Part shown: piece by piece, positions 1-64,000 of the stretch
Numbering within the stretch: position 1 is the stretch's first letter
How the letters are laid out: each line of letters opens with the position of its first letter
Source of the DNA: Bacteroidia bacterium
GTDB taxonomy: Bacteria > Bacteroidota > Bacteroidia > J057
Direction: 5' to 3'
DNA length: 64,000 nucleotides
Assembly: GCA_030430205.1 (NCBI GenBank)
Contig: JAUIGE010000016.1
Coordinates: 89,443-153,442 of the forward strand
The notes under the pieces: model-generated
What the model was told of the DNA's origin: nothing
Database searches by the model: none
The model's input: the letters and a program-made list of their open reading frames with translations, nothing else
Position numbers and translations under genes: made by a program

Positions 1-1148
1 TACACATTCATCCCATATTTATCAGCCAATAGGGGAGTGGTATCATTCAATTTTTGATAGGCTTGCTGAAAGGATTTTTGCACAAAAAAGAGGCAGGCTT
101 CAAAATAATGCAGATTGGCGGCAATGGTTTTAGATGCCTCAAATTGTGGATGCTTCTGCGCCTGTAGAATCAATTCAGCAGCTTTCTCAAAATTTTTGGC
201 ATAATACTCTACCAGAAAACTTAACTCAAGCCCCCGCAGGTAATTGAGTTCGTCTTTTTGGTGCATGTTGCGCATTTCCTGCGCAGACTTGCGCGAGGCG
301 TCCAAATGCCCCAGCATAAGGCTCACCTGTGCAAGTTGGGAGTAGGCAATGGCCACCCGTTGGGGAGTATATTGGGAAGGCGTATGCTGAATCAGATCAA
401 GGTATTTTTGACAAAACTCATAAGCCGGACCGGCTTGTTCGGTTACCTGGTAAAAATAAATTTCACTGAGGAAGTAGACATATTTTGCCGAAGGATGATC
501 GGTAATCGTAACTATCTCGCCTATGCGGTCCACATTCAGGCGGACTTCTTCCAGGGCCGTAGGGTCCAATGTGCGGCTGTTTAACAAATTTTTGATAGAA
601 TAATGTAAAATCTGTGCCTCTGCCACCAGGCTGCGGACTTGATTCAAATGCAAAAGCATTTCGGTCTTTTTTTCGAAATCTTTTACAGAACTTTTGATAT
701 TCTGAAAGCGGTAAAGCAAGAGTTCTGCCTGAAAGCGCTCTTCCTCAAGGTCATACTTTTTGGCACTGGAAATCACTTGTAGCAGGAGATTCTTGCCATT
801 TTGATATGCCCCCCTTCCGATCAGGATGACACTCTGCAAAAGCTTTTTGCGGGATTGCAAAAGGGTGTTGACGGCCTCGGATTCGTAGCCAGTCAGACTT
901 TTGTCTTCTAGCAGTATATTCTCCATCATTCGCTTGAGGCGGGATTTGCTCACCCGAAAGGTATTGTCGGGATCCTTATCATATAGTTTTTGAGAATAAA
1001 AACTTTCCTCCTCCTCATCGTACCGTGTAACCAAATCAAAGAGGGTCCCTACCTTTTCGAAGGTAAAGGCAGTATGGGTTATCTGGTGCTTAATCTTTCT
1101 CTTTTCTTGATTCCTAAGCTTTCTATAGACATCATAAATCAACTTCAT
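1..1148 (-). CDS. Helical-repeat hypothetical protein, partial (3' end outside window)
   Basis: The minus strand is open from an ATG at 1148 to the left edge without a stop, giving about 382 residues that begin MKLIYDVYRKLRNQEK. The product is almost entirely predicted alpha-helix with no signal peptide, and segments such as VAIAYSQLAQVSLMLGHLDASRKS look like TPR-type helical hairpins. It resembles in style, but is not obviously homologous to, the helical protein at 27964-29421. No catalytic motif is visible. Such cytosolic helical-repeat proteins are common and uncharacterised in Bacteroidota. It is divergently transcribed from the TonB receptor at 1388, sharing a 239-bp AT-rich intergenic region. 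The function is unknown; that it is a real gene is well supported by the long open frame and good codon use. Confidence 0.8.
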   Translation of the reverse strand, partial: MKLIYDVYRKLRNQEKRKIKHQITHTAFTFEKVGTLFDLVTRYDEEEESFYSQKLYDKDPDNTFRVSKSRLKRMMENILLEDKSLTGYESEAVNTLLQSRKKLLQSVILIGRGAYQNGKNLLLQVISSAKKYDLEEERFQAELLLYRFQNIKSSVKDFEKKTEMLLHLNQVRSLVAEAQILHYSIKNLLNSRTLDPTALEEVRLNVDRIGEIVTITDHPSAKYVYFLSEIYFYQVTEQAGPAYEFCQKYLDLIQHTPSQYTPQRVAIAYSQLAQVSLMLGHLDASRKSAQEMRNMHQKDELNYLRGLELSFLVEYYAKNFEKAAELILQAQKHPQFEASKTIAANLHYFEACLFFVQKSFQQAYQKLNDTTPLLADKYGMNV

Positions 1149-1387
1149 ATTCAAAATGAATAAAAATGTGGAGATGAAAGCTCAATATCTTTAAAAAAAT
1201 GTGTAATCCAATGATAATTTTTGGGGTGTTTATGAGCTAAAGTCTGAATACCTTTGAAATTGATAAAAAAGCCTTTTGCGTTTTAGGCGTTTTTAACCCT
1301 TTTTTGGAATTATGTAAAGGGAAGTGCTATTTTTATCAATTGAACTTAATTTTTTTTCGCGCAAAAATTCTTTAGCCTATACAACAT

Positions 1388-4300
1388 ATGTTACACCGAA
1401 TTTTTAGTTTGTTTATTCTCTCTCTCCTGGCAACCTCTTCTGTATGGGGTCAGGACGGGAAAATTTCCGGTAAAATCACTGATGAGGCCGGAGATCCGCT
1501 AGCTTTTGCAACTGTAGTTGTCTATGATGGAGATAACTTTGTCAACGGAGGAAGATCCGATGATGAAGGGAACTACTCCATTAACCCTATAGAAGCGGGT
1601 ACTTACGCTGTAGTGGCTAAGTACCTGACAGGCGAGCGAAGAATCGAAAATGTCCGGGTTAACCCTGGACAGACGCGATTTCTGGACATCTCTTTCAAAG
1701 ATGATGAGTTGGCAGCAACCACCAAAGAGGTTGTGATCACAACCTTTACCATTCCGGTCTTTGAAAAAGACGCCCCTTCAGGCCAGACCATTGGCGGGGA
1801 TGAGGTGAAGAACATAGGTACACGAAGTACCTATTCGCTTGCCGCTATCACCCCGGGTGTTTATCAGTCTGATGAAGGATCATCCACGATTCAGATTCGG
1901 GGTGCCCGATCCAATGCCACAGTCTATTATATAGATGGGCAAAAAATCCGGGGTAGTTCCAACCTGCCGCAGGCTGCGATTGCGAGCATGCAGGTGATCA
2001 CAGGCGGTACGCCTGCTGAGTTTGGGGACTTCACAGGAGGGGTGGTATCTATTATCACAGCTAAACCCGCCTCTAAATTTACAGGAAGTGGCGAGATCGT
2101 TACCAGTGAATACCTGGATCAGTTTGGCACCAACCTGGCCGCTCTTAGCTTTACGGGTCCTTTGCTGACCCGTAAGAAAGATTTTGGCGGAGATATCGTC
2201 AAGGTTCCCGTTTTGGGCTATTTCATCGCCGGAGAGCTTGAGTATAACAGGGACAGAAGTCCGGCTATTTCTTCTATCGGCCTCTCTCGCCTGAAGCCGG
2301 AAATCCTGGCTGATTTGGAGCAAAATCCTTTGGAATTGACTTCCTCCGGAAACACTTTCATCAGCCGTGGCAATTTCATCACCAATGATGATTTGGAGCA
2401 ATTTACTTTCAAAGACAACCTTGAGCAACGCGTCAAAGTACTGGCTCGTGTTGACTTTCAACCAACAGACAATATACTGTTGAAGCTGGGAGGTAACCTG
2501 GAGCTTAGTAACCAGGATGTTTGGAGCAGAGGAAATATGCTTTTTTCTCCTAATGGCAACTCTAACTTTCGCTCAAACCTTTATCGTGGCTGGGCGCGTT
2601 TCCAGCAGAGTTTCAAGGGAGATGACAATTCTCTGTTGAAAAACCTGTTTTACCAGATACAGGGTGACTACTCCCTCTATCAGCGTATCCAGCAGCATGA
2701 GGATTTCCTCAATAACTATTTCGATTATGGGTATGTAGGCAAATTTACCTATGACAGGGTTCCTTTTTATGTGTACAATTCCAATCCACTGGACGAAGTT
2801 TCTTCCAGTCCTTATTGGCAGACAGCCGGTTATGGTTTTACCAACCTGCAGTTTGATCCTTCTGAGACACGTAACCCTATCCTGGCAAACTACAATACCC
2901 AGATTTTCAACCATGTTGAAAATATAGGCCTTCCCAATCCATTTCCTACTTTGCTGGCTCCAGATCCTGTCATCAACAACCTGCAAAGCCTGCAAAACCT
3001 TGCCTTTGTGCAAGGAATCAGAAACGGAAGCGGCGCTCCTGGCATTTATGGTATGTTCAGTGGTATTGGAAACCAGATGGGTTCCTTCCAGCAGTTTGAC
3101 TTCTCCCAGTTTCGTCTGACAGGTCAGGCTACAGCGGAGATCAAAGGCCATAACATCAAAGCGGGTTTTGAATTTGAGCAGCGTACCGAGCGCAACTTCA
3201 CCATAGGGGCTCGTTCTTTATGGCCATTTATGCGTCAGTACGCTAACTTCCACTTTGCTAACAGCCTGGAAGATGATCCTTCTACCTATGAGTATGTATT
3301 CAGTGAAGATGGCATCTTCCAGGATACAGTGATGATTCCTAACCTTTACAATGGTGAAGAGCAAACCACTTTTGACAAAAACCTGCGTGCTAAACTAGGG
3401 CTGCCAATGGATGGAACAGACTATATCAATATTGATGAGTACTCTCCTGATTTTTATTCACTGGATATGTTTAGTGCAGATGAGTTGCTCAATGATGGAA
3501 ATGGTATCATTACCTATTATGGTTACACCTATCTGGGTGAGAAAATGGAAGATCGGGTAGATGCAGGTCAGTTTTTCGACGACCCTATCAATCGCCCGAT
3601 GAATGCTTACCAGCCTACTTATCTCTCAGGATTTATCCAGGATAAGTTTGAGTTTGAAGATATCCTCTTCAACCTGGGATTGCGTGTTGACCGTTTTGAT
3701 GCAAACCAGCCGATCCTGAAGGATCCTTACTCTTTGCATCCTACTTTTAGTGCCGGAGAGACAGCCAACCTGCTGGGGATCAGCCTGCCCAATGGCGCCA
3801 GCAATGATTGGGTAGCTTATGTGGATGATGCTTCCAGCCCCAGCAATATCATTGGGTATCGCGATGGCGAAATCTGGTATGACGCAAATGGCGCACCTAC
3901 CACTTCCAACAATATTGCTACTTCTTCTGGTGGTCGCCCCAAGCCACACACCCGTGACGATAAGGTCTCTTTGGAGTCTTTTAAAGATTATGAGCCACAG
4001 ACAGTATTTATGCCACGTGTATCTTTCTCTTTCCCGATTTCTGATGTAGCGCTTTTCTTTGCACACTATGATGTGCTTGCTCAGCGCCCGGGACAGAGCC
4101 TGGCATTTTTGCCTTCCTCTTTGGCTGGACAGATTTCTCAGTACGCGTTTTTGGAAAACAACCCAACTGTAGGCGTGGGTAACCCCGCTTTGCGTCCAGA
4201 GATCACGATCGACTATGAGGTGGGATTCCGCCAGCGTATCGGTGACCGGATGGCACTTTCTGTGCAGGCATTCTACCGCGAATTCAAAGACATGATTCGT

Positions 4301-5107
4301 TTCCGAAGATTTCAGAATGCATATCCATTTACCTATGATACCAATGATAACCTGGACTACGCTACCGTCAAAGGTCTTACCATGAGCTATGACATGCGCC
4401 GTACTGGCAACCTGCAACTTCGTGCTTCTTATACATTGCAATATGCAAATACCACCGGTGTTACCGGTAATGCTTCACGTAACCTGAGTAACCAACTCGA
4501 AGGTTCAAGCACCTTGCGTGTGCCCTTCCCATCCAGTATTGACCAGCGCCATAGAGTTGTAGGCGTAATTGACTACCGCTATGGAGGGTCCAATATGGGA
4601 CCAAGTTTTTCTTTGGGAGGAAAGGAAATCCACCTATTCAAAGATGCAGGAGCTAACCTGACCATGAACTTAGGCTCAGGTACACCCTATTCTCAGAGCT
4701 TGTTTTCTGTACCTACTGCTGTAGGGGGTACTCCTATCGTAGAGAACCTGCAAGGAACACTCAATGGCAAGCGCTTGCCAGCGACATTCCGTGGAGACTT
4801 ACGCATTGACAAAGGCTTTAACTTTGGCGGCAAAGAAAGCGACGACGGCAGCAAAAGCCGTATGTATGGAGTTAACTTTTACCTGCTGGTCCTCAATTTG
4901 TTCAATACCCAAAATGTATTAAGTGTCTATCGTTATACAGGCTTGCCTGATGATGATGGCTACCTTGCAAGTGATGTTGGACAGCAATACGTTTCCTTTC
5001 AGGTTAGTCCTCAGTCGTTTCTTGATCTGTACAATATCTCAGTGAATGATCCTTTCAACATTTCACGCCCTCGTACATTGCGCCTTGGACTTAACTTTAA
5101 TTTTTAA
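1388..5107 (+). CDS. TonB-dependent outer-membrane receptor with carboxypeptidase-regulatory-like domain
   Basis: This 1239-residue protein has a clear signal peptide (hydrophobic residues 3-20, cleavage after VWGQ). Residues 25-115 form a carboxypeptidase-regulatory-like beta-sandwich (GKISGKITDEAGDPLAFATVVV). A TonB plug follows at about 120-225, with the typical segments IQIRGARSNATVYYIDG and TPAEFGDFTGGVVSIITA. The rest is a very large beta-barrel ending in an aromatic strand (TLRLGLNFNF). Such receptors import large substrates across the outer membrane using TonB energy. No substrate can be assigned, and no SusD partner follows. Instead the next two genes encode a T9SS cargo protein and a PorV/PorQ-like barrel, which suggests a surface-protein export or assembly role rather than glycan uptake. 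The gap to the next gene is only 23 bp, so the genes are probably co-transcribed. Confidence 0.9.
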   Translation: MLHRIFSLFILSLLATSSVWGQDGKISGKITDEAGDPLAFATVVVYDGDNFVNGGRSDDEGNYSINPIEAGTYAVVAKYLTGERRIENVRVNPGQTRFLDISFKDDELAATTKEVVITTFTIPVFEKDAPSGQTIGGDEVKNIGTRSTYSLAAITPGVYQSDEGSSTIQIRGARSNATVYYIDGQKIRGSSNLPQAAIASMQVITGGTPAEFGDFTGGVVSIITAKPASKFTGSGEIVTSEYLDQFGTNLAALSFTGPLLTRKKDFGGDIVKVPVLGYFIAGELEYNRDRSPAISSIGLSRLKPEILADLEQNPLELTSSGNTFISRGNFITNDDLEQFTFKDNLEQRVKVLARVDFQPTDNILLKLGGNLELSNQDVWSRGNMLFSPNGNSNFRSNLYRGWARFQQSFKGDDNSLLKNLFYQIQGDYSLYQRIQQHEDFLNNYFDYGYVGKFTYDRVPFYVYNSNPLDEVSSSPYWQTAGYGFTNLQFDPSETRNPILANYNTQIFNHVENIGLPNPFPTLLAPDPVINNLQSLQNLAFVQGIRNGSGAPGIYGMFSGIGNQMGSFQQFDFSQFRLTGQATAEIKGHNIKAGFEFEQRTERNFTIGARSLWPFMRQYANFHFANSLEDDPSTYEYVFSEDGIFQDTVMIPNLYNGEEQTTFDKNLRAKLGLPMDGTDYINIDEYSPDFYSLDMFSADELLNDGNGIITYYGYTYLGEKMEDRVDAGQFFDDPINRPMNAYQPTYLSGFIQDKFEFEDILFNLGLRVDRFDANQPILKDPYSLHPTFSAGETANLLGISLPNGASNDWVAYVDDASSPSNIIGYRDGEIWYDANGAPTTSNNIATSSGGRPKPHTRDDKVSLESFKDYEPQTVFMPRVSFSFPISDVALFFAHYDVLAQRPGQSLAFLPSSLAGQISQYAFLENNPTVGVGNPALRPEITIDYEVGFRQRIGDRMALSVQAFYREFKDMIRFRRFQNAYPFTYDTNDNLDYATVKGLTMSYDMRRTGNLQLRASYTLQYANTTGVTGNASRNLSNQLEGSSTLRVPFPSSIDQRHRVVGVIDYRYGGSNMGPSFSLGGKEIHLFKDAGANLTMNLGSGTPYSQSLFSVPTAVGGTPIVENLQGTLNGKRLPATFRGDLRIDKGFNFGGKESDDGSKSRMYGVNFYLLVLNLFNTQNVLSVYRYTGLPDDDGYLASDVGQQYVSFQVSPQSFLDLYNISVNDPFNISRPRTLRLGLNFNF

Positions 5108-5130
5108 TTTTTCGAAAAACAGATTACAAA

Positions 5131-8100
5131 ATGAAAACCAGTAATATCAGCAAGGTAGTTTTGACCCTGTTTTTGGTAGCTACAACACTGGGAATGTGGG
5201 CTCGGGAACCTGTGGGGGTTAAGAAAAAAACCACTTCAGGCTTGCGTACAGCGGCTCCTTGTTTGCCGCCTACAGCCAGCGCTCAGTTGGATATCAACAA
5301 CATCCGGACCCTCCTGCATAATGGAGGTGACTATTGGTGGGACCTGGTAGGTGACCCCCGCTATGAAGTACCCAAGGGTAGTGGTAAGCACTCCCTCTTT
5401 GCAGGCTCTCTGTGGATTGGTGGCATCGACAAAACAGGTCAGTTGAGGGTTGCTTCTCAAACTTACCGCCAGTCAGGCTATGACTTTTGGCCTGGTCCCC
5501 TTACCGAGGGAGATGCTTTTACAGAAGAAGAAACCTGTAAACGTTTTGATAAGATGTACAAGATCAACAAAACGGAAATAGACGAATTCCGTGCAGATTT
5601 TGCGGAAGATGGAGTAGTTGATCTGGCCCAATATCCTAATGTAGAAAGCTGGCCTACCGGCACCAAAGGACTCACCAATGCCAATGGTGAAGTTGTGCAG
5701 GCCACACTTCCCAATGGAGAGGTATTATACCTTGCCCCATGGGTTGAAGTCGGAGGAGATGAATTTACCTACGAACCAGAAGAAGGGGACTATCCGGATG
5801 TAGATGGTGACCAGGCTATCTGGTGGGTAATAAATGACAAAGGAGATATCCATACAGAGACTGGCGGAGAGCCTATTGGTGTTGAAATACACATGATGGC
5901 TTTTGCCTTTACGACCTCCAATGCTGTCAACAACATGACATTTTACAATCAGGTAGCTATCAACCGTTCCAACCTGACCCTGACGGATGCTTATATCGGT
6001 CAATGGGTTGACCCGGACGTTGGTTTTTTCCGTGATGACTATGTCGGTTGTGATACTGTCCTGGGATTGGGTATCTGTTACAATGGAGACAGTGATGACG
6101 AAGGCGCTACAGGCTATGGCCTCAATCCTCCCGCTGTAGGCGTTGACTTCTTCCAGGGACCTTTGGCAGACTCAGATGATGGTGTTGATAATGACAAAGA
6201 TGGTATGGTGGATGAGGAAGGTGAAACCATCATCATGTCAAAGTTTGTGTATTATAATAACGACTTCTCTCTGACAGGAAACCCCACAGTAGCAACTCAC
6301 TACTATGGCTACCTGACAGGATTTTGGAAAGACGGTACAGGTATCGTCGATAACTACCGTGATGGACAAGGAACGGGTAATGGCTACGCTCCCTCGGATG
6401 CAGGTACTCCATCCAACTTTATGTTTTCCGGAAACGCATGTGAAGGAAAAGGTTGGACAGAGAAAAATGCCGGAAACCCACCCGCTGACCGCCGATTTAT
6501 TCAGTCTGCGGGTCCATTTACCCTACAGCCTGGTGCTGTAAACCAGATTGTAACAGGTGTGGTATGGGCAAGGGGATTTTTCCAAAGTGAAATTGGTTCT
6601 GTATGTGAAATTCTGAAAGCTGACCGGGTAGCTCAGGCACTGTTCGATAGCGGATTTACTTTGCTTGACGGACCTGATGCACCAGAAATCAGCGTTTCTG
6701 AGCTGGACCGTGAGCTTGTTATCAGTTGGGGCTATGGCGAGGCTTCGCGCTCAGTACGTAACAACTACAATGAAAGCTACATACAGGCTGACCCCGTATT
6801 GAAAGCGAATGGCGTAGAAGATTCAACTTTTGAATTCCAGGGGTACGTGGTTTATCAATTGTCCGACCAAACTGTAAGTGCAAGTGAGCTCAATGATCCT
6901 GACCGTGCACGTGTTGTAACCCAGTGTGATATTCAGGACGGTGTAGGTACTATTGTCAACCGTTTTGAGCAAATTGTAGAAGGCCGTTCTCAGCCTTTGA
7001 CCATAGAAGAAGTGATGGTGCAGGGTGCAGACAATGGTATTTTCAACTCTATCAGAGTCACTGAAGACTTATTCTCTTCGGGTGATGATAAGCGTTTGAA
7101 AAACTATACGACCTACTACTATACTGTCATTGCCTATGCTTATAATGATACAGCATCTGATGGAAGGTTTTATGTGCCTGGAAACCGCTTTTTCACAGTA
7201 ATTCCATCCTTGCCGCATAAAACAGATTTTGAAAATAAAGGAATGGTGCTCAACTCTGCCTATGGACAGGAGATTCCTGTGACCATGGTTGGAGGAGTAG
7301 GAAATGGTGGCAGATTTGTTGAATTGGATTCTCTCGCTGAAGAAGAAATCCTGGAAGCACCTTATAAGGTAGATGACATTACCTATAAGTCTGGTTCCGG
7401 CCCCATCATCGTGAAAGTAGTTGACCCCAAATTGGTAAAAGGAAGTTATTACCAGGTGAAGGTCGTAAGTCGTAAATTTTATGAAGCGAAAGTAATCGGG
7501 AGCAATGTTTGCGGTCCTGTGATAGATTCTACGTTTGTGGAATGGGAGTTATATGAGAGCGACAATGAGAATGGCCCATTTGGTGGTGACCCTCTATACG
7601 TCTCCACTTTTATTGAGCGTACTCAACAACGCCAAAATAGCCAGGGGGTATGTGTCTCCAATAAATTGGCAGCCCGTCCTACTCCTTTGGTAGGAACAGA
7701 ACGCCTCATTGAAAATCACGGTATTTCTATTGCCGTGAAAAATGTTGTGGCTGCGGGTGATACATTAGACTTTCAGTCTGGTGTGATCGGAGGCAGAATG
7801 ACTTTCGATGATATCAGTTCTCCCTGGTTAAGTGGCTTGCCTGATAATGATGAATTTGCAGCAGGTGTCTGGAACTGGATGTACGATGGTGCATCTGAGT
7901 CCGATGGAGCCTCAGGCCCGCCTCGTGCCTTCAAGCGATTCAAAATATATGATCGCGAAAAAGATTTTACCTCTATGGTAAACGGCTGGGGGCCTTTCTG
8001 TCTGGCACGTCCATTTAATAACAATGACATTGCCGGAGGGCAAATCGGACCGGGTGTACAAATCGGTCAGAGTAGCTCTATTCCTTACCCCAATGCATTC

Positions 8101-9141
8101 ATGAATGCAAGTCGCTTTTTGGCTCTTAATGAGTTGCCAGATGTGGATATCGTCTTTACAAATGACCGTGATAAGTGGTCCAGGTGTATGGTCGTAGAAA
8201 CCAGCCCTAACTCAGGATTAGGTACAGGTGCATGGCCACTTTCTGGAAAATGGGCCAATAATGTGGACAAAGATGGAAACGGCTCCAGCAAAGACTCTAC
8301 CAACCATGGTTTTAGCTGGTTCCCCGGTTATGCGATCAATGTAAATACTGGAGAGCGCCTGAATATCTTCTTTGGAGAAAGCACCTGGGATATCCAAAAC
8401 AGAGGCAATGATATGATCTTCAATCCTACTTCTGACTTCGGTCGTAACCTGGATGCCGCTGGCGGAAGACATTATGTCTATGTTACTAATCAGAAGTATG
8501 ATGAGTTTGCCTATCTGAAAGATACACTTACCAACGTTACTGCTATACCTAGTTCCACTAACCAAAGTGTAGGTTTGGGTAGATTCCCAGGGGAGAAAAA
8601 CCTGGCATCGGTTTACCAGTATGTCGCATGGGTAGGTGTACCGATGGCAAGGAGTGGATATGATTACATCAACCATCCTGATTTGATTCCTTCTGAAACA
8701 CGGATTTCTCTAAGGGTAAAACAACCGTTTGGCTCCCGTAAAGGGCAAGGTGATGTGCCTACTTTCAATTTTAATACAGATGCATTTGCAGCTGCTAAGC
8801 AAGAAATAGAAGTGGCTAAAACTGCTTTGGATAACATCCTTGCAGTACCGAATCCTTATTATGGGTATTCAGATTATGAATCTGGACAGCTTTCCAACGT
8901 AGTGAAGTTTACCAACCTGCCACAGAGGTGTAAAATCAGTGTCTACACCATCAATGGTCAATTGGTACAGACTTTTAACAAAGACTCTGATTCTCCAGAG
9001 CAGCGCTGGGATTTGAAAAACCTGGGAGGAATCCCGGTAGCCAGTGGTGCATACATCGTTCATATCGATGGATACGATCTGGGTGAAAAAGTGGTGAAGG
9101 TGTTTGTCGTTATGCGCCAAACGGATTTGAATTCATTCTAA
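5131..9141 (+). CDS. Large secreted protein with C-terminal T9SS-type sorting domain
   Basis: This 1336-residue protein begins with a signal peptide (MKTSNISKVVLTLFLVATT, then GMWA). The last about 90 residues (from ILAVPNPYYGYS) have the PNP start, the VYTINGQLV strand and the SGAYIVHI core of the T9SS type A / FlgD-like sorting domain. Around residue 350 an Asp-rich stretch (DGVDNDKDGMVDEEGE) looks like a calcium-binding EF-hand-like or thrombospondin-3-like loop. Several Tyr/Trp-rich beta segments (fibronectin-like, near 530-700) suggest repeated beta-sandwich domains. The likely location is the cell surface or extracellular. It is sandwiched between a TonB receptor and a PorV/PorQ-like barrel, a common Bacteroidota triplet of unknown role. 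The specific function is not recognised. Confidence 0.82.
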   Translation: MKTSNISKVVLTLFLVATTLGMWAREPVGVKKKTTSGLRTAAPCLPPTASAQLDINNIRTLLHNGGDYWWDLVGDPRYEVPKGSGKHSLFAGSLWIGGIDKTGQLRVASQTYRQSGYDFWPGPLTEGDAFTEEETCKRFDKMYKINKTEIDEFRADFAEDGVVDLAQYPNVESWPTGTKGLTNANGEVVQATLPNGEVLYLAPWVEVGGDEFTYEPEEGDYPDVDGDQAIWWVINDKGDIHTETGGEPIGVEIHMMAFAFTTSNAVNNMTFYNQVAINRSNLTLTDAYIGQWVDPDVGFFRDDYVGCDTVLGLGICYNGDSDDEGATGYGLNPPAVGVDFFQGPLADSDDGVDNDKDGMVDEEGETIIMSKFVYYNNDFSLTGNPTVATHYYGYLTGFWKDGTGIVDNYRDGQGTGNGYAPSDAGTPSNFMFSGNACEGKGWTEKNAGNPPADRRFIQSAGPFTLQPGAVNQIVTGVVWARGFFQSEIGSVCEILKADRVAQALFDSGFTLLDGPDAPEISVSELDRELVISWGYGEASRSVRNNYNESYIQADPVLKANGVEDSTFEFQGYVVYQLSDQTVSASELNDPDRARVVTQCDIQDGVGTIVNRFEQIVEGRSQPLTIEEVMVQGADNGIFNSIRVTEDLFSSGDDKRLKNYTTYYYTVIAYAYNDTASDGRFYVPGNRFFTVIPSLPHKTDFENKGMVLNSAYGQEIPVTMVGGVGNGGRFVELDSLAEEEILEAPYKVDDITYKSGSGPIIVKVVDPKLVKGSYYQVKVVSRKFYEAKVIGSNVCGPVIDSTFVEWELYESDNENGPFGGDPLYVSTFIERTQQRQNSQGVCVSNKLAARPTPLVGTERLIENHGISIAVKNVVAAGDTLDFQSGVIGGRMTFDDISSPWLSGLPDNDEFAAGVWNWMYDGASESDGASGPPRAFKRFKIYDREKDFTSMVNGWGPFCLARPFNNNDIAGGQIGPGVQIGQSSSIPYPNAFMNASRFLALNELPDVDIVFTNDRDKWSRCMVVETSPNSGLGTGAWPLSGKWANNVDKDGNGSSKDSTNHGFSWFPGYAINVNTGERLNIFFGESTWDIQNRGNDMIFNPTSDFGRNLDAAGGRHYVYVTNQKYDEFAYLKDTLTNVTAIPSSTNQSVGLGRFPGEKNLASVYQYVAWVGVPMARSGYDYINHPDLIPSETRISLRVKQPFGSRKGQGDVPTFNFNTDAFAAAKQEIEVAKTALDNILAVPNPYYGYSDYESGQLSNVVKFTNLPQRCKISVYTINGQLVQTFNKDSDSPEQRWDLKNLGGIPVASGAYIVHIDGYDLGEKVVKVFVVMRQTDLNSF

Positions 9142-9150
9142 TAGAAATAT

Positions 9151-9192
9151 GTGTGGAGGATCCAATCCCGGATTCTCCACACTTTAATTTTT
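9151..9192 (+). terminator. Rho-independent-like hairpin after the T9SS cargo gene
   Basis: GTGTGGAGGATCC pairs with GGATTCTCCACAC (one mismatch) and is followed by a T-rich tract. It lies between the stop at 9141 and the PorV-like start at 9202, so it may attenuate rather than end transcription. Confidence 0.6.
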
Positions 9193-9201
9193 TGGTTTAT
9201 C

Positions 9202-10266
9202 ATGAAGAAACTTTTCCTTTTTATAGCTATTTGCCTGGTTAGTATTTTTACCGTCCATGCACAGCCGGAAGGAGTAGGCCAGACAGGTGGCATGCAGCTC
9301 CTTTTTAATACATGGGGCCAGAGTTCAGGCTTTATGGGGATTAATGTGGCTAATTCCACCGGCATTGAAAGTTCTGCCATCAACCCAGCTGGCCTCGGAG
9401 CTGCTAATGGGACAGAGTTGGTCTTTGCTCAAACCCAATGGCTTATCGGATCAGGCATCCGTGGAAACAGCTTTGGCTTTTCCCAGACCCTGGGTAGCGG
9501 TTCTGTTTTGGGTCTATGTGTCAACTCTTTGAGTATGGGAGACTTTGTCCGTACAACGGTCAATAATCCAGACGGGACACTCGGTACTTTCAGTCCTACG
9601 ATGCTCAATATTGGCGCCTCTTATTCCAAGAAGTTTACCGACCATATCTATGTCGGTACTACTATACGGATGGTCAGCGAATCTACTCCTGAAGTAAGAA
9701 CTTCGGGCGTTTCTTTTGATGCAGGAATCCAGTATCGTTCTGGGGTTAAGGACAAAATGAAATTGGGCATTTCCCTTCGAAATGTAGGACCTACCCTCAA
9801 GTATGGTGGCGATGGCCTTGCCTTCCGTGTGTTGCTCAGATCTCGTAATTCTTTTGACAGTGGAGTAGAAATCCCTACTGCCGAGTTTGAGTTGCCCGTG
9901 GTGCTTACCATGGGCGGTTCCTATGACTTTCTCATTGGAGAAAGTAATACCATTTCTCTTTTGGGAACGTACTTTTCCAATTCTTTTTATTGGAACCAGG
10001 GTGGATTGGGTATTCAGTACAAATACAAAGATTATTTTATGGTGAGAGGCGCTTACCTCCTTGAGCAGGCAGATCTTGACGGAAGCCTTTCATTTGATGC
10101 ACATACAGGACTAGCTGTAGGTGCTACCATCCAGGCGCCTTTTAAGGCTGGAATGAAAAATGATGAAGGTGGTGATGCTTTTAGTATATTTGCCCTTGAT
10201 ATTTCCTATCGCACCACAAATCCTTTTGGCGGAACCCTTACCATAGGTGCCCGTATAGATTTGTAA
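9202..10266 (+). CDS. PorV/PorQ family outer-membrane beta-barrel protein
   Basis: The start at 9202 (MKKLFLFIAICLVSIF) gives a proper signal peptide ending at VHAQ; a longer in-frame start at 9151 would bury it and overlaps a terminator hairpin. The mature 354-residue protein has the PorV/PorQ/UPF0164 signature of a FadL-like barrel: GMQLLFNTWGQSSGFMG early on, AINPAGLG, then alternating amphipathic strands to the C-terminal TIGARIDL. PorV members shuttle T9SS cargo to the surface attachment complex, and PorQ-like relatives do similar work, so pairing with the T9SS cargo gene just upstream is functionally coherent. Subfamily assignment (PorV versus PorQ versus a general member) cannot be decided by eye. 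Confidence 0.82.
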   Translation: MKKLFLFIAICLVSIFTVHAQPEGVGQTGGMQLLFNTWGQSSGFMGINVANSTGIESSAINPAGLGAANGTELVFAQTQWLIGSGIRGNSFGFSQTLGSGSVLGLCVNSLSMGDFVRTTVNNPDGTLGTFSPTMLNIGASYSKKFTDHIYVGTTIRMVSESTPEVRTSGVSFDAGIQYRSGVKDKMKLGISLRNVGPTLKYGGDGLAFRVLLRSRNSFDSGVEIPTAEFELPVVLTMGGSYDFLIGESNTISLLGTYFSNSFYWNQGGLGIQYKYKDYFMVRGAYLLEQADLDGSLSFDAHTGLAVGATIQAPFKAGMKNDEGGDAFSIFALDISYRTTNPFGGTLTIGARIDL

Positions 10267-10299
10267 TTCGAGAGAAAATCATTTAAATTGATAACATAG

Positions 10300-10336
10300 A
10301 GTTGGGTTGGTCTTGACCAACCCAACTTATTTATTA
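10300..10336 (+). terminator. Strong hairpin terminator after the PorV-like gene
   Basis: A perfect 13-bp stem (AGTTGGGTTGGTC / GACCAACCCAACT) with a two-base loop is followed by TTATTTATT. It ends the TonB receptor cluster before greA. Confidence 0.8.
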
Positions 10337-10407
10337 AGCTTATTGGCGTTCCGAAAGGGATTCCAATACGTTTTTTTTTACTGTTTTTTAACCTAAGAAG
10401 ACTTATT

Positions 10408-10887
10408 ATGAGTGAAATTAAGTATTTTACTAAAGAAAGATTGGAGGAGTTGAAGAAGGAATTGGACGAACTGAAATACAAAGGTCGAAAAGAGATATCC
10501 AGACAAATTCAGGAAGCCAGAGAGATGGGAGACCTCAGTGAGAATGCTGAATATGATGCAGCAAAAGATGCTCAAGGTCTCATGGAAGCTAAAATAGCTC
10601 AACTCGAAGACATTGTGGCTCGCTCCAGAATCATAGATACTTCCAATATGGACACGGATAAGGTATATCTTATGAGTACCGTAAAGGTGAAAAACCTGGC
10701 TATGAAAAAAGTTTTTACCTATACCATCGTAACAGAAGAGGAAGCTGATTTAAAGCAAAATAAAATTTCTTCGAAATCTCCCGTCGGGGCAGGCCTTTTA
10801 GGCAGAGCTGTAGGCGAAATCGCCGAGGTCGAATTGCCAAATGGGCGCATCCTCAAGTTGGAAGTGATGGAAATAACAATTGTATAA
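10408..10887 (+). CDS. greA: Transcription elongation factor GreA
   Basis: This 159-residue protein has the standard GreA length. The N-terminal antiparallel coiled coil carries the acidic tip motif (EAREMGDLSENAEYDAAK), whose acidic residues reach into the RNA polymerase secondary channel and stimulate cleavage of backtracked RNA. The C-terminal FKBP-like domain follows (SPVGAGLLGRAVGEIAEVELPNG). The protein is cytosolic and associates with RNA polymerase. The HIT hydrolase gene begins 44 bp downstream and is probably co-transcribed. All expected motifs are present. Confidence 0.96.
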   Translation: MSEIKYFTKERLEELKKELDELKYKGRKEISRQIQEAREMGDLSENAEYDAAKDAQGLMEAKIAQLEDIVARSRIIDTSNMDTDKVYLMSTVKVKNLAMKKVFTYTIVTEEEADLKQNKISSKSPVGAGLLGRAVGEIAEVELPNGRILKLEVMEITIV

Positions 10888-10931
10888 GAAACTCGAAACC
10901 CCGAACTCGTTACCCGAAACTCCTAATTCCC
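10888..10931 (+). repeat. Short GAAACYC-type degenerate repeat between greA and the HIT gene
   Basis: The whole 44-bp spacer consists of degenerate copies of GAAACTCG / GAAACCCCG / CGAAACTCC. A similar purine-biased repeat, in the same orientation relative to the downstream gene, fills the gap before the ubiquitin-like gene (57482-57544). Confidence 0.5.
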
Positions 10932-11324
10932 ATGGCTTCCATCTTTACCAAAATTGTCAAAGGCGAGATTCCCTGCTACAGAGTAGCTGAGACTGATGAT
11001 TTTCTCGCATTTTTGGACATTCGCCCCCGAACAAAAGGCCACACCCTCGTCATTACCAAGACAGAAATAAACTACCTCTTCGATCTAAGCGATGAGCTGT
11101 ATATGGGGCTCCACCTATTTGCAAAAGAAATCGCCAGAGCCATAGAAAAAACCGTTGATTGTGAGCGTATAGCCACGGCCGTAGTCGGCCTGGAAGTGCC
11201 TCATTGCCATCTTCATCTGATACCCGTCAGACAAATCTCAGATTTTTCCTTCGAGCGGCCCCCGCTGACATTGTCTGATGAAGAGATGGCTTCCCTGGCG
11301 GAGGCCATTCGAAAAAACCTGTAA
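10932..11324 (+). CDS. HIT family nucleotide hydrolase
   Basis: This 130-residue cytosolic protein matches the Hint branch of the histidine triad family. It opens with ASIFTKIVKGEIPCYRV, has the FLDIRPRTKGHTLVI strand, and carries the triad HCHLHLIP near residue 99 (His-x-His-x-His). Family members hydrolyse nucleoside phosphoramidates or dinucleotide polyphosphates such as AppppA. The start is an ATG just after the repeat that separates it from greA, and the two genes probably form an operon. The physiological substrate is not known from sequence. Confidence 0.92.
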   Translation: MASIFTKIVKGEIPCYRVAETDDFLAFLDIRPRTKGHTLVITKTEINYLFDLSDELYMGLHLFAKEIARAIEKTVDCERIATAVVGLEVPHCHLHLIPVRQISDFSFERPPLTLSDEEMASLAEAIRKNL

Positions 11325-11428
11325 GAACCTACCTCATTGCATGATTTGCCTTCTTTTTCCTGGAAAAGAAGTTGATGTTCTATTCTTCAGCAATTTCTGC
11401 TGCTTATATTTAGGGGAATCAGATCCTT

Positions 11429-13621
11429 ATGAACAATCACATACGAATCTTTCCCCTTATCTTTTTCTTCCTGACAGGATTTCTAGCTGCCCAAAATTCC
11501 TATTGGGATTATTACACTTATAGCGAGCAAATCGCTGCATTACAGATGGACGGAGACTACATTTGGGCAGCTACTCAGGGTGGGCTCGTCCAGGTAAATC
11601 GCTCATCCCTGGAGTCTATTGTTTGCCACAGGGGAAATTCTGGGCTCCCTTCACATCAGGTAACGCATCTGGCAAAAAAAACAAATGGCAAAATATACGC
11701 CAGCGCAGGGGGGCGTATAGTCAATATTTCGCTGACAGAGATGCGCTTACTCTCTAAAGAACAGGAAGGAATACCTGCCCGAGGTTTTGATGGAAATATG
11801 TGGATTGCAGGCAAAAACAGCATCTGGAAGCAAAATCCCCATGGAAGGTGGTGGGTGTGGGATTCAATAACGGCCTTACCCGAGGAGGCCAGTCACTATC
11901 TGTTGAGCGACTTCGTGCTGGACCCTTATAATGAAGAAATTTGGCTTACGGCCTGGACATTCGGAGTTTTTCGTGTCTTTCATTTTGATGGAGAAAATTG
12001 GGAAAGCTTTGGACACGAAAACAGCCCGCTTCCTTTTGAATCTCCCGGCAATAATAAATTGCTTTTTGATCAGCGAGGCGACCTTTGGGTAGCTACCAAA
12101 AGTGGGCTTTTTACCTACAATGGAAGGGATTGGAAGCAGCTTATTGTTTCACCCGATTTGGGAAACGTTTTTTCGTGTACCGCCATCTATTTGGATGCCG
12201 AAAAACGTATCTGGATCGCAGTAAAACGTGATTGGCAAGCGCAGACGCGCCTCTTTCGCAAAAAGGTGGATACATGGGAAGAATTCCCGTTGGCTGAAGA
12301 AATTTCCCAAATAAATGACATCGCCCTTTCACAAAATGAAATCTGGCTTGCAACCGAAGGCCAGGGCTTGTTTTTGCAACGCCCAGGCGAAGCCTGGCAG
12401 CAACTTTTTATCTCGAATTCACCGCTTCCGGGCAACTGGATTACAGCCTTAAGCTGGGATGAGCAGGAAGAAAAAATATGGGTAGCAGCACAGGATCAGC
12501 TTGCTCGGGAGGGGAAGTTGTTTTTTGTAGAAAATGGGACACTTTTTCCCGAAGCTATTCCGCCCACTTATCAGATTAAACAAATCATCAGAGAAAAAAA
12601 TGGCCCCTTATGGGTATTAGGAAGTGACGCTCTTTTTGTAAAAGAGGACCAATCCTGGCGGCATTTTGATCCGGGAACCGGGCGCATACAGGCGCAGTAT
12701 ATCGAGCGACTTTCATTTGATCATGAAGGTAAATTGTGGATGATCCATGATGATGAACTCATCATTCGGGATTCGATAGGACAATACACCTACCTGAGCG
12801 GTAGTGATGTAAAGCAAAATACAGCTATGTATCAGCTTTTTAACCATCCTTCACGCAATGAAGCCTGGATTGGCGGCTTTTCGGAATTCTCCCATTTCGA
12901 TGGCAGTACCTGGAAACGATCAGAGGAGATTTTGGGCGAAAAAGTCGTCATGAATGATGCCCTGGCGGATAGCATGGGAGTGGTGTGGTTTGCTACGAAT
13001 AAGGGCTTTCTGCGATATGATGGGCTTAAATATGAATGGTATAGTCCTTTCCCAAGGGAAATAATCGATTTTAAATCGATTACCCAAAGCCCTGACGGCA
13101 CTATTTTATTGTCAAATGGTAAAGCTATTTGGAGGTATACTACACCCACGGGTTGGCCAAATGGTTTTACGGGTGGTTGGGATGCAGGCAGGGCTGAAAT
13201 ACTGCAAGCAGATGATGAGGGAAATGTATGGATTGCCTCACATGGTTTGGGGGTAAGCAATGGCTATAAAGTACGAAACTATGATTTTCTCCCCTGGACG
13301 GAAGCCCATGAAATAGGCATAGGTGGATATTTGGACAGCGGTGAAAATATGATTTTCCCTAATCCTGTTTCACAATATGGAGACCTTTTTATTTACATGG
13401 AAGGAATCGAATTTGACAGGGTACAATTGGTGGATATGCAGGGAAAAGAAGTCTTGTATAAAGAGTTTCAGCAGGCCCCAAATTTTTACAAACTAAGCCT
13501 TATGATTTCTATTCCTGAATCCTATTCTACAAACCATAGTACAGGCATGTATATTCTGCATGTCTTTAATGGAAAACAGCTACTATTGACGAAAAAGGTT
13601 TTGATTTTGGGGCATAAGTGA
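11429..13621 (+). CDS. Beta-propeller T9SS-exported protein
   Basis: The 730-residue product has a signal peptide (FPLIFFFLTGFLAAQ). A long series of beta-propeller blades follows, with repeated units of the type DGDYIWAATQGGLVQVNR, RGDLWVATKSGLFTYNG and MGVVWFATNKGFLRYDG. These resemble the two-component-regulator propeller repeats found in the sensor region of hybrid histidine kinases, but no membrane segment or kinase follows. The C-terminal about 80 residues (MIFPNPVSQYGDLFIY, then VQLVDMQGKEVL and MYILHV) form a T9SS type A sorting domain. It is therefore predicted to be a surface or extracellular propeller, possibly a binding protein. A hairpin terminator follows. Confidence 0.85.
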   Translation: MNNHIRIFPLIFFFLTGFLAAQNSYWDYYTYSEQIAALQMDGDYIWAATQGGLVQVNRSSLESIVCHRGNSGLPSHQVTHLAKKTNGKIYASAGGRIVNISLTEMRLLSKEQEGIPARGFDGNMWIAGKNSIWKQNPHGRWWVWDSITALPEEASHYLLSDFVLDPYNEEIWLTAWTFGVFRVFHFDGENWESFGHENSPLPFESPGNNKLLFDQRGDLWVATKSGLFTYNGRDWKQLIVSPDLGNVFSCTAIYLDAEKRIWIAVKRDWQAQTRLFRKKVDTWEEFPLAEEISQINDIALSQNEIWLATEGQGLFLQRPGEAWQQLFISNSPLPGNWITALSWDEQEEKIWVAAQDQLAREGKLFFVENGTLFPEAIPPTYQIKQIIREKNGPLWVLGSDALFVKEDQSWRHFDPGTGRIQAQYIERLSFDHEGKLWMIHDDELIIRDSIGQYTYLSGSDVKQNTAMYQLFNHPSRNEAWIGGFSEFSHFDGSTWKRSEEILGEKVVMNDALADSMGVVWFATNKGFLRYDGLKYEWYSPFPREIIDFKSITQSPDGTILLSNGKAIWRYTTPTGWPNGFTGGWDAGRAEILQADDEGNVWIASHGLGVSNGYKVRNYDFLPWTEAHEIGIGGYLDSGENMIFPNPVSQYGDLFIYMEGIEFDRVQLVDMQGKEVLYKEFQQAPNFYKLSLMISIPESYSTNHSTGMYILHVFNGKQLLLTKKVLILGHK

Positions 13622-13648
13622 TGATTTCCATGAGCAATGGGAATTCCC

Positions 13649-13668
13649 ATCACCAGGGGTGATTTTAG
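13649..13668 (+). terminator. Small hairpin terminator after the propeller gene
   Basis: ATCACC-AGG-GGTGAT is followed by TTTTA. A perfect 14-base palindrome (ATGGGAATTCCCAT, 13637-13650) precedes it and may extend the structured region. Confidence 0.5.
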
Positions 13669-13720
13669 TCACAAACTTTGTCGCGGGAGAGCAGTTTATT
13701 GAGCCAAAATTTAAAACAAC

Positions 13721-13933
13721 ATGGCTATTACAAAAAACATGAGCAAAACCGACGGGATCATTCGACTGATCGTCGCTGTGCTTATCGCAACCCTTTATTT
13801 CACAGATGTTATCAGCGGTACGCTGGCGATTGTCCTGGGCGTAGTAGGCCTGATTTTCGTGGTGACAGGGTTTCTCAACTTTTGCCCATTATATGCAGCT
13901 TTTGGTTTGAGAACCAACAAGAAGTCTGCTTAG
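13721..13933 (+). CDS. DUF2892 (YgaP-like) small inner-membrane protein
   Basis: This 70-residue protein has two hydrophobic membrane helices (about 13-30 and 33-52). It shows the DUF2892/YgaP-transmembrane pattern: an early MSKTDGIIRLIVA segment and the terminal NFCPLYAAFGLRT motif. In some bacteria this domain is fused to rhodanese; here it stands alone. The role is not established beyond a membrane location. It stands by itself between convergent neighbours. Confidence 0.88.
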   Translation: MAITKNMSKTDGIIRLIVAVLIATLYFTDVISGTLAIVLGVVGLIFVVTGFLNFCPLYAAFGLRTNKKSA

Positions 13934-13972
13934 GGGAATAAAAAACAGGTAAACCGTTTGGGTACCAAATAC

Positions 13973-14812
13973 CTATTGCGGTTTACTTTTGATATGTATA
14001 TCGCGCTGCGGGAAAGGGATTTCCACGCCGTATTTGCGGAAGTTTTCCTCAATGTTATAGCGGATCTGGCTCTTGACAGGCTCGATGCCAAAATTTTCAT
14101 TTGACCAAAAGAGCAACTGAAAGTTGAGGGAAGAATCCCCAAAATCCGTAAAACGGATTTCCAGTTCCGGCTCATCCAGCACAGCTGGATGTACCTGGGC
14201 GGATTCAGTCAGTGCCTGCCTGACTGCTTTGATATTTGAGCCATAGGCTACGCCCACATTGATTCTGAATCGTGTCGGGCCATCATTATGGCTCCAGTTA
14301 ACGACATTTTCTCCCGTCATTTTTGAATTGGGAACGATCACACTGATGCTATCATTGGTTTCCAGGGTAGTAGCCCTCAGGCCAATCTTTTTTACTTTCC
14401 CCACCAAATCTCCCACCTGCATTACATCGGCCTCCTCCAGGCTGCCATCAAAAAGGATGATAATCCCACTGAGGAAGTCATTGAATGTGTTTTGAAGGCC
14501 AAAACCTATGCCTACAAACAGTGCCGCAGAAGCTCCAATCAGCCAGGAAATCTGAATGCCCGCTGCTTCTATCGCCAATAAGATAGAAACAGTATATAAA
14601 ATGTATTTGAGGATCTGACCAAAGGCTTTCATCCTTCCGGGATCCAGGTGAGGCTTGCGTTTTATCTGCCGTCTGATCAGCCGGGAGATCAATTTGGAAA
14701 CCAAGCTGGCAAGCAATAGGATGGTAAAGGCAATCAAAAGACTGCCTATGGTTAGGTTATATTTCCCAAAAGGGATAAGATTAAGTTCGAGAATTTCCTG
14801 AAGACTTTTCAT
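13973..14812 (-). CDS. MscS family small-conductance mechanosensitive channel
   Basis: This 279-residue inner-membrane protein has three predicted helices (about 20-45, 65-85, 90-112). The last is the Gly/Ala-rich pore-lining helix (GASAALFVGIGFGLQNTFNDFLSGIIIL). A beta domain follows with VGKVKKIGLRATTLETNDSISVIVPNSKM, the signature of MscS, and then the alpha-beta C-terminal domain. It opens on hypo-osmotic stress to release solutes. Its length matches the compact MscS form. It is transcribed toward the convergent DUF2892 gene. Confidence 0.94.
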   Translation of the reverse strand: MKSLQEILELNLIPFGKYNLTIGSLLIAFTILLLASLVSKLISRLIRRQIKRKPHLDPGRMKAFGQILKYILYTVSILLAIEAAGIQISWLIGASAALFVGIGFGLQNTFNDFLSGIIILFDGSLEEADVMQVGDLVGKVKKIGLRATTLETNDSISVIVPNSKMTGENVVNWSHNDGPTRFRINVGVAYGSNIKAVRQALTESAQVHPAVLDEPELEIRFTDFGDSSLNFQLLFWSNENFGIEPVKSQIRYNIEENFRKYGVEIPFPQRDIHIKSKPQ

Positions 14813-14881
14813 AGGAAATGAGAGATTCGATTTTCATTGGTTTCATCTTCAAATTTGGCATTTTTTCCCATGAGTTGCACC

Positions 14882-17125
14882 TCATGCGAACACAACTTTC
14901 CCCTCAAAATCCACAACCAATTCCTGCGCCTGCAAAGCAGGCTTCTCCACCAGCATCCGCGCCAAAGGCGCGATAATCAGCCGCTCCACCTCCCGCTGTA
15001 GCGGTCGGGCACCGTATTTGGGGTCGAAGCCCTTTTGGGCTATGAAGGCGATGAGCTCATCGCTAAAGGAGAGCCTCAGCTTGCGCTGGCGGATGCCATC
15101 CCGCTGGGCTATACCTTCCAGCTCTAGCTGGGCGATTTTGTGGATGGTATCGCCATCCAGCGGCTGAAATACCAGGGACATGTCAATGCGGTTAAAAAAT
15201 TCAGGGCGGAAAAAATGGCGGATGTCCCGCTCATAATCATCCGGTTGATAGTTGCGAAATCCCAGCGAACTACCGCGTTTGCTGCCCAGATTCGAAGTCA
15301 TGATGATGATCGTATTGCGAAAATCCGTTACCCGGCCGGTATCATCCGCCAGCATGCCTTCATCCAGAACTGTCAGCAAAGCATCAAAAATCAGCGGATT
15401 CGCTTTTTCAATTTCATCCAGCAAAACCACGGAAAAAGGTTTTTCCCGCACCTGACGCACCAGTTTTCCTTCCGAACCAATCAGCCGATAAATCTGAGCT
15501 GGATGCTGAAATTCGCTCATATCGAGCCGGATAAGTGGCTGGCTGCTTTGGCCCTGCCCAAAGAAATATCCAGACAAAGCTTTGGCGGTAGCCGTTTTGC
15601 CCACGCCGGTAGGACCGGCAAAAAGCAAAGTAGCCACAGGCTTATGCGGGTCATTGAGGCCCGCCTTAAATACTTTGATGATGGAGCAAAGCCTATCAAT
15701 GACAGGGTCCTGGCCTTTTATTTTTTCCAGGAAAAAATTGCGCAGGGCTTCGGCCTTCAGCGGGATTTCATCCCGCAGGAGGAAATCGGGCATGCCCGTC
15801 TGGCTCGTAAAAGCCTTGATGACAAAAGCTTTGTCTATGCTGCTTTTTTGTTCCAAAAGGGCCGCATTCGCGACCTGAGAGAGAAAGCGTACCGCTTTGC
15901 CGGGGAAACTCTCGTATCGCAAAAAGCGATCGAGCAGGACATAACTGAGCTCCAGCGCATCGCGCTCAAAGGCCAATTCTGCCACCCGACCGATGTGGTC
16001 GTTGAAGAGGTCGAAGACCTTGAGGCTGGTAGCCTGATCCATCTCTTTGACCTGTATGATCTTAAAATGCTCCGCAAAGCCGGGGAGCAGGCGGCGCATG
16101 GCCTCCAATTGTTCGGGCGTCATCTCGCCGATGAGTTGCAACTGTCCCGCGCGGATAAAAGGCAGCAGAAATGCTGCCACCGAATCTTCGGGGCCGCTGC
16201 CACCGATGGTTACCAGTGTCACGAAATTTTCGAGCCACAGAAAGCCTCTGGCTTGCTCCAATTCGGTCACGATATGTTCGCAGATTTGCTGCCATTCGCC
16301 GAGGTACTTGGCTTTCGCCGTGAGGCGAACGGGCGTGCTGCGCCAGAAGCTGTTTCGCTCAAAAGGCAGCTGGCTTTTTTGCTTCGAATGCAATTCGCGG
16401 ATGGCTTCGCGTATGATGGCGCTTTTGCCCACGCCGGCTTTGCCGACGAGCAGGACATTGGCGCTTTCTTCGAGCATGATATGCCTGAGGCGATTGACCT
16501 CCTTGCTGCGCTCCCAGGCAGCGGGGCTTTGAATGCTGCTTTGGCCTTTGCGGCTTTGAGGGAGGCGTTCAGCTATGCTGACCAGGTTTTGGAAGTGGGA
16601 ATAATCAAGCTGAGGCGCTTTTGAACCTTCTTTGGTCTTGGGCACATTCACCTTCAGCTTTTCCAGCCAGGGTTTTTCAGCGCGTGTATACTGGATTACC
16701 TGATCGGGACTCATGCTATAGAAAATGTCCCGCGCAAAATGCTTAACGAGCTTTTCCACATCCTTTTCCTGGTAGAAATAAAAACTGCTGTCCAGTAAAG
16801 GGAAAAAGCATTCAAAGTAGCCATATTCATTCGGGCCATACACGGCAGTCACCTCCACATCAATCACTTCTTTGATGGGAAAAACCCGGTTGCCATCACT
16901 ATAATGTGGTCTGACCTCAAGCTTCACGCTTTTCATCTTCGCCGAAGTGATCTCCGGCTCACTGAATGCATAAGCCTTCAACTTCTTCTCAATATAAGTC
17001 CCCAGATCTGCCTTCAGGCTCTGCAGGTCTGGCGAGATGAGCTCCTGCTCAAAACCCACCATCCTGCCGAGGATGGCACCTGAAGGTAGTTTTTGACAGA
17101 CTAAGGGGTATTCGTATATTTTCAT
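14882..17125 (-). CDS. ClpB-like double-AAA+ ATPase with novel N-domain (747 aa)
   Basis: Residues 1-160 form an unrecognised alpha/beta domain in place of Clp_N. AAA module 1 (about 205-440) has Walker A GKAGVGKS at 228-235 but a degenerate Walker B region (FLWLEN). AAA module 2 (about 460-740) is canonical ClpA/B D2: GPTGVGKT at 504-511, VVLLDEIEKAN, the sensor IIIMTSNLGS, the arginine-finger region FRPEFFNRID and the small-domain motif GARPLQRE. There is no ClpB middle coiled coil, and I see no ClpP-binding loop. It probably remodels or disassembles specific protein complexes in the cytosol. It is the last of three related ATPase genes, 52 bp downstream of the next. It has no PCRF-like tail, unlike the other two. 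Confidence 0.87.
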   Translation of the reverse strand: MKIYEYPLVCQKLPSGAILGRMVGFEQELISPDLQSLKADLGTYIEKKLKAYAFSEPEITSAKMKSVKLEVRPHYSDGNRVFPIKEVIDVEVTAVYGPNEYGYFECFFPLLDSSFYFYQEKDVEKLVKHFARDIFYSMSPDQVIQYTRAEKPWLEKLKVNVPKTKEGSKAPQLDYSHFQNLVSIAERLPQSRKGQSSIQSPAAWERSKEVNRLRHIMLEESANVLLVGKAGVGKSAIIREAIRELHSKQKSQLPFERNSFWRSTPVRLTAKAKYLGEWQQICEHIVTELEQARGFLWLENFVTLVTIGGSGPEDSVAAFLLPFIRAGQLQLIGEMTPEQLEAMRRLLPGFAEHFKIIQVKEMDQATSLKVFDLFNDHIGRVAELAFERDALELSYVLLDRFLRYESFPGKAVRFLSQVANAALLEQKSSIDKAFVIKAFTSQTGMPDFLLRDEIPLKAEALRNFFLEKIKGQDPVIDRLCSIIKVFKAGLNDPHKPVATLLFAGPTGVGKTATAKALSGYFFGQGQSSQPLIRLDMSEFQHPAQIYRLIGSEGKLVRQVREKPFSVVLLDEIEKANPLIFDALLTVLDEGMLADDTGRVTDFRNTIIIMTSNLGSKRGSSLGFRNYQPDDYERDIRHFFRPEFFNRIDMSLVFQPLDGDTIHKIAQLELEGIAQRDGIRQRKLRLSFSDELIAFIAQKGFDPKYGARPLQREVERLIIAPLARMLVEKPALQAQELVVDFEGKVVFA

Positions 17126-17177
17126 GCCTGGTGTGATTTTGTGGGGGGAAAGTTACGGGTTTTTTTCGACCCCTATC

Positions 17178-20100
17178 CTAAGACAAACTCCCCCAAAACA
17201 GCAACCGCAGCTCCCGCTTCTTCAAATTGGCGGGATTCACCATGCCGGTGCGCAGGTCGGTCACATTGCCTTTGAGGTGGGAGCGGAGGAGCTGCTTCTT
17301 CTTGCGGTTGGCGTGCCAGAGGTGCTTCCAGTTTTGGTCTTCGAAGGTGTAGAGGCGGATGCTGTATTTGATGCGGTCCTCGGCGGAATTGTGTGCTTCA
17401 TCGGGTGTATCTATCAGTTGATAGGCGAAATCGGTGGGGGAGAGCAGGGGCGGTATGCGGTGGATGCTGCATTCGACAGGGAAAAGCGATTTGTGGCTGA
17501 GGAAGAGCAGGTGCACGCCCACCTCCTGCTGGAATAAATCCAGCAAGCCCGGCCCTTCCAGGGCCAGAAACAAATCATCCTTGCCGTCCACGGCAAGGAT
17601 CTCCCCAGGATAAATATCCTGGTAAAGCGTAGCCAAAAAGTAGCAGAAGACTTCTTCTGATGGCAGGAGCCGGTTTTTGGAAACCAGTGGTTTCAGGCGG
17701 ATCAGCACACGCTCAACACCTTTGTTGAGGTATTTACTGGCGAAATATTCGAGCCAGCAGATGCTGTGGTGCAATTCGAAGTAGATCGAATTGCTTTCTT
17801 CCACGATGCGATCGGCTGCGCCGATCAGGTCCTGCAGGTAATCCTGCACCGCCATCTGCGAGTACAACTCGCGGAGGAAGCCTTTGTCGCTTTCATCCAG
17901 CCCGCGGCTGATGGATTTGGTGCGGAAGTTGGATCCGCTCAGGTTGATGCGTTTGCGGGTCTGAAAGTCCCATACAATGGTTTTGAGCTGCTCTTCCAGT
18001 TCAAAAATCTGCTCCTTCAGGTTGAGCAGGTTTTCCATTTCCGTATCTCCTTCTTCAAATACCAGCAGATTCCCTTCCTCTTCCTCCTCTTCTTCTTCCA
18101 TTTTTTGCAAACTCATTTTCACCCATTTGACCCTTTCCATCAGGCTTTCAAACTGGCTTTGGCCGATCTCGTCCTGGCTGAAATTTGGCAATTTCCAATC
18201 GCCGGGCGGAATATGTTCCAGGCTCACGAGTTGCGGCAACAGCTTTTTATCCTGAAGAAGCAGGTTGAAAATAACAGGGTTTTGCGGAGGCGTCTCCACC
18301 AGCTGCTCTGCGAGCAGCAGCGTCATGTCTTTTTCTATCTGGCGCTTGAGCGCCCTGCCGCCATATTCGGGATCGAAGCCGCGGGCGGCTATGCGCTCCA
18401 AAGCCTCTTTGGTGATGTTGAGGATGGTATGACGGCGGATAAAGCCGTGTCGTTGCAGCAAATGGTGGATTTGCAGCCAGGCGATCTCGGCTATATGCTT
18501 CGCCTCCAGGCGATGAAATATCACGACCTGGTCGATGCGGTTGATGAATTCCGGGCGGAAAAAGTCCATGACCGCCTTGCGGTAGGTGCTCTCCGCGAGG
18601 TCCTCGCGGCCCAGCAGATTGATCTCCTGGCGCACGCGGTCCGCGCCCAGGTTGGAGGTCATCATGATGACCGTATTGCAAAAGCTCACCGTGCGCCCCA
18701 GGGCGTCCGTCAGGCGGCCTTCCCCCAGGACCTGTAGGAGCAGGTTGTGTACATCTGGATGCGCCTTTTCGATTTCATCAAACAATAAAACACAATAAGG
18801 ATTGTAGCGGATCTTGGCGGTCAATTGCCCTTCGGGCTGGCTGAAGTCGCCTACGAGGCGGTTGACAGCATTGCCATCGATGAATTCATTCATGTCGAAA
18901 CGCACCAGCCGATCTTCATGTGTGAAGAGGAAATCGGCCAATATTTTGGCCGCATGGGTCTTGCCGACGCCTGTCGGCCCGATAAATAGAAAAGAGCCAA
19001 AGGGGCGATCGGGATCATTCAATTGCGCTTTGAGCGAACTGAGCAGGTCTGTCATGCAGCTGATGGCCTCGCTTTGACCGATGATATGCTGGTCAAAGTA
19101 GCTGCGAAACTCTTCGCTGTTGAGGGCGATTTCGGTATCCGCGATGCGCGGATGCAGATGTGTTTGGGCACCAAACTCCCGGATCACATGGTCCGGACTG
19201 ACAGCCTTATCGCTGTATTTGCTGGCCAGCTGATGCAGGCTGTCGGAAACACGGCCCACCAGGGCTTCCTGGCGGAAAAAGCGCTTGTGAAGCTCTACGA
19301 GCTTTTTGAGGGCGATATTGTCAATCGCAAAATCGTGTTGCTTCTCCAGCTGCACGCGCTTGCGTGCGATGATGCGAAGCGCGTCCGCTTCGCGGGGTTC
19401 TTGTATGCGCAGGACCTTAAAAAGGTCTGTGAAGGAGCGATCCAATTCGCTGGCGATGTCCCACTCCTCAGGCGTAGCCTCCAGGATCAGCTGAAGCTGG
19501 CGATTTTGCAGGTAGGGCTTGAGCACATCGCTCAGAGTCATGTTGTTTTGAGCAGATTTTCCGATGCGGAAAAGGGCGATCAGGTTGCTGAAGTAGAGCT
19601 TGTCCCGGCGTTGCTTATAAGCATGATGTGGCTTCATCGCATAGCCGATGATGGCTTCCATGCGCCTTTGCCATGCACCTACCACGCTCATACCGGCGAT
19701 CACCCGAGAGGGATCTATATGCCAGATGTCGTCCAGCAAATGGTAGTCCTTTTCCTTATTTGCCTCCAGATAGCGTCGGATGGACTCATGCAAGAGGGTG
19801 CTTTTTCCCACCTTCCTCGGACCGATGATAACCACAGGGACATGGTCTTTTCCATAGATCAATTGCCGCAATTGTTCTACAATTTTATCCGAAAAAAAGG
19901 CCTCATGTAGCTCATGCGGGTAAAGGTCGTTGAGATCCTGGCCGACTCTGCGGATTTCGAATGCGCCGTCAAAGGTGTCGGTTTGACGGAAAAATTGCTT
20001 GAAGGCATCTTCCTGGTCGATATCCAGCTTGAGTTGCTCTTGCCTGACGTAGAGGCTGAGTTCTATATTGGTGCAAAATTCTCTTTTCTCTGCCGCAAAC

Positions 20101-20558
20101 TGCTCCAGGAGAATTTCTCCTTTCTCTTCACTTTTTTGCTGGCGAGGCCAGGCCTGCATGTGCGCAGTGACTTCGTCCACAAGCTGAGAGCGGGAAGGGT
20201 CTTTGTGTTGACTGATGAAAAAATAGTTGTGGAGAGAAGGCAGGCAAACGTAGGTATAGCCCTTCAGCTGAAAGCGAACAACCGTCACCTCGCCGATGAA
20301 GTAGCGCCTTCCGTAGGAAAATTCAAGGTTGAAGGTGTCGGAAATGTATTCCGGCAAAAACTGGTGCCAAAGCAGTTCCTGCCTGCTTTCTTCATTCAGT
20401 TTATCTCCTGTAAAGGCCTTTCTCAAGGCTTTCATATACTTGCGCAGCGCATCCTCATAGCGCTTGTCTGTGACTACAGGCTCCTCCTGAAACAAGGGCC
20501 GGATGAGGTAGCGGTCTTTTTTATGGCGAACCCAGATGGGTGTTTCGAATCTTAGCAT
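17178..20558 (-). CDS. ClpB-like double-AAA+ ATPase with PCRF-like C-terminal region (1126 aa)
   Basis: Residues 1-220 are an unrecognised N-domain. AAA module 1 has the Walker A variant GPRKVGKS (246-253) and lacks a clear Walker B. AAA module 2 is intact: GPTGVGKT (527-534), VLLFDEIEKAH (591-601), VIMMTSNLGA, FRPEFINRID and GGRALKRQ. After the D2 small domain come a charged coiled-coil region with an eight-Glu run (about 820-828) and residues 900-1040. Those residues resemble the PCRF fold of peptide release factors 1 and 2: an IRLKPL strand, a helix EEVFCYFLATLYQ and a segment EGPGLLDLFQQEVGVHLLF, the last resembling the GVHR region. The GGQ catalytic domain is absent. The PCRF assignment is inference from weak similarity. 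The role may be disaggregation or ribosome-linked quality control. Confidence 0.85.
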   Translation of the reverse strand: MLRFETPIWVRHKKDRYLIRPLFQEEPVVTDKRYEDALRKYMKALRKAFTGDKLNEESRQELLWHQFLPEYISDTFNLEFSYGRRYFIGEVTVVRFQLKGYTYVCLPSLHNYFFISQHKDPSRSQLVDEVTAHMQAWPRQQKSEEKGEILLEQFAAEKREFCTNIELSLYVRQEQLKLDIDQEDAFKQFFRQTDTFDGAFEIRRVGQDLNDLYPHELHEAFFSDKIVEQLRQLIYGKDHVPVVIIGPRKVGKSTLLHESIRRYLEANKEKDYHLLDDIWHIDPSRVIAGMSVVGAWQRRMEAIIGYAMKPHHAYKQRRDKLYFSNLIALFRIGKSAQNNMTLSDVLKPYLQNRQLQLILEATPEEWDIASELDRSFTDLFKVLRIQEPREADALRIIARKRVQLEKQHDFAIDNIALKKLVELHKRFFRQEALVGRVSDSLHQLASKYSDKAVSPDHVIREFGAQTHLHPRIADTEIALNSEEFRSYFDQHIIGQSEAISCMTDLLSSLKAQLNDPDRPFGSFLFIGPTGVGKTHAAKILADFLFTHEDRLVRFDMNEFIDGNAVNRLVGDFSQPEGQLTAKIRYNPYCVLLFDEIEKAHPDVHNLLLQVLGEGRLTDALGRTVSFCNTVIMMTSNLGADRVRQEINLLGREDLAESTYRKAVMDFFRPEFINRIDQVVIFHRLEAKHIAEIAWLQIHHLLQRHGFIRRHTILNITKEALERIAARGFDPEYGGRALKRQIEKDMTLLLAEQLVETPPQNPVIFNLLLQDKKLLPQLVSLEHIPPGDWKLPNFSQDEIGQSQFESLMERVKWVKMSLQKMEEEEEEEEGNLLVFEEGDTEMENLLNLKEQIFELEEQLKTIVWDFQTRKRINLSGSNFRTKSISRGLDESDKGFLRELYSQMAVQDYLQDLIGAADRIVEESNSIYFELHHSICWLEYFASKYLNKGVERVLIRLKPLVSKNRLLPSEEVFCYFLATLYQDIYPGEILAVDGKDDLFLALEGPGLLDLFQQEVGVHLLFLSHKSLFPVECSIHRIPPLLSPTDFAYQLIDTPDEAHNSAEDRIKYSIRLYTFEDQNWKHLWHANRKKKQLLRSHLKGNVTDLRTGMVNPANLKKRELRLLFWGSLS

Positions 20559-20658
20559 GGAGAAGATGTATCAAATAACCGTCAAATAAGTAAGTGTCTG
20601 ATTATTAGTGTGTTACATATATTTTGGTCCTGTTCTGCAATTATCCATCAAATAAACG

Positions 20659-22107
20659 CTATGCCCAAAAAGGAATATATTTCGCATACTTTCTTGAGTT
20701 AGTATGTGGATCATCGTCTTTTATCATTCCTGTCTCAAGAGCATCTCTTATAATCCTTGAAGCTACGGCAGCGTTTCTATTTTCTATACCAAACCGTTGC
20801 CTTAATGACTGATTTGTCATTTTTTCATTTGTTATGTATTTTAAACAGCAATGCTGATAAGTTGCCCTAACCTTATCCTTTTTATCCATATTCTTAAGTT
20901 GCTTGTAAGCATAAAGAATGGCTTTCGTATGTCTTTGTAAAATGAGAAAATCAGGAGCCGGTAATTGAAAAACTTCTGTTGAAGCGATTACTTTATCTAT
21001 TCCACTTCCTTTTTCCTCACAAATTCCCAACCTCCTGAGTAAATCCGCCAATTTCTCATTTCTGGATTGGTATTCATCAATAAACCTTTCCGGAGTGATT
21101 AAAGGCAATCCTGAGTTGGAAATCTCTATTCGATCGCTGTAAATCTCAATGATGGGAAATCCTTTTTCCTCAAAATCCTGATGAATGAGAGCATTCGCGA
21201 CTAATTCCCGAATGGCAATTTCTGGATACATCCGTACTTCCTTTCTAAGAGCCTGACCAATAACTTCATTAGTCGGTAGCTGGCTATTTATCCAGTTTAT
21301 TAATCCTATAAAACCGACGGCATATCCATTTTCCCTTATTTCTTCTCTGGTGGTGTGGAGTTTGTTTTTGCCATCATAAATAATAACCCGAACGGCTTTC
21401 CTGTAGAGAGTCGAAAAATCGTTTAGATTTTTAGCAAAAAGTATTGCTCCTAAATGGGTTATGCTATAGCCTTTCTTTGAAGGAACGATAAACTCCTCAG
21501 AGATAAATTTTTCAATTACTCCATCACGGGAACTGGGATAGGGAATTCTCAGAAGCTCAAAATAGCTTTGAGTGTCTAAAAGGGAGACAACTTTATCTGC
21601 TGAAACATCTGGTAGTGCTTTCCTTTTTTCAAATGCTAATGAGGGCCCTCTTTTCCATATTTTTCGTGCTTTTTCAGGAAATTCGTTCAGTTTTCTTGAA
21701 ATACTGCCCACCCGAATATAAGCCTGGTGTTGGAATTCTACGGGCTGGTTGTGTGTTGCTGGGATGATAAACATGGATATTCCTTTCGTCTCATATTCAA
21801 ATTCATAAATCTCAAAATCAATTCTTGGGTTAAGCCTCTGGGCTAACCAATGTTCTAGTTCTTCTTTGCCTATTTGAGCACTTTTTGCTTTGAATGTAGT
21901 TCCTACTATTTGGTGTGTTTGGTCCTCGACTCCAAAAACTAAATAACCATATTCCTGATTGTGAATACATGCCCCGTTAGATAAGGCAGAAAGTAACCTG
22001 CCAATTTCCTCATGGGAGTGAAAATTATATTTGAATTCAACCCATTCACTTTCCTTGGGTTGCTTTACGAGGTCTTCTAGTAAGCGATGCAATTGTGCTT
22101 CTTTCAT
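20659..22107 (-). CDS. AlbA_2 (Schlafen-type) ATP-binding transcriptional regulator-like protein
   Basis: The 482-residue protein starts with a divergent AlbA_2/Schlafen-like domain (ESEWVEFKYNFHSHEEIGRLLSALSNG and YLVFGVEDQTHQIVGT). A GHKL-type HATPase_c_4 region follows (EIAIRELVANALIHQDFEEKG, IEIYSDRIEISNSGLP, then EEKGSGIDKVI). It ends with a winged-helix-like segment (MTNQSLRQRFGIENRNAAVASRIIRDAL). Family members are mostly uncharacterised and are often seen near mobile or defence genes. The gene is clearly more AT-rich than the flanking AAA+ genes and separates two of them, which suggests later insertion. It ends 100 bp before the downstream ATPase start and begins 18 bp after the upstream ATPase stop. 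Confidence 0.88.
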   Translation of the reverse strand: MKEAQLHRLLEDLVKQPKESEWVEFKYNFHSHEEIGRLLSALSNGACIHNQEYGYLVFGVEDQTHQIVGTTFKAKSAQIGKEELEHWLAQRLNPRIDFEIYEFEYETKGISMFIIPATHNQPVEFQHQAYIRVGSISRKLNEFPEKARKIWKRGPSLAFEKRKALPDVSADKVVSLLDTQSYFELLRIPYPSSRDGVIEKFISEEFIVPSKKGYSITHLGAILFAKNLNDFSTLYRKAVRVIIYDGKNKLHTTREEIRENGYAVGFIGLINWINSQLPTNEVIGQALRKEVRMYPEIAIRELVANALIHQDFEEKGFPIIEIYSDRIEISNSGLPLITPERFIDEYQSRNEKLADLLRRLGICEEKGSGIDKVIASTEVFQLPAPDFLILQRHTKAILYAYKQLKNMDKKDKVRATYQHCCLKYITNEKMTNQSLRQRFGIENRNAAVASRIIRDALETGMIKDDDPHTNSRKYAKYIPFWA

Positions 22108-22125
22108 ACTCTACCTATAAAAGGA

Positions 22126-25100
22126 TTACGATACAAGATATTCATTCAGTTTCTGCCCAAACTTCTCTTCGAGCAGGGCAAAAAGGTTTTTGTCAAAGTG
22201 CTTGCCCGGCAAAGTGACTTTGTAGTGTGTGTCCTGCAGCCCTTCTGAGGGATGGTAGCTGCGGCGGAAGTTTTGCTGGGCAAAAAACTTTTGCCTGTGA
22301 ACGCCATCCGGCGTCTCAAATTCATGTAGCGATCCTTTTTGCATGGCGACAAAATATTTGTGCGGCACCCGCTTTTTATTGATCCATTTTTGAAAACCTT
22401 CCTCTCCCTGTAAATAGAAATAACAGAGATCTCCCTTGATTTCCAATTCTATGCCCACCAGGAGATACCTTTCTGGCATCTCCCTGGTTTTCAGGCTTTT
22501 GCTTAGGTATTCGGGCTCGCCCGCTTTCGGTTGGCTGTCAAACCATAAGGTATGTGCAAAGACTTTGAAGCCTTTTTTGGCGATGATTTCGAAGTAGACT
22601 TCCGCCAGGTCAAAAAGGCTGTCCTTTGCCCCATAAATCCCCATGCTGCAATGGGAATAGGTTTCGCTTTCCAGTTGAATCAACTGCGTCTTAAGCGATG
22701 TGATTTCCTTTTTCCAGCCTGAAAATTTTTCCCACTGTGCTTCGGCCTCGCTGGCTTCCCCGTGAATCATCAGGAAATTGTCCAACTCAATCTGCTCGAT
22801 GGATCTCAGCGCCTGTTCCATGCGCGCTTTCAGCTCGATGAGCGCCATATATTTCTTGCTTTTGGCATTGTCCTGCCAAAACTCGCTTTCCTTTTTGCGC
22901 TTTTTTAAAGCGCCCAACTCCCGCTCAAAACGATCGAGTTCACTGATCACTTTGGCGTACAGATTGGCTTGCATGATGCTGTGGGTCAGGCGCCTCTGTC
23001 TGCTGCATTGGTCGACAAATTCACCGATGCGAAGCTCTTCGCCTTCGGCAAGCCGGCTTTCGAGCAAAGGCGATCCTTTGCGTTTTTGGATATCAAAGAT
23101 CAGCTTTTGCTGATCGAGGGATACCCGCAACTCCAGCGGCACTTTGTGCTCGTACTGGTTGAGCTCATGTGCCAAAGGGATGATGAGCCGCTCGCGCAGC
23201 GTGCGCTGTAGAAAACGCGCTCCGTAGCGCGCATTGTAGCCTTTTTCGCCCAGAAAATCCAGCACCTCTTTCTCTGGCAGAAAATTCACATCTCTTCCCT
23301 GGAAGCCTTCACGCTTCATGATATGCAGCAATTCCCTGTCCACAATCTTGCGGATAACCTCCCTTTGCAGCGGAGCAAAGGCGATGATGCGATCAAGGCG
23401 GTTGAACAGTTCGGGCCGAAAGTGCGCCTGCACGGCTGTGCGAAAATGCTCTGAAGCATCGGAAGCCGTAGGATCAGAACTGCCGAAGCCGACGCTGCTC
23501 GTCTGAAAGGCGCGCGCGCCGATATTGGAGGTCATGATGATGATGGTGGAGCAAAAATCCGCCACGCGCCCGCGCGCGTCCGTCAGTCGGCCTTCTCCCA
23601 AAATCTGCAAAAGCAGATCATAAAAGGAAGGATGCACCTTCTCCAACTCATCAAAAAGGATCACAGAAAATGGATTTTGGCGGACAGTAGCTGTGAGCAG
23701 GCCTTCGCCTGAGCCTGTATCGCCCGTGAGGCGCATGACGGCAAGCATGTCGGTATATTCGCTCATGTCAAAGCGAATCATTTTGTCGCGATTTCCAAAA
23801 AGGAATTGGGCCAGGACTTTGGCCATTTCGGTCTTGCCGACGCCTGTCGGCCCGGCAAATAGCAGAGAAGCCAGAGGCTTGCCCCTTTTGATAACGGCCG
23901 CTTTGATGGAAAAAAGCAATTCCATCACAGTCTCTATCGCTTCATTTTGCCCATATATATTTTGCTGAAAAAAGCTGTTTACCTCCTCATAATCGAGGGC
24001 GAGCTGGTCGTTGACCATGAATTCGGGCAGGCCGGTCTCCTGGCAAAAAGCCTGGTAGATATCGGCCTTGCTGATGGAGGCTTGCTCCGTTTTTTTCTTT
24101 TCGCTGAAAAGAGATTCGAGAAAGACGAGGGTCTTGCCCGGCAAGCCGGAGTAAGGCGTAAACCACTGCTGCAGGCGCAGGATTTCGAGGGCGGCATCCT
24201 CATCGGATGCAATGCGATGCTTGTGGGCGAGGTATTTGCTTTTTTTCAAAACAATCTCTTCCAGTTGGGCACGCTCAAGCTGAGGCAGCCGAATCTCCCG
24301 AAAGAGGGCGAGAAAGCCCGGCGCGCGCAATTCGATCCGGGCCGCCTCTTCTGGAGTACACTCCGTCATGAGGATGATGTCGCCGCGGCTGATGTAGTCG
24401 CGCAGGTAGTCGGCGATGGAAAGGCTGTTGCCGACATATTGCCCGACCTCGAAGAGGTCTATGAGGCGGGGAAAATAGAGGATATCGCCTGCCTCCCGCA
24501 GTTCGTTGCAGAGCTGTGCGAGGTAGTCTTCCCAGCTGCCCTGCGCCGTCAGGCGGTGGATGAGCTGGGCGGCTGTAGCCTTCCAGACTTTCAGCTTATT
24601 CAGCTTGTGAATACTGCGGTCCCGGACAAACTGCCGAATAAGCTCCGTTTTCCCTTTTCCACTGCCCCCCACCACCAAAATGCTTGTAGGCGCTTTGCTT
24701 TTCATGGTGGAAACCAGCTGTTCGTATTTTTCTTCCAGACCGATGAGGACATTGTCGCTTAGCTCAAAGGGCTCCACTACTTTGTTGAGCAGGGCTTCTT
24801 CTTTCTCCTGCTGCCATTGCTCCAATTCGCTCATGGTATAGAAGAAAAAATCCGGCGCATGGGTATGCACTTTCACCTCGCTAAACCACTGTGTGCTCAG
24901 GAGAGAAGGGATAGAGGAAAGCCTTTTTCGGCGAATAAATTCCAGCAGGATGTTGTCGCGCATGCTTTCGCGCAGCTTTTCCATCTCCCTGCCTACGGCA
25001 GTTAAGCCCAGCACAGGCACAAAGCCTGTCCAGTATGCGCCCTCCTCCCTGGGAGGCAGAAAAAACATATCAAAGCTAAGCTCCAGGGCGGGGAAGCGCT

Positions 25101-25353
25101 GGCTGGCAGAGGCATCCACGGGCACCAGCAGGCTTTCATGCTGCACTTCCTGCTGGATCAGCAGCTTCAATAGCTCGCTAAAATGCCCTTTCATCAGCAG
25201 CTCATGCTGGATAGCATTGGCAAACTGATCCGCAAACTGCTGATGGTCAGTATTGAGCCGCTGAAGCGCGGGCTTCAGCAAAGGGGAAATAATTTTGCTT
25301 CCCGATATGTGCGTGGCCTCGCAAAGGTGGAGGGTGAGGGCTAGTTCTTTCAT
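22126..25353 (-). CDS. ClpB-like double-AAA+ ATPase with RF2-type PCRF-like C-terminal region (1075 aa)
   Basis: Residues 1-200 form an unrecognised N-domain. AAA module 1 has Walker A GGSGKGKT (229-236). AAA module 2 has GPTGVGKT (501-508), VILFDELEKVH (565-575), IIIMTSNIGA, FRPELFNRLD and GARFLQRT. The tail from about 785 reads like the PCRF domain of RF2: a long helical hairpin with the landmark ESEFWQDNAKSKKY followed by LDNFLMIHGE (compare the FW-D...K pattern in RF2). Next come a beta-alpha segment LFDLAEVYFEIIAKKGFKVFAH, a beta strand YFYLQGEEGFQKW and finally VPHKYFVAMQ. There is no GGQ domain. The likely role is an ATP-driven remodeller targeted by the PCRF-like module, perhaps to ribosomes. 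It lies 68 bp downstream of the Septu pair in the same orientation. Confidence 0.87.
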   Translation of the reverse strand: MKELALTLHLCEATHISGSKIISPLLKPALQRLNTDHQQFADQFANAIQHELLMKGHFSELLKLLIQQEVQHESLLVPVDASASQRFPALELSFDMFFLPPREEGAYWTGFVPVLGLTAVGREMEKLRESMRDNILLEFIRRKRLSSIPSLLSTQWFSEVKVHTHAPDFFFYTMSELEQWQQEKEEALLNKVVEPFELSDNVLIGLEEKYEQLVSTMKSKAPTSILVVGGSGKGKTELIRQFVRDRSIHKLNKLKVWKATAAQLIHRLTAQGSWEDYLAQLCNELREAGDILYFPRLIDLFEVGQYVGNSLSIADYLRDYISRGDIILMTECTPEEAARIELRAPGFLALFREIRLPQLERAQLEEIVLKKSKYLAHKHRIASDEDAALEILRLQQWFTPYSGLPGKTLVFLESLFSEKKKTEQASISKADIYQAFCQETGLPEFMVNDQLALDYEEVNSFFQQNIYGQNEAIETVMELLFSIKAAVIKRGKPLASLLFAGPTGVGKTEMAKVLAQFLFGNRDKMIRFDMSEYTDMLAVMRLTGDTGSGEGLLTATVRQNPFSVILFDELEKVHPSFYDLLLQILGEGRLTDARGRVADFCSTIIIMTSNIGARAFQTSSVGFGSSDPTASDASEHFRTAVQAHFRPELFNRLDRIIAFAPLQREVIRKIVDRELLHIMKREGFQGRDVNFLPEKEVLDFLGEKGYNARYGARFLQRTLRERLIIPLAHELNQYEHKVPLELRVSLDQQKLIFDIQKRKGSPLLESRLAEGEELRIGEFVDQCSRQRRLTHSIMQANLYAKVISELDRFERELGALKKRKKESEFWQDNAKSKKYMALIELKARMEQALRSIEQIELDNFLMIHGEASEAEAQWEKFSGWKKEITSLKTQLIQLESETYSHCSMGIYGAKDSLFDLAEVYFEIIAKKGFKVFAHTLWFDSQPKAGEPEYLSKSLKTREMPERYLLVGIELEIKGDLCYFYLQGEEGFQKWINKKRVPHKYFVAMQKGSLHEFETPDGVHRQKFFAQQNFRRSYHPSEGLQDTHYKVTLPGKHFDKNLFALLEEKFGQKLNEYLVS

Positions 25354-25421
25354 GGAGGGGGAATGTCTATAGTGTACCCTAAACTAAGAAGCTTTATGGT
25401 AATTATCAATGAAATGGGCAG

Positions 25422-26312
25422 TTACCATTCAAGCGCTTCGGGGGCTTGCATGAAAAGAGCCTGGGTATTTGGTAAATGATCCCGCTGTCTGATGAGTTCT
25501 CTCCAAACAGTAGGATGAGGATGATTCCTGATGTCTCGCTGGATATTGGCTTGAATTTGAGTTTTTTCTTCCTCAAAATCCTTGCTTTTATCTATTTCCG
25601 CAAAGTCATCCAGGGGCTCCAATTCGTTGAAATTTTGAGCCTTTTTTACCTTGATATAGAGTCGGAGTGTGGCTAAAAAAAACTGGGCTGCAGCTTTTCT
25701 TGCCTCACGAAGTGCGTTCCTTTTGTTGAGTTGCAATATTTCCAGGGTTCTTGTTGCCTTCTCAAAGCTTCTGGTTCCTTCCTCTGCTTTTTCCCTGAAT
25801 AAAAATGTGGGACATCCAGGGGTTAAATCCAGCCAAAGAAAGTCCATGGGATCCTCCTTTCGGGGATCAAGGAAGGCGGCATCTTCATTGGGCGGAGCTT
25901 TGAACTCCCCTCGTGGAGGTTTGACATCCAGTACCTTAGCCGAATTTTCGGGATTAAAAACAAAGAATTTTTCCTGCTTGTGGGTGCTATTGCATTTTTG
26001 ACAGGCCAGGAGGTAGTTTTCCCATTTGAAAGCTTTTTTCGGAAATATCTTCTTCGGATAAATATGCTCTACATCAGCAGCCTCATTGTTTTCACAATAA
26101 TTGCAGATTTCTGTTCCAACGCACATTTCCAGTAATGTCTCTTTGATCTCGGCAAAAGCAGCTTTTGCAGCCGTGGAGCCTTTATTATCCCACAATTGTT
26201 TTGCCCTTTTGGCCTGGGCTTCAAAGTCAGGCTTGTTATCAATGTCATTTTGCCTTTGTTCCAGGAAATCAAGGTTTTCCTGAGATAAGGGTTTAGAGCT
26301 TAAGGGTATCAT
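25422..26312 (-). CDS. ptuB: Septu-type HNH nuclease PtuB
   Basis: This 296-residue protein has an HNH endonuclease core (about residues 65-120). A zinc-binding CNYC motif is followed by ADVEHIYPKK, which contains the catalytic-type DVEH seen in the TIGR02646/PtuB group (ADVEHxRPK). LLACQKCNSTHK then supplies the second zinc ligand pair and the Asn-x-x-His-type end of the fold. The C-terminal half is helical. Its start overlaps the end of the ATPase gene by 20 bp, the hallmark pairing of the Septu anti-phage system, in which the PtuA ATPase regulates the PtuB nuclease. There is no reverse transcriptase next to it, so this is not a retron-type arrangement. Confidence 0.87.
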   Translation of the reverse strand: MIPLSSKPLSQENLDFLEQRQNDIDNKPDFEAQAKRAKQLWDNKGSTAAKAAFAEIKETLLEMCVGTEICNYCENNEAADVEHIYPKKIFPKKAFKWENYLLACQKCNSTHKQEKFFVFNPENSAKVLDVKPPRGEFKAPPNEDAAFLDPRKEDPMDFLWLDLTPGCPTFLFREKAEEGTRSFEKATRTLEILQLNKRNALREARKAAAQFFLATLRLYIKVKKAQNFNELEPLDDFAEIDKSKDFEEEKTQIQANIQRDIRNHPHPTVWRELIRQRDHLPNTQALFMQAPEALEW

Positions 26313-27636
26313 CGGAAATGAAAATTTTCTGTAGATGGGCTTGTTCTTTCTTTTCTTCGGCGTTGAGCTTCCCGAAAGTGGCTTTCATATTCAGTTTTGA
26401 AAGCTTTTCGAGCATTTCCTGGCTTTTGTCACTTCGAGCGATATTTACACCAAAAGCGTCTGTACTATAAGCGTCGAGCACATTGCCAAAGACCAATTTA
26501 TCCCTTTCAGCACCCATGATTTGTTCCACCTTTTCATCACTTCCTGGTGCTGGAAGACGCCATATAGTTCCTTTTTCTGCCCCACGGCAGATAAGCGGGC
26601 TATGGGTAGTGACGATAAATTGTATTTGCGGAAAGTAGCGGGTAAACCACTGCCCGATGCGGGTTTGCCAGGTCGGATGGAGGTGGGCATCGACTTCGTC
26701 GATGAGGATGACGCCGGGGACGTTGATGAAGGCTTCGCCTTTTTGGATGTGTTCGAAGACGGTTTCTGCGCCGTAGGCGGAGATGAGTTGGCGGATGATT
26801 TCGAAAGTCATACTGAGGATGGACTGCTGGCCATGGCTAAGCTCTGTTGCTAAAACTATTATCCCATTTCCATCCACAAAGAATAAACCCTCTGCACTTA
26901 TTTTTTCTAAATGAAGATTATGAGGTAATAAATCCCCGTTATTGATAAAGGTGACAATATGGTCTAATAAACTTTTTGCTTCCTTCCTTTTATCTACCAA
27001 TACCTTTTTATCAATTGACAAATAATTTAGAGAATCTAACCAGCCTAAAACCGATGTAAGTGCTATATCATCGTTAAAAACCGAAATATGGTTTTCTATT
27101 TTAGTATCAGAATGATCCCTTTTATCAAACCACCGGTTTTCTCCCGTGAATCTTCTGGAAATTCCAAAAGAAGAGTAGCATTGATTAAAATATTCGTTAT
27201 CCCAAAATGCATTAATTTCATCCGATGGGTCTTTTGCTTCAATCGTCACTTTCTTAAGTTCTCGGGGGGGGATATTTGAGCCCTTTGCTACGCTAAGTGG
27301 ATTGAAAGGCTTTTTAACCTCTATGGTTCCCTCAATTTTGGTGTATGTAGCATTTTTGGGAACGCCTTCATTAATTATCGGGGCCGAGAAAGTTATTTGA
27401 ATGGTCCCCTTTTCCAGATTTGTATCTTTTCTCAACCAACTTTCCCAATTGTGAATAATTTTTTTTGCATCCTCTGGCCCAATCAAAGCTACCGCCACCG
27501 ACCTCACAAAAGTACTTTTCCCCGCTCCATTATCCCCCAAAATCACATGCCATCCGGCGTAGCCTTCTTCTGGGAATGTCATCTCCAATGCTTCTATGGA
27601 GCGAATATTATTGATACTAATTGAATGTATATACAT
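26293..27636 (-). CDS. ptuA: Septu-type AAA/ABC ATPase PtuA
   Basis: This 447-residue P-loop protein belongs to the AAA_21/SMC-like ABC ATPases. It has the N-terminal strand SISINNIRSIEALEM, Walker A GDNGAGKST (about 33-41), the signature ELSHGQQSILSM, Walker B GVILIDEVDAHLHP and the H-loop FIVTTHSPLIC. The order and spacing match PtuA of Septu systems, and the downstream overlapping PtuB gene supports the call. It acts in the cytosol, presumably sensing phage infection and controlling the nuclease. The N-terminal half is AT-rich with A/T-ending codons, while the C-terminal ATPase half (about 26450-26850) is visibly GC-richer. This compositional mosaic may reflect recombination. Confidence 0.87.
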   Translation of the reverse strand: MYIHSISINNIRSIEALEMTFPEEGYAGWHVILGDNGAGKSTFVRSVAVALIGPEDAKKIIHNWESWLRKDTNLEKGTIQITFSAPIINEGVPKNATYTKIEGTIEVKKPFNPLSVAKGSNIPPRELKKVTIEAKDPSDEINAFWDNEYFNQCYSSFGISRRFTGENRWFDKRDHSDTKIENHISVFNDDIALTSVLGWLDSLNYLSIDKKVLVDKRKEAKSLLDHIVTFINNGDLLPHNLHLEKISAEGLFFVDGNGIIVLATELSHGQQSILSMTFEIIRQLISAYGAETVFEHIQKGEAFINVPGVILIDEVDAHLHPTWQTRIGQWFTRYFPQIQFIVTTHSPLICRGAEKGTIWRLPAPGSDEKVEQIMGAERDKLVFGNVLDAYSTDAFGVNIARSDKSQEMLEKLSKLNMKATFGKLNAEEKKEQAHLQKIFISDDTLKL

Positions 27637-27658
27637 CAGTTTTTCTTTCGAATTGCCT

Positions 27659-27666
27659 CAAATGTA
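27659..27666 (-). promoter_or_regulatory. Candidate Bacteroidota -7 box upstream of ptuA
   Basis: On the minus strand TACATTTG perfectly matches the TAnnTTTG consensus, 23 bp before the ptuA ATG. No convincing -33 TTTG is seen at the usual spacing. Confidence 0.35.
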
Positions 27667-27717
27667 ATGCGCTGGGTGTTGTTTCTTTTTGCTAAAATTA
27701 AAGCAATGCTTTTGAGG

Positions 27718-27863
27718 TGTTACATCCCCCGTCCTGGCCACCGGATCAAGTCCGGCGTAAACTTCCCTTGAAAGGGGCCTGACGAGAAAAAAAGGAATAA
27801 AATTCCTTTATGGCTTACGTCAGCTCCCCTTGAGGGGAGCGTCTCGGACGAGGGGTGTTACCC
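27718..27863. repeat. MITE-like element with imperfect terminal inverted repeats
   Basis: About 146 bp are bounded by TGTTACATCCCCCGTCC and its near inverse complement GGACGAGGGGTGTTACC (2-3 mismatches). It carries internal hairpins (TTCCCTTGAAAGGGG and CTCCCCTTGAGGGGAG). It has no coding capacity. The structure fits a small non-autonomous or REP-like dispersed element; the copy number elsewhere in the genome is unknown. It lies between ptuA and the downstream helical-repeat gene. Confidence 0.55.
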
Positions 27864-27936
27864 AGCATTTTCTTTCTAATCCCAAGTTAAAGCTTTCTTT
27901 TTCATTCTAAAAGAACCTTCCCCTTCTTCCCTTCTT

Positions 27937-27976
27937 TATTCGTAATTCCTTGTTCGTCATTCGTTATTCGTCAATC
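27937..27976. repeat. Degenerate ATTCGT repeat at gene end
   Basis: Five degenerate copies of ATTCGT/TTCGTC/ATTCGTAA lie in tandem and run into the stop codon of the gene ending at 27964. The origin could be slippage expansion. Confidence 0.4.
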
Positions 27977-29421
27977 TTCCCCATCCTCTCCAATTCCCCC
28001 ATCAGCCACTCCCGATAGGACAAAGCCTTTGTCCCTGCCACCCGCGCCCGCAGCTTTTCAAGCTGCTCGTCTCTCCGCTTCGCGGACCAAAGGATGCTGC
28101 GCTCCTGCCAGTCAAGCATCGCCTTGAGCAGGCGCACGAAGTTGAGGTGGTCCTGCTTTTTGGCAGGAGAGATCTCCTTCGCACGGCGAAGGAAGAGCTG
28201 AAATGCATTCAGGTGGTAGCGGAGGGCGTCCTCCTCGCCTTCTTCCCAATAGATGCGCGCCAGCAGGTGGCGGGCGCTGAGGTCGTAGAATACGTCGCTG
28301 AAGCTGACTTCATTGAGCTTGCGGATGGCCTGCCGCTTCTGGCCGCTTTCGGACAGGAAGAGGGCCTCGGCGTAGCCGAGGGCGTTGGTGCGATGGGCGC
28401 TGTTGACGAGCGGGCCATAGGAGGCGATGAAGCCTTCGGTCCAGCTGATCTCTTTGAGGCGAAGCGCCAGGGTGACGATATTTTTGAAATCGCTATGCGC
28501 GAGTATGCCCTGTTGCAGGATGATGCCGCTGTCCAATAGCTTTTGGTACAAGCCAAAAAGGCGCTGCTGGTAAGCTTCTTCGCCCCGGTTGATGCGTCGG
28601 ATGCAGAAGTTTTGGGCAAATTTATAGGCGGCGCGGGCCTCCGAAGCAGGTAAAAGCGGTGACACTTCCGCCAGCGTTTGCTCCATCTGCGTGAAAGTGC
28701 TGGCATCTGCATGCTGAAAACTGCGGTAGATATGGTAGTAAAGGCGCAAAACAGGAACGGCATGGAAAGGCGCATCCTGCTTTTCCATCAGGGATTCGAT
28801 CTCGGGAAGCAGGTGCAATTGCACTTCTGTGTTGAGCACAAATTTGCGGTTGAAGGCCTCACAGCTCTCTTTGAGCTTGAGGGAAAGGTAGTAGATGTCA
28901 AAAGCGTCGAGCTTTTGCTGAAGGCTTTCATCCGCCTTGCGGCGCTCCTGCAGGCCGTAGGCCTGGTTGACGAGGTTGGCCAGCTGAAAGCGCTGGCGGT
29001 AGTGGATCCAGGAACGATCAGGTTCCTGATCGAGCTGTTGCTGCATGCTTCGGGCTTGCAGCCCGAAAACGTGCAACTCCTTTCGCTCGACCATTTGCTC
29101 CAAAAAGCAAAGCTCTTCCTGAAAACTGTCCCGCATCAGAAACTGATGCGCCAGAAACTGCTTCAGCAGGCGGTACAGCAGCGAGAGATCGTCGCGCATG
29201 CGCTGGATGCGAAAGGCTTCACCTGGGAATAGTTTTCCGAAAAGGAACTTTTCGTTGAGTTGGGGTGAGCTATAGTCAGGCGCGTGAGCTAGCAGCAGCT
29301 TGAGCAATTTGGGCAAACGCTGATGCTTGTTGAAGTAGGGCGAAGCCACAAAATCGGCAAATTGCCGTTGCTCAGAAGGGGAAAGCGTTTTTAAAACGCG
29401 AAGGAGACGACTGTTTTTCAT
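27964..29421 (-). CDS. Helical-repeat hypothetical protein (485 aa)
   Basis: This long protein is predicted almost wholly alpha-helical, without signal peptide or membrane helices. It opens MKNSRLLRVLKTLSPSEQRQF, DFVASPYFNKHQRLPKLL, a motif I associate with a widespread uncharacterised family of Saprospirae/Cytophagia. Helical hairpins rich in Leu, Arg and Gln continue throughout, suggesting an armadillo/TPR-like scaffold. No active-site motif is visible. It is divergent from the secreted protein at 29582. The function is unknown. Confidence 0.8.
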   Translation of the reverse strand: MKNSRLLRVLKTLSPSEQRQFADFVASPYFNKHQRLPKLLKLLLAHAPDYSSPQLNEKFLFGKLFPGEAFRIQRMRDDLSLLYRLLKQFLAHQFLMRDSFQEELCFLEQMVERKELHVFGLQARSMQQQLDQEPDRSWIHYRQRFQLANLVNQAYGLQERRKADESLQQKLDAFDIYYLSLKLKESCEAFNRKFVLNTEVQLHLLPEIESLMEKQDAPFHAVPVLRLYYHIYRSFQHADASTFTQMEQTLAEVSPLLPASEARAAYKFAQNFCIRRINRGEEAYQQRLFGLYQKLLDSGIILQQGILAHSDFKNIVTLALRLKEISWTEGFIASYGPLVNSAHRTNALGYAEALFLSESGQKRQAIRKLNEVSFSDVFYDLSARHLLARIYWEEGEEDALRYHLNAFQLFLRRAKEISPAKKQDHLNFVRLLKAMLDWQERSILWSAKRRDEQLEKLRARVAGTKALSYREWLMGELERMGKIDE

Positions 29422-29581
29422 TTCTCATAAAATACAAAATAAATTTATGTAAATTGTTGATATATAGCATACTAATGCCAATAACTATTTTTTGTAAAAT
29501 CAGAAATAGTCATACTTGAAATTTATGCACGAAGGGATTTTGCCTATTTTTATTCCGAGAAACAATCCTAATTGCTAGTGT

Positions 29582-31621
29582 ATGAAAAGCTCAGTTATCA
29601 TTTTTTGTTTATGGGGAGGACTGCTTTTTGGGCCTGGGCTACTGCGGGGCCAGACAATCCTTCATGGCACTTTTCCCAATGATACAACCCTCACGGCAGC
29701 AGGGAACCCCTATCAGGTGACAGCTGATTTATTTATCCCTGATTCAGTAAGCCTGACGCTCGGCGCAGGGGTTTGGATGATTTTTGATTCGGCAGTGACG
29801 GTTTACCTCGATGGTACACTTCGTGTCTTAGGTACCGCTACGGATTCTGTTTATTTAGTCGGAAAAAATGGCCCGTTACAAGCCTCAGGACCTAATATAG
29901 GAGGTTGGCCAAAAGGTATCTGGGGAGGGATTGTTTCTGATAGTCTTTTTGGAAAGGTAGAAGCAAATTATATGGTTGCGGCTCATGCCTCTTTTTTTCT
30001 CGATCCTCCAGAAATCCTGATCCTAAAAAACAGTTCCTTTTTCCATCATCATCGAGCAGTGCTTGCGCTTCCGGGAGTCTATGCCCTCATTGAGAGCTGT
30101 AAGTTTAATAATTGTGCCTCAGCCGTGGTGGGTACAGGAATAGAAATGAATAACAGCCTGATTGAGAATTGTACGATGGGGGCATCTGTTTTTAGTTCTA
30201 CCCTACATAATTGCACCATTCAAAATTGCAGCATCACCGGCCTGGAAATAAGTAATGCATTGGGCGGATCAACAGTCTCTAACTCTCATTTTTATGATAA
30301 TTGGAATGGTCTACGGATCGTGAATTTTGGCCTCCAAATGGGAGGATTGCCCGATACTACTTTCCTGATAGGTAACACGATCATGGATAACCAGAACGGT
30401 TTGAGATTAGATTATAACGCAGGTTCTAATTTTGAAATCATTGTAACAAACAATGTGATTTGTAATCAGACATTTAATGTTCAGTTTTTTGATACACTGC
30501 CCTCCCATTTTGAAAATAACTGCTGGTGCTCGGTTGATAGTTTAACAATTTTACAAACAATCACATGGTACAATAGCTATCCTCAGAGAATTCCAGCAGT
30601 TAATCCTTCTATTTTTATTCCTTTTCAAACAGACTGTATCTCCGGGGAAGTCTATCCCGGAGACGCCAATCACGACCAGGTCGCGAATTTCCTGGACATC
30701 CTGACCATCGGTCAGTATTTCGGCCAGACAGGACCCCCACGCCCCAACGCCAGCCTTAGCTGGCATGGCCAGCCCGCTCCCAATTGGAGCACCGACCAGG
30801 CCACGGGCCACAACCTCAAGCATGCAGATTGCAATGGTGATAGCACCATCGACTGGGCCGATACCCTGGCAATCCGCCTCAATTATGGCCGCATGCATCG
30901 CGCAAGGCGTACAGCATCTGTGAATGGTATTCCCCTCATCCTCCAGGCGCCAGCTGCTGCTCAGAATCCGGGTGATACGGTCCATTTGCCCATTCTCCTG
31001 GGGACGGTAGATACGGTTGCTTACAATGTGTATGGGATCGCTTTTTCCATTCACTACGATGCCAGCCAGGTAGTTCCGGTTCCCAGCGTTCATTTTCCCC
31101 ATTCCTGGTTGGGGATTCCCGGAACCAATATGATTGGCTTTGGGTATGTCGATACCCTTGCGAGCCGGATTGATGTAGCTTTGGTGGGCACCAATGGGCT
31201 GGCCCGTTCGGGCTTTGGGCAGATTGCAGAGCTGGTCGTCGTCATAGACGACGACATCACCAAGCGAAATATCCCCTTGCGATTGAGTTTTTCAGATGTC
31301 TACGCCATTGATTCTGCCGGAAATCAAATTCCGGTCAGAGATGAGGTCGAACCTACGGTAGTTGAAGTGGACGAAGGAGGGGATATTGGCTTATTATTTA
31401 GGGCATATCCCAACCCCGCCAGTGATTTTGTTATCATTGAGCCCAAGATATCCGTGTCCTACGGTGTCAGAATGGTGGATATGATGGGAAGAGTTTGGCT
31501 TCGACAGAATAACCTCATGGGGAGGCAACGACTCTGTCTGGCACATAAGCCGGGAGGATTATACATCCTTCAGTTTCGAACGGGGGGATTTGTGGAGTCG
31601 TTTAAGCTTGTTCATCCGTAG
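29582..31621 (+). CDS. Beta-helix, dockerin-like, cohesin-like T9SS protein, copy 1
   Basis: The 679-residue product has a signal peptide (SSVIIFCLWGGLLFGPGLL, ending LRGQ). Residues 30-330 form a right-handed parallel beta-helix (repeats of NNSLIENCTMG, LHNCTIQNCS, NTIMDNQNGL). A dockerin-type pair of calcium-binding loops follows (GDANHDQVANFLDILTIGQYF and DCNGDSTIDWADTLAIRLNY). Next is a cohesin-like beta-sandwich (PGDTVHLPILLG, NVYGIAFSIHYDASQV). The end (FRAYPNPASDFVIIEP, VRMVDMMGRVWL, GLYILQF) is a T9SS type A sorting domain. Dockerin and cohesin in one chain suggest self-assembly into surface fibres or complexes. It is a tandem paralogue of the next gene. Confidence 0.87.
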   Translation: MKSSVIIFCLWGGLLFGPGLLRGQTILHGTFPNDTTLTAAGNPYQVTADLFIPDSVSLTLGAGVWMIFDSAVTVYLDGTLRVLGTATDSVYLVGKNGPLQASGPNIGGWPKGIWGGIVSDSLFGKVEANYMVAAHASFFLDPPEILILKNSSFFHHHRAVLALPGVYALIESCKFNNCASAVVGTGIEMNNSLIENCTMGASVFSSTLHNCTIQNCSITGLEISNALGGSTVSNSHFYDNWNGLRIVNFGLQMGGLPDTTFLIGNTIMDNQNGLRLDYNAGSNFEIIVTNNVICNQTFNVQFFDTLPSHFENNCWCSVDSLTILQTITWYNSYPQRIPAVNPSIFIPFQTDCISGEVYPGDANHDQVANFLDILTIGQYFGQTGPPRPNASLSWHGQPAPNWSTDQATGHNLKHADCNGDSTIDWADTLAIRLNYGRMHRARRTASVNGIPLILQAPAAAQNPGDTVHLPILLGTVDTVAYNVYGIAFSIHYDASQVVPVPSVHFPHSWLGIPGTNMIGFGYVDTLASRIDVALVGTNGLARSGFGQIAELVVVIDDDITKRNIPLRLSFSDVYAIDSAGNQIPVRDEVEPTVVEVDEGGDIGLLFRAYPNPASDFVIIEPKISVSYGVRMVDMMGRVWLRQNNLMGRQRLCLAHKPGGLYILQFRTGGFVESFKLVHP

Positions 31622-31630
31622 GGGGAGGAG

Positions 31631-31657
31631 GAGCAGGGAAAACGCCTGCTCTTTTTT
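31631..31657 (+). terminator. Hairpin terminator after copy 1
   Basis: The stem GAGCAGG / CCTGCTC, with loop GAAAACG minus one base, is followed by six T residues. Confidence 0.75.
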
Positions 31658-31765
31658 CTCCTCAGGTTATTTAGGATCAAAATATTTTTACTCATGGTAA
31701 GCTCAAAGCCCTTTTAAATAATCCATTTTAATCTCTGTTTTAGAGAAGTTCATTCTTTGTTTGTA

Positions 31766-31800
31766 GGTAAAGGCTCAATAATTTGAGTCTTTGCCTTTTT
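31766..31800 (+). terminator. Second hairpin terminator before copy 2
   Basis: GGTAAAGGCTCAA pairs with TTGAGTCTTTGCC (two wobble positions) and is followed by TTTTTC. Confidence 0.55.
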
Positions 31801-31921
31801 CTCGTAAATAGAGTTATTTATTTTTTTAAAAATCTGTAAATCAATTTATTAGTAAATTTTACCTCGCTATTTTTTCTCATAAACTATTTTTAGTGAAATT
31901 TAATTCCAGCTCTACTCCCTT

Positions 31922-31929
31922 TAAGTTTG
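31922..31929 (+). promoter_or_regulatory. Candidate -7 box before copy 2
   Basis: TAAGTTTG matches TAnnTTTG, 29 bp before the ATG at 31958. No clear -33 element. Confidence 0.3.
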
Positions 31930-31957
31930 TAAAGTGAAATTTTCAAATCGCTTTACC

Positions 31958-33946
31958 ATGAAAAAGACAGTTATACTCTTCTCCCTATTTCTTTTCCTTT
32001 TTGCTGGAAAAAACCATCTCCAGGCTCAAACGATACTGAGCGACACCCTTTTTGCTGATACCACGCTGACCGCCTCGGGCAATCCTTATATGGTAACCAC
32101 TGTGCTGGTTATTCCCGATTCAGTGATGTTGACAGTAGGGCAGGGGGTAAAAATCATTTTTAAACCAGCTAGCTTTGTGCGCCTGGAAGGCAGCCTGCGG
32201 ATAAATGGCACTGCCACAGACTCCGTCTATATGGTGGGGGAAAACGGCGCGCTTGCCGGAAATACCTTCAACAGGATCTGGGAAGGAATCCGCTTTTATG
32301 GCGGAGAATTACACGCCAATTATTTGGTAGGGGCTCATAGCTGGAATTTTTTGACTGATTTTCAATCTGCTGATATTCAGGTGAGAAACAGCAGCTTTTT
32401 GTACAATGTGGGTGGTGTAGATATCCGAAACGGCGCTTATTTTGACAGCTGTCATTTTGCTTTTGGCGCGACAGGCCTGCGCATCACTAGCCCCACAGAA
32501 GTGCGAAATTCCCTGATCGAGGGCTTATATACAGGAGTGGATGGAACCTATGCCACCGTGAAAAATAGCGTGATCCGGGACAACCGAATCGGGATGACCT
32601 CAAATGGCAGCCGACTGGAAAATTGTATTGTGAGAAATAACCTGAGAGGCGTCCAATTGGAATACAACGGCCTTGTTCTCCTCAATAAGGATACCTCCTA
32701 TCTGTTTGATAATCAAATTATTGACAATCAATTCGGCATCTGGATCAGAGATATACAATACGACAAAGCCGTCATCGCCAACAATGTGATCTGCAACGAT
32801 TCCATGAATCTTTCCTTTGGCAATGTGCCCCTGATAGACGTGCGCGACAACTGCTGGTGCTCTGCTGACAGAAATGAAATCGTGCAGAAAATCGAATGGC
32901 TCAATACGACCGCTCCTTTCTCTCCTTATATCTTCGAACCTTTTCAACAGGACTGTACCCCAGACGATGTCTGGCCCGGTGACGCCAACCACGACCAGGT
33001 CGCGGACATGCGCGACATCCTGGCCATCGGCCAGTTTTTCGGGCAGACGGGCCCCGCCCGTCCCAACGCCAGCCTCAGCTGGCAAGGCCAGCCCGCCCCG
33101 GACTGGGGCACTGCCCAGCCCAATGGCTTCGACATCAAGCATGTCGATTGTGATGGCGATAGCAGCATCGCCTGGGCCGATACGCTGGCGATTCGCCAGA
33201 ATTATGGCCTGAGCCACCGCTCCCGCCGCCCGGCGGCGAGCAACCATGGCGTGCCGCTTATCCTGCAAGCGCCCGCAACCATGCTTCATCCCGGCGATAC
33301 CGCCCGCATGCCCATCATCCTGGGGACCATAGACACCATGGCCGTCAATATGTACGGCATCGCCTTTTCCATCTATTATGATTCGGCTCAGGTGCTGCCG
33401 ACGCCCGGCATTCGCTTCCTCAATTCCTGGCTGGGAACACCCGGCACAGACCTGATCACCTTTTACCATGTCGATACCCTCGACAGCCGCATAGACATCG
33501 CACTGGCGCGCAACAACCAGCTGGCCCGTTCGGGCTATGGGCAGATCGCCGAGCTCATCGTCGTCATTGACGACGACATCGCCAAGCGCCAGATACCGCT
33601 TGCTTTGAGCATGGCAAATCCTTTTGCCATGGATGAAAATGGCGCAGAGGAGCCGGTGAAGCTGATTGTAGGGAGCGTGCAGGTGCAAACGGCTTTGCAG
33701 GCAGAAATAGCTTCCACTTTCGCTATTTTCCCCAATCCGACCAACGAATTTGTGACCATCACTGCTGAGCAGCTTCAGCCTTATGACATCCAGCTTTTTG
33801 ATGCCCAGGGAAGGCAGATCAAAGCCTGGGAAAAGCTTTTTGGAAAAAATACACTGGATGTGGGAGCATTGCCTGAGGGATTTTACCTCATGCGGATTCG
33901 TGTAGATGCGGGTACTTTTTTTGAAAAAGTGATTATTCGGAGATAA
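31958..33946 (+). CDS. Beta-helix, dockerin-like, cohesin-like T9SS protein, copy 2
   Basis: The start at 31958 (MKKTVILFSLFLFLFAG) gives a proper signal peptide; an upstream GTG at 31934 would add eight residues. The domain order matches copy 1: beta-helix (about 30-330), dockerin-type loops (GDANHDQVADMRDILAIGQFF and DCDGDSSIAWADTLAIRQNY), a cohesin-like sandwich (PGDTARMPIILG, NMYGIAFSIYYDSAQV) and a T9SS type A sorting domain (FAIFPNPTNEFVTI, IQLFDAQGRQI, GFYLMRI). The dockerin/cohesin half is near-identical in DNA and noticeably GC-richer than in copy 1. The two genes look like a duplication with part of the sequence homogenised. Confidence 0.87.
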   Translation: MKKTVILFSLFLFLFAGKNHLQAQTILSDTLFADTTLTASGNPYMVTTVLVIPDSVMLTVGQGVKIIFKPASFVRLEGSLRINGTATDSVYMVGENGALAGNTFNRIWEGIRFYGGELHANYLVGAHSWNFLTDFQSADIQVRNSSFLYNVGGVDIRNGAYFDSCHFAFGATGLRITSPTEVRNSLIEGLYTGVDGTYATVKNSVIRDNRIGMTSNGSRLENCIVRNNLRGVQLEYNGLVLLNKDTSYLFDNQIIDNQFGIWIRDIQYDKAVIANNVICNDSMNLSFGNVPLIDVRDNCWCSADRNEIVQKIEWLNTTAPFSPYIFEPFQQDCTPDDVWPGDANHDQVADMRDILAIGQFFGQTGPARPNASLSWQGQPAPDWGTAQPNGFDIKHVDCDGDSSIAWADTLAIRQNYGLSHRSRRPAASNHGVPLILQAPATMLHPGDTARMPIILGTIDTMAVNMYGIAFSIYYDSAQVLPTPGIRFLNSWLGTPGTDLITFYHVDTLDSRIDIALARNNQLARSGYGQIAELIVVIDDDIAKRQIPLALSMANPFAMDENGAEEPVKLIVGSVQVQTALQAEIASTFAIFPNPTNEFVTITAEQLQPYDIQLFDAQGRQIKAWEKLFGKNTLDVGALPEGFYLMRIRVDAGTFFEKVIIRR

Positions 33947-33955
33947 AGCCCTGCT

Positions 33956-35098
33956 TTAGTCACAAGGCAAAAAGACCCACAGCTCCGGTCGCCCCAGGTT
34001 TCCGGGCCCGGCCCGGGAGACAAGGCCGAGGCCGGCCCAGGAGAGAAAGAGCATCATATAGGAAGCATTCCATGCGCCCCGGATGTGCTTTTTCATAAAA
34101 AGATGTTGCAGGCGTTTTTCGACGGAGGGGATAGCTGAAAAAATCGCTTCGAGCGGATTTCGTTTGCAAGGCTGTTCGCCCTGAAGCTTATTGGTGAAGG
34201 AGATGGCTTGCTGAAGCTTGAATTCGCAAGCGCCTTTGGCGTGGGTCCAGCTGTCTACTTCCATGCTTCCTCTTCTGCTGAGCAGGGCGAGCAGGCCTGT
34301 GTGGCCGAGTGTGCAAAAAAGGCTAAACCAAAAGATGGTGTGCAGCAGGCCTGCTACGCTGGAAAGCGGCTGAGGACTCAGCCAGGCAGCGATGCTAAAC
34401 CATATCAGGTTCCAGAGGATGGCCGCAAAGAGGCCGCGGCTCCGGCTGCCGGAGATGACTGTGCCGAGCCTGCGCGCGCGCAGGGTGCTCATGACTTCGG
34501 TGGGTAGGTTCTCCTGCCAATGGGCAGGGATGATGATGCCTTCCCGCCCGGGAGGGCCAGCTACGCCGCCAGTGAAAGCTTCATCTTCACTCTCCACTGT
34601 ATGGATGCGCAGGCGGCTGAGTGCGCCATCTTCTATGGGCAATCTGCCCGATTTGACTCGCCTGAGCGGGGCGAGGAGTTTGGCAAAGAAAAACTGAAAT
34701 CGCGCCAGCAGAATCATGTGTACGCCTACAAAGGCGATACTGCCCCAAAATCCCAGATGCTCCGCTACGCGGAGCAGGGCCAGGCTTGCCAGCCATAAAT
34801 ATGCTGCGTGCAGCAGGCTGCCTCTGCACCACTTGGACAGCCAATTAGTGAAGGTAGAGGAGGACCGACCATGTTTTTTAGGTAAAAGATATCCGCCCCA
34901 AAAGTCAAATGCAAAGCCCAATAGGACATAACAACCCCAAAAGGTCGCCAGGGTGATTTCGGGACCATGCCCACAGCTCGCAAAGACAGTTCCTCCATCA
35001 AGGACAAGCCCCAATATAGATATAGTCGCCCAAAACCCCAGGCTCAGCAAGCCTACCCGCCAGCGTACACACCCATATATAAAACTGTCATTTGTCAT
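33956..35098 (-). CDS. Polytopic membrane protein, possibly a degenerate M48-like peptidase
   Basis: The 380-residue product has about five or six hydrophobic helices (near residues 12-35, 48-70, 95-135, 225-245, 255-280, 345-360). The middle segment (EDEAFTGGVAGPPGREGIIIPAHWQENLPTEV) reads like the region before the HExxH motif of M48/CAAX-type metallopeptidases (AF..GG..I.V...L). The HExxH itself is replaced by LRARRLGTVI, so no zinc site is seen. I therefore cannot call it an active peptidase; it may be a pseudoenzyme or an unrelated membrane protein. It converges with copy 2 (10 bp between stops). Confidence 0.6.
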   Translation of the reverse strand: MTNDSFIYGCVRWRVGLLSLGFWATISILGLVLDGGTVFASCGHGPEITLATFWGCYVLLGFAFDFWGGYLLPKKHGRSSSTFTNWLSKWCRGSLLHAAYLWLASLALLRVAEHLGFWGSIAFVGVHMILLARFQFFFAKLLAPLRRVKSGRLPIEDGALSRLRIHTVESEDEAFTGGVAGPPGREGIIIPAHWQENLPTEVMSTLRARRLGTVISGSRSRGLFAAILWNLIWFSIAAWLSPQPLSSVAGLLHTIFWFSLFCTLGHTGLLALLSRRGSMEVDSWTHAKGACEFKLQQAISFTNKLQGEQPCKRNPLEAIFSAIPSVEKRLQHLFMKKHIRGAWNASYMMLFLSWAGLGLVSRAGPGNLGRPELWVFLPCD

Positions 35099-35157
35099 AT
35101 TTAGAAAAGAATAAGCCTGCTTGAGAGAAAATTTTTGGTGGCAAAAGGAAAAACTAT

Positions 35158-35191
35158 TTTGCTTATGCTTGTGTCAATTTTGACATCTTTG
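35158..35191 (+). promoter_or_regulatory. Candidate promoter for the outer-membrane barrel gene
   Basis: TTTG, 22 bp of spacer, then CATCTTTG (one mismatch to TAnnTTTG), ending about 33 bp upstream of the first ATG. Confidence 0.25.
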
Positions 35192-35224
35192 CGTTGTACT
35201 AATAGCCTTTTGAATAGCTAAAAT

Positions 35225-36061
35225 ATGAGATTCCCCCTATATAATAGAATTCCTATGCTAATAACCCTAATCTGGCGGGCTTGTTTGAAAAATGTGAATA
35301 TTTCGCCTTTCAAGGCAGATTTCATGCCTTTATTATTGCTGGGAGTGGGGCTCATTTTGGGTACACATGCAGCCATGGGGCAGCGAAATCCCAGCATAGG
35401 CCTGAGCGTAGGAGCATCTACTTTATCCGGCAATATGGGCTTTATGTTTGACTCCAGCCTGGATCCGCCGCACCGTGATTTTGGCTTTTCCGGAGGCCTG
35501 ACGGCTTTCATACCCCTGGAGATGGACCTGCATCTTACGGTGGGAGCGATTGGGAACTATGAGCGCTCACATTTTCATACAGACCTGGGCAATGAGAGAG
35601 ATATCGTCACGGGTTACTTTCATTATGGATATATGCAATTTCCCATTTTGCTCAACCATGCTCCTCTGCATAACAGCAAGCAGTTTTTTGTGATAAAGGA
35701 GTTTTTTGGATTTGGGCTGAATGTGGGAAATTATTTTGATGCACCCATTGACACGGAATTTGACAATCCACGCTATGCATATCGTACCCTGGTGACTTCC
35801 AAATGGGGATTTAACCCTGAATTCATTATCGGCGTGGGCCTTATCAGTCGCCAATTGAAATTTGGCAGAATACATTACAGCGCAAGCCTGCATATAGATG
35901 TGGCCCGAAACCAGAACTTTCAGGCATGGCTGGTGGACCGCGAAAGCAACCAGCAAAGGTTTGTCGAGTATAGTATGCGAGGGGTAAAAGGGCAATTTAG
36001 CCTGACTTATTATCCTTCTTTTCATATCAAAAAGAAGAGTTGCTATCGTTTTGGACGATGA
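35225..36061 (+). CDS. Outer-membrane beta-barrel protein
   Basis: The 278-residue frame has its signal peptide starting only at residue 34 (MPLLLLGVGLILGTHAAMGQ), so the true start may be 35324 rather than 35225. The mature part is a series of amphipathic strands (IGLSVGASTLSGNMGF, FGFSGGLTAFIPLEMDLHLTVG, FVIKEFFGFGLNVGNYF, GQFSLTYYPSFHI) typical of the porT/outer-membrane beta-barrel families of Bacteroidota. No peptidoglycan-binding or catalytic motif is visible. The role is unknown; it could be part of a surface complex with the adjacent T9SS proteins. Confidence 0.72.
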   Translation: MRFPLYNRIPMLITLIWRACLKNVNISPFKADFMPLLLLGVGLILGTHAAMGQRNPSIGLSVGASTLSGNMGFMFDSSLDPPHRDFGFSGGLTAFIPLEMDLHLTVGAIGNYERSHFHTDLGNERDIVTGYFHYGYMQFPILLNHAPLHNSKQFFVIKEFFGFGLNVGNYFDAPIDTEFDNPRYAYRTLVTSKWGFNPEFIIGVGLISRQLKFGRIHYSASLHIDVARNQNFQAWLVDRESNQQRFVEYSMRGVKGQFSLTYYPSFHIKKKSCYRFGR

Positions 36062-36155
36062 GGCCAGTAGGCAGTATACGGCTTACTGGAAAATTGCTCA
36101 GCATTTTGTAACTTACTATTTGAACGTAAAAACCAAAAGCTGAAATTTCAACCGT

Positions 36156-38063
36156 ATGCGCCTTACATTGCTGTTAAGCATGTTCCTGGCTTTTGCTGCA
36201 ATACGCATGCAGGGACAAGTCCAGATTCCTGATATATATGGCTATACATTGAGTCATTCAGATTCGCTGAATGGGCCAGCTTATCAGTGGGTAGATATTC
36301 GCATGCTCGGGAGCCGCGTGCAGGGTCTGGAAGACGACCTTTGGGTGGGGCCCATAGATATGGGGATGGATTTTCCCTATTATTGGTATATGCGTAACAA
36401 AGTCTGGATCAGCGACAATGGCGTGATCGCCTTTCGGCCCAATCCCGTCATAGCCGACCTGAATCCGGTAGGATTTCCCCTGCTGCCGCAGGCAGATGGG
36501 CGGGAGGACCTGCTCGCTCCCTTCATGACCGACCTTACCTTCATCGGCACCAATAATCCCGGAGAAGTATACACCTGGTCAGATACGGCCAATAGCCGCT
36601 TTATTATTTCCTATCACGAGGTGCCTTTTTATGGAAATAACGCACTCGGTTATGCCGGAAAAAATAGCTTTCAGGTCATCCTGAATGCCCTGGATTCCAG
36701 CATCATATTTCAATATGCAAAACAGGAGGGAAATATTGATCCCATTTTGCAAAACCGCACCCACCCTTTTGTGGTGGGGATAGAAGATCAGACAGGCAGT
36801 TTTGGCATGACGGTCTGGGACAGCCTGCCTGCTGAAGAAATTGCCATTCGCATGGATCCGCCGGCACATCCTCTGCTTGCCGTGAGAGATGCAAAGGCTT
36901 TCTGGTTGGAAAACAGGGGCAACAAAGGCTTTTTCCTTCCTTACGTATCGCCCCCCAATGCGCCGAAACCCACTATTTCAGCTTTGGTCGGCAATATCGG
37001 AAGCGAAGCTTTTTCAGATCCTATCAGGCTGAATTTTACCCTGGGTACAGAGTTGGGATTTAGCTATAATAAAGTTGACTCGCTCATGCCTCCTTACGCC
37101 AGAGGCGCTTTGGATACCCTGGTATATGCGCTACCCTTTGCGCTTCCTTTTCCTACCACCTACTCCCTTTTGCTCCAACTCAACAATGCCCATGACATCA
37201 ATAGGCAAAATGACAGCCTCATGGTGGAAATGGTGGTGGTCGATACTTTTGGAGGCCGTCCCTGGCTCAGCTATGTCACTGATATGGATGCGCCTGAGCG
37301 CGCTGATGGGATAGAAGGCCGTACCGATAGCAGCGGGAAAAGTGGGATTGGGGCCTATTATCGCCCTTTTGGCAATCCTGTAGCCTTAGAAGCCGTGGAG
37401 TTCTTCTTCAGTCCCTCTCCTGACAGCTTTGGGAGAATATTTCAGGGGGATGCTTACCGCCTGGAGGTTTTTGCTGAAGGGAGGAAGGAGGGAAATCCAG
37501 GGAAACTGCTGTATAGTGAGACGGTTCCGGCACGGGATGTTTATTTTGGGCGGTGGATAGGCATCCGTGCGATGCCTCCGATCCCGGTTGACAGTGGCGG
37601 CTTCTATGTCGCCTGGATTCCGCTATCGGACAGCCTGGCGCTGCTTTCGGAGTCCTCACAGGCTTCGCCTCCGATCTCGCACCAGACATACGAGATCCAG
37701 AATGGGATCTGGAAAGAGCATCGTTCCAGCGACACCAAAGACTTTTGGATACGAGCGCGGGTAAATACAAGCCGCATCACCACACTTGATGATGAAATCC
37801 CCAGTCAGGCAGCTATCAGGCTGTACCCCAATCCCGGAGATGGGCTTTTTTTTATGGATGCCCACCTACAGCATGCTGCTCCTTTGCGTTTGCAGGTGTT
37901 TGATATGCAAGGAAAAAAGTTTTATGAAATGAATTTTCCTGCTGCAAATGTATTTCAGCAATTTATAGACCTGAGAAATCTGGCTCAGGGGGCCTATTTG
38001 CTTCATTTCCAGTATAAAAATGGTAGCCAAAGCCAATGGGTGAGGATCATGAACTCTCATTAG
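36156..38063 (+). CDS. Secreted protein with T9SS type A sorting domain (635 aa)
   Basis: A short signal peptide (RLTLLLSMFLAFAA) ends at RMQGQ. Residues 25-250 form a beta-rich segment with DMGMDFPYYWYMRNKVWISDNGVIAF and FMTDLTFIGTN, like the nidogen-like/NHL-type beta domains seen in exported proteins. The middle is an unrecognised beta-sandwich region. The end (AIRLYPNPGDGLFFMD, LRLQVFDMQGKKFYEM, GAYLLHF) is a T9SS type A sorting domain. It is predicted to be surface-attached or released; the function is not recognised. Confidence 0.82.
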   Translation: MRLTLLLSMFLAFAAIRMQGQVQIPDIYGYTLSHSDSLNGPAYQWVDIRMLGSRVQGLEDDLWVGPIDMGMDFPYYWYMRNKVWISDNGVIAFRPNPVIADLNPVGFPLLPQADGREDLLAPFMTDLTFIGTNNPGEVYTWSDTANSRFIISYHEVPFYGNNALGYAGKNSFQVILNALDSSIIFQYAKQEGNIDPILQNRTHPFVVGIEDQTGSFGMTVWDSLPAEEIAIRMDPPAHPLLAVRDAKAFWLENRGNKGFFLPYVSPPNAPKPTISALVGNIGSEAFSDPIRLNFTLGTELGFSYNKVDSLMPPYARGALDTLVYALPFALPFPTTYSLLLQLNNAHDINRQNDSLMVEMVVVDTFGGRPWLSYVTDMDAPERADGIEGRTDSSGKSGIGAYYRPFGNPVALEAVEFFFSPSPDSFGRIFQGDAYRLEVFAEGRKEGNPGKLLYSETVPARDVYFGRWIGIRAMPPIPVDSGGFYVAWIPLSDSLALLSESSQASPPISHQTYEIQNGIWKEHRSSDTKDFWIRARVNTSRITTLDDEIPSQAAIRLYPNPGDGLFFMDAHLQHAAPLRLQVFDMQGKKFYEMNFPAANVFQQFIDLRNLAQGAYLLHFQYKNGSQSQWVRIMNSH

Positions 38064-38194
38064 AAATGTAGCAAAATGCGTTTTCAAATTGAATAAAAAT
38101 TAGCATATTTGGGCTTGATTCGACGTGACTTCGCCTGATGTTTTAATCTAAACTCCATAGCATAAGCTTATATGATTCGTACTTGCTCTTTATT

Positions 38195-39358
38195 ATGCGA
38201 TTAATCAAACTGCTACCCCTTATCCTAGCTGTCTGTTCTTTTTCTTTACTTTTCTCTCAAAACCCTGCCCAGATCACCCAATACCTTTGGAATGCTACCC
38301 AAGATTCCTGGCAACCCCATGTCAGGGAGATTCACACGCAACCTGCTTCGCAGCAGGAAGTTGTATTGTCCCAGATTTGGGATGCTGATCAGCGCCAGTG
38401 GCGTGATTGGACTCGTACGACTACCGATTTTAATGCAGCGCATCAGGCCGTACACAGCCTGATGGAGAAAATGCAGGACGGTGACTTTGTGCCCCGCCTC
38501 AAAAAACAATTTGAGTTTAATGAAAAAGGGAAACTTACCCTCCAGACGGATTTTCTGTGGGATACAGAAAAAGAACTTTGGGATAACCTATACAAAGAAA
38601 TACGTGTGTATGATGAGATTCCAGGCAATTGTGTGAGGACTATTTGGAAGCCTTCACAAGATGGGAGGGAATGGCAGGAGGATGAGTTTTATATAATCCG
38701 GGAAGGGGCATATTCTGTCAGGTTTTCAGCTGAAAATGGCCTGGTTGCAGAACGCGACAAATGGGTAAGTCATGCTACAGATGAAGGCAAAGAAGAAATT
38801 CTATATGTCTCTGATCAGAAAGCATGGAGTCCCATTTCCAAAAAAGAAATAACTAAAAACAAGTTTAGCTCCCTGCTTAGCTTTTTTGAATTTTCTGAAG
38901 AAAATCAAGGCTGGGAGCAAAGCGCTTTCGAAAATACCTATCTGAATGCAGATGGGCAGATTCAAAATATTCAGACAAATACAGGCGGCACGACTTTTCA
39001 CTATGACGCCTGGGGCAGGCTGCTCGAAAAAGTCCGTTCCAGGTCAGACGCTCAGGTCAGCAAGGAAGTATATGAATATACCGATGATGTTGCCCTCTTA
39101 CAGAAGGCTTCAGAGTTTGATATGATCCTCTTCCCCAATCCCATGAAAGAAGAAGTCAACATTCGGTTTTCTGAATGGATTCCCGGGCCTTGTGTCATCA
39201 AAGTGATGGATTTACAGGGTAAAATTATTCGCCATCAATCTTTCGACTCTATGAATGCTCTGAGGATAGATCGGCAGGGAATGGCGGCGGGAAGTTACCA
39301 GCTTCAGTTGATTTCTTCGAAAGGGGTTAAGAACAGGCGCCTGCTCGTGACAGACTGA
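38195..39358 (+). CDS. Secreted protein with T9SS type A sorting domain (387 aa)
   Basis: The ATG at 38195 yields a signal peptide (RLIKLLPLILAVCSFSLLFSQ); an upstream TTG at 38183 is less likely. The body contains repeated short beta units of the form LWNATQDSWQPHVREIH, IWDADQRQWRDWT and LWDTEKELWDNLYKE, a Trp-rich repeat of about 45 residues also seen in other T9SS cargo. The end (FDMILFPNPMKEEVNI, IKVMDLQGKII, GSYQLQL) is a sorting domain. A strong terminator hairpin follows. Confidence 0.82.
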   Translation: MRLIKLLPLILAVCSFSLLFSQNPAQITQYLWNATQDSWQPHVREIHTQPASQQEVVLSQIWDADQRQWRDWTRTTTDFNAAHQAVHSLMEKMQDGDFVPRLKKQFEFNEKGKLTLQTDFLWDTEKELWDNLYKEIRVYDEIPGNCVRTIWKPSQDGREWQEDEFYIIREGAYSVRFSAENGLVAERDKWVSHATDEGKEEILYVSDQKAWSPISKKEITKNKFSSLLSFFEFSEENQGWEQSAFENTYLNADGQIQNIQTNTGGTTFHYDAWGRLLEKVRSRSDAQVSKEVYEYTDDVALLQKASEFDMILFPNPMKEEVNIRFSEWIPGPCVIKVMDLQGKIIRHQSFDSMNALRIDRQGMAAGSYQLQLISSKGVKNRRLLVTD

Positions 39359-39404
39359 AAAATTGCATAAAACACGACACGAGATATACACTACTGACAG
39401 ATAG

Positions 39405-39443
39405 AAATGGGTCGCCACGATAGGGTGACCCATTTATTATTTT
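39405..39443 (+). terminator. Hairpin terminator
   Basis: AAATGGGTCGCC pairs with GGGTGACCCATTT (one G-T/A mismatch) and is followed by ATTATTTTT. Confidence 0.7.
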
Positions 39444-39467
39444 TAGCCAAATTGTTAAAAATGCGTG

Positions 39468-39497
39468 TTTGGAGGAAAAGATTATTGTGTAACTTTC
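39468..39497 (+). promoter_or_regulatory. Candidate promoter of the 228-aa acidic protein gene
   Basis: TTTG, 18 bp of spacer, then TAACTTTC (one mismatch to TAnnTTTG), 41 bp before the ATG at 39538. The spacing fits Bacteroidota promoters. Confidence 0.4.
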
Positions 39498-39537
39498 GTT
39501 TTTAGCAAGTCAATGATACTCACATCATTATTTAACT

Positions 39538-40224
39538 ATGAGGTATATGATCCTTCGTTTATTATTGCTTTTATCTCTGGGGGGTTCCACATTTAATCTT
39601 TCTGCACAGGAAGATTTGGAAACGGTTTTCCTGATTCGATTGGATGTATCTACCCCCGAGGAAGCAAAGATTTGCTTTACTGATCGTTTTGACAGAAACC
39701 GAGTCAGAATAGATTTTGCTTATGAGGATACCATCAACTATCTGGCAGACTTTATTTATGAAGAAGATGAGATGTATGGACCGGATTGTTTTGTCCCTGA
39801 AATCAAACTCGCATTCAAATACTACACTTATGTGATCAGTTTGTATTGCGTTCGAGCTGTTAAATACAAAAACTCCGCTCCCTATAAAGCCTCATCTACC
39901 CGCATGTCCAATGACATTGTTTTCACCCAAAGCGTCTATGATTATCTGACGAGTCTTAAAGCAAAGCATTTGGGGAGGGGCCAGACCAGCCTGGCATTGT
40001 TGAAACAAACCGTGACCGATGCACCACTGGACGATATGGACAACGACAAAGAATTTGAGGAGTTGTTGTTGGGAGATGAAGATGCGGAAGATGATGAAGC
40101 CCTGGATGCTGAAGATGAGGCACTTATGAAAGAGGAGGACCCTCCTTTGCCGATTCCGGGTAAAAAACCCAAAATCATTCCATTGGAGATTGAAGATGAT
40201 GATGGAGACGGGGACGGAAAGTAG
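39538..40224 (+). CDS. Secreted or periplasmic protein with acidic C-terminal tail
   Basis: The 228-residue product has a signal peptide (RYMILRLLLLLSLGGSTF, NLSAQ). A compact alpha/beta region follows (about 30-150). The last about 55 residues are very acidic (EFEELLLGDEDAEDDEALDAE, DDGDGDGK), perhaps calcium-binding or disordered. I do not recognise the family. It converges with the SAM-hydrolase-family gene (6 bp between stops). Confidence 0.72.
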   Translation: MRYMILRLLLLLSLGGSTFNLSAQEDLETVFLIRLDVSTPEEAKICFTDRFDRNRVRIDFAYEDTINYLADFIYEEDEMYGPDCFVPEIKLAFKYYTYVISLYCVRAVKYKNSAPYKASSTRMSNDIVFTQSVYDYLTSLKAKHLGRGQTSLALLKQTVTDAPLDDMDNDKEFEELLLGDEDAEDDEALDAEDEALMKEEDPPLPIPGKKPKIIPLEIEDDDGDGDGK

Positions 40225-40230
40225 GCTGCT

Positions 40231-41013
40231 TTAGCTTTTAAACTCAATCGTAATCATATCGTGTACACTGAGTCCGAGCAACTCTGCTGCGGAGGCTTCT
40301 CTCATGCCGATTTCCAGGTGGAGGTTTTCGCCAAATATGGCCAGGGCATCCGCCTTTCCTACATCAGAGTAGGTCGTGACAATGCGGCGTAGCCGCAGGC
40401 TACGGACATACACCTCAAAGCTGCGCTCAGCTTTCAGCGCCATAAAATGGTCTTTCTTGATATTGGTGACGGCATTGCCAAATTTGTCAATGTGGATGAT
40501 TTTGCCTCTTAGGCAATTGTTGGAGTAGGTGGGTTCGCCCCAGCGAAGCTCCTTGACAGGCATCGGATGCCCGATCTCCTCCAGCGAGCCTCCGCTCGCC
40601 AGAAATGCCGCCGTAGGCGCGAAGACGCGCGCAGCGCGGAAGGAGCGCGGAAAGCGCTCATTGACCAGACCCTCATTAGAAATCTCAAAGCAGCTATCTG
40701 CTTCTCCATCGCTGATGAGGCTCATCACTCCATTATTGGGGCCTACAAAAAATTGATTTTTGTAATGCATCACCACCCCACCTGGAGAGGTCCCCGCCTC
40801 AGGATCAACCCCTATCAGGTGAATGCTGCCTTCCGGGAAGGCTGGGAAGGTGTTTTTGATCACATAGGCAACCTCCATGATATTAAAATTGGAGATATTG
40901 TGTGTGACATCAATGATTTGTGCCGTTGGATATAAAGATAACATAACCCCTTTCAGCACTGCTGCGTAGTGGCTATTGTCTCCAAGGTCTGAAGTAAGCG
41001 TAATTATGGCCAT
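40231..41013 (-). CDS. SAM hydroxide adenosyltransferase / DUF62-family protein
   Basis: The start at 41013 (MAIITLTSDLGDNSHYAAVLKG) aligns with the conserved N-terminus of the SAM hydrolase/halogenase family; the open frame extends 14 residues further upstream but without family similarity. The catalytic-type segments TLTSDLG, VDPEAG, FVGPNNGVMS and GKIIHIDKFGNAVTNI are present. Members cleave S-adenosylmethionine to adenosine and methionine (hydroxide form), or halogenate it in rare cases. Without the chlorinase/fluorinase-specific loop visible, the hydrolase type is the simpler reading. It is cytosolic, divergent from phoH. Confidence 0.9.
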   Translation of the reverse strand: MAIITLTSDLGDNSHYAAVLKGVMLSLYPTAQIIDVTHNISNFNIMEVAYVIKNTFPAFPEGSIHLIGVDPEAGTSPGGVVMHYKNQFFVGPNNGVMSLISDGEADSCFEISNEGLVNERFPRSFRAARVFAPTAAFLASGGSLEEIGHPMPVKELRWGEPTYSNNCLRGKIIHIDKFGNAVTNIKKDHFMALKAERSFEVYVRSLRLRRIVTTYSDVGKADALAIFGENLHLEIGMREASAAELLGLSVHDMITIEFKS

Positions 41014-41121
41014 GGGGTTTGGCGTTCCAATAAAATTTAGGATTCCCTTTTCCAAATGCTAAAATTATGTATTTTTATTCAAACAAAATTTTATTGATCT
41101 AACAAAATAATAGAAAACATA

Positions 41122-42084
41122 TTGATAGAACATATTTTCACGCTGGAAGACATTAATCCCCTTGAAATTTACGGTGTTAATAATCTACGCCTCAAGCAAA
41201 TTTCAGATGAATTTCCTGAAGTAAAAGTAATAGCCCGGGGAGATGAATTGAAAATAGCGGGTAATGAGGAGAAGGTAGCAAAACTCAAAGCCATTCTGGA
41301 AGCCTTACTTGCCGAGATTCGGCGCAAAGGAAATATAACAGAAGTTAGATTCAATGAACTATTGGAGCCTATAGAAGTGGCCGGGCCCAGTCCCAGGCTT
41401 CCTGTAAATATAGACGAAATCCTCGTCCATGGCGGAGGCGGACTCAATGTCCGGCCCAAAAACCAGGGCCAGCGTTATATCGTGGCTGCCGCAGACCAAA
41501 ACGACATCGTTTTTGCTACAGGTCCCGCCGGTACCGGCAAGACCTATATCGCCGTCGCTCTGGCCGTAAAAGCGCTCAAAGAGAAGCGCGTCAAAAAAAT
41601 AGTGCTCTGCCGCCCTGCCGTAGAAGCAGGAGAGAGCCTGGGCTTTCTGCCCGGTGATATGAAGGATAAGGTAGATCCTTACCTTCGGCCGCTTTATGAT
41701 GCGCTGGATGATATGATTCACAGCGAAAAACTCAAGCATTACATCGCCAATAATACCATCGAGATTGTTCCGCTCGCTTTTATGCGCGGACGTACCCTCA
41801 ATAAAGCATTTATCATCCTCGACGAGGCCCAAAACGCCACGGAAATGCAGCTCAAAATGTTTATGACCCGTATGGGCGAACATTCCAAGGTGATCGTTAC
41901 AGGCGATGATTCGCAGGTTGACCTGCCCAATAGAATGCGATCAGGGTTGATTCAATGCACGCGCATCCTCAAAGGCATCAAAGGCATTGCCTTTGTCAGG
42001 CTGAAAGCTTCGGATGTAGTTCGTCACCGATTGGTGAAGGATATACTGCATGCCTATGAGCAGGCGGGGGAGAGGAAGAAGTGA
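41122..42084 (+). CDS. phoH: PhoH family ATPase
   Basis: The 320-residue protein has an N-terminal KH-like domain (about 15-70). A P-loop ATPase follows: Walker A GPAGTGKT (about 138-145), the PhoH signature RPAVEAGESLGFLPGDMKDKVDPYLRPLYDAL, Walker B FIILDEAQNAT and the motif GDDSQVDLP. Family members (YbeZ) bind ATP and are linked to RNA metabolism and ribosome maturation, usually together with the endoribonuclease YbeY, which is not seen here. The first codon appears to be TTG (ATTGATAGAACAT). It is cytosolic. Confidence 0.95.
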   Translation: MIEHIFTLEDINPLEIYGVNNLRLKQISDEFPEVKVIARGDELKIAGNEEKVAKLKAILEALLAEIRRKGNITEVRFNELLEPIEVAGPSPRLPVNIDEILVHGGGGLNVRPKNQGQRYIVAAADQNDIVFATGPAGTGKTYIAVALAVKALKEKRVKKIVLCRPAVEAGESLGFLPGDMKDKVDPYLRPLYDALDDMIHSEKLKHYIANNTIEIVPLAFMRGRTLNKAFIILDEAQNATEMQLKMFMTRMGEHSKVIVTGDDSQVDLPNRMRSGLIQCTRILKGIKGIAFVRLKASDVVRHRLVKDILHAYEQAGERKK

Positions 42085-42107
42085 TGGGAAGATGAGCAGA
42101 TGGGGGA

Positions 42108-42536
42108 TTAGGAGCGAAGGCTCCTTCGGATGATAAGCCATCCTAGCAATGCTCCTACTGTATCTATCCCGACATCGATGAGGCTACCGACCCTTCCGAC
42201 TACAAAAGTCTGGTGAAACTCGTCTGTGGCTGCATACAAGATGCAGAAGAGCAGGCTGTACAGGACTGCGCGTTTGTAGGGCCATTTTATGATTGCAAGG
42301 CGGAGGCTAAGGATCATCAGGATGGCGTATTCTGTGATGTGGGCGAGTTTTCGGATGTACAGGGTAAATGGACCTTGCATCAACTCACGGCCATCGAGGC
42401 CAAGTTGATCCAGTAACCAGCGCAGAACTCCCGCTTTGAGGGTGGTTTCGTCCTTGTCCTGGTGGGACATGAAGAATATGAGACCCAACCAAAGCAGCCA
42501 GAGTACTACCCGCAGGATTATTTTGCTTTTTTTCAT
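42108..42536 (-). CDS. VanZ-like membrane protein
   Basis: The start at 42536 (MKKSKIILRVVLWLLWLGLIFFMSH) overlaps the MFS stop by an ATGA, which supports this start over a longer one. The 142-residue product has four membrane helices and the VanZ signatures KLAHITEYAILMILSLRLA and DEFHQTFVVGRVGSLIDVGIDTVGALLG. VanZ homologues occur widely outside glycopeptide resistance and have no known single role; some members lower teicoplanin susceptibility. Co-transcription with the MFS gene is likely. Confidence 0.9.
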   Translation of the reverse strand: MKKSKIILRVVLWLLWLGLIFFMSHQDKDETTLKAGVLRWLLDQLGLDGRELMQGPFTLYIRKLAHITEYAILMILSLRLAIIKWPYKRAVLYSLLFCILYAATDEFHQTFVVGRVGSLIDVGIDTVGALLGWLIIRRSLRS

Positions 42537-43837
42537 GTTTGAACTGCGGCCTTTATTTCCGCTTTTTCCATTTTTTTCATGGGTTTGAAGACTCCAAGAA
42601 GTATGATAGCGCCGACCAAAATCGCTGCTGCTAATATCGCACAAGCGTAAATGATATTCCCTCCATTTTCAGTTGCTGAAAAGAATGTCAGGGTCATCAG
42701 CAGGCTAAAGATAAAACGTTCCACAACGTTTATCACAGCAAAAAAGGAATTGACGCGCCCCACGACCCGGGGCGGAATAATCTGTATGATATAGGTGATC
42801 CGAAGGATGCGGATCCCGGCATTGCTGATGCCGATAAGAAAAGCGCCTCCCAAAAACAGACTGAGTGAATGACTCAGGCTGAAACTGCCAAAGGCAAGCG
42901 CACTCAAGGTCATGAGAAAGATGATTTTGGGAATGGGATGTCCCTTACTGCTCAGAAAAGTCAGGCCCAAAAGGCCTGCAAATACCGCTCCCAGGGCATA
43001 AATGCCCTTAAAACTCGCCATGCTGTAGGCACTGGCCTCCAGGTAATCATTTACATAAATCGCCAGGACGATCTGAATGGTCACCAAAGTGGCGAAAAAA
43101 ACGAGATGAGAACTGATCCCAAAAAGCAGAAAGCTTTTCCGCTCCCAGAGATAGGCAAAGCCCTGCTGCACGCGGGCAAAAACCGACCCTACATCAATCT
43201 TGCGATCTCGCGCACTTTCGTAGCGGATAAAACTGATAAAAGCGAAGCTGAAGAAATAGGTGATGCCGTCCAGCAGGAATAATTCCGGCAGCGTCCAGGC
43301 TTCAGAAAGCAGGAATTCCGGCCACCAGGCAGGCATACTTTCAGGCCCTGTGATAAGCATTCCTCCAATAAACATCCCCAGCGCACTCGTTAACTGGCCC
43401 TGAAGCTCAATGGCACTGTTGATTTTTGCATAATATTTTGGCTCAAATAACTGCTGTATAAAAGCATAGAGATTGGGATAATGCACATTGTAGGTAAAAA
43501 TCGTGGTCGCAAATATGATGGCTATCAGGTAAAAGGGCGTTTCGCCCAGGTATATCCCCCAACATCCTGCAAGCAGCAGGATGAGGAAATCGATCCCATT
43601 CAAAAATTGAAAAATCCGCTTGCGGTTGAAGCGATCTATCAGGGTACCTGCATAAATGCCCCAAAAAAGCGAGGCAAGTGTCACCCCAGCCACCATGGCG
43701 GCATTCAAAAATTTGCCATCCTCATCTCCCATTTCATTGACCAGATACCAGGGTATGGCAAGCATGGTGATGCCCTGGGCAAAGCCAGAGATGAGGTTGG
43801 CGCTGAAAAGTAAAATTAATGCCCGGAGGTTTTTCAT
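42533..43837 (-). CDS. Major facilitator superfamily transporter
   Basis: The 434-residue protein has twelve predicted helices in two sets of six. The loop motif GTLIDRFNRKRIFQFLNG between helices 2 and 3 matches the MFS motif A (G-x3-D-R-x-G-R-R). The start MKNLRALILLFSANLISGFAQGITMLAIPWYL is typical of the MFS-3/EntS-like efflux group. The substrate cannot be assigned. It overlaps the VanZ-like gene by four bases and lies 16 bp downstream of the glycerophosphodiesterase gene, so the three genes form an operon. Confidence 0.92.
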   Translation of the reverse strand: MKNLRALILLFSANLISGFAQGITMLAIPWYLVNEMGDEDGKFLNAAMVAGVTLASLFWGIYAGTLIDRFNRKRIFQFLNGIDFLILLLAGCWGIYLGETPFYLIAIIFATTIFTYNVHYPNLYAFIQQLFEPKYYAKINSAIELQGQLTSALGMFIGGMLITGPESMPAWWPEFLLSEAWTLPELFLLDGITYFFSFAFISFIRYESARDRKIDVGSVFARVQQGFAYLWERKSFLLFGISSHLVFFATLVTIQIVLAIYVNDYLEASAYSMASFKGIYALGAVFAGLLGLTFLSSKGHPIPKIIFLMTLSALAFGSFSLSHSLSLFLGGAFLIGISNAGIRILRITYIIQIIPPRVVGRVNSFFAVINVVERFIFSLLMTLTFFSATENGGNIIYACAILAAAILVGAIILLGVFKPMKKMEKAEIKAAVQT

Positions 43838-43853
43838 AATAGGAAAGCCAAAT

Positions 43854-44930
43854 CTATAGCCCTTCTTTCGCAGAAATCACATAATCTGTCATGATGGCGT
43901 CCACTCCCAGATCAAAAAAATAGGTCAATTCTTCTTTCGCAGAGCGAAAACCTGTCAGGCCATATTCCGGGTATTTTGCATAATCCGTAAAAAAGCGCGG
44001 ATCGCGGAAGGTATAGATATGGACTGGGATGCCCATCTCATGGGCGATTTGAACAAAATCGAGTCCGTATTTCTCCCTGAGGGCACGCATGGGCAACTTC
44101 CAGCTGTGGAAGATTTGCAGACCCCGATCACGTATATTTGTTTGCAAATAGGCCCTAAAAGCCTCCTCAGTGCTGTATTTATCCAATTCATCCGCATTCC
44201 ACTCTTCCAGTTGCGTTTTTTTCAAAGCCTTCAATTCTTCCTTTTTTGCCAGCACATCCATCATGTCGTGATCGAAAGATTGCAGCCACATATTTTCGCT
44301 GGCTGTATGAAGATTTCGCTTTTTTAAAGCGCTTACAAGTTCATCAGCGATGATTTCGAGATCACCATCAGAGACATATTCCCGCTCAATTTTGATCTCA
44401 GTATAGAGAATGAGCCTGGGGTTTTCCTTCATCCATTCCACAAAAGCATCCAATACTTCTTCATAGGAAGGCATGTGGTAGGTGATGGGCAAATGCTGGT
44501 AGGCAAAATCAAAGGGGCGATGCAATTCGCCAGCCGGATGGCTGACTTTCAGTTGCTGCAACTCCGCAAGATCAAAGTCTGTGACATACCATTGAGGGGC
44601 TTTGGGAAAAGGCGGTTTTTCTGGAAAAAGGGAATCCAGTTGGACAAATCCGATCAATCGGGTCAGCTCATAGTCATGTCCCACCACCAGTTTTTTATCC
44701 TTTGTCAACAGCAAATCCAGCTCTATGCCGTCTGCGCCCAGCTTTTTTACTGCCCGCTCAAAACCGGCGAGGGTATTTTCCCCTCCAAAACCGGGAGAGC
44801 CTCTGTGTCCAATAAGCAGGGGAGGATTTTCGTTTAAAGTAGAATAGGTTTTCACTTTTTGGGGGAAATCTGATTCGCAGGAAAAAAGGAAAAACAGAGA
44901 AAACAGAAAAAGAGGGAAAAGCTTTATCAT
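43854..44930 (-). CDS. Glycerophosphodiester phosphodiesterase family lipoprotein
   Basis: The start at 44930 (MIKLFPLFLFSLFFLFSC) gives a lipoprotein signal peptide with lipobox LFSC; the longer frame is unlikely. The GDPD TIM barrel has HRGSPGFGGENT (catalytic His-Arg and the Glu-Asn pair), the metal-binding pair GIELDLLLTKD, and VVGHD. It ends with the strand GVDAIMTDYV, which supplies the last barrel motif. It hydrolyses glycerophosphodiesters to glycerol-3-phosphate and an alcohol, here probably at the periplasmic face. It is the first gene of an operon with the MFS and VanZ-like genes. Confidence 0.93.
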   Translation of the reverse strand: MIKLFPLFLFSLFFLFSCESDFPQKVKTYSTLNENPPLLIGHRGSPGFGGENTLAGFERAVKKLGADGIELDLLLTKDKKLVVGHDYELTRLIGFVQLDSLFPEKPPFPKAPQWYVTDFDLAELQQLKVSHPAGELHRPFDFAYQHLPITYHMPSYEEVLDAFVEWMKENPRLILYTEIKIEREYVSDGDLEIIADELVSALKKRNLHTASENMWLQSFDHDMMDVLAKKEELKALKKTQLEEWNADELDKYSTEEAFRAYLQTNIRDRGLQIFHSWKLPMRALREKYGLDFVQIAHEMGIPVHIYTFRDPRFFTDYAKYPEYGLTGFRSAKEELTYFFDLGVDAIMTDYVISAKEGL

Positions 44931-45036
44931 GGACCTTTGATACTTTTTTAATTGTTGTTGAAAAAATTCCATTCGATAAATTTGTTTAGCAGGTGGAATT
45001 TTTTTACCATGTACTCAAATTGCTCTTGAATTAATT

Positions 45037-45204
45037 ATGCGCTCCCAAAAACGTCTGAAACTCCAATTTGTGGATGGTAAGTTCCGTATGCAAACTTCTC
45101 ATTTCCAAAGTCATGGAACAAGTTCTGAACCTTTTCGAATCGTTATTCGCGAAAAAGGCCGGATGGAAGTTCCCATTAGAATATTAAGTAGAAAAGGAAA
45201 CTGA
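45037..45204 (+). CDS. Small hypothetical protein (55 aa)
   Basis: An ATG at 45037 opens a 55-codon frame (MRSQKRLKLQFVDGKFRMQT...) between two minus-strand genes. It is basic, with no signal or membrane segment. It has coding-like codon use, but I recognise no family; it might be a chance frame. Confidence 0.35.
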   Translation: MRSQKRLKLQFVDGKFRMQTSHFQSHGTSSEPFRIVIREKGRMEVPIRILSRKGN

Positions 45205-45208
45205 TTAG

Positions 45209-46729
45209 CTACCGCATTTCGAAACTGATTTGATACGGGAAGGCTTGCGCTTCTCCCGAGATGATTTGTATTTCAAGCTTGTTTTTATCCAGCCCTAAAT
45301 CTCCCAGGCGGTACAGGATTCTTTCTTTTAGCGAATACAGCTTCGCCAATTCAAACTCCATATTGCTCAGCATATCGCCTTCAAAAATGGCGCGCCTTTT
45401 GGTCTTGCCATCTACTTTCCCCAACAAAATCACCCCATCTCCCATGCTTGCGTCATAGGCTTGCTCGGAGAGTTTTTCCAGTTCTTCGGGAGGTAATTTT
45501 GTATAATAAGTCAGTTTAATCCTTACGATCTCCTCCAGATGCGGGTCTTTGCAGATTTCCATCGCATCGCGGATCACATCCGCGCAGATCACGCGGACAA
45601 TGTTTTCGCTTTCGGGCAGGGTCTTCCAATTCATCTCTTTCCTGTCTTCTTCTGCCAGCGAAAAGGAGATTTCCACCCCTGCATTCGCATAGCTATGCGA
45701 AAGGTTGACACGCTCCCGATCGAGGCCATTGGCCTCCAGGACAGGCTGCAATTGTGCCGCCAGCTCGCGCTCCGAGTTCCAGAAGGGCATCCGCTCTTCT
45801 ATCTCTCCGAGGCACCTGGCCGAAGGCGAAAAATTGGCATAACCGCCTAACTCCCAGGTGCTTCCCAGTTGGGAATGCGAATCTATGGCCAGGGTTCCGG
45901 CATATTTGCCTTCATCGACCACGGCTCCGAGCATCATGCCGAAGGTACTGGCACCCGGGCGCATGAAAAGTGCTGCCCAAAACTTTTTTTGGTAGGTAGC
46001 CCGAAGCCAAAGCGAAGTGCCGCCAGCTTTGAGCGAAAAATCGGAGAGCAGGCTGAGTTGCTGCAAGCCTGGCTCCAGGACCAGGCCTTCGCTCACCCAA
46101 AAACCCAATTGAAGGTTGGTGGTCAGGTGTGCCACCTGATCGTAGCGAAAGGTCGCGCCCGCTTCTTCAAACATCATGGGCAGGCGGTTGGCAGCCATGC
46201 TGACTTTGAAGTCGTATTTGCCATCGGCTGTCTGGTAATGGTATTGAAATCCCAGGCTGGCATCGAGCTTCCATACATTGTAGGTATTGCCCTGGAGGAG
46301 ATTGGCATCGCGGTAGTCTTCGATGATCAGGCCGCGATAATCGCGGTAGCGATTGATGGCCCCCAGGCCAATGCCCAGCGAAAAATGATGGCCGTTGACG
46401 GCCTCTATATGAAAGGCGCTGCGCGCCTGAAAGCTGAATAGGTTGTCGCGATGCGCTTTTTCGCGCAGCATGGTGACCCCCCACCCGAAAATGTCTTTTT
46501 CCTTATTTCTGCTATCAAAAGCCAGCAATTGTGCATTCGGTGCATCCTGGATGGGGTTCCATTGGCTGCGGTAGCCAAAGGAGATCGTTTGGCCTGTAGA
46601 GTAGGCCGTAGCGCCCGGATTGTACCAGCTGGGATAAGCGGGTTGAAGCGAAAGCAAGGGCTGCTGTTGCGCTTGCAGCAGCAACAAATTTCCGCCTAGG
46701 AAAACGAGATAAAGTAAAAATCGCTTCAT
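45209..46729 (-). CDS. PorP/SprF-like outer-membrane protein with C-terminal extension
   Basis: The ATG at 46729 (MKRFLLYLVFLGGNLLLLQAQ) provides the signal peptide. Residues 20-330 form the PorP/SprF-type barrel (QPLLSLQPAYPSWYNPGATAYSTGQTISFGYRSQWN, a hallmark opening, then DIFGWGVTMLREKAH). PorP/SprF proteins are partners of type B T9SS cargo such as SprB, and here the gene lies 19 bp downstream of exactly such a cargo gene. About 180 C-terminal residues form an extra domain (ELAKLYSLKERILYRLGDLGLDKNKLEIQI) that looks vaguely like an OmpA-type end; this is unsure. It is the last gene of the ubiquitin-like operon. Confidence 0.84.
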   Translation of the reverse strand: MKRFLLYLVFLGGNLLLLQAQQQPLLSLQPAYPSWYNPGATAYSTGQTISFGYRSQWNPIQDAPNAQLLAFDSRNKEKDIFGWGVTMLREKAHRDNLFSFQARSAFHIEAVNGHHFSLGIGLGAINRYRDYRGLIIEDYRDANLLQGNTYNVWKLDASLGFQYHYQTADGKYDFKVSMAANRLPMMFEEAGATFRYDQVAHLTTNLQLGFWVSEGLVLEPGLQQLSLLSDFSLKAGGTSLWLRATYQKKFWAALFMRPGASTFGMMLGAVVDEGKYAGTLAIDSHSQLGSTWELGGYANFSPSARCLGEIEERMPFWNSERELAAQLQPVLEANGLDRERVNLSHSYANAGVEISFSLAEEDRKEMNWKTLPESENIVRVICADVIRDAMEICKDPHLEEIVRIKLTYYTKLPPEELEKLSEQAYDASMGDGVILLGKVDGKTKRRAIFEGDMLSNMEFELAKLYSLKERILYRLGDLGLDKNKLEIQIISGEAQAFPYQISFEMR

Positions 46730-46748
46730 ATTGATCTGAAAGTCAATG

Positions 46749-49700
46749 TTATCTCTGAATAGTGACGCCGCCGCTTTGCAGCCTTTCTCCTGTGGCCTTT
46801 CGCTCAATAATATACCAATAGGGCCCGTCAGGTGCGTTTCCTCCATCCCAGCGCTTGTCCAGGCTCATGCCTGTATACATCAGGCCTCCGGCCTGGTTGA
46901 AGATCTTGATCTTGTAATCCTCTGGATTCCCATCAACCAGCAGCCTGACTCCCCAATCATCATTGACACCGTCGCCATTGGGCGTAAACATATCGGGGAT
47001 GAAGAAAGTCCCGCTGCCCGGCAGCACTTTTACCAAAATCTCAACCGACTCGCCTATGCAGCTATCTGCAAATACGGGGGTGATGTGGTAAAGCGCTTCC
47101 CCCACAGATCTCGGATCTGTAAAGCTGAAAGTCTGGGCCAAAGGCCCGGCCATCATCCCGGCAGGCAGCTCGGGGCTGGCTTCCAGGAATTCGGAAAGTT
47201 GTACTTCCCACAAATAGGCAACGCCTTCCACATCTGCCTCCGGCAGCAGTTGAAATTCTTTGAGGCTGGTCGCCACAAATTCATCTCCGTTGCTGTAGTT
47301 GGTGATGATGGGAATAGGCAGGATTTCGATGTCGAAATCGTATAGGAGCTTGTTTCCAACAAGCTCATCATTCAATTCATAGAAGATGGTGGTGAGGCCC
47401 ACCGGGAAAATGCCTTCTTTCACCAGCCCGGCGGGCTGGCTGTTGTAGCTCACGAGCGGTGTCCGCTCGCAGGGAAAACGAGCGCTGGGCTCGTTCCAGT
47501 CAATCAATTGCTCTCCACATCTGATGATGTGGGGAGTTTGGGTCAGCCAGACAGCCAGGGCTGTATCCCTGGCGGTGACGCTTATGGAGCAGGGCGTCTT
47601 ATTGCCACTGGAATCCTCGGCTGTGACGGTGAGCGCAAAAGGCTGAGCCACCATCGCACAGGTGATGTTCCATTCGGAAAACTGCACATCAGATATGCCG
47701 CAATTGTCCCATAGACTGACGTCGCTCATCACCTGATCTGCAAAGCCCAGGTCAATCTCCATGCTGTCAGGACAAACTATAGAAGGGAATATTTCATCTA
47801 CTACTGTAACGTATGCCCGGCAACTATCGCCATTGTCATTTTCGTCCAACACCCGCAGAATAAGCTCCTGCACATTTCCAACATCACTGCAAAAAAACTG
47901 ACTGCGGTCAATGCTGATACTCAGCAGGTTGCTCGGGCTACAATTGTCAGTTTTGCTATCCAGTACATCCTCGGGGGTGATGCTTTGCCGGCCACTGGAA
48001 TCAAGTTTGACGGTGATGTTTTTACAGAGGACCTCTGGCTGCGTTTCATCCACAACTATAAAGCGAAAGCTACAAGCTGTGGTATTGTTGCTGGCGTCTG
48101 TGACAGTCAGGGTGATGAGGCTGGTATCAGCCAGCAGGCTTCCAACAGCCGGGAACTGGCTGACTGTCGGCATGGCCGTGCAATTGTCCGTAGGACTGAC
48201 CTTATTGGTGAAATCCGTCAGCATTGCCTGGCAATTTTGATCGGCCGGGACTACTTCTGTAGGCGGGCAGCTGACCTCTGGAGAGATGGTATCTCTGACT
48301 TCTACTATGGGATTGCAAAAGGAAATATTGCCCGAAGAATCCTCTGCGGCAAAGGTGATGCTGTTATTTCCCAAATCAATACAGGAAAAGACATGTTGGT
48401 TAATTGCCACATCTTTTAACATACAATTATCTGTTGCATAGCCAGCTTCTACTGTCTGGATGGTGTCCTGGCCGAGTTCATCAAGATAGAGAATAACCGT
48501 ATTGCAAAATACGAGTGGCTTGATACTGTCCCGTATCAAAACATTTGCCTGGCAGGAGGAACTGTTTGCATTCACATCTGAGGTAGTCAGCCGAAGGACC
48601 TGGCTGCTATTTTGCAGGTCTGTGCAGTCAAAATGGTATTTGTCCAGGAAGACGGTATCGATGCCACAGGCATCTGAAGAGCCCGCATCTATGTCCGAAG
48701 GCAGAATATCTGCCATGCCCATGCTGTCCAGTTGAACCGTCAGGTTCTGGCAAAATGCATCTGGAAGGATGCTGTCTGCGACAGTGACAATCGTCTGGCA
48801 ACTGGCGGTATTGCCGCTGGCATCACTTACTTGCAATGTGACAGCATGTGTACCGACACTGCTGCAGTCGAAAGTAGCCGGGCTGACAGCCAGGCTGAGC
48901 GGGCTGGCGCCACAGTTGTCATCTGAAAGATTGTTCACTTCGGAAGGAGAGAGGCTGTAGCTGCCGCTGGCATCCAGGTAAACCGTAACTGCCTGGCATT
49001 GTGCATCAGGTTGGAGGGTATCCTGTATAGTCAGCTGTGCCTGACAGCTATCGCGATTGCCGTGTATGTCGGTGACAAGCAGCCGGATAGTTGTTGGTAC
49101 CGAACTGCAATCAAAGCTAGTCGGCGGAATGCTGATAGCATCTATGCCGCAATTATCAGAGCTTCCATTTTCAATTTCAGAGGCAGCAAGCTCATAGCTG
49201 CCTTGGGCATCCAGGTAGACAGTCAGAGACTGGCATTGGGCGCTGGGCCGGAGCGTATCCCTGACAGTGATCTGTACATCGCAACTGTCTTCATTCGCAT
49301 GAATATCTTCCACCCAAAGCCTCACCATCACTGGAGAAGCTGTATGTGAGCAATCAAAATTGCCAGAGGATATCCGGATGGTATCGATCGCACAATTGTC
49401 AGATGAGCCATTATCTATATCAGAAGCTGTGATGCTAAAGCTGCCATGGGTATCCAGATAGACAGTCAGGGACTGGCATAGTGCCTGAGGCGATAGGCTA
49501 TCGAGCACAGATATTTGTGCAAGGCAGCTGTCCTCATTGGCGTAGATGTCTGTGGCATGCAGCCACACGGGACGCGGGCTGCCTACATCATTGCATGAAA
49601 AAAAGGTAGGTGCCATAAACACCGAATCCAGGCCGCAATTGTCAGATGAGCCGTTATCTATTTCAGAGGCAGCCAGGGCATAATTTCCTGCTGAATCCAG

Positions 49701-50387
49701 GTACACAGAAATGTCCCTACAAACCACCTCCGGTTTTCTCTTATCTTCCAGCTTGATGAGTGCCTGGCAACTGCTGTCATTTCCAAAAACATCAACCAAT
49801 GAGAGCGTGACTACTTTGCTAAAAGGAGAGATGTCGCTGCATTTGAAAGAATCCTGATTGATGAGCATGCTGGCGATGCCGCAGCCATCAGAAGAGCCAT
49901 TATCTACATCTGAAGGGGCAATCTTATAGCCGCCAAAGGCGTCAAGGTTGAGTGTCAGGTTTTTGCATTTTGCGTTGGGTGCGAGGCTGTCAACGACCTT
50001 GACCAGGGCCTGGCAGCTGCTGCTGTTTTCGCTGGAGTCTTCCACTGTAAGCAGGACGACTTTGGAGAAAGTAGAAACATCGGTGCAGCTAAAATCATCG
50101 CGATTGAGCGACATTGCGGCGATGCCGCAGGAGTCGGACGAGCCGCCATCTACATCAGAGGGCGCTATATATGCCTCTCCCTCTGCATCCAATTGGATGG
50201 TGATATTTTTACAAATAGCTGTGGGGGGAATGCTATCAACGGCTGTCAGGCTTGTATCCTGCATGATCCGGTCAGCCTGTGGCAGGCGGGCAGGTGCAGC
50301 GTCGCCTGAAGGAGAGAAGCTTAGCGGATTGATAAATAATCCTACGCAAAGAATCAGGGTTGCATGTATAAAGATGCTGTATTTCAT
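46749..50387 (-). CDS. Giant HYR-like repeat protein with T9SS type B (gliding-motility) sorting domain
   Basis: The 1212-residue product has a signal peptide (IFIHATLILCVGLFI). About eleven tandem repeats of roughly 80 residues follow, most with the core CQSLTVYLD...G...ASEIDNGSSDNCGID and ending AQITVRD. They resemble HYR/Ig-like domains and contain one true HYR-type unit (VSCPPTEVVPADQNC). The last about 90 residues (FIPDMFTPNGDGVNDDWGV, YKIKIFNQAGGLMYT, RWDGGNAPDGPYWYII) are the gliding-motility-associated type B sorting domain. It is predicted to be exported to the surface by T9SS with the SprF-like partner encoded next. It is co-transcribed with ubiquitin-like conjugation genes 15 bp upstream. 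Confidence 0.9.
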   Translation of the reverse strand: MKYSIFIHATLILCVGLFINPLSFSPSGDAAPARLPQADRIMQDTSLTAVDSIPPTAICKNITIQLDAEGEAYIAPSDVDGGSSDSCGIAAMSLNRDDFSCTDVSTFSKVVLLTVEDSSENSSSCQALVKVVDSLAPNAKCKNLTLNLDAFGGYKIAPSDVDNGSSDGCGIASMLINQDSFKCSDISPFSKVVTLSLVDVFGNDSSCQALIKLEDKRKPEVVCRDISVYLDSAGNYALAASEIDNGSSDNCGLDSVFMAPTFFSCNDVGSPRPVWLHATDIYANEDSCLAQISVLDSLSPQALCQSLTVYLDTHGSFSITASDIDNGSSDNCAIDTIRISSGNFDCSHTASPVMVRLWVEDIHANEDSCDVQITVRDTLRPSAQCQSLTVYLDAQGSYELAASEIENGSSDNCGIDAISIPPTSFDCSSVPTTIRLLVTDIHGNRDSCQAQLTIQDTLQPDAQCQAVTVYLDASGSYSLSPSEVNNLSDDNCGASPLSLAVSPATFDCSSVGTHAVTLQVSDASGNTASCQTIVTVADSILPDAFCQNLTVQLDSMGMADILPSDIDAGSSDACGIDTVFLDKYHFDCTDLQNSSQVLRLTTSDVNANSSSCQANVLIRDSIKPLVFCNTVILYLDELGQDTIQTVEAGYATDNCMLKDVAINQHVFSCIDLGNNSITFAAEDSSGNISFCNPIVEVRDTISPEVSCPPTEVVPADQNCQAMLTDFTNKVSPTDNCTAMPTVSQFPAVGSLLADTSLITLTVTDASNNTTACSFRFIVVDETQPEVLCKNITVKLDSSGRQSITPEDVLDSKTDNCSPSNLLSISIDRSQFFCSDVGNVQELILRVLDENDNGDSCRAYVTVVDEIFPSIVCPDSMEIDLGFADQVMSDVSLWDNCGISDVQFSEWNITCAMVAQPFALTVTAEDSSGNKTPCSISVTARDTALAVWLTQTPHIIRCGEQLIDWNEPSARFPCERTPLVSYNSQPAGLVKEGIFPVGLTTIFYELNDELVGNKLLYDFDIEILPIPIITNYSNGDEFVATSLKEFQLLPEADVEGVAYLWEVQLSEFLEASPELPAGMMAGPLAQTFSFTDPRSVGEALYHITPVFADSCIGESVEILVKVLPGSGTFFIPDMFTPNGDGVNDDWGVRLLVDGNPEDYKIKIFNQAGGLMYTGMSLDKRWDGGNAPDGPYWYIIERKATGERLQSGGVTIQR

Positions 50388-50401
50388 ACGGCTAAGCCTT
50401 G

Positions 50402-52219
50402 CTAAAATCTTTTTTGGATTTTTATGGCAGAAGGAAGCTGTGCAGATGAGGCACGGGAAGGAGCGGGTTTGTCCTTGCTTACTTCATTTTTTACGGTAAA
50501 CATCATACGCGTAATGCCTTCTGGTCCCAATTGTATTTCGTCTTTATCCCTCAACTCATAAGACTTATTAAGGGGAATTTCACGCCCATTGAGCCATACA
50601 GGATGGAGTGGTTTGATAAATACTTTTCCCTCTTTATAGCTGAGTTCAGCATGTTTGGGCTGCACTTCAGGGTCCAGATCAGACCATTTGACAAACACAT
50701 AGCAGGCTGAGTCCGTGCCAATATGAATGTCCATGCCTGTTTTGAGCCATTTGCTGATAGGGTTTACCCTTCGGAATTCCGCCGGACTGAGATAGGTTAA
50801 TTCGAAGTCTTCGTAGCTCCGGATCACCGATACCAAAGTATAAGCCAAAATAGCGCCTAAGATGATAAAGGCAATCATTTTTGTCCATTCGAAGCTATTT
50901 CTTCCCCATGCATATTCATTGAGCAGAAAAGGAAGGTAGTAGAGCAAAAAGGCAATACTGCCTGCCAGGCTACCGCCTATGAGACCTCGGAAAAGGTGAA
51001 TGCTGGAGCGAATACTGAGCGAGATGCCCAGTACCAGTCCAAAAAGCATCCAGCTGAGCAGGCCTCGTACAAAGCTCAGGTTTTCTCCAAAAATTTCCTT
51101 GAAGAGCAAAAAAGTGCCAAAAAAGACCAGCGTTGAGACAAGGGCACCCAGCCCGGCCCTGATGAGGATTCTTCCCCAGGAAAATTGACGGGATTGCCCG
51201 TTTTCCTCTGCCCAGGCCAGCATAATGCTCAAAAATAAGCCCAGCGAAAAGCCCGTCAGGCTATCTCTCAGCAAGGCATAGCCATTCCCGTCGCCTGACA
51301 GTTCCCCCAAAAATGAATACAGTCCCTGAAGGGGTAAAGCAGAAATTCCAATCATGCACAACCAGGCCAAAAGGCCTCCCAGGGCCCCAAACCAAACCCA
51401 GTTGAGCATACGGTAAGGCCCTTGCTGGCTGAAAAATACTTCTCCGGCGCTGATACCTTCCCCTTCTGAGCAACTGCCTGTCAGGCCCGGCGTATGCCGC
51501 AGGCAGCCGGGATAGTTGACGCATTTGTTGTCGAGCAGCTTCCAGGTATCCAGGTGGTGGATTTGCCTGCATTTGATCACTACTCTGTCTGCTTCATCAA
51601 AGGGTTGAAGCGTATAGGGATCGCTGCGGGCATATTGCTTTTTGTCAATCTTTTCATACCTCCTGACATATTTTCTCAAAAAGCCCAGGCGCTTGATACC
51701 GGGCAGGAACTGGCTGAAAATTGCCAGGAAAAAGGCCACGATCAGGGCCCCTGCCAGGGCAAGCAATTGCCAGTCTACATAGCCCAGATTTACCGGATTG
51801 GTGGGGCTACCTATCACAAACTGCTTCTCAGCCATCAGGCTGCCCCCCGCCAACTGCGCCCGCAGGCTGCGCACCTCGCCCCTATACAGCGCCTCATGGG
51901 CGCTTGCCTGAAAATCATACCCATGTATATGGAAAATGTGCAAAGCCTGTGTGCTTTGCTTTTGGCGGGAGAAGTTGTGGATGCGGACTTCGTCCTCTTC
52001 CATCAGCTCAAAGAGCTGCAGGTTGGACTCATCCAGCGTCTGACCAAAGCGTTGGTCATAGAAAGAGATATGCAGCTCAATAGCTTGCTGGTCAGGGCGA
52101 TACAGGATGGAGTCTATGCGCAGCTCGCCATCAGGCAAGTCTGCCTGCTGTGCCTGTAAAGGGAGCATCCCCAGCAAGAGCATCAGACATCCTATGATTC
52201 TACTTCGCTTTCGTTCCAT
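50402..52219 (-). CDS. Polytopic inner-membrane protein with RING-like treble clef and FHA domain
   Basis: The start at 52219 (MERKRSRIIGCLMLLLGMLPLQAQ) gives a signal peptide and a 28-bp overlap with the JAB gene. Residues 25-140 are a periplasmic beta-rich domain. TM1 lies at about 150-170. Residues 205-250 are cytosolic and carry a Cys/His cluster: C217, H221-H222, W226, C233, C239 and C250 in the order C-x3-HH-x3-W-x6-C-x4-GC, which aligns with bacterial RING-like (Prok-RING) treble clefs. Some ligands appear lost. Several more membrane helices (about 270-470) follow. Residues 497-580 form an FHA domain (IHIGTDS, PKHAEL, VWLNGREI, DEIQLG), a phosphothreonine-binding fold. It is a candidate membrane E3-like adaptor for the Ubl pathway. 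Confidence 0.84.
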   Translation of the reverse strand: MERKRSRIIGCLMLLLGMLPLQAQQADLPDGELRIDSILYRPDQQAIELHISFYDQRFGQTLDESNLQLFELMEEDEVRIHNFSRQKQSTQALHIFHIHGYDFQASAHEALYRGEVRSLRAQLAGGSLMAEKQFVIGSPTNPVNLGYVDWQLLALAGALIVAFFLAIFSQFLPGIKRLGFLRKYVRRYEKIDKKQYARSDPYTLQPFDEADRVVIKCRQIHHLDTWKLLDNKCVNYPGCLRHTPGLTGSCSEGEGISAGEVFFSQQGPYRMLNWVWFGALGGLLAWLCMIGISALPLQGLYSFLGELSGDGNGYALLRDSLTGFSLGLFLSIMLAWAEENGQSRQFSWGRILIRAGLGALVSTLVFFGTFLLFKEIFGENLSFVRGLLSWMLFGLVLGISLSIRSSIHLFRGLIGGSLAGSIAFLLYYLPFLLNEYAWGRNSFEWTKMIAFIILGAILAYTLVSVIRSYEDFELTYLSPAEFRRVNPISKWLKTGMDIHIGTDSACYVFVKWSDLDPEVQPKHAELSYKEGKVFIKPLHPVWLNGREIPLNKSYELRDKDEIQLGPEGITRMMFTVKNEVSKDKPAPSRASSAQLPSAIKIQKRF

Positions 52220-52815
52220 GCAATCCAATCCTGATGATTCCATTCAGTTGTCATATCGCCATTTTGTTTTTTTGCCAAAATGACGGTCGGAAAAGGTTCC
52301 AGACAGGGATCTGTGACCATAGCAATATGAAAATCGGCTTTGAAAAAAGCCCAATGCGTCGCCAGATCTATATCTGAAAAAAAAGGAGTATGCCCCGGAT
52401 GGGTGTGAAACCACCCCAGCAATTGTTCGGCGGGATAGGCATCCAGCGCTTTATCAAGCGCAAGCATGGCCGCCGGTCCCAGGCGCAGGCGGTTCGCGCT
52501 TTGAAAGCTCACCTCCGTCGCCGCTATAAAATGCATGATAACTAGCAGGTACTTTCCCTCTGAAGAACGAGCAAATTGTCCTAAAAGGAAGCCTCCCACT
52601 TCGGGAACAGCCTTCTCTTGCAGACTTTGCAACGCCCAATCAAAGATAGCTTGTTTTGCCTGAGGGAAAAAATAACAGCGCTTCACCTGGCTGTCTCCGG
52701 GAATATCAAAAGCTACTGCCTCTGCCTGCTCTGCAATCTGCCTGAGTTGCTTCTCCGTCAAACTGGCCGGAGCGCTTCGCTTTTGGATGACGATATGTTC
52801 ACCGGCTTTATTCAT
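52192..52815 (-). CDS. Soluble JAB/JAMM (MPN+) isopeptidase-like protein
   Basis: The 207-residue cytosolic protein has a complete JAMM zinc-protease motif: E72 (PEVGGFLLG), H137-T-H139 (GWFHTHPGHT), S147 and D150 (HxHx7Sx2D). JAB proteins remove or process ubiquitin-like modifiers. The domain fills residues about 45-195, with a short N-terminal helix before it. It starts 8 bp inside the end of the membrane-anchored JAB gene and overlaps the RING/FHA gene, showing tight translational coupling. The likely role is Ubl maturation or deconjugation. Confidence 0.92.
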   Translation of the reverse strand: MNKAGEHIVIQKRSAPASLTEKQLRQIAEQAEAVAFDIPGDSQVKRCYFFPQAKQAIFDWALQSLQEKAVPEVGGFLLGQFARSSEGKYLLVIMHFIAATEVSFQSANRLRLGPAAMLALDKALDAYPAEQLLGWFHTHPGHTPFFSDIDLATHWAFFKADFHIAMVTDPCLEPFPTVILAKKQNGDMTTEWNHQDWIAWNESEVES

Positions 52816-54364
52816 GCGCCATTTGCAATTTCATGAGTTGTTCCCATTTAAACCATTGGGCGGTGGCGCGGTCGTTGCGGTTGTTCATCTCACCGGTCTT
52901 TTTTCGGGTGAAAAAAGCTGTGTCCAGCCCCTCACTGAGGCTGTCTATGACCATGGCGAGTTGGTATTTTTCCTTGAAAAAACCGTTGTGAATCCGCAGG
53001 TCCGGCTGCGAGAGGAAGAGGCCATGGCCGGGATGTGTGTGAAACCAGGCCAAGGTCTGCAAAGCAGGGTATTTGTCCTGTACTTCGGCCAGTTCGGCCC
53101 AGGCCATGGTCTCAAAGGAAACGCGGTACACACCGCTTTTGCCGGGCGTGATGGGGACAAATTTTTCGAGAAAAATATCCCATTCGCCTTCATTTTGGCC
53201 TTTTTTATATTGCCCGAGGATAAATCCGCCAATCTCAGGCACGGCATCTGAACCTTCTTCTTTGAAGGGGCGGATGTTTTGATCTGTGATAAAACGGTCA
53301 ATCTCATGCATCATGTGCATGTTGAGAAAAAGCTGGTGGATGCTGCTGTCACGCCAGCATTTGTGCAGGGGGAGGACGGTATATTTACCGTCTTTGAAAG
53401 GGCGGGGAACCGCCTTCAATGCCAAAGGCTGTGCCTTGGTGGCTGAGATCGTGGGAGCCGCCATGGGGCGGCTTTGGGCCTGCGTAGCAGGGAGGGGAGT
53501 TGCGGCTTTCTTCTTTTTTCGCCCAAAAAGAAACCACCCCAGCCCTGCCAAAATCGGCAATAGCAGCAACAGAACCCATGGAAAAGAAGAAGTCTTTTCT
53601 CCCTCTACAGGCTGTGGACTAATGGGAGGGATATCTTTATTTTCAATGGGAGATGAACCCCTATTTTGGCTATTGGTTGTCGTTGTGGAAGGATTTTGGG
53701 CTTCTCCTGTATTTTCCCTATCGCTGGTTTGACTTCCATTTTCCGATGGAATAATGGGCTTGGCAGGATCATTTCTATCTCTCTCGCGGGGATTATCCTC
53801 GGTTTGCTGAGGCTTAGGCAGGGAAGCAATAGTTGCCTGCCGGGCGCTATCTTCCTTTTTCGCCTGTACCAGCGGAGGTGTAGTGGCTACCGGCTCCGTT
53901 TTTTCTTCCTTTTCTACTATGCTAAAAGGAATTTTGATCTGTCCGCTATTATTTTCCCCTTTTTTACAACTGACCGCGTAGTTGATCACAAGGGTGTGAC
54001 TGCCTGCACATGCCTCTGTATCTATGGTATACTGAAGAGATACAGTGGAAATATTGTTGGGGTCTTTTTGCTTAAAGCGAAGCGTTTCGGGTTCGGGTGC
54101 CTGGATAAGCTTGCAAGCGGTCTGCTTGCTGGCATCGGTGAGGATCATCTCACATTCTTTTCGCTTGTCGGGAACCCATGCGGGTTCTTCTTCATCTTGT
54201 GTAGACAAAATGACGAGTATACCGGCTCCCTGGGCGTTTATTTTCAGCTTCAGCTGCAGGCCTGCCTGCGATTTGGCATACTTGCCCAGCGCCAGCTCCT
54301 GGGCATGGGTCGTCTGCGTTATGAAAAGCAGCATGAGCGCTATGTATGCGAAAAGCTTTTTCAT
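52808..54364 (-). CDS. Membrane-anchored JAB/JAMM isopeptidase-like protein with periplasmic domain
   Basis: The 518-residue product has a signal peptide (KLFAYIALMLLFITQTTHAQ). Next come a periplasmic Cys-containing beta domain (about 25-150), a Pro/Ser/Asn-rich linker (150-258) and one TM helix (about 260-281) followed by RKKKK, which places the rest in the cytosol. The C-terminal JAB domain (about 325-490) has all motif residues: E377 (VPEIGGFILG), H442-T-H444 (WFHTHPGHG), S452 and D455. This topology could couple a periplasmic signal to cytosolic Ubl removal. It overlaps the upstream periplasmic gene by ATGA. Confidence 0.92.
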   Translation of the reverse strand: MKKLFAYIALMLLFITQTTHAQELALGKYAKSQAGLQLKLKINAQGAGILVILSTQDEEEPAWVPDKRKECEMILTDASKQTACKLIQAPEPETLRFKQKDPNNISTVSLQYTIDTEACAGSHTLVINYAVSCKKGENNSGQIKIPFSIVEKEEKTEPVATTPPLVQAKKEDSARQATIASLPKPQQTEDNPRERDRNDPAKPIIPSENGSQTSDRENTGEAQNPSTTTTNSQNRGSSPIENKDIPPISPQPVEGEKTSSFPWVLLLLLPILAGLGWFLFGRKKKKAATPLPATQAQSRPMAAPTISATKAQPLALKAVPRPFKDGKYTVLPLHKCWRDSSIHQLFLNMHMMHEIDRFITDQNIRPFKEEGSDAVPEIGGFILGQYKKGQNEGEWDIFLEKFVPITPGKSGVYRVSFETMAWAELAEVQDKYPALQTLAWFHTHPGHGLFLSQPDLRIHNGFFKEKYQLAMVIDSLSEGLDTAFFTRKKTGEMNNRNDRATAQWFKWEQLMKLQMAHE

Positions 54365-56463
54365 CTTTTTCTGACCTTTCGGGCCACGTGTATATTGGCA
54401 TAAGTGAGCCAGCTCACCATGAGCAGGAGGACAACTGCCAAAGCAGTTTTTAACAGATCGGTCGGAATCCTGCCGCCATGCTTGATGGCGATGGGTTGTC
54501 CCAGCCGCAATTCATGCATTTCATCATTGCGTCCGTCCCGGACGATGACTTCATACAAGCCGTCAGGCAAACTGCCCAATTTTTTTTCTTTGTCTACAAC
54601 AAAAATGCCTGCTCCATCGGGCGGGTCATTTTCGAAAGGAAAAGCGAAAGAAATTTCGGGGTCATCCAGCTGCTGAAAGATCAGCCTATAGGCACCTTTG
54701 CCATTGGCCAGCAGGCTGTCGCCTCCACTGATGCGCATTTTGATGCGGTATTCACCTTCAAACCAGCCTTCTACCACTTGCGCCTCCAGTGGTTTGATGT
54801 ATGTATTGATGTCGAGGAAAATATTTTTGCCAAGGCTGTCTATGAATGTTAAATGGAAAATGCCCTGTATGCCGGATGGGATCAGGATATCAAGGGTATT
54901 TTCCTGGGAAATGCGGATTTGGATGTTGCCTTCATCTTCCGGGATGCTATCTCCGGGATAGATGATGAGCAGCTGATTGGGGCTGCTGAGCTCAAGGAGG
55001 GCATCCTTTTTCTCCTGCGTAGCCGCTACCCAAAGTAGGGGAGGAGCGAAATAACTTAGCTGAAAGCTGTAGCTTCTCCGCCCCTGGCGGGTGGAGAGGC
55101 TGTTGAGGGGCGTTATTTTTGTTTTGACTTCCTTCAAAACCTCCAAGTAGCGGAGCTGGTCTTTTGACTGGAAGCAGGCATCGCAATATTCCCGCTGGAT
55201 GCGTGTGCGCTTTTCTCCTTCAGGGAGAGATTCGATCTCTCGCCAGAGCATTTCGCACTGGTCTGCGGTCCGCACACAAAGGCGGGCGAGCCATCGCCGC
55301 CGGGCATTTTCCTTGTCTATATATGCATCCATGATGCGGGCGGGACATTGATCGAGGTAGCTGAGAAAACGCGTGCAACTGGCGCGATCTTCCTCCGCAT
55401 CCGGGCGCCTGTCGTCAAACTGTGCTTCCCATCGGAAGCCGATCAATTTGTTTAGCCGCAACTGAATTTGGCGTACTTCGCTTGCGCGATCCGCCACCTG
55501 GTCATAGGTGCCCAGGAACTCACATAATCCTGGTAATTGATTGCTAATCAACGCTTCTGTGAAGAAATCTTCTTCCTTCAGGCTGCCGGAAAGCGTCTTC
55601 GCTTTGGACACGCAGCTGCCTTTCCAACCCAGTTTTTTGTACAGCCGGAGGTAGCTTTCGGCTGTGCTCTCGTCCAATTCCTGGCAAAGCCTGTCCTCAT
55701 TAGCCATGAGGCTTTCGTTGGCTTGCCGTGCATATTTGCCGCACTCGCCAAAATTGGCGAGGTAATTTTGAATGGCAGCTGTCTGCCCAAAAATATCTTC
55801 GCTTAAGTCTGTCACCTTCTCCCAGGCGAGATCGTCTCCCTTAGTGGGAGGGAGCACATTGAAAGGAATTTCAATCAGGATGTCTTTGGGCGTTATCCGC
55901 TCAAGCTCTCCCGGCTCATCAACATTGTTTTTTTTGATGGCATATAGCTTCAACCTGAGCGTGAGGTTGGTGGTGCAGGTTTTGCTGATTTGAGGGCTGA
56001 TGAGAAATTCAATTTTTCCCGGATCAGAGGGCGTTGCGATAGGCAAAAAGACAGATTGGTCAGTTTCTACGATGCGGTTGCCGTCGCTGAGTTGCTCAAG
56101 TTTGAAGGCGGGATTTTCGCGGGAAAAACGGTTGCCCTGAAAAGTGAGCACTGTCCTGCCCAGGCCCCAGCGGAGCTTTTCCCACTGAAAATTGGTCAGG
56201 CTGATATTGATTTTATCTTCTGAGCCGATGAGTTGATTTCCCTCATCTTCCTTTTCGGATTCGGAATAAGTGGACCAAAAATATACATCTACGCTTCCTT
56301 CAACTACACTTTTGTCATTTCCTTCTTTCATTTCCATGGAAAGGAAGCGTACTGTTTTCAATCGTTTGGCATCCTGAGCAAATAGGAGAGGGCCTTGTCC
56401 CCAAAGGAACAAAAGCAGCCAGAGTATGCCTATTTGCTTTGATGTCATGATGCGCTCTTTCAC
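54361..56463 (-). CDS. Periplasmic Cys-rich protein with C-terminal membrane anchor
   Basis: The product (about 700 residues) has an N-terminal signal peptide. The first codon is likely GTG at 56463, forming a GTGA overlap with the E2 gene; an ATG at 56448 is an alternative. A beta-rich domain (about 30-240) is followed by a helical domain (about 245-450) with roughly nine Cys residues at regular spacing (GECGKYA, RLCQEL, GSCVSK, GLCEFL, DQCPAR, RLCVRT, EYCDACF), suggesting disulfides. A second beta-rich region precedes one C-terminal TM helix (about 672-692) and a short basic tail (KVRKR). I recognise no family. It may sit in the periplasmic part of the Ubl complex. Confidence 0.78.
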   Translation of the reverse strand: MKERIMTSKQIGILWLLLFLWGQGPLLFAQDAKRLKTVRFLSMEMKEGNDKSVVEGSVDVYFWSTYSESEKEDEGNQLIGSEDKINISLTNFQWEKLRWGLGRTVLTFQGNRFSRENPAFKLEQLSDGNRIVETDQSVFLPIATPSDPGKIEFLISPQISKTCTTNLTLRLKLYAIKKNNVDEPGELERITPKDILIEIPFNVLPPTKGDDLAWEKVTDLSEDIFGQTAAIQNYLANFGECGKYARQANESLMANEDRLCQELDESTAESYLRLYKKLGWKGSCVSKAKTLSGSLKEEDFFTEALISNQLPGLCEFLGTYDQVADRASEVRQIQLRLNKLIGFRWEAQFDDRRPDAEEDRASCTRFLSYLDQCPARIMDAYIDKENARRRWLARLCVRTADQCEMLWREIESLPEGEKRTRIQREYCDACFQSKDQLRYLEVLKEVKTKITPLNSLSTRQGRRSYSFQLSYFAPPLLWVAATQEKKDALLELSSPNQLLIIYPGDSIPEDEGNIQIRISQENTLDILIPSGIQGIFHLTFIDSLGKNIFLDINTYIKPLEAQVVEGWFEGEYRIKMRISGGDSLLANGKGAYRLIFQQLDDPEISFAFPFENDPPDGAGIFVVDKEKKLGSLPDGLYEVIVRDGRNDEMHELRLGQPIAIKHGGRIPTDLLKTALAVVLLLMVSWLTYANIHVARKVRKR

Positions 56464-57185
56464 TTCTTCTTTATGCTAATATTAGGCCCTTTTTCTTCTT
56501 TTTTCTCATTCATTTTCGGGGGGGAAAGTACGATCAGCTTGCGGCCGCTTTCACGGGGCGAAAACCGTCTGGGTTTTTCCTGGAAAAAATCTTCTTCTCC
56601 CTCCGTTCCTTCTTCTTTTTTCAAACTGACCAGCGGGCTGGCGTCCACTGCGAGCCCTTTGGCTTTGTCAAAGATTCCCGATGGCTCCGCATATTCAATC
56701 ACCCAGTCAGCGACTTCAAAATCTTCGGGATAAGGGGAAATCTCCTTATCGGCATGGTAGTTTTTGTATTGCAGGATTTGACCGATCCTGCGCACAAGCA
56801 AATCGAGGGTGTACATCTTGCCAAAGCTCTCCATATTGCCGCAAACGCGGCCTTTATAGCGACCGCTCCATTTGATATTGGGGTGCCAGATGTCGGTTCT
56901 GGCGTAGATGCGCGCACCTTCTATAGGGAAGGCTTTGGGCAGGCTGATTTCGATTATATGATGCTCACCAAAGACAGGTGCCCGCGTCTCTTCCTCTATT
57001 CCCACGATGCTTTTTACATGGTAGTGAATGAGGTATTTTTCCGGAGGCATGCGTTTGCCTTCGGTCTCATAGCGGATTTTATCGGTCTTGCTACAAAATT
57101 CATGTAGCAATTGATGCTCCGTTGCCAGGCGTTTATCCCGGGGATCCTGCAGTTGGGTAAAATCGTAGACAGGCGTTTCCATCAT
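56460..57185 (-). CDS. E2-like ubiquitin-conjugating enzyme homologue
   Basis: The 241-residue cytosolic protein carries an E2-like UBC fold (about 20-165). The strand order leads to ISLPKAFPIEGARIYARTDIW, then the HPN motif (residues 101-103) and a Cys at 115 in GRVCGN, the position of the catalytic Cys that receives the modifier from E1. A helix (LLVRRIGQILQY) and the terminal DWVIEYAEP complete the prokaryotic E2 pattern. The last about 75 residues are charged and probably flexible. The start ATG overlaps the Ubl stop by ATGA. It probably passes the 94-residue Ubl on to a target, possibly with the RING-like membrane protein. Confidence 0.87.
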   Translation of the reverse strand: MMETPVYDFTQLQDPRDKRLATEHQLLHEFCSKTDKIRYETEGKRMPPEKYLIHYHVKSIVGIEEETRAPVFGEHHIIEISLPKAFPIEGARIYARTDIWHPNIKWSGRYKGRVCGNMESFGKMYTLDLLVRRIGQILQYKNYHADKEISPYPEDFEVADWVIEYAEPSGIFDKAKGLAVDASPLVSLKKEEGTEGEEDFFQEKPRRFSPRESGRKLIVLSPPKMNEKKEEKGPNISIKKK

Positions 57186-57466
57186 ATTTTTCCTGCTTCT
57201 AAATCCGCTGCCAATATCAGCGTATCTCCTTCTTTGATGCTCATGTTGTGAAGGCTTTTTGCCGGATCTATCTCCTGCCCTGTGTTTTTGGAGATCAGGC
57301 GGTAGCTATAAGGTTGTCCGTTGGGGCCTACACGTTCTACCTCATCGAGGTTCATCAGCTCATCCAGGAGCTGCTTGCCCCGTGTATATAGCGGCAACTC
57401 TATATCGAACTCCATGCCGCTTGGCATGATTCGGATGACGATGTTGATGATGTTTTCTTCTGACAT
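57182..57466 (-). CDS. YukD/ubiquitin-like modifier protein (94 aa)
   Basis: This small protein has a beta-grasp pattern: strand NIINIVIRIMPSGMEFDIELP, helix GKQLLDELMNL, then strands YSYRLISKN and TGQEIDPAKSLHNMSIKEGDTLILAAD. It resembles YukD/EsaB-like ubiquitin homologues found in bacterial conjugation operons. The C-terminus is EAGKI, without a terminal Gly-Gly, so activation may use a different end or a trimmed form. It is followed by, and overlaps, the E2 gene. It is predicted to be the modifier of this system; it is cytosolic. Confidence 0.84.
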   Translation of the reverse strand: MSEENIINIVIRIMPSGMEFDIELPLYTRGKQLLDELMNLDEVERVGPNGQPYSYRLISKNTGQEIDPAKSLHNMSIKEGDTLILAADLEAGKI

Positions 57467-57481
57467 GTGGGGGAAGTTTGT

Positions 57482-57544
57482 TGGTTTTGGGTTTTGAGTT
57501 TTGGGTTTTGAGTTTCGGGTTTCGGGTTTCGGGTTTCGGGTTTA
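57482..57544 (-). repeat. Tandem GAAACCC / AAAACTC repeat between E1-like and Ubl genes
   Basis: In gene orientation this is about nine 7-base units: four GAAACCC, then GAAACTC, AAAACCC and AAAACTC types. It sits in the 172-bp leader of the Ubl gene, the only sizeable gap in the operon. It resembles the repeat between greA and the HIT gene. Confidence 0.6.
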
Positions 57545-57638
57545 AGAGGGGACGCTGTTGGACACTGATTAGACTGATTTTCGCTGTTTCCATTTTTCTT
57601 AACATGTGTCTGTCTGTCTGATCTGCGTTTTTCTGTGT

Positions 57639-58814
57639 CTATTCTTCATCTCCACTCAACTCCACAAAGTGGAGCCGTCCATTGGCCCGCACGCGGACAA
57701 TATGCAAAGGCGGTATCCCCGCCTTTTTCAATGAAATATCCTGATGCGGAAAATCCGCATGTAACTCCCCAAAAGAATCGGTAATAACGATTTCCTCATT
57801 GGGGTGGCTTTGAAAAGCCGCTATCATCTGATCGTTGAAGGCTCCTTTGGGAGCCAGAACATGATGCGTTTGCTCGGTCTCTTTGGTGGTGATCTCGCTG
57901 ATGAGCTCTTCATCCAGCTCTATATATGCTTCGGGATCATCAAACTGCTTTCGCAGGATTTCGAGGCTTTGGGCGATGGTCAAATCTGCGCGTAGCGCAG
58001 GCACTTCTATGATTGGATCATAGGTGAAATGGCTCAGGCAATCGGTACGGATGGGGGTGGTTTTGAAGCGGATGAAATCGTTGTTCATGCCTTCATAATA
58101 GACTCTTTCTCCGACCAGGAGCTTGTCGTCATTGCCGTGAATCACCTTGATGGCTTCCTGTACCTGCATGGCACCGATGATAGAGGCTGCAAGTGGGGTG
58201 GTGGGCACGCGGCCCAGCTCCATGCTTCGCCTTGCGATGTCGGGACAGCCCAGTTGAAACTGGATAAACTGCCTGTCAGAGGTACCGAGGCTACATTCGT
58301 AGCAGGACTTGCCCGGCCGGTAGACGGTCACCTGACCGGCGAGATTCTGGATGCCGCCATCTATCCAGGTCTTGTTGGCCTTGTGGCACATGCGGTTGAC
58401 AAACAGCCGCGCCAGGCGGTTGTCAAGGCACCCGATGACAACATCGGCGCGGCGAAAGACGCCCAGGCCCACATCGTGGGGGATCTTGCCAATAATCGAG
58501 TCAATTTTGACTTGCGGATTCATCTCCCGGATGCGCTGCACAGCGATTTGCGCTTTGTAGTTTTCGCCCTCGGTATCCCGCTCCCGGAAGAGCACCGATC
58601 GGGAGAGATTGGAATACTCGATGGTATCGAAGTCGATCACCAGGATCTCGCCCACATTCAGCAGAGCGAGGTTTTTGAGTACCTCATTGCCCAAAGCACC
58701 CGCCCCGACGACAATGACTTTCGCCTTGCGTACCTTCTCCGCATCCCACCACGAGATGAGCTCAAAGGTGTGGTCCCAGGATCGGGGGTCAAATTTGCGT
58801 TTGGGAGTCTGCAT
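57639..58814 (-). CDS. E1-like ThiF/MoeB family adenylating enzyme
   Basis: The 391-residue cytosolic protein has an E1-type adenylation domain: GAGALG (37-42), the D-x-D strand IDFDTIEYSNLSRS (ATP/Mg site), K87, the CLDN motif at 129-132, CYEC at 171-174 and a Cys at 190 (LGCPDI), the position of the thioester Cys in ThiF relatives. GRVPTTPLAASIIGAMQVQEAIKVI then closes the fold. The second zinc Cys pair of MoeB is not seen. About 100 C-terminal residues form an extra domain of unknown type. It probably activates the adjacent Ubl for transfer to the E2. It is the first gene of the nine-gene operon; a 172-bp gap precedes the Ubl gene. Confidence 0.89.
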   Translation of the reverse strand: MQTPKRKFDPRSWDHTFELISWWDAEKVRKAKVIVVGAGALGNEVLKNLALLNVGEILVIDFDTIEYSNLSRSVLFRERDTEGENYKAQIAVQRIREMNPQVKIDSIIGKIPHDVGLGVFRRADVVIGCLDNRLARLFVNRMCHKANKTWIDGGIQNLAGQVTVYRPGKSCYECSLGTSDRQFIQFQLGCPDIARRSMELGRVPTTPLAASIIGAMQVQEAIKVIHGNDDKLLVGERVYYEGMNNDFIRFKTTPIRTDCLSHFTYDPIIEVPALRADLTIAQSLEILRKQFDDPEAYIELDEELISEITTKETEQTHHVLAPKGAFNDQMIAAFQSHPNEEIVITDSFGELHADFPHQDISLKKAGIPPLHIVRVRANGRLHFVELSGDEE

Positions 58815-58847
58815 AAGGGAATAAAGATGCGATTGTTTTTAGACATC

Positions 58848-58880
58848 TAAACTACATAGCCTCATGAATCATTCCAAAAA
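58848..58880 (-). promoter_or_regulatory. Candidate promoter of the ubiquitin-like operon
   Basis: On the minus strand TTTTGG is followed, after about 20 bp, by TAGTTTAG (one mismatch to TAnnTTTG), 33 bp before the E1-like ATG. Confidence 0.3.
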
Positions 58881-59004
58881 GTGAGTTTATCAGTTTTTCA
58901 GCTACACAAGCAAGAAGGTGCTTAGCAAGAAGAATTTTCTGAAACGTTTGGGCGGCAAGCGAGAATAGGCTTATCTTAACTTTCTTTCAACAATTCCCAC
59001 AAAT

Positions 59005-59943
59005 ATGGAAGAATTTACTCCTAACCAACCATTTGAAAGCATTGAAGAACTTCAAGCTGCGCTGGGCGCACACCAGCAGAAAGTAAATCATATGCCCAGG
59101 GCAGAGTTTGATTATTTGTGTTCACTGGATATACACCAGCTTCTATACAGCAAATTTGGCCCGGACTCTCCTATACAGATACGTACGCGTATTCCAAAAG
59201 AGCTTCTGGATGAAATGCCTTTTTTGAAGCTGATGCATGTTTTTTTGACGCGCATTCAGGAGGTTGGAGAGCTAAAATTAACTGCAAAAGGGAACCTTCC
59301 CGTCAAATGGGTCAAAGAGCTCTATGGACTTGGCCTTGTGCTACAGAGTGATATAGAAAGGGGCATCACCAAGTTGTACAATGATGCTGATAGCATAGCG
59401 ATTACAAATGTGAAGATCCTTTCCACGATTTCAGGACTGGCCAAAAAGCGTAACAACAAATTGTCCTTAACTCAAAAAGGCCGCAAACTGCTCGAAGGAA
59501 CAGAAACGGATATCACGGCCTTTTTTACGGAAATTTTCCTAACCTACTTCCAGCAATTTAACTGGGGCTACCATGATCTGTATGAGGACAGTCAAGCCGT
59601 CCAGCAATTTAGCGGCTACCTGCTGTATCTGACCCTCCAGCATGGAGAGGAAGAAAGAGCCCCCATTTTCTATGCAGAAAAACTGCTACAAGCATTTCCT
59701 ATGATCCTGGAAATAATTCCTCCTCCCTCCTACAATCGAAGCAAGGTCGACTATCTGTCAAATTGTATTAACACCCGCCTCTTCAAGCGCTTCTTTGATT
59801 TTTGGGGTTTTACCCTCGCTCCGGGGGAAGAAACTGACAGTTTTGGGAAAGAAAAATCGGTTCAAACGAGGCCGATCCTCAAGCAGGTGATTTATTTGGA
59901 GAAAGGGAAATTGCAGGGATCGGTGGGGGAGAGGGGTAACTAA
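59005..59943 (+). CDS. Hypothetical cytosolic protein (312 aa)
   Basis: An alpha-helical soluble protein without signal peptide. Segments such as GELKLTAKGNLPVKWVKELYG and NNKLSLTQKGRKLLEG look like winged-helix-type wings also found in proteins encoded with pRiA4b ORF-3 homologues. I assign no function. It is divergent from the E1-like gene across a 190-bp region; a TAACTTTC box lies 20 bp upstream of its ATG. Confidence 0.75.
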   Translation: MEEFTPNQPFESIEELQAALGAHQQKVNHMPRAEFDYLCSLDIHQLLYSKFGPDSPIQIRTRIPKELLDEMPFLKLMHVFLTRIQEVGELKLTAKGNLPVKWVKELYGLGLVLQSDIERGITKLYNDADSIAITNVKILSTISGLAKKRNNKLSLTQKGRKLLEGTETDITAFFTEIFLTYFQQFNWGYHDLYEDSQAVQQFSGYLLYLTLQHGEEERAPIFYAEKLLQAFPMILEIIPPPSYNRSKVDYLSNCINTRLFKRFFDFWGFTLAPGEETDSFGKEKSVQTRPILKQVIYLEKGKLQGSVGERGN

Positions 59944-60020
59944 TTATACTGGCATATGGAGGAGGAAATGTCTTACTTCATAGTTGTTTTTTGATGAAAA
60001 GGAGACCTTAATGAAAATGC

Positions 60021-60709
60021 ATGCTTCCTGTATATAAAGCCGTTGTTGTAAAATCTCTAGATTTAGTAGGAGGAACGACTCTGCCTTGTGTTTTGCTTGT
60101 TGCTGACAGGGAAGGAAGAATAGTCGGTGATTATGTAGTGAAAATTCCTACAATGAAGCAGATAGAACAATATCAGCCTACAAACAAAGAAGTATATAGT
60201 AGTATTTTAGCCCAACATTTTGACATACCTATCCCTCCTCCTGCTTTGGTTTATGTCCCAGAGGAAGTGATTAGGTCTTTGAAAATTCATGAAAAGTACA
60301 GGAAGCGCGATATAAAAAAAGGCTACTTCTTTGGATGCCTATATTTTGAAGATGTTTTGGATTATCAAAGTTCATTCATCCAAAAGGAAGACCTTTGGAA
60401 GATTGAATTGATCTTTGCTTTTGACGCCTTGATTATGAATAGAGATAGGGTGGCAAGGGAACAAAAGGAGAACACCTATTCCTGGATAAATTACGTTTTT
60501 TTGCAAAAAGCGAAGAGGTGACATTTGATGAGTTTGGAGAATATCTTAATTCTCTTGATCCTAATTTGCTAACTCCTTACAAAGAACAATTGGAAAGTTT
60601 AGGTCATGATGTAGATGACTTTATCTATATTCAAGACTATTTGAAAGAGGCACGAAACAATATTACCTTCTTCCAGCGTTTATTAAAATCCTTAATAAAT
60701 CCATCATGA
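60021..60709 (+). pseudogene. HipA-like kinase gene broken by a frameshift
   Basis: The first frame (60021-60521) encodes the N-terminal and central part of a HipA-like kinase fold (VYKAVVVKSLDLVGGT, DYVVKIP and IFAFDALIMNRDR, the catalytic-loop-like NxDR). Just after this, near 60447-60450, the coding switches to the next frame, which continues GGKGTKGEHLFLDKL...EYLNSLDPNLLTPYK to 60709. The expected L-I-D-H metal-site motif after NxDR is not found, so a deletion may accompany the shift. A one-base loss in the run GATAGGGTGG explains the change. The last frame overlaps the DUF3037 start by ATGA, as in intact pairs. Confidence 0.65.
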
Positions 60710-61545
60710 ATAATCTATTCCAGTACAGTACATTAAATTACCGTCCCTCCCAAATTTTGGGAGAGCAAGTGGTTATTGGCTTATTGATGGTTTTTCATGG
60801 TGAGAAGGTGGTAAAATTCTTCTGGCCCAGGCATTTAGCAAGGATTACTGCCTGCTTTCCCAGTTCTGATTTGACCATATTGAGAAAGTACCTGAAATCA
60901 TTCGAGCTAAAAGCAAAGCATTTGGAGGCATTTGATATTGGGAGAATCAATGGCGATTTATGGATTGATCAAAACTTTTTTACAAAAGACTCTAATAGCC
61001 TTTCTTTTAATTCATTCAAGCAAGGCTTTTATGATAAGCCTGAAGAAATCATTACCCACTTCAAGCTTAGTTTCTTCAAAAACTATGAGCCAGAGCAAGC
61101 CAGGAAGAAAATAGATGATACGTACCTGATTCAGGAATTCAACGATTCCTTAAAATTGTTTAGCCCTGAAAGACAAGCTCTGATCAAGCGGTCATACCAG
61201 TTAAAAACAGAGCTGGTGGAAACTGTGTTTGATTTTGGCTGGCGAAATGGGACCACAAATCTGGTTAAATCCCTCAGTTTTGACCTCAAAAAGAAGGATT
61301 CAATCCAAAATAAAGCAGTCCGTTGGTACGGTGAAATCGCCCAATTCAACGAAAAAGCCAAAAGAGAAAATATCAGGTTTGATTTCCTGGTTCACACCCC
61401 ACAGGATAAGAACCTTTTTGATGCTTATGACAGAGCACTGAAAATAATTGATGGCTTGGAAGCAAAAACAAGTATTATTGAGCAAAATAAACTTGGAGCT
61501 TATGTAGAAAAGGCCGTTGAGACAGCTGTTGAGATGGAGGTGTGA
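60706..61545 (+). CDS. DUF3037 family protein
   Basis: The 279-residue protein opens with FQYSTLNYRPSQILGEQVVIGLLMVFHGEKV, the DUF3037 pattern (YxYxxxRYxPxxxxGExxNVG). The remaining two-thirds are helical. DUF3037 genes are frequently paired with HipA-like kinase genes, as here, but the function is unknown. There is no signal peptide. The ATG overlaps the preceding stop. Confidence 0.8.
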   Translation: MNNLFQYSTLNYRPSQILGEQVVIGLLMVFHGEKVVKFFWPRHLARITACFPSSDLTILRKYLKSFELKAKHLEAFDIGRINGDLWIDQNFFTKDSNSLSFNSFKQGFYDKPEEIITHFKLSFFKNYEPEQARKKIDDTYLIQEFNDSLKLFSPERQALIKRSYQLKTELVETVFDFGWRNGTTNLVKSLSFDLKKKDSIQNKAVRWYGEIAQFNEKAKRENIRFDFLVHTPQDKNLFDAYDRALKIIDGLEAKTSIIEQNKLGAYVEKAVETAVEMEV

Positions 61546-61833
61546 GTGGACTTTTTATGCGATCAGCCCCACCTTTGCATTATGCCTTTGCTCCTGTCTG
61601 CAAACAGACCCCAAATTCGCGAGCAAATTCAAACCTGTATGGTTTTTGAAATCATTCTTAAACCTGTATTCAAACTGATCCTATTATTCATGCTTTTGAG
61701 AAATGCAGTTTTACAGGAAAACCTTACTGTAGATTGCTGTGATTTTATTTAGTAACTTTTTGTTGAATGGAGATGGAATGGTAAATTCTTCGTAGTCTTT
61801 GTACAAAGGCCTTTGAACCTAATTTTTTTTTAC

Positions 61834-62217
61834 ATGCAAGACCCCGCAAACCAATCCATGTTAGATGAATATAAAATACAGAATCCCTTTTTCCCTGTTA
61901 TGGATCTTGATAGTTTTGAATGGGAAGAAGAAACATATTTCAGGTTGTATATTTATCCACACTTGAGTTATGAATTCGATGCTCTTTTTGAGAAGTATAA
62001 CAAATTCGGAAATGGAGTGGACTGGGAATTTTGTGTGATTGAGATGATTAAATTTTATCAGCCAGAAATTGTAATCAGGGAATTAGAATTTAGCAGTGAA
62101 TCTTCAACATTTGTTTTGGACTGTTCTACGGAAGAGATTCAATTGAAAATTGCTAAGTTGATTCATGAAGTTTGTAAAGATCAAAGTGAACTGGAGAAGT
62201 TTATTAAAAACTTTTGA
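61834..62217 (+). CDS. Small acidic protein, possibly an immunity protein
   Basis: The start at 61834 (MQDPANQSMLDEYKI) is an ATG; a longer TTG-started frame is unlikely. The 127-residue product is acidic. The C-terminal pattern DWEFCVIEMI, LEFSSESSTFVLDCSTEEIQLKIAKLIHEV resembles Imm51-type immunity proteins of polymorphic toxin systems, but this is a weak match and no toxin gene is beside it. A hairpin follows. Confidence 0.55.
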   Translation: MQDPANQSMLDEYKIQNPFFPVMDLDSFEWEEETYFRLYIYPHLSYEFDALFEKYNKFGNGVDWEFCVIEMIKFYQPEIVIRELEFSSESSTFVLDCSTEEIQLKIAKLIHEVCKDQSELEKFIKNF

Positions 62218-62251
62218 AGCCAGATGGCAAAGGTTCATAGATATGTACGTT

Positions 62252-62267
62252 GCCCCTTTGGGGCTTT
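62252..62267 (+). terminator. Short hairpin after the 127-aa gene
   Basis: GCCCC-TTT-GGGGC followed by TTT. Weak T tract. Confidence 0.45.
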
Positions 62268-62359
62268 CCATGTGCCTAAATAGTCCCGAAGGAACGCCAT
62301 ATATCAGCGAAGAGATTCATCCCTTCGCAACCGTACCCAAATAATCCCTCCCAAAAACC

Positions 62360-62396
62360 AAAAATCCCTCAATCTTTTCAGATCAAGGGATTTTTT
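62360..62396. terminator. Bidirectional hairpin terminator
   Basis: Perfect 10-bp inverted repeat AAAAATCCCT / AGGGATTTTT, with T or A tracts on both sides. Confidence 0.65.
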
Positions 62397-62398
62397 GT

Positions 62399-62426
62399 GG
62401 TGTGGGAGGCACTAGCACTTGAACCA
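62399..62426 (-). other. Possible tRNA 3'-end remnant (attachment site) next to the recombinase
   Basis: On the minus strand the run GGTTCAAGTGC, then TAGTGCCTCCCAC, resembles a T-loop and acceptor end of a tRNA, but the stem does not pair, so it is not a functional gene. Tyrosine recombinases often integrate at tRNA 3' ends. Confidence 0.3.
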
Positions 62427-62582
62427 AATGCGATAAGGTGAAGTACAGAATTAACAAATAAAGCCTATTATATCCAATATTTAGATAGAATTGCTAATAT
62501 AAAGTAAAATGTAAGTTTGCTGTTTAAATTAAAAAGTGTACCCATATAGTGTACCCATAGAGAATTCTTTTTACTTTTGGGT

Positions 62583-63821
62583 ATGGCAAAAATTCGCATC
62601 AATTATTACCTGAAAGACAAAGAAGCAAAAGAAGAAACCCCTATCAATCTTTTTGCCTCCTATGATGGTCAAAGATTGAAATGGTACACACGAGAACATG
62701 TGAAGCCCAAAGACTGGTCTTTCAAAAGGAAGCGACCTAAGAAACTTCCTGAGCTTAGCCGATACCTTGACACGATGGAAACAGATGTGAAAGAACTCTA
62801 TATGAAGTTTAGGAATGATGAAAAGAGGATTCCATCCATAGAAGAGTTTAAAGCTATGCTAAATGAACGCTTCAAAGATGTGAAGCCTGAGCAGGAAGTA
62901 AGCCTTTTAAGCTTCCTGGATGACTATATAGAGCGTAACCCCAAAAGCCTTGCAACCAATACCCTAAAACAATACAGGACGTTAGAAGGCCATTTAAGGG
63001 GCTTTGTAGAGGCAACAGCTTTTAAGCTGACATTCAAAAATATCAATGGAAGTTTTGATGAATTGTTTAGTCAGTATTTAGCGACCAAAGAAGACCCATT
63101 AAGCCCTTCATCCATCAATAAGATGTATGGGATTTTGAAAACCTTCTTGCGCTATGCCACCAAAATGGGATATAATCCCGATACCATTTATACCACCTTT
63201 CAGCATAAGCGGAAGTCTACCTTAAAGGTCGCTCTTACCCAAAGTGAATTGGATGCACTCAAGGCCCTTAAACTATCTGGTAATCAAGAGTTATACAGGG
63301 ATGTCTTTCTGTTTTGTTGTGTTACTGCGATGGAATTTTCAGCCGTTGCCAAACTCAAACCTTCTGACATCAAGCGAAAGTACTTTCCAGAATTTGAGGA
63401 AGTGGATTATGTAGAATACTACCGAACCAAAAATGCTACACATATACAAGCTCCCCTCCTCCCTGAGGCTATGACCTTTTTGGCAAAGTATAAGGATGAG
63501 GAAAGAGCTACCTGCTTCCCAAAGCTACATAATCAACTGTTCAACCGCTATATCAAAGATATTGCAGCTAAGGCGGGAATCAATGAACCGATTGAAAAAA
63601 TCCGCTATGAGGGCACTAATGAAGTGAAGGAGGTATTACCTAAGCATGAGCTTATTTCTAGCCATACAGGGCGTAGAACTTTTGTGACATTATGGGAAGG
63701 GGATGATAGAACTTGTATGTATTTTACAGGACATTCAAGCCTTTCTCAATTGGAGGAGTATCGGAAAGAAACTCTTGGAATGAAATTAAGGAGGGCTTAT
63801 AAAAGCTTAAAAAATGACTGA
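62583..63821 (+). CDS. Tyrosine recombinase (phage integrase family), possibly inactive
   Basis: The start at 62583 (MAKIRINYYLKDKEAKEE) gives 412 residues: an Arm-DNA-binding-like N-domain (1-90), a SAM-like core-binding domain (about 105-215; LSFLDDYIERNPKSLATNTLKQYRTLEGHL) and a catalytic domain (220-412). The usual first catalytic Arg in the TGLRFSD motif is replaced by Glu (TAMEFSAV). The H-x-x-R (SSHTGRRTF), the GHSS motif and the candidate Tyr (EEYRK) are present, but the segment between R and GH is shorter than normal. This suggests a degenerate or altered enzyme. It probably marks an old mobile element. Confidence 0.9.
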   Translation: MAKIRINYYLKDKEAKEETPINLFASYDGQRLKWYTREHVKPKDWSFKRKRPKKLPELSRYLDTMETDVKELYMKFRNDEKRIPSIEEFKAMLNERFKDVKPEQEVSLLSFLDDYIERNPKSLATNTLKQYRTLEGHLRGFVEATAFKLTFKNINGSFDELFSQYLATKEDPLSPSSINKMYGILKTFLRYATKMGYNPDTIYTTFQHKRKSTLKVALTQSELDALKALKLSGNQELYRDVFLFCCVTAMEFSAVAKLKPSDIKRKYFPEFEEVDYVEYYRTKNATHIQAPLLPEAMTFLAKYKDEERATCFPKLHNQLFNRYIKDIAAKAGINEPIEKIRYEGTNEVKEVLPKHELISSHTGRRTFVTLWEGDDRTCMYFTGHSSLSQLEEYRKETLGMKLRRAYKSLKND

Positions 63822-63933
63822 ACACGAAATTCAAAAATATATTTGGGAAAAAAGAGAAGAATGGGAAAGTCTAAGGAACAGTGACAAAATAAATCATCGA
63901 ACTAATTGTTATCTTGCTGATAAAAAGAAATGA
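63814..63933 (+). CDS. Short hypothetical ORF (39 aa)
   Basis: An ATG eight bases inside the recombinase end opens a 39-codon frame (MTEHEIQKYIWEKREEWES) that stops by TGA overlapping the next ATG. It may be a remnant of a larger protein or a short leader; a few coding-like features support it weakly. Confidence 0.35.
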   Translation: MTEHEIQKYIWEKREEWESLRNSDKINHRTNCYLADKKK

Positions 63934-64000
63934 CTCCTTACTCTTCTGACATAGAGGCAAAAATGGTGACTTACTACACAAGTTTACCTGAAAAATCTGC
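63930..64000 (+). CDS. Probable transposase, partial (5' end only)
   Basis: An ATG at 63930 begins MTPYSSDIEAKMVTYYTSLPEK and is open to the right edge. The opening resembles ISAzo13-type transposases (M-x-PYS-x-DIE-x-KM...LSEK). Only 23 residues are seen, so the identification is tentative. Confidence 0.45.
   Translation, partial: MTPYSSDIEAKMVTYYTSLPEKS

What the first reader, a model, noticed from the sequence alone, without database searches (positions are those of the whole stretch)
45209..58814. Envelope-linked bacterial ubiquitin-like conjugation operon
Nine minus-strand genes follow each other, most with ATGA/GTGA or longer overlaps: E1-like, Ubl, E2-like, periplasmic anchored protein, membrane JAB, soluble JAB, RING/FHA membrane protein, giant T9SS type B repeat protein, PorP/SprF-like barrel. 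Predicted bacterial Ubl operons are known, but an E1/E2/Ubl/JAB core fused by context to inner-membrane, periplasmic, outer-membrane and surface partners is unusual. A hypothesis is that envelope or adhesin state controls cytosolic Ubl tagging, or that the tagging controls surface export.
Basis: partly seen in the sequence, partly recalled or inferred. Interest (0 to 1): 0.95.

Follow-up and report, generated by a model that had tools for sequence, protein, structure and literature searches.

The report
Envelope-wired bacterial ubiquitin-like tagging operon
A bacterium of the Bacteroidota carries one gene block that encodes a ubiquitin-like tagging cascade together with inner-membrane, periplasmic and cell-surface adhesin proteins, an arrangement that recurs in related species and would likely let the state of the cell envelope control protein tagging inside the cell.

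Summary
Nine consecutive minus-strand genes encode an E1, a YukD-type Ubl, an E2, a periplasmic membrane-anchored protein, a transmembrane JAMM peptidase, a soluble JAMM peptidase, a multi-pass FHA protein, a T9SS type B protein and a PorP/SprF barrel. Catalytic residues are invariant in relatives: E1 Cys190 35/35, E2 HPN plus Cys115 40/40. All 36 Ubls carry Ala/Pro-Gly at or within five residues of the C-terminus; 14 end there. The E1 is predicted to have the full SAE2/UBA1 layout with the E2-docking domain. Periplasmic and membrane partners belong to the conserved core. The T9SS-B/PorP pair follows the FHA gene in 9 of 18 assessable loci, over three families. The PorP has a special C-terminal domain, found in 5/5 E2-positive and 0/17 E2-negative genomes of the order; in another family the link is strong but not exclusive (8/27 versus 7/371). 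The RING is unproven. A basic I-x-I-x-(x)-K/R-K/R motif recurs at the ends of E2, FHA protein, soluble JAB and neighbouring genes. E1/E2/Ubl/JAB operons are known; the envelope-integrated form with its own adhesin carrier is a new variant. Conjugation, substrates and direction of signalling are untested.

The parts
57639..58814 (-). E1 (391 aa): adenylation domain, likely Zn motif C171/C174...C259/H262, catalytic-type Cys190 (58245-58247), C-terminal UFD-like domain about 268-391
57182..57466 (-). YukD-type Ubl (94 aa), C-terminus ...LEAG-KI; conserved Gly92 at 57191-57193
   Evidence: YukD 33.1 bits; [AP]G at or within 5 residues of the end in 36 of 36, ending exactly at G in 14
56460..57185 (-). 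E2 (241 aa): HPN 101-103, Cys115 (56841-56843), tail ending PNISIKKK (56463-56486)
   Evidence: HPN and Cys115 in all 40 distinct sequences (which lists 41 because the window is counted twice); profile A1 hits eukaryotic E2 structures, best E 5.2e-8
54361..56463 (-). Periplasmic protein (700 aa): signal peptide, large exported part, C-terminal TM anchor (predicted)
   Evidence: hydrophobic stretches at 11 and 666; profile match to the proteins in the same slot of other loci, 98.3% probability, E 1.2e-14, residues 396-686
52808..54364 (-). Membrane JAB (518 aa): signal peptide, periplasmic part, TM about 263-281, predicted cytosolic JAMM domain (motif 53000-53041)
   Evidence: JAMM regex at 442, hydrophobic stretch at 263; two relatives scanned score above the Pfam JAB cut-off
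52192..52815 (-). Soluble JAB (207 aa), JAMM motif 52366-52407, N-terminal IVIQKR (52777-52794)
   Evidence: Prok-JAB 35.3 bits; JAMM at 137
50402..52243 (-). FHA membrane protein (613 aa, likely start Met9): signal peptide, periplasmic beta domain, TM, Cys-containing RING/U-box-like region (51428-51658), further TMs, FHA (50525-50725), C-terminal AIKIQKRF (50405-50428)
46749..50387 (-). T9SS type B surface protein (1212 aa) with a HYR match; CTD 46761-47000
   Evidence: HYR 54.9, CHU_C 51.3 bits; TIGR04131 39.9 bits
45209..46729 (-). PorP/SprF-family outer-membrane barrel (likely start Met40 of the 545-aa ORF) with an extra C-terminal domain (45209-45919)
   Evidence: PorP_SprF 67.8 bits; extension homologous among operon PorPs and co-occurring with E2

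Best explanation
The block encodes a ubiquitin-like conjugation and deconjugation cascade together with inner-membrane, periplasmic and surface proteins, and it most likely works as an outside-in relay in which envelope state would set how much Ubl is attached to proteins at the cytosolic face of the inner membrane. Shown by sequence: intact E1, E2, Ubl and JAMM signatures, proteins with export signals, and a T9SS-B protein with a PorP/SprF carrier. Inferred steps: (1) a JAB trims the two residues after Gly92 of the Ubl; (2) E1 Cys190 charges the Ubl and hands it to E2 Cys115 through its UFD; (3) the multi-pass FHA protein acts as the ligase-like platform at the membrane, and its FHA domain reads a phosphothreonine; (4) the basic I-x-I-x-(x)-K/R-K/R strands on E2, FHA protein and soluble JAB, and on neighbours such as nSTAND NTPases and a membrane M23 peptidase, dock partners, perhaps on the acidic Ubl; (5) the SprF-like carrier holds the adhesin outside, and its extra periplasmic domain talks to the periplasmic parts of the anchored protein, membrane JAB and FHA protein instead of to the gliding track; (6) this switches the membrane JAB or the ligase and changes Ubl tagging.
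For: Invariant catalytic residues and conserved Ubl terminal Gly. Full SAE2/UBA1-like predicted E1 with UFD; the E1 profile scores UBA1 (115.1 bits) above MoeB (86.7). E1 beside Ubl and E2 in 35 of 39 mapped loci; the 4 exceptions are one contig edge and three remote E2s. In 35 loci with a readable gene after E2, 28 have a protein without JAMM motif there, 26 of them with a C-terminal TM by hydropathy; the window's is homologous to those of other loci. Membrane-JAB family in 35 of 39 loci, 31 with JAMM, the other 4 on contigs under 10 kb. FHA then T9SS-B then PorP in 9 of 18 assessable loci, five genera, three families, against 31 T9SS-B matches in an estimated 5,400 genes of the own genome. 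PorP extension in 5/5 E2+ versus 0/17 E2- genomes (p 3.8e-5). Motif at ends of E2 16/39, FHA protein 8/29, soluble JAB 3/8, nSTAND 6/6; non-core genes within 3 kb 9/145 (6 of the 9 are nSTAND) versus 1/126 beyond 6 kb. In print: type B CTD proteins bind PorP-like carriers (PMC9143113, abstract); SprF's periplasmic tail links to GldK through a Cys-x-Cys (PMC12635249, passages), absent from 11 of 11 operon PorPs.
Against: No experiment. Half of the assessable loci lack T9SS-B/PorP, including one clade that also lacks the periplasmic-slot protein, so the adhesin is an optional output. Seven E2-negative genomes carry the PorP extension. Three other PorPs of the own genome also lack Cys-x-Cys, so its absence is weak evidence. 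RING unproven, and its Cys residues are missing in 3 of 22 FHA proteins aligned. The motif is absent at the ends of E1 (0/35) and Ubl (0/36), seen in 2/60 membrane-JAB-family proteins, in only 2/10 M23-family matches at strict stringency, and missing from the closest M23 of the own genome, a lipoprotein. Sequences are related, so p-values are optimistic. The window's FHA protein lacks the vWA domain that would be the best sensor candidate.
Confidence: 0.42

Rival explanations
1. It is an immune (anti-phage or anti-competitor) system: Ubl tagging is the effector, and the surface, periplasmic and membrane parts sense attack.
For: Patchy distribution: E2 in 4/395 genomes of the phylum sample, 5/22 of the order, 19/396 and 27/398 of two further samples that overlap. 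The E1+E2 tree mixes families (support values not printed) and three genomes hold more than one E2 locus (G742, G866, G502), which fits horizontal movement. nSTAND1-like NTPases lie next to E1 in six loci. An integrase and a HipA-like/DUF3037 pair lie upstream of the window's operon. Bil and CBASS use related chemistry (PMC11354881 passage; recalled for CBASS).
Against: In PADLOC only E1-E2 (25 of 30 matches shown) and JAB families match, no other defence component among the nine. A dedicated T9SS-B adhesin with its carrier is not a usual part of such systems (general knowledge). No relative of the E2 was confirmed in the viral contigs.
Confidence: 0.27
2. Inside-out control: cytosolic Ubl tagging of membrane or secretion components decides export or anchoring of the operon's own T9SS-B adhesin.
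For: Same gene block, dedicated PorP carrier.
Against: Half of the assessable loci have no such adhesin; the exported parts of the JAB and FHA proteins suggest sensing rather than only output.
Confidence: 0.18
3. The Ubl acts without conjugation, like B. subtilis YukD, as a structural part of an envelope complex.
For: YukD family hit; YukD is reported not to be conjugated (PMC1779556, passage).
Against: Conserved terminal Gly 36/36 and intact E1 and E2 catalytic residues; two JAMM peptidases.
Confidence: 0.07
4. T9SS-B and PorP are simply a separate operon that lies downstream by chance.
For: A T9SS-B/PorP pair also occurs alone in the own genome (C63), and half of the assessable loci lack the pair.
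Against: 9 of 18 assessable loci over three families and five genera, and perfect co-occurrence of the PorP extension with E2 in the order.
Confidence: 0.06

Closest known systems
Bacterial E1/E2/Ubl/JAB operons, class 6 of Iyer, Burroughs and Aravind 2006 (PMC1779556; passages read)
   Same: E1, E2, Ubl and JAB in one gene neighbourhood; transfer of the Ubl to targets is predicted there
   Different: The table rows that I saw (part of class 6) name no membrane JAB, periplasmic partner, FHA protein or T9SS gene; YukD-type Ubls are listed there with ESAT-6-type export
Prokaryotic RING systems of Burroughs, Iyer and Aravind 2011 (10.1039/c1mb05061c; not held; content recalled)
   Same: As recalled: E1 with UFD, E2, YukD-like Ubl, JAB and a membrane RING protein; probably the same broad class
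   Different: RING not confirmed here; T9SS-B/SprF, FHA/vWA and terminal motif links could not be checked against that text
Ubl conjugation within FtsH ternary systems (PMC7159879; passage)
   Same: Separate E1, JAB and prokaryotic RING, with an E2
   Different: There the Ubl is fused to E2 and EAD1 with caspase-like effectors; here the Ubl is free and the partners are envelope proteins
Bil (BilABCD; PMC11354881, passage)
   Same: E1, E2, JAB-type peptidase, Ubl; the peptidase exposes the terminal Gly
   Different: BilA has two Ubl domains; here one; more genes here
SprB/SprF and PG1035/PorP type B anchoring (PMC9143113 abstract; PMC12635249 passages)
   Same: Type B CTD protein with a PorP/SprF carrier
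   Different: Special C-terminal domain without Cys-x-Cys; in one gene block with a Ubl cascade

Membership tests
E1-E2 Ubl conjugation system | E1 with adenylation domain and catalytic Cys | tested here: met
   ThiF 177.6 bits; Cys190 in 35 of 35
E1-E2 Ubl conjugation system | E1 domain that presents E2 (UFD) | tested here: met
E1-E2 Ubl conjugation system | E2 with HPN and catalytic Cys | tested here: met
   40 of 40 distinct sequences
E1-E2 Ubl conjugation system | Ubl with conserved C-terminal Gly | tested here: met
   36 of 36 with [AP]G at or within 5 residues of the end; the window needs 2 residues removed
E1-E2 Ubl conjugation system | JAMM isopeptidase with intact motif | tested here: met
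   Both window JABs; 31 of 35 membrane-JAB-family loci and 9 of 9 soluble-JAB loci
E1-E2 Ubl conjugation system | Covalent adducts | not testable with these tools
   -
Prokaryotic RING E3 systems | RING/treble-clef domain | tested here: inconclusive
   No Pfam hit in the window protein; Prok-RING_1 in 1 of 13 members, E 0.0094; no match over cut-off in 17 genomes; the fold search was filled by FHA
Bil | Ubl with two tandem Ubl domains (BilA) | tested here: not met
   94 aa, one YukD domain
CBASS type II | E1-E2 fusion (Cap2) with a CD-NTase | tested here: not met
   E1 and E2 are separate genes; no CD-NTase family among the nine
Bub systems | BubA/BubB/BubCD set | not tested
   No models at hand; one BubCD structure (9eav_A) appears only as an E1 fold match
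YukD/WXG100 secretion (T7SS) | FtsK-like ATPase and WXG100 protein in the neighbourhood | tested here: not met
   Not among the nine genes or the six flanking genes scanned
T9SS type B adhesin with PorP/SprF carrier | Type B CTD and adjacent PorP_SprF barrel | tested here: met
   TIGR04131 39.9 and PF11751 67.8 bits
SprF gliding carrier | Cys-x-Cys in the periplasmic tail (PMC12635249) | tested here: not met
   0 of 11 operon PorPs

The most novel reading that the evidence does not exclude
A ubiquitin-like conjugation system built into a bacterial envelope as a trans-envelope signalling device: a surface adhesin on a dedicated SprF carrier signals through periplasmic domains to a membrane ligase and a membrane JAMM peptidase, and a SUMO-motif-like basic strand (I-x-I-x-(x)-K/R-K/R) at protein ends gathers substrates such as peptidoglycan peptidases and NTPases for tagging at the inner membrane.
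Probability: 0.27. Interest if true: 0.92.

Novelty: new variant of a known kind. Interest (0 to 1): 0.74.

Why it matters
Described bacterial ubiquitin-like systems are, to my knowledge, mostly cytosolic and linked to immunity. A system whose ligase-like and deconjugating parts cross the inner membrane and that has its own adhesin carrier would be a first sign that bacteria use ubiquitin-like tagging to read or set their surface. It also gives a clean set of features to test: terminal Gly, E1 Cys190, E2 Cys115, JAMM, PorP extension and terminal motif. It bears on how E1 enzymes with a UFD, and E2 enzymes, of eukaryotic layout arose.

Tried and rejected
RING: tested by Pfam on the protein, Pfam on 13 cut-out regions (13 of the 15 locus regions printed, two left out), a profile of these 13 against PDB sequences, PF14446 in 17 genomes and the fold of the whole protein. 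None settles it; only one genome's match lay in the FHA gene, at 15.7 bits, other places scored higher, and 13 of 14 control genomes 'ring' at that loose threshold. I keep 'RING/U-box-like, unproven'.

An M23 peptidase with the terminal motif encoded elsewhere in the own genome was sought: the best match (L101) is a lipoprotein without the motif. Negative.

Viral contigs: 5 pattern matches, none a relative of the E2. Promoter patterns: nothing upstream of E1 beyond chance (no TANNTTTG in 58815-59004). Terminator-like sites were twice the chance number over the region (35 against 16.8), none listed in the gap 50388-50401; not followed up. Papers: searches for T9SS, gliding or Saprospiraceae with Ubl terms listed no paper that by title and abstract links the two; only the listed rows were seen. 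Burroughs 2011 and 2012 are not held, so whether they already noted some of these partners is not known.

Rows dropped before counts: L003, L005 and L037 as duplicates; FHA-downstream contexts with no or a cut next gene (G404, G1035, G410, G902, G742:C177, G760) from the 9 of 18; five loci with a divergent FHA gene; E2-positive genomes G804 and G991 were not fetched. G404 (other contig) shows FHA, then a 721-aa protein with a T9SS-like end, then PorP extension, but that end was not scanned and is not counted. The T9SS profile that I built was poor (several labels in that map, such as ANK on 717- to 1,532-aa proteins, are wrong, and T9 is not a count); the T9SS counts rest. The comparison takes it that both drew the same 398 genomes, as both describe the same draw. 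Export signals and TMs come from a plain hydropathy scan in my scripts, gene calls from mechanical ORFs.
Full report
What is there. The window is the end of a 153-kb contig of a 7.24-Mb assembly. Gene starts need two corrections: PorP starts at Met40 of the ORF and the FHA protein probably at Met9.

The surface pair. After the FHA gene comes a T9SS protein and then a PorP/SprF barrel in 9 of 18 loci where the next gene could be read: window, G407, G483, G502, G726, G742, G774, G845, G846. The type B CTD score passes the NCBIfam cut-off in 8 of the 9 (G742 31.1, below 35); PorP passes Pfam in the 8 loci scanned, G845's barrel being cut and recognised by its extension. G774 and G845 have a second T9SS gene with a type A-like match. 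These loci fall in five genera and three families. The nine without are G064, G158, G549, G565, G678, G688, G694, G714 and G863. The own genome has 31 type B matches (28 over cut-off) and 4 PorP matches. The operon PorPs carry a C-terminal extension that is homologous among them. In the order, that extension occurs in 5 of 22 genomes, the same five that have the E2 (Fisher p 3.8e-5). In the family of G064 it occurs in 8 of 27 E2-positive and 7 of 371 E2-negative genomes (p 7e-7): linked, but not exclusive. Three of the seven E2-negative ones were looked at; one (G764) has a T9SS-like protein and a membrane-JAB-family protein beside it, two show no core family nearby. According to PMC9143113 (abstract) type B proteins bind PorP-like carriers, and according to PMC12635249 (passages) SprF attaches to GldK by a Cys-x-Cys tail. 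None of 11 operon PorPs has this tail, but neither do three other PorPs of the own genome. That the extension replaces the track link by a link to the Ubl system's periplasmic domains is my inference.

A shared terminal motif. I-x-I-x-(x)-K/R-K/R stands in the last 15 residues of 16 of 39 E2s and 8 of 29 FHA proteins and in the first 25 of 3 of 8 soluble JABs; the window has it in all three. Background in 328 genes from the own genome: 3 at C-termini, none at N-termini. Among non-core genes it occurs in 9 of 145 within 3 kb, 2 of 89 at 3-6 kb, 1 of 126 beyond 6 kb (p 0.017 near versus far). Six of the nine are nSTAND1-like NTPases next to E1, several from related species; all 6 of that family have it at the C-terminus. 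Of 10 M23-family matches 2 have it strictly, others in looser form by eye. It is absent at the ends of E1 and Ubl. The Ubls are acidic (window net charge -7; 25 of 26 negative). A SUMO-motif-like docking strand is the obvious hypothesis; it is untested. Relatedness among the species makes these p-values optimistic.

How it most likely works, and rivals. I commit to outside-in control of Ubl tagging at the inner membrane (0.42), with an immune role (0.27) and inside-out control of the adhesin (0.18) as the main rivals. The distribution is patchy (4/395, 5/22, 19/396 and 27/398 genomes in overlapping samples) and the E1+E2 tree mixes families, which fits horizontal transfer and keeps the immune rival alive.

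Known or new. E1/E2/Ubl/JAB operons have been described since 2006 (PMC1779556, passages), and systems with a prokaryotic RING since 2011 (recalled; cited in PMC7159879, passage). By structure of the cascade this is a member of that kind. It is not Bil or type II CBASS (defining features not met). New here, as far as the listings can tell, are the link to a T9SS-B adhesin with its own SprF variant, the conserved set of exported partners, the conserved terminal Gly in this YukD-type branch, and the terminal motif; Burroughs 2011, not readable here, may hold part of this.

Noticed in passing
window 14882-25353 (-): Three large ClpB-type AAA+ genes with a Schlafen AlbA_2/RecG-like gene between the second and third; possibly a conflict system.
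   Followed up: no
window 60021-63821 (+): HipA_2-like protein, DUF3037 protein and a tyrosine integrase diverge from the Ubl operon near the contig end.
   Followed up: no
L050, L054, L049, L045 upstream of E1; L123 (G845), L127 (G863): nSTAND1-like NTPase gene next to E1 (one scanned by Pfam), all 6 of the family with a C-terminal I-x-I-x-K/R-K/R motif.
   Followed up: partly
L073:8320-9759 (-), L048:12549-13922, L056:12006-13313: Membrane-anchored M23 peptidase beside the operon, some with the motif at the N-terminus before the TM.
   Followed up: partly
L053:12185-13951 and equivalents in L058, L051: Ankyrin-repeat protein with an SprB repeat, divergent from E1.
   Followed up: no
G742 (contigs C122, C177), G866 (C361, C360), G502 (C673, C535): More than one E2 locus in one genome; G742:C122 has two E2 genes in tandem.
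   Followed up: no
L125/L126 (G846): Genes downstream of PorP look by eye like Hcp, VgrG and PAAR proteins of a contractile secretion system (not scanned).
   Followed up: no
L076:6578-8320 (-): Caspase-like protein by eye, third gene after the FHA gene of G565 (not scanned).
   Followed up: no
L157 (G764): E2-negative genome with a membrane-JAB-family protein, a T9SS-like protein and the PorP extension side by side.
   Followed up: no
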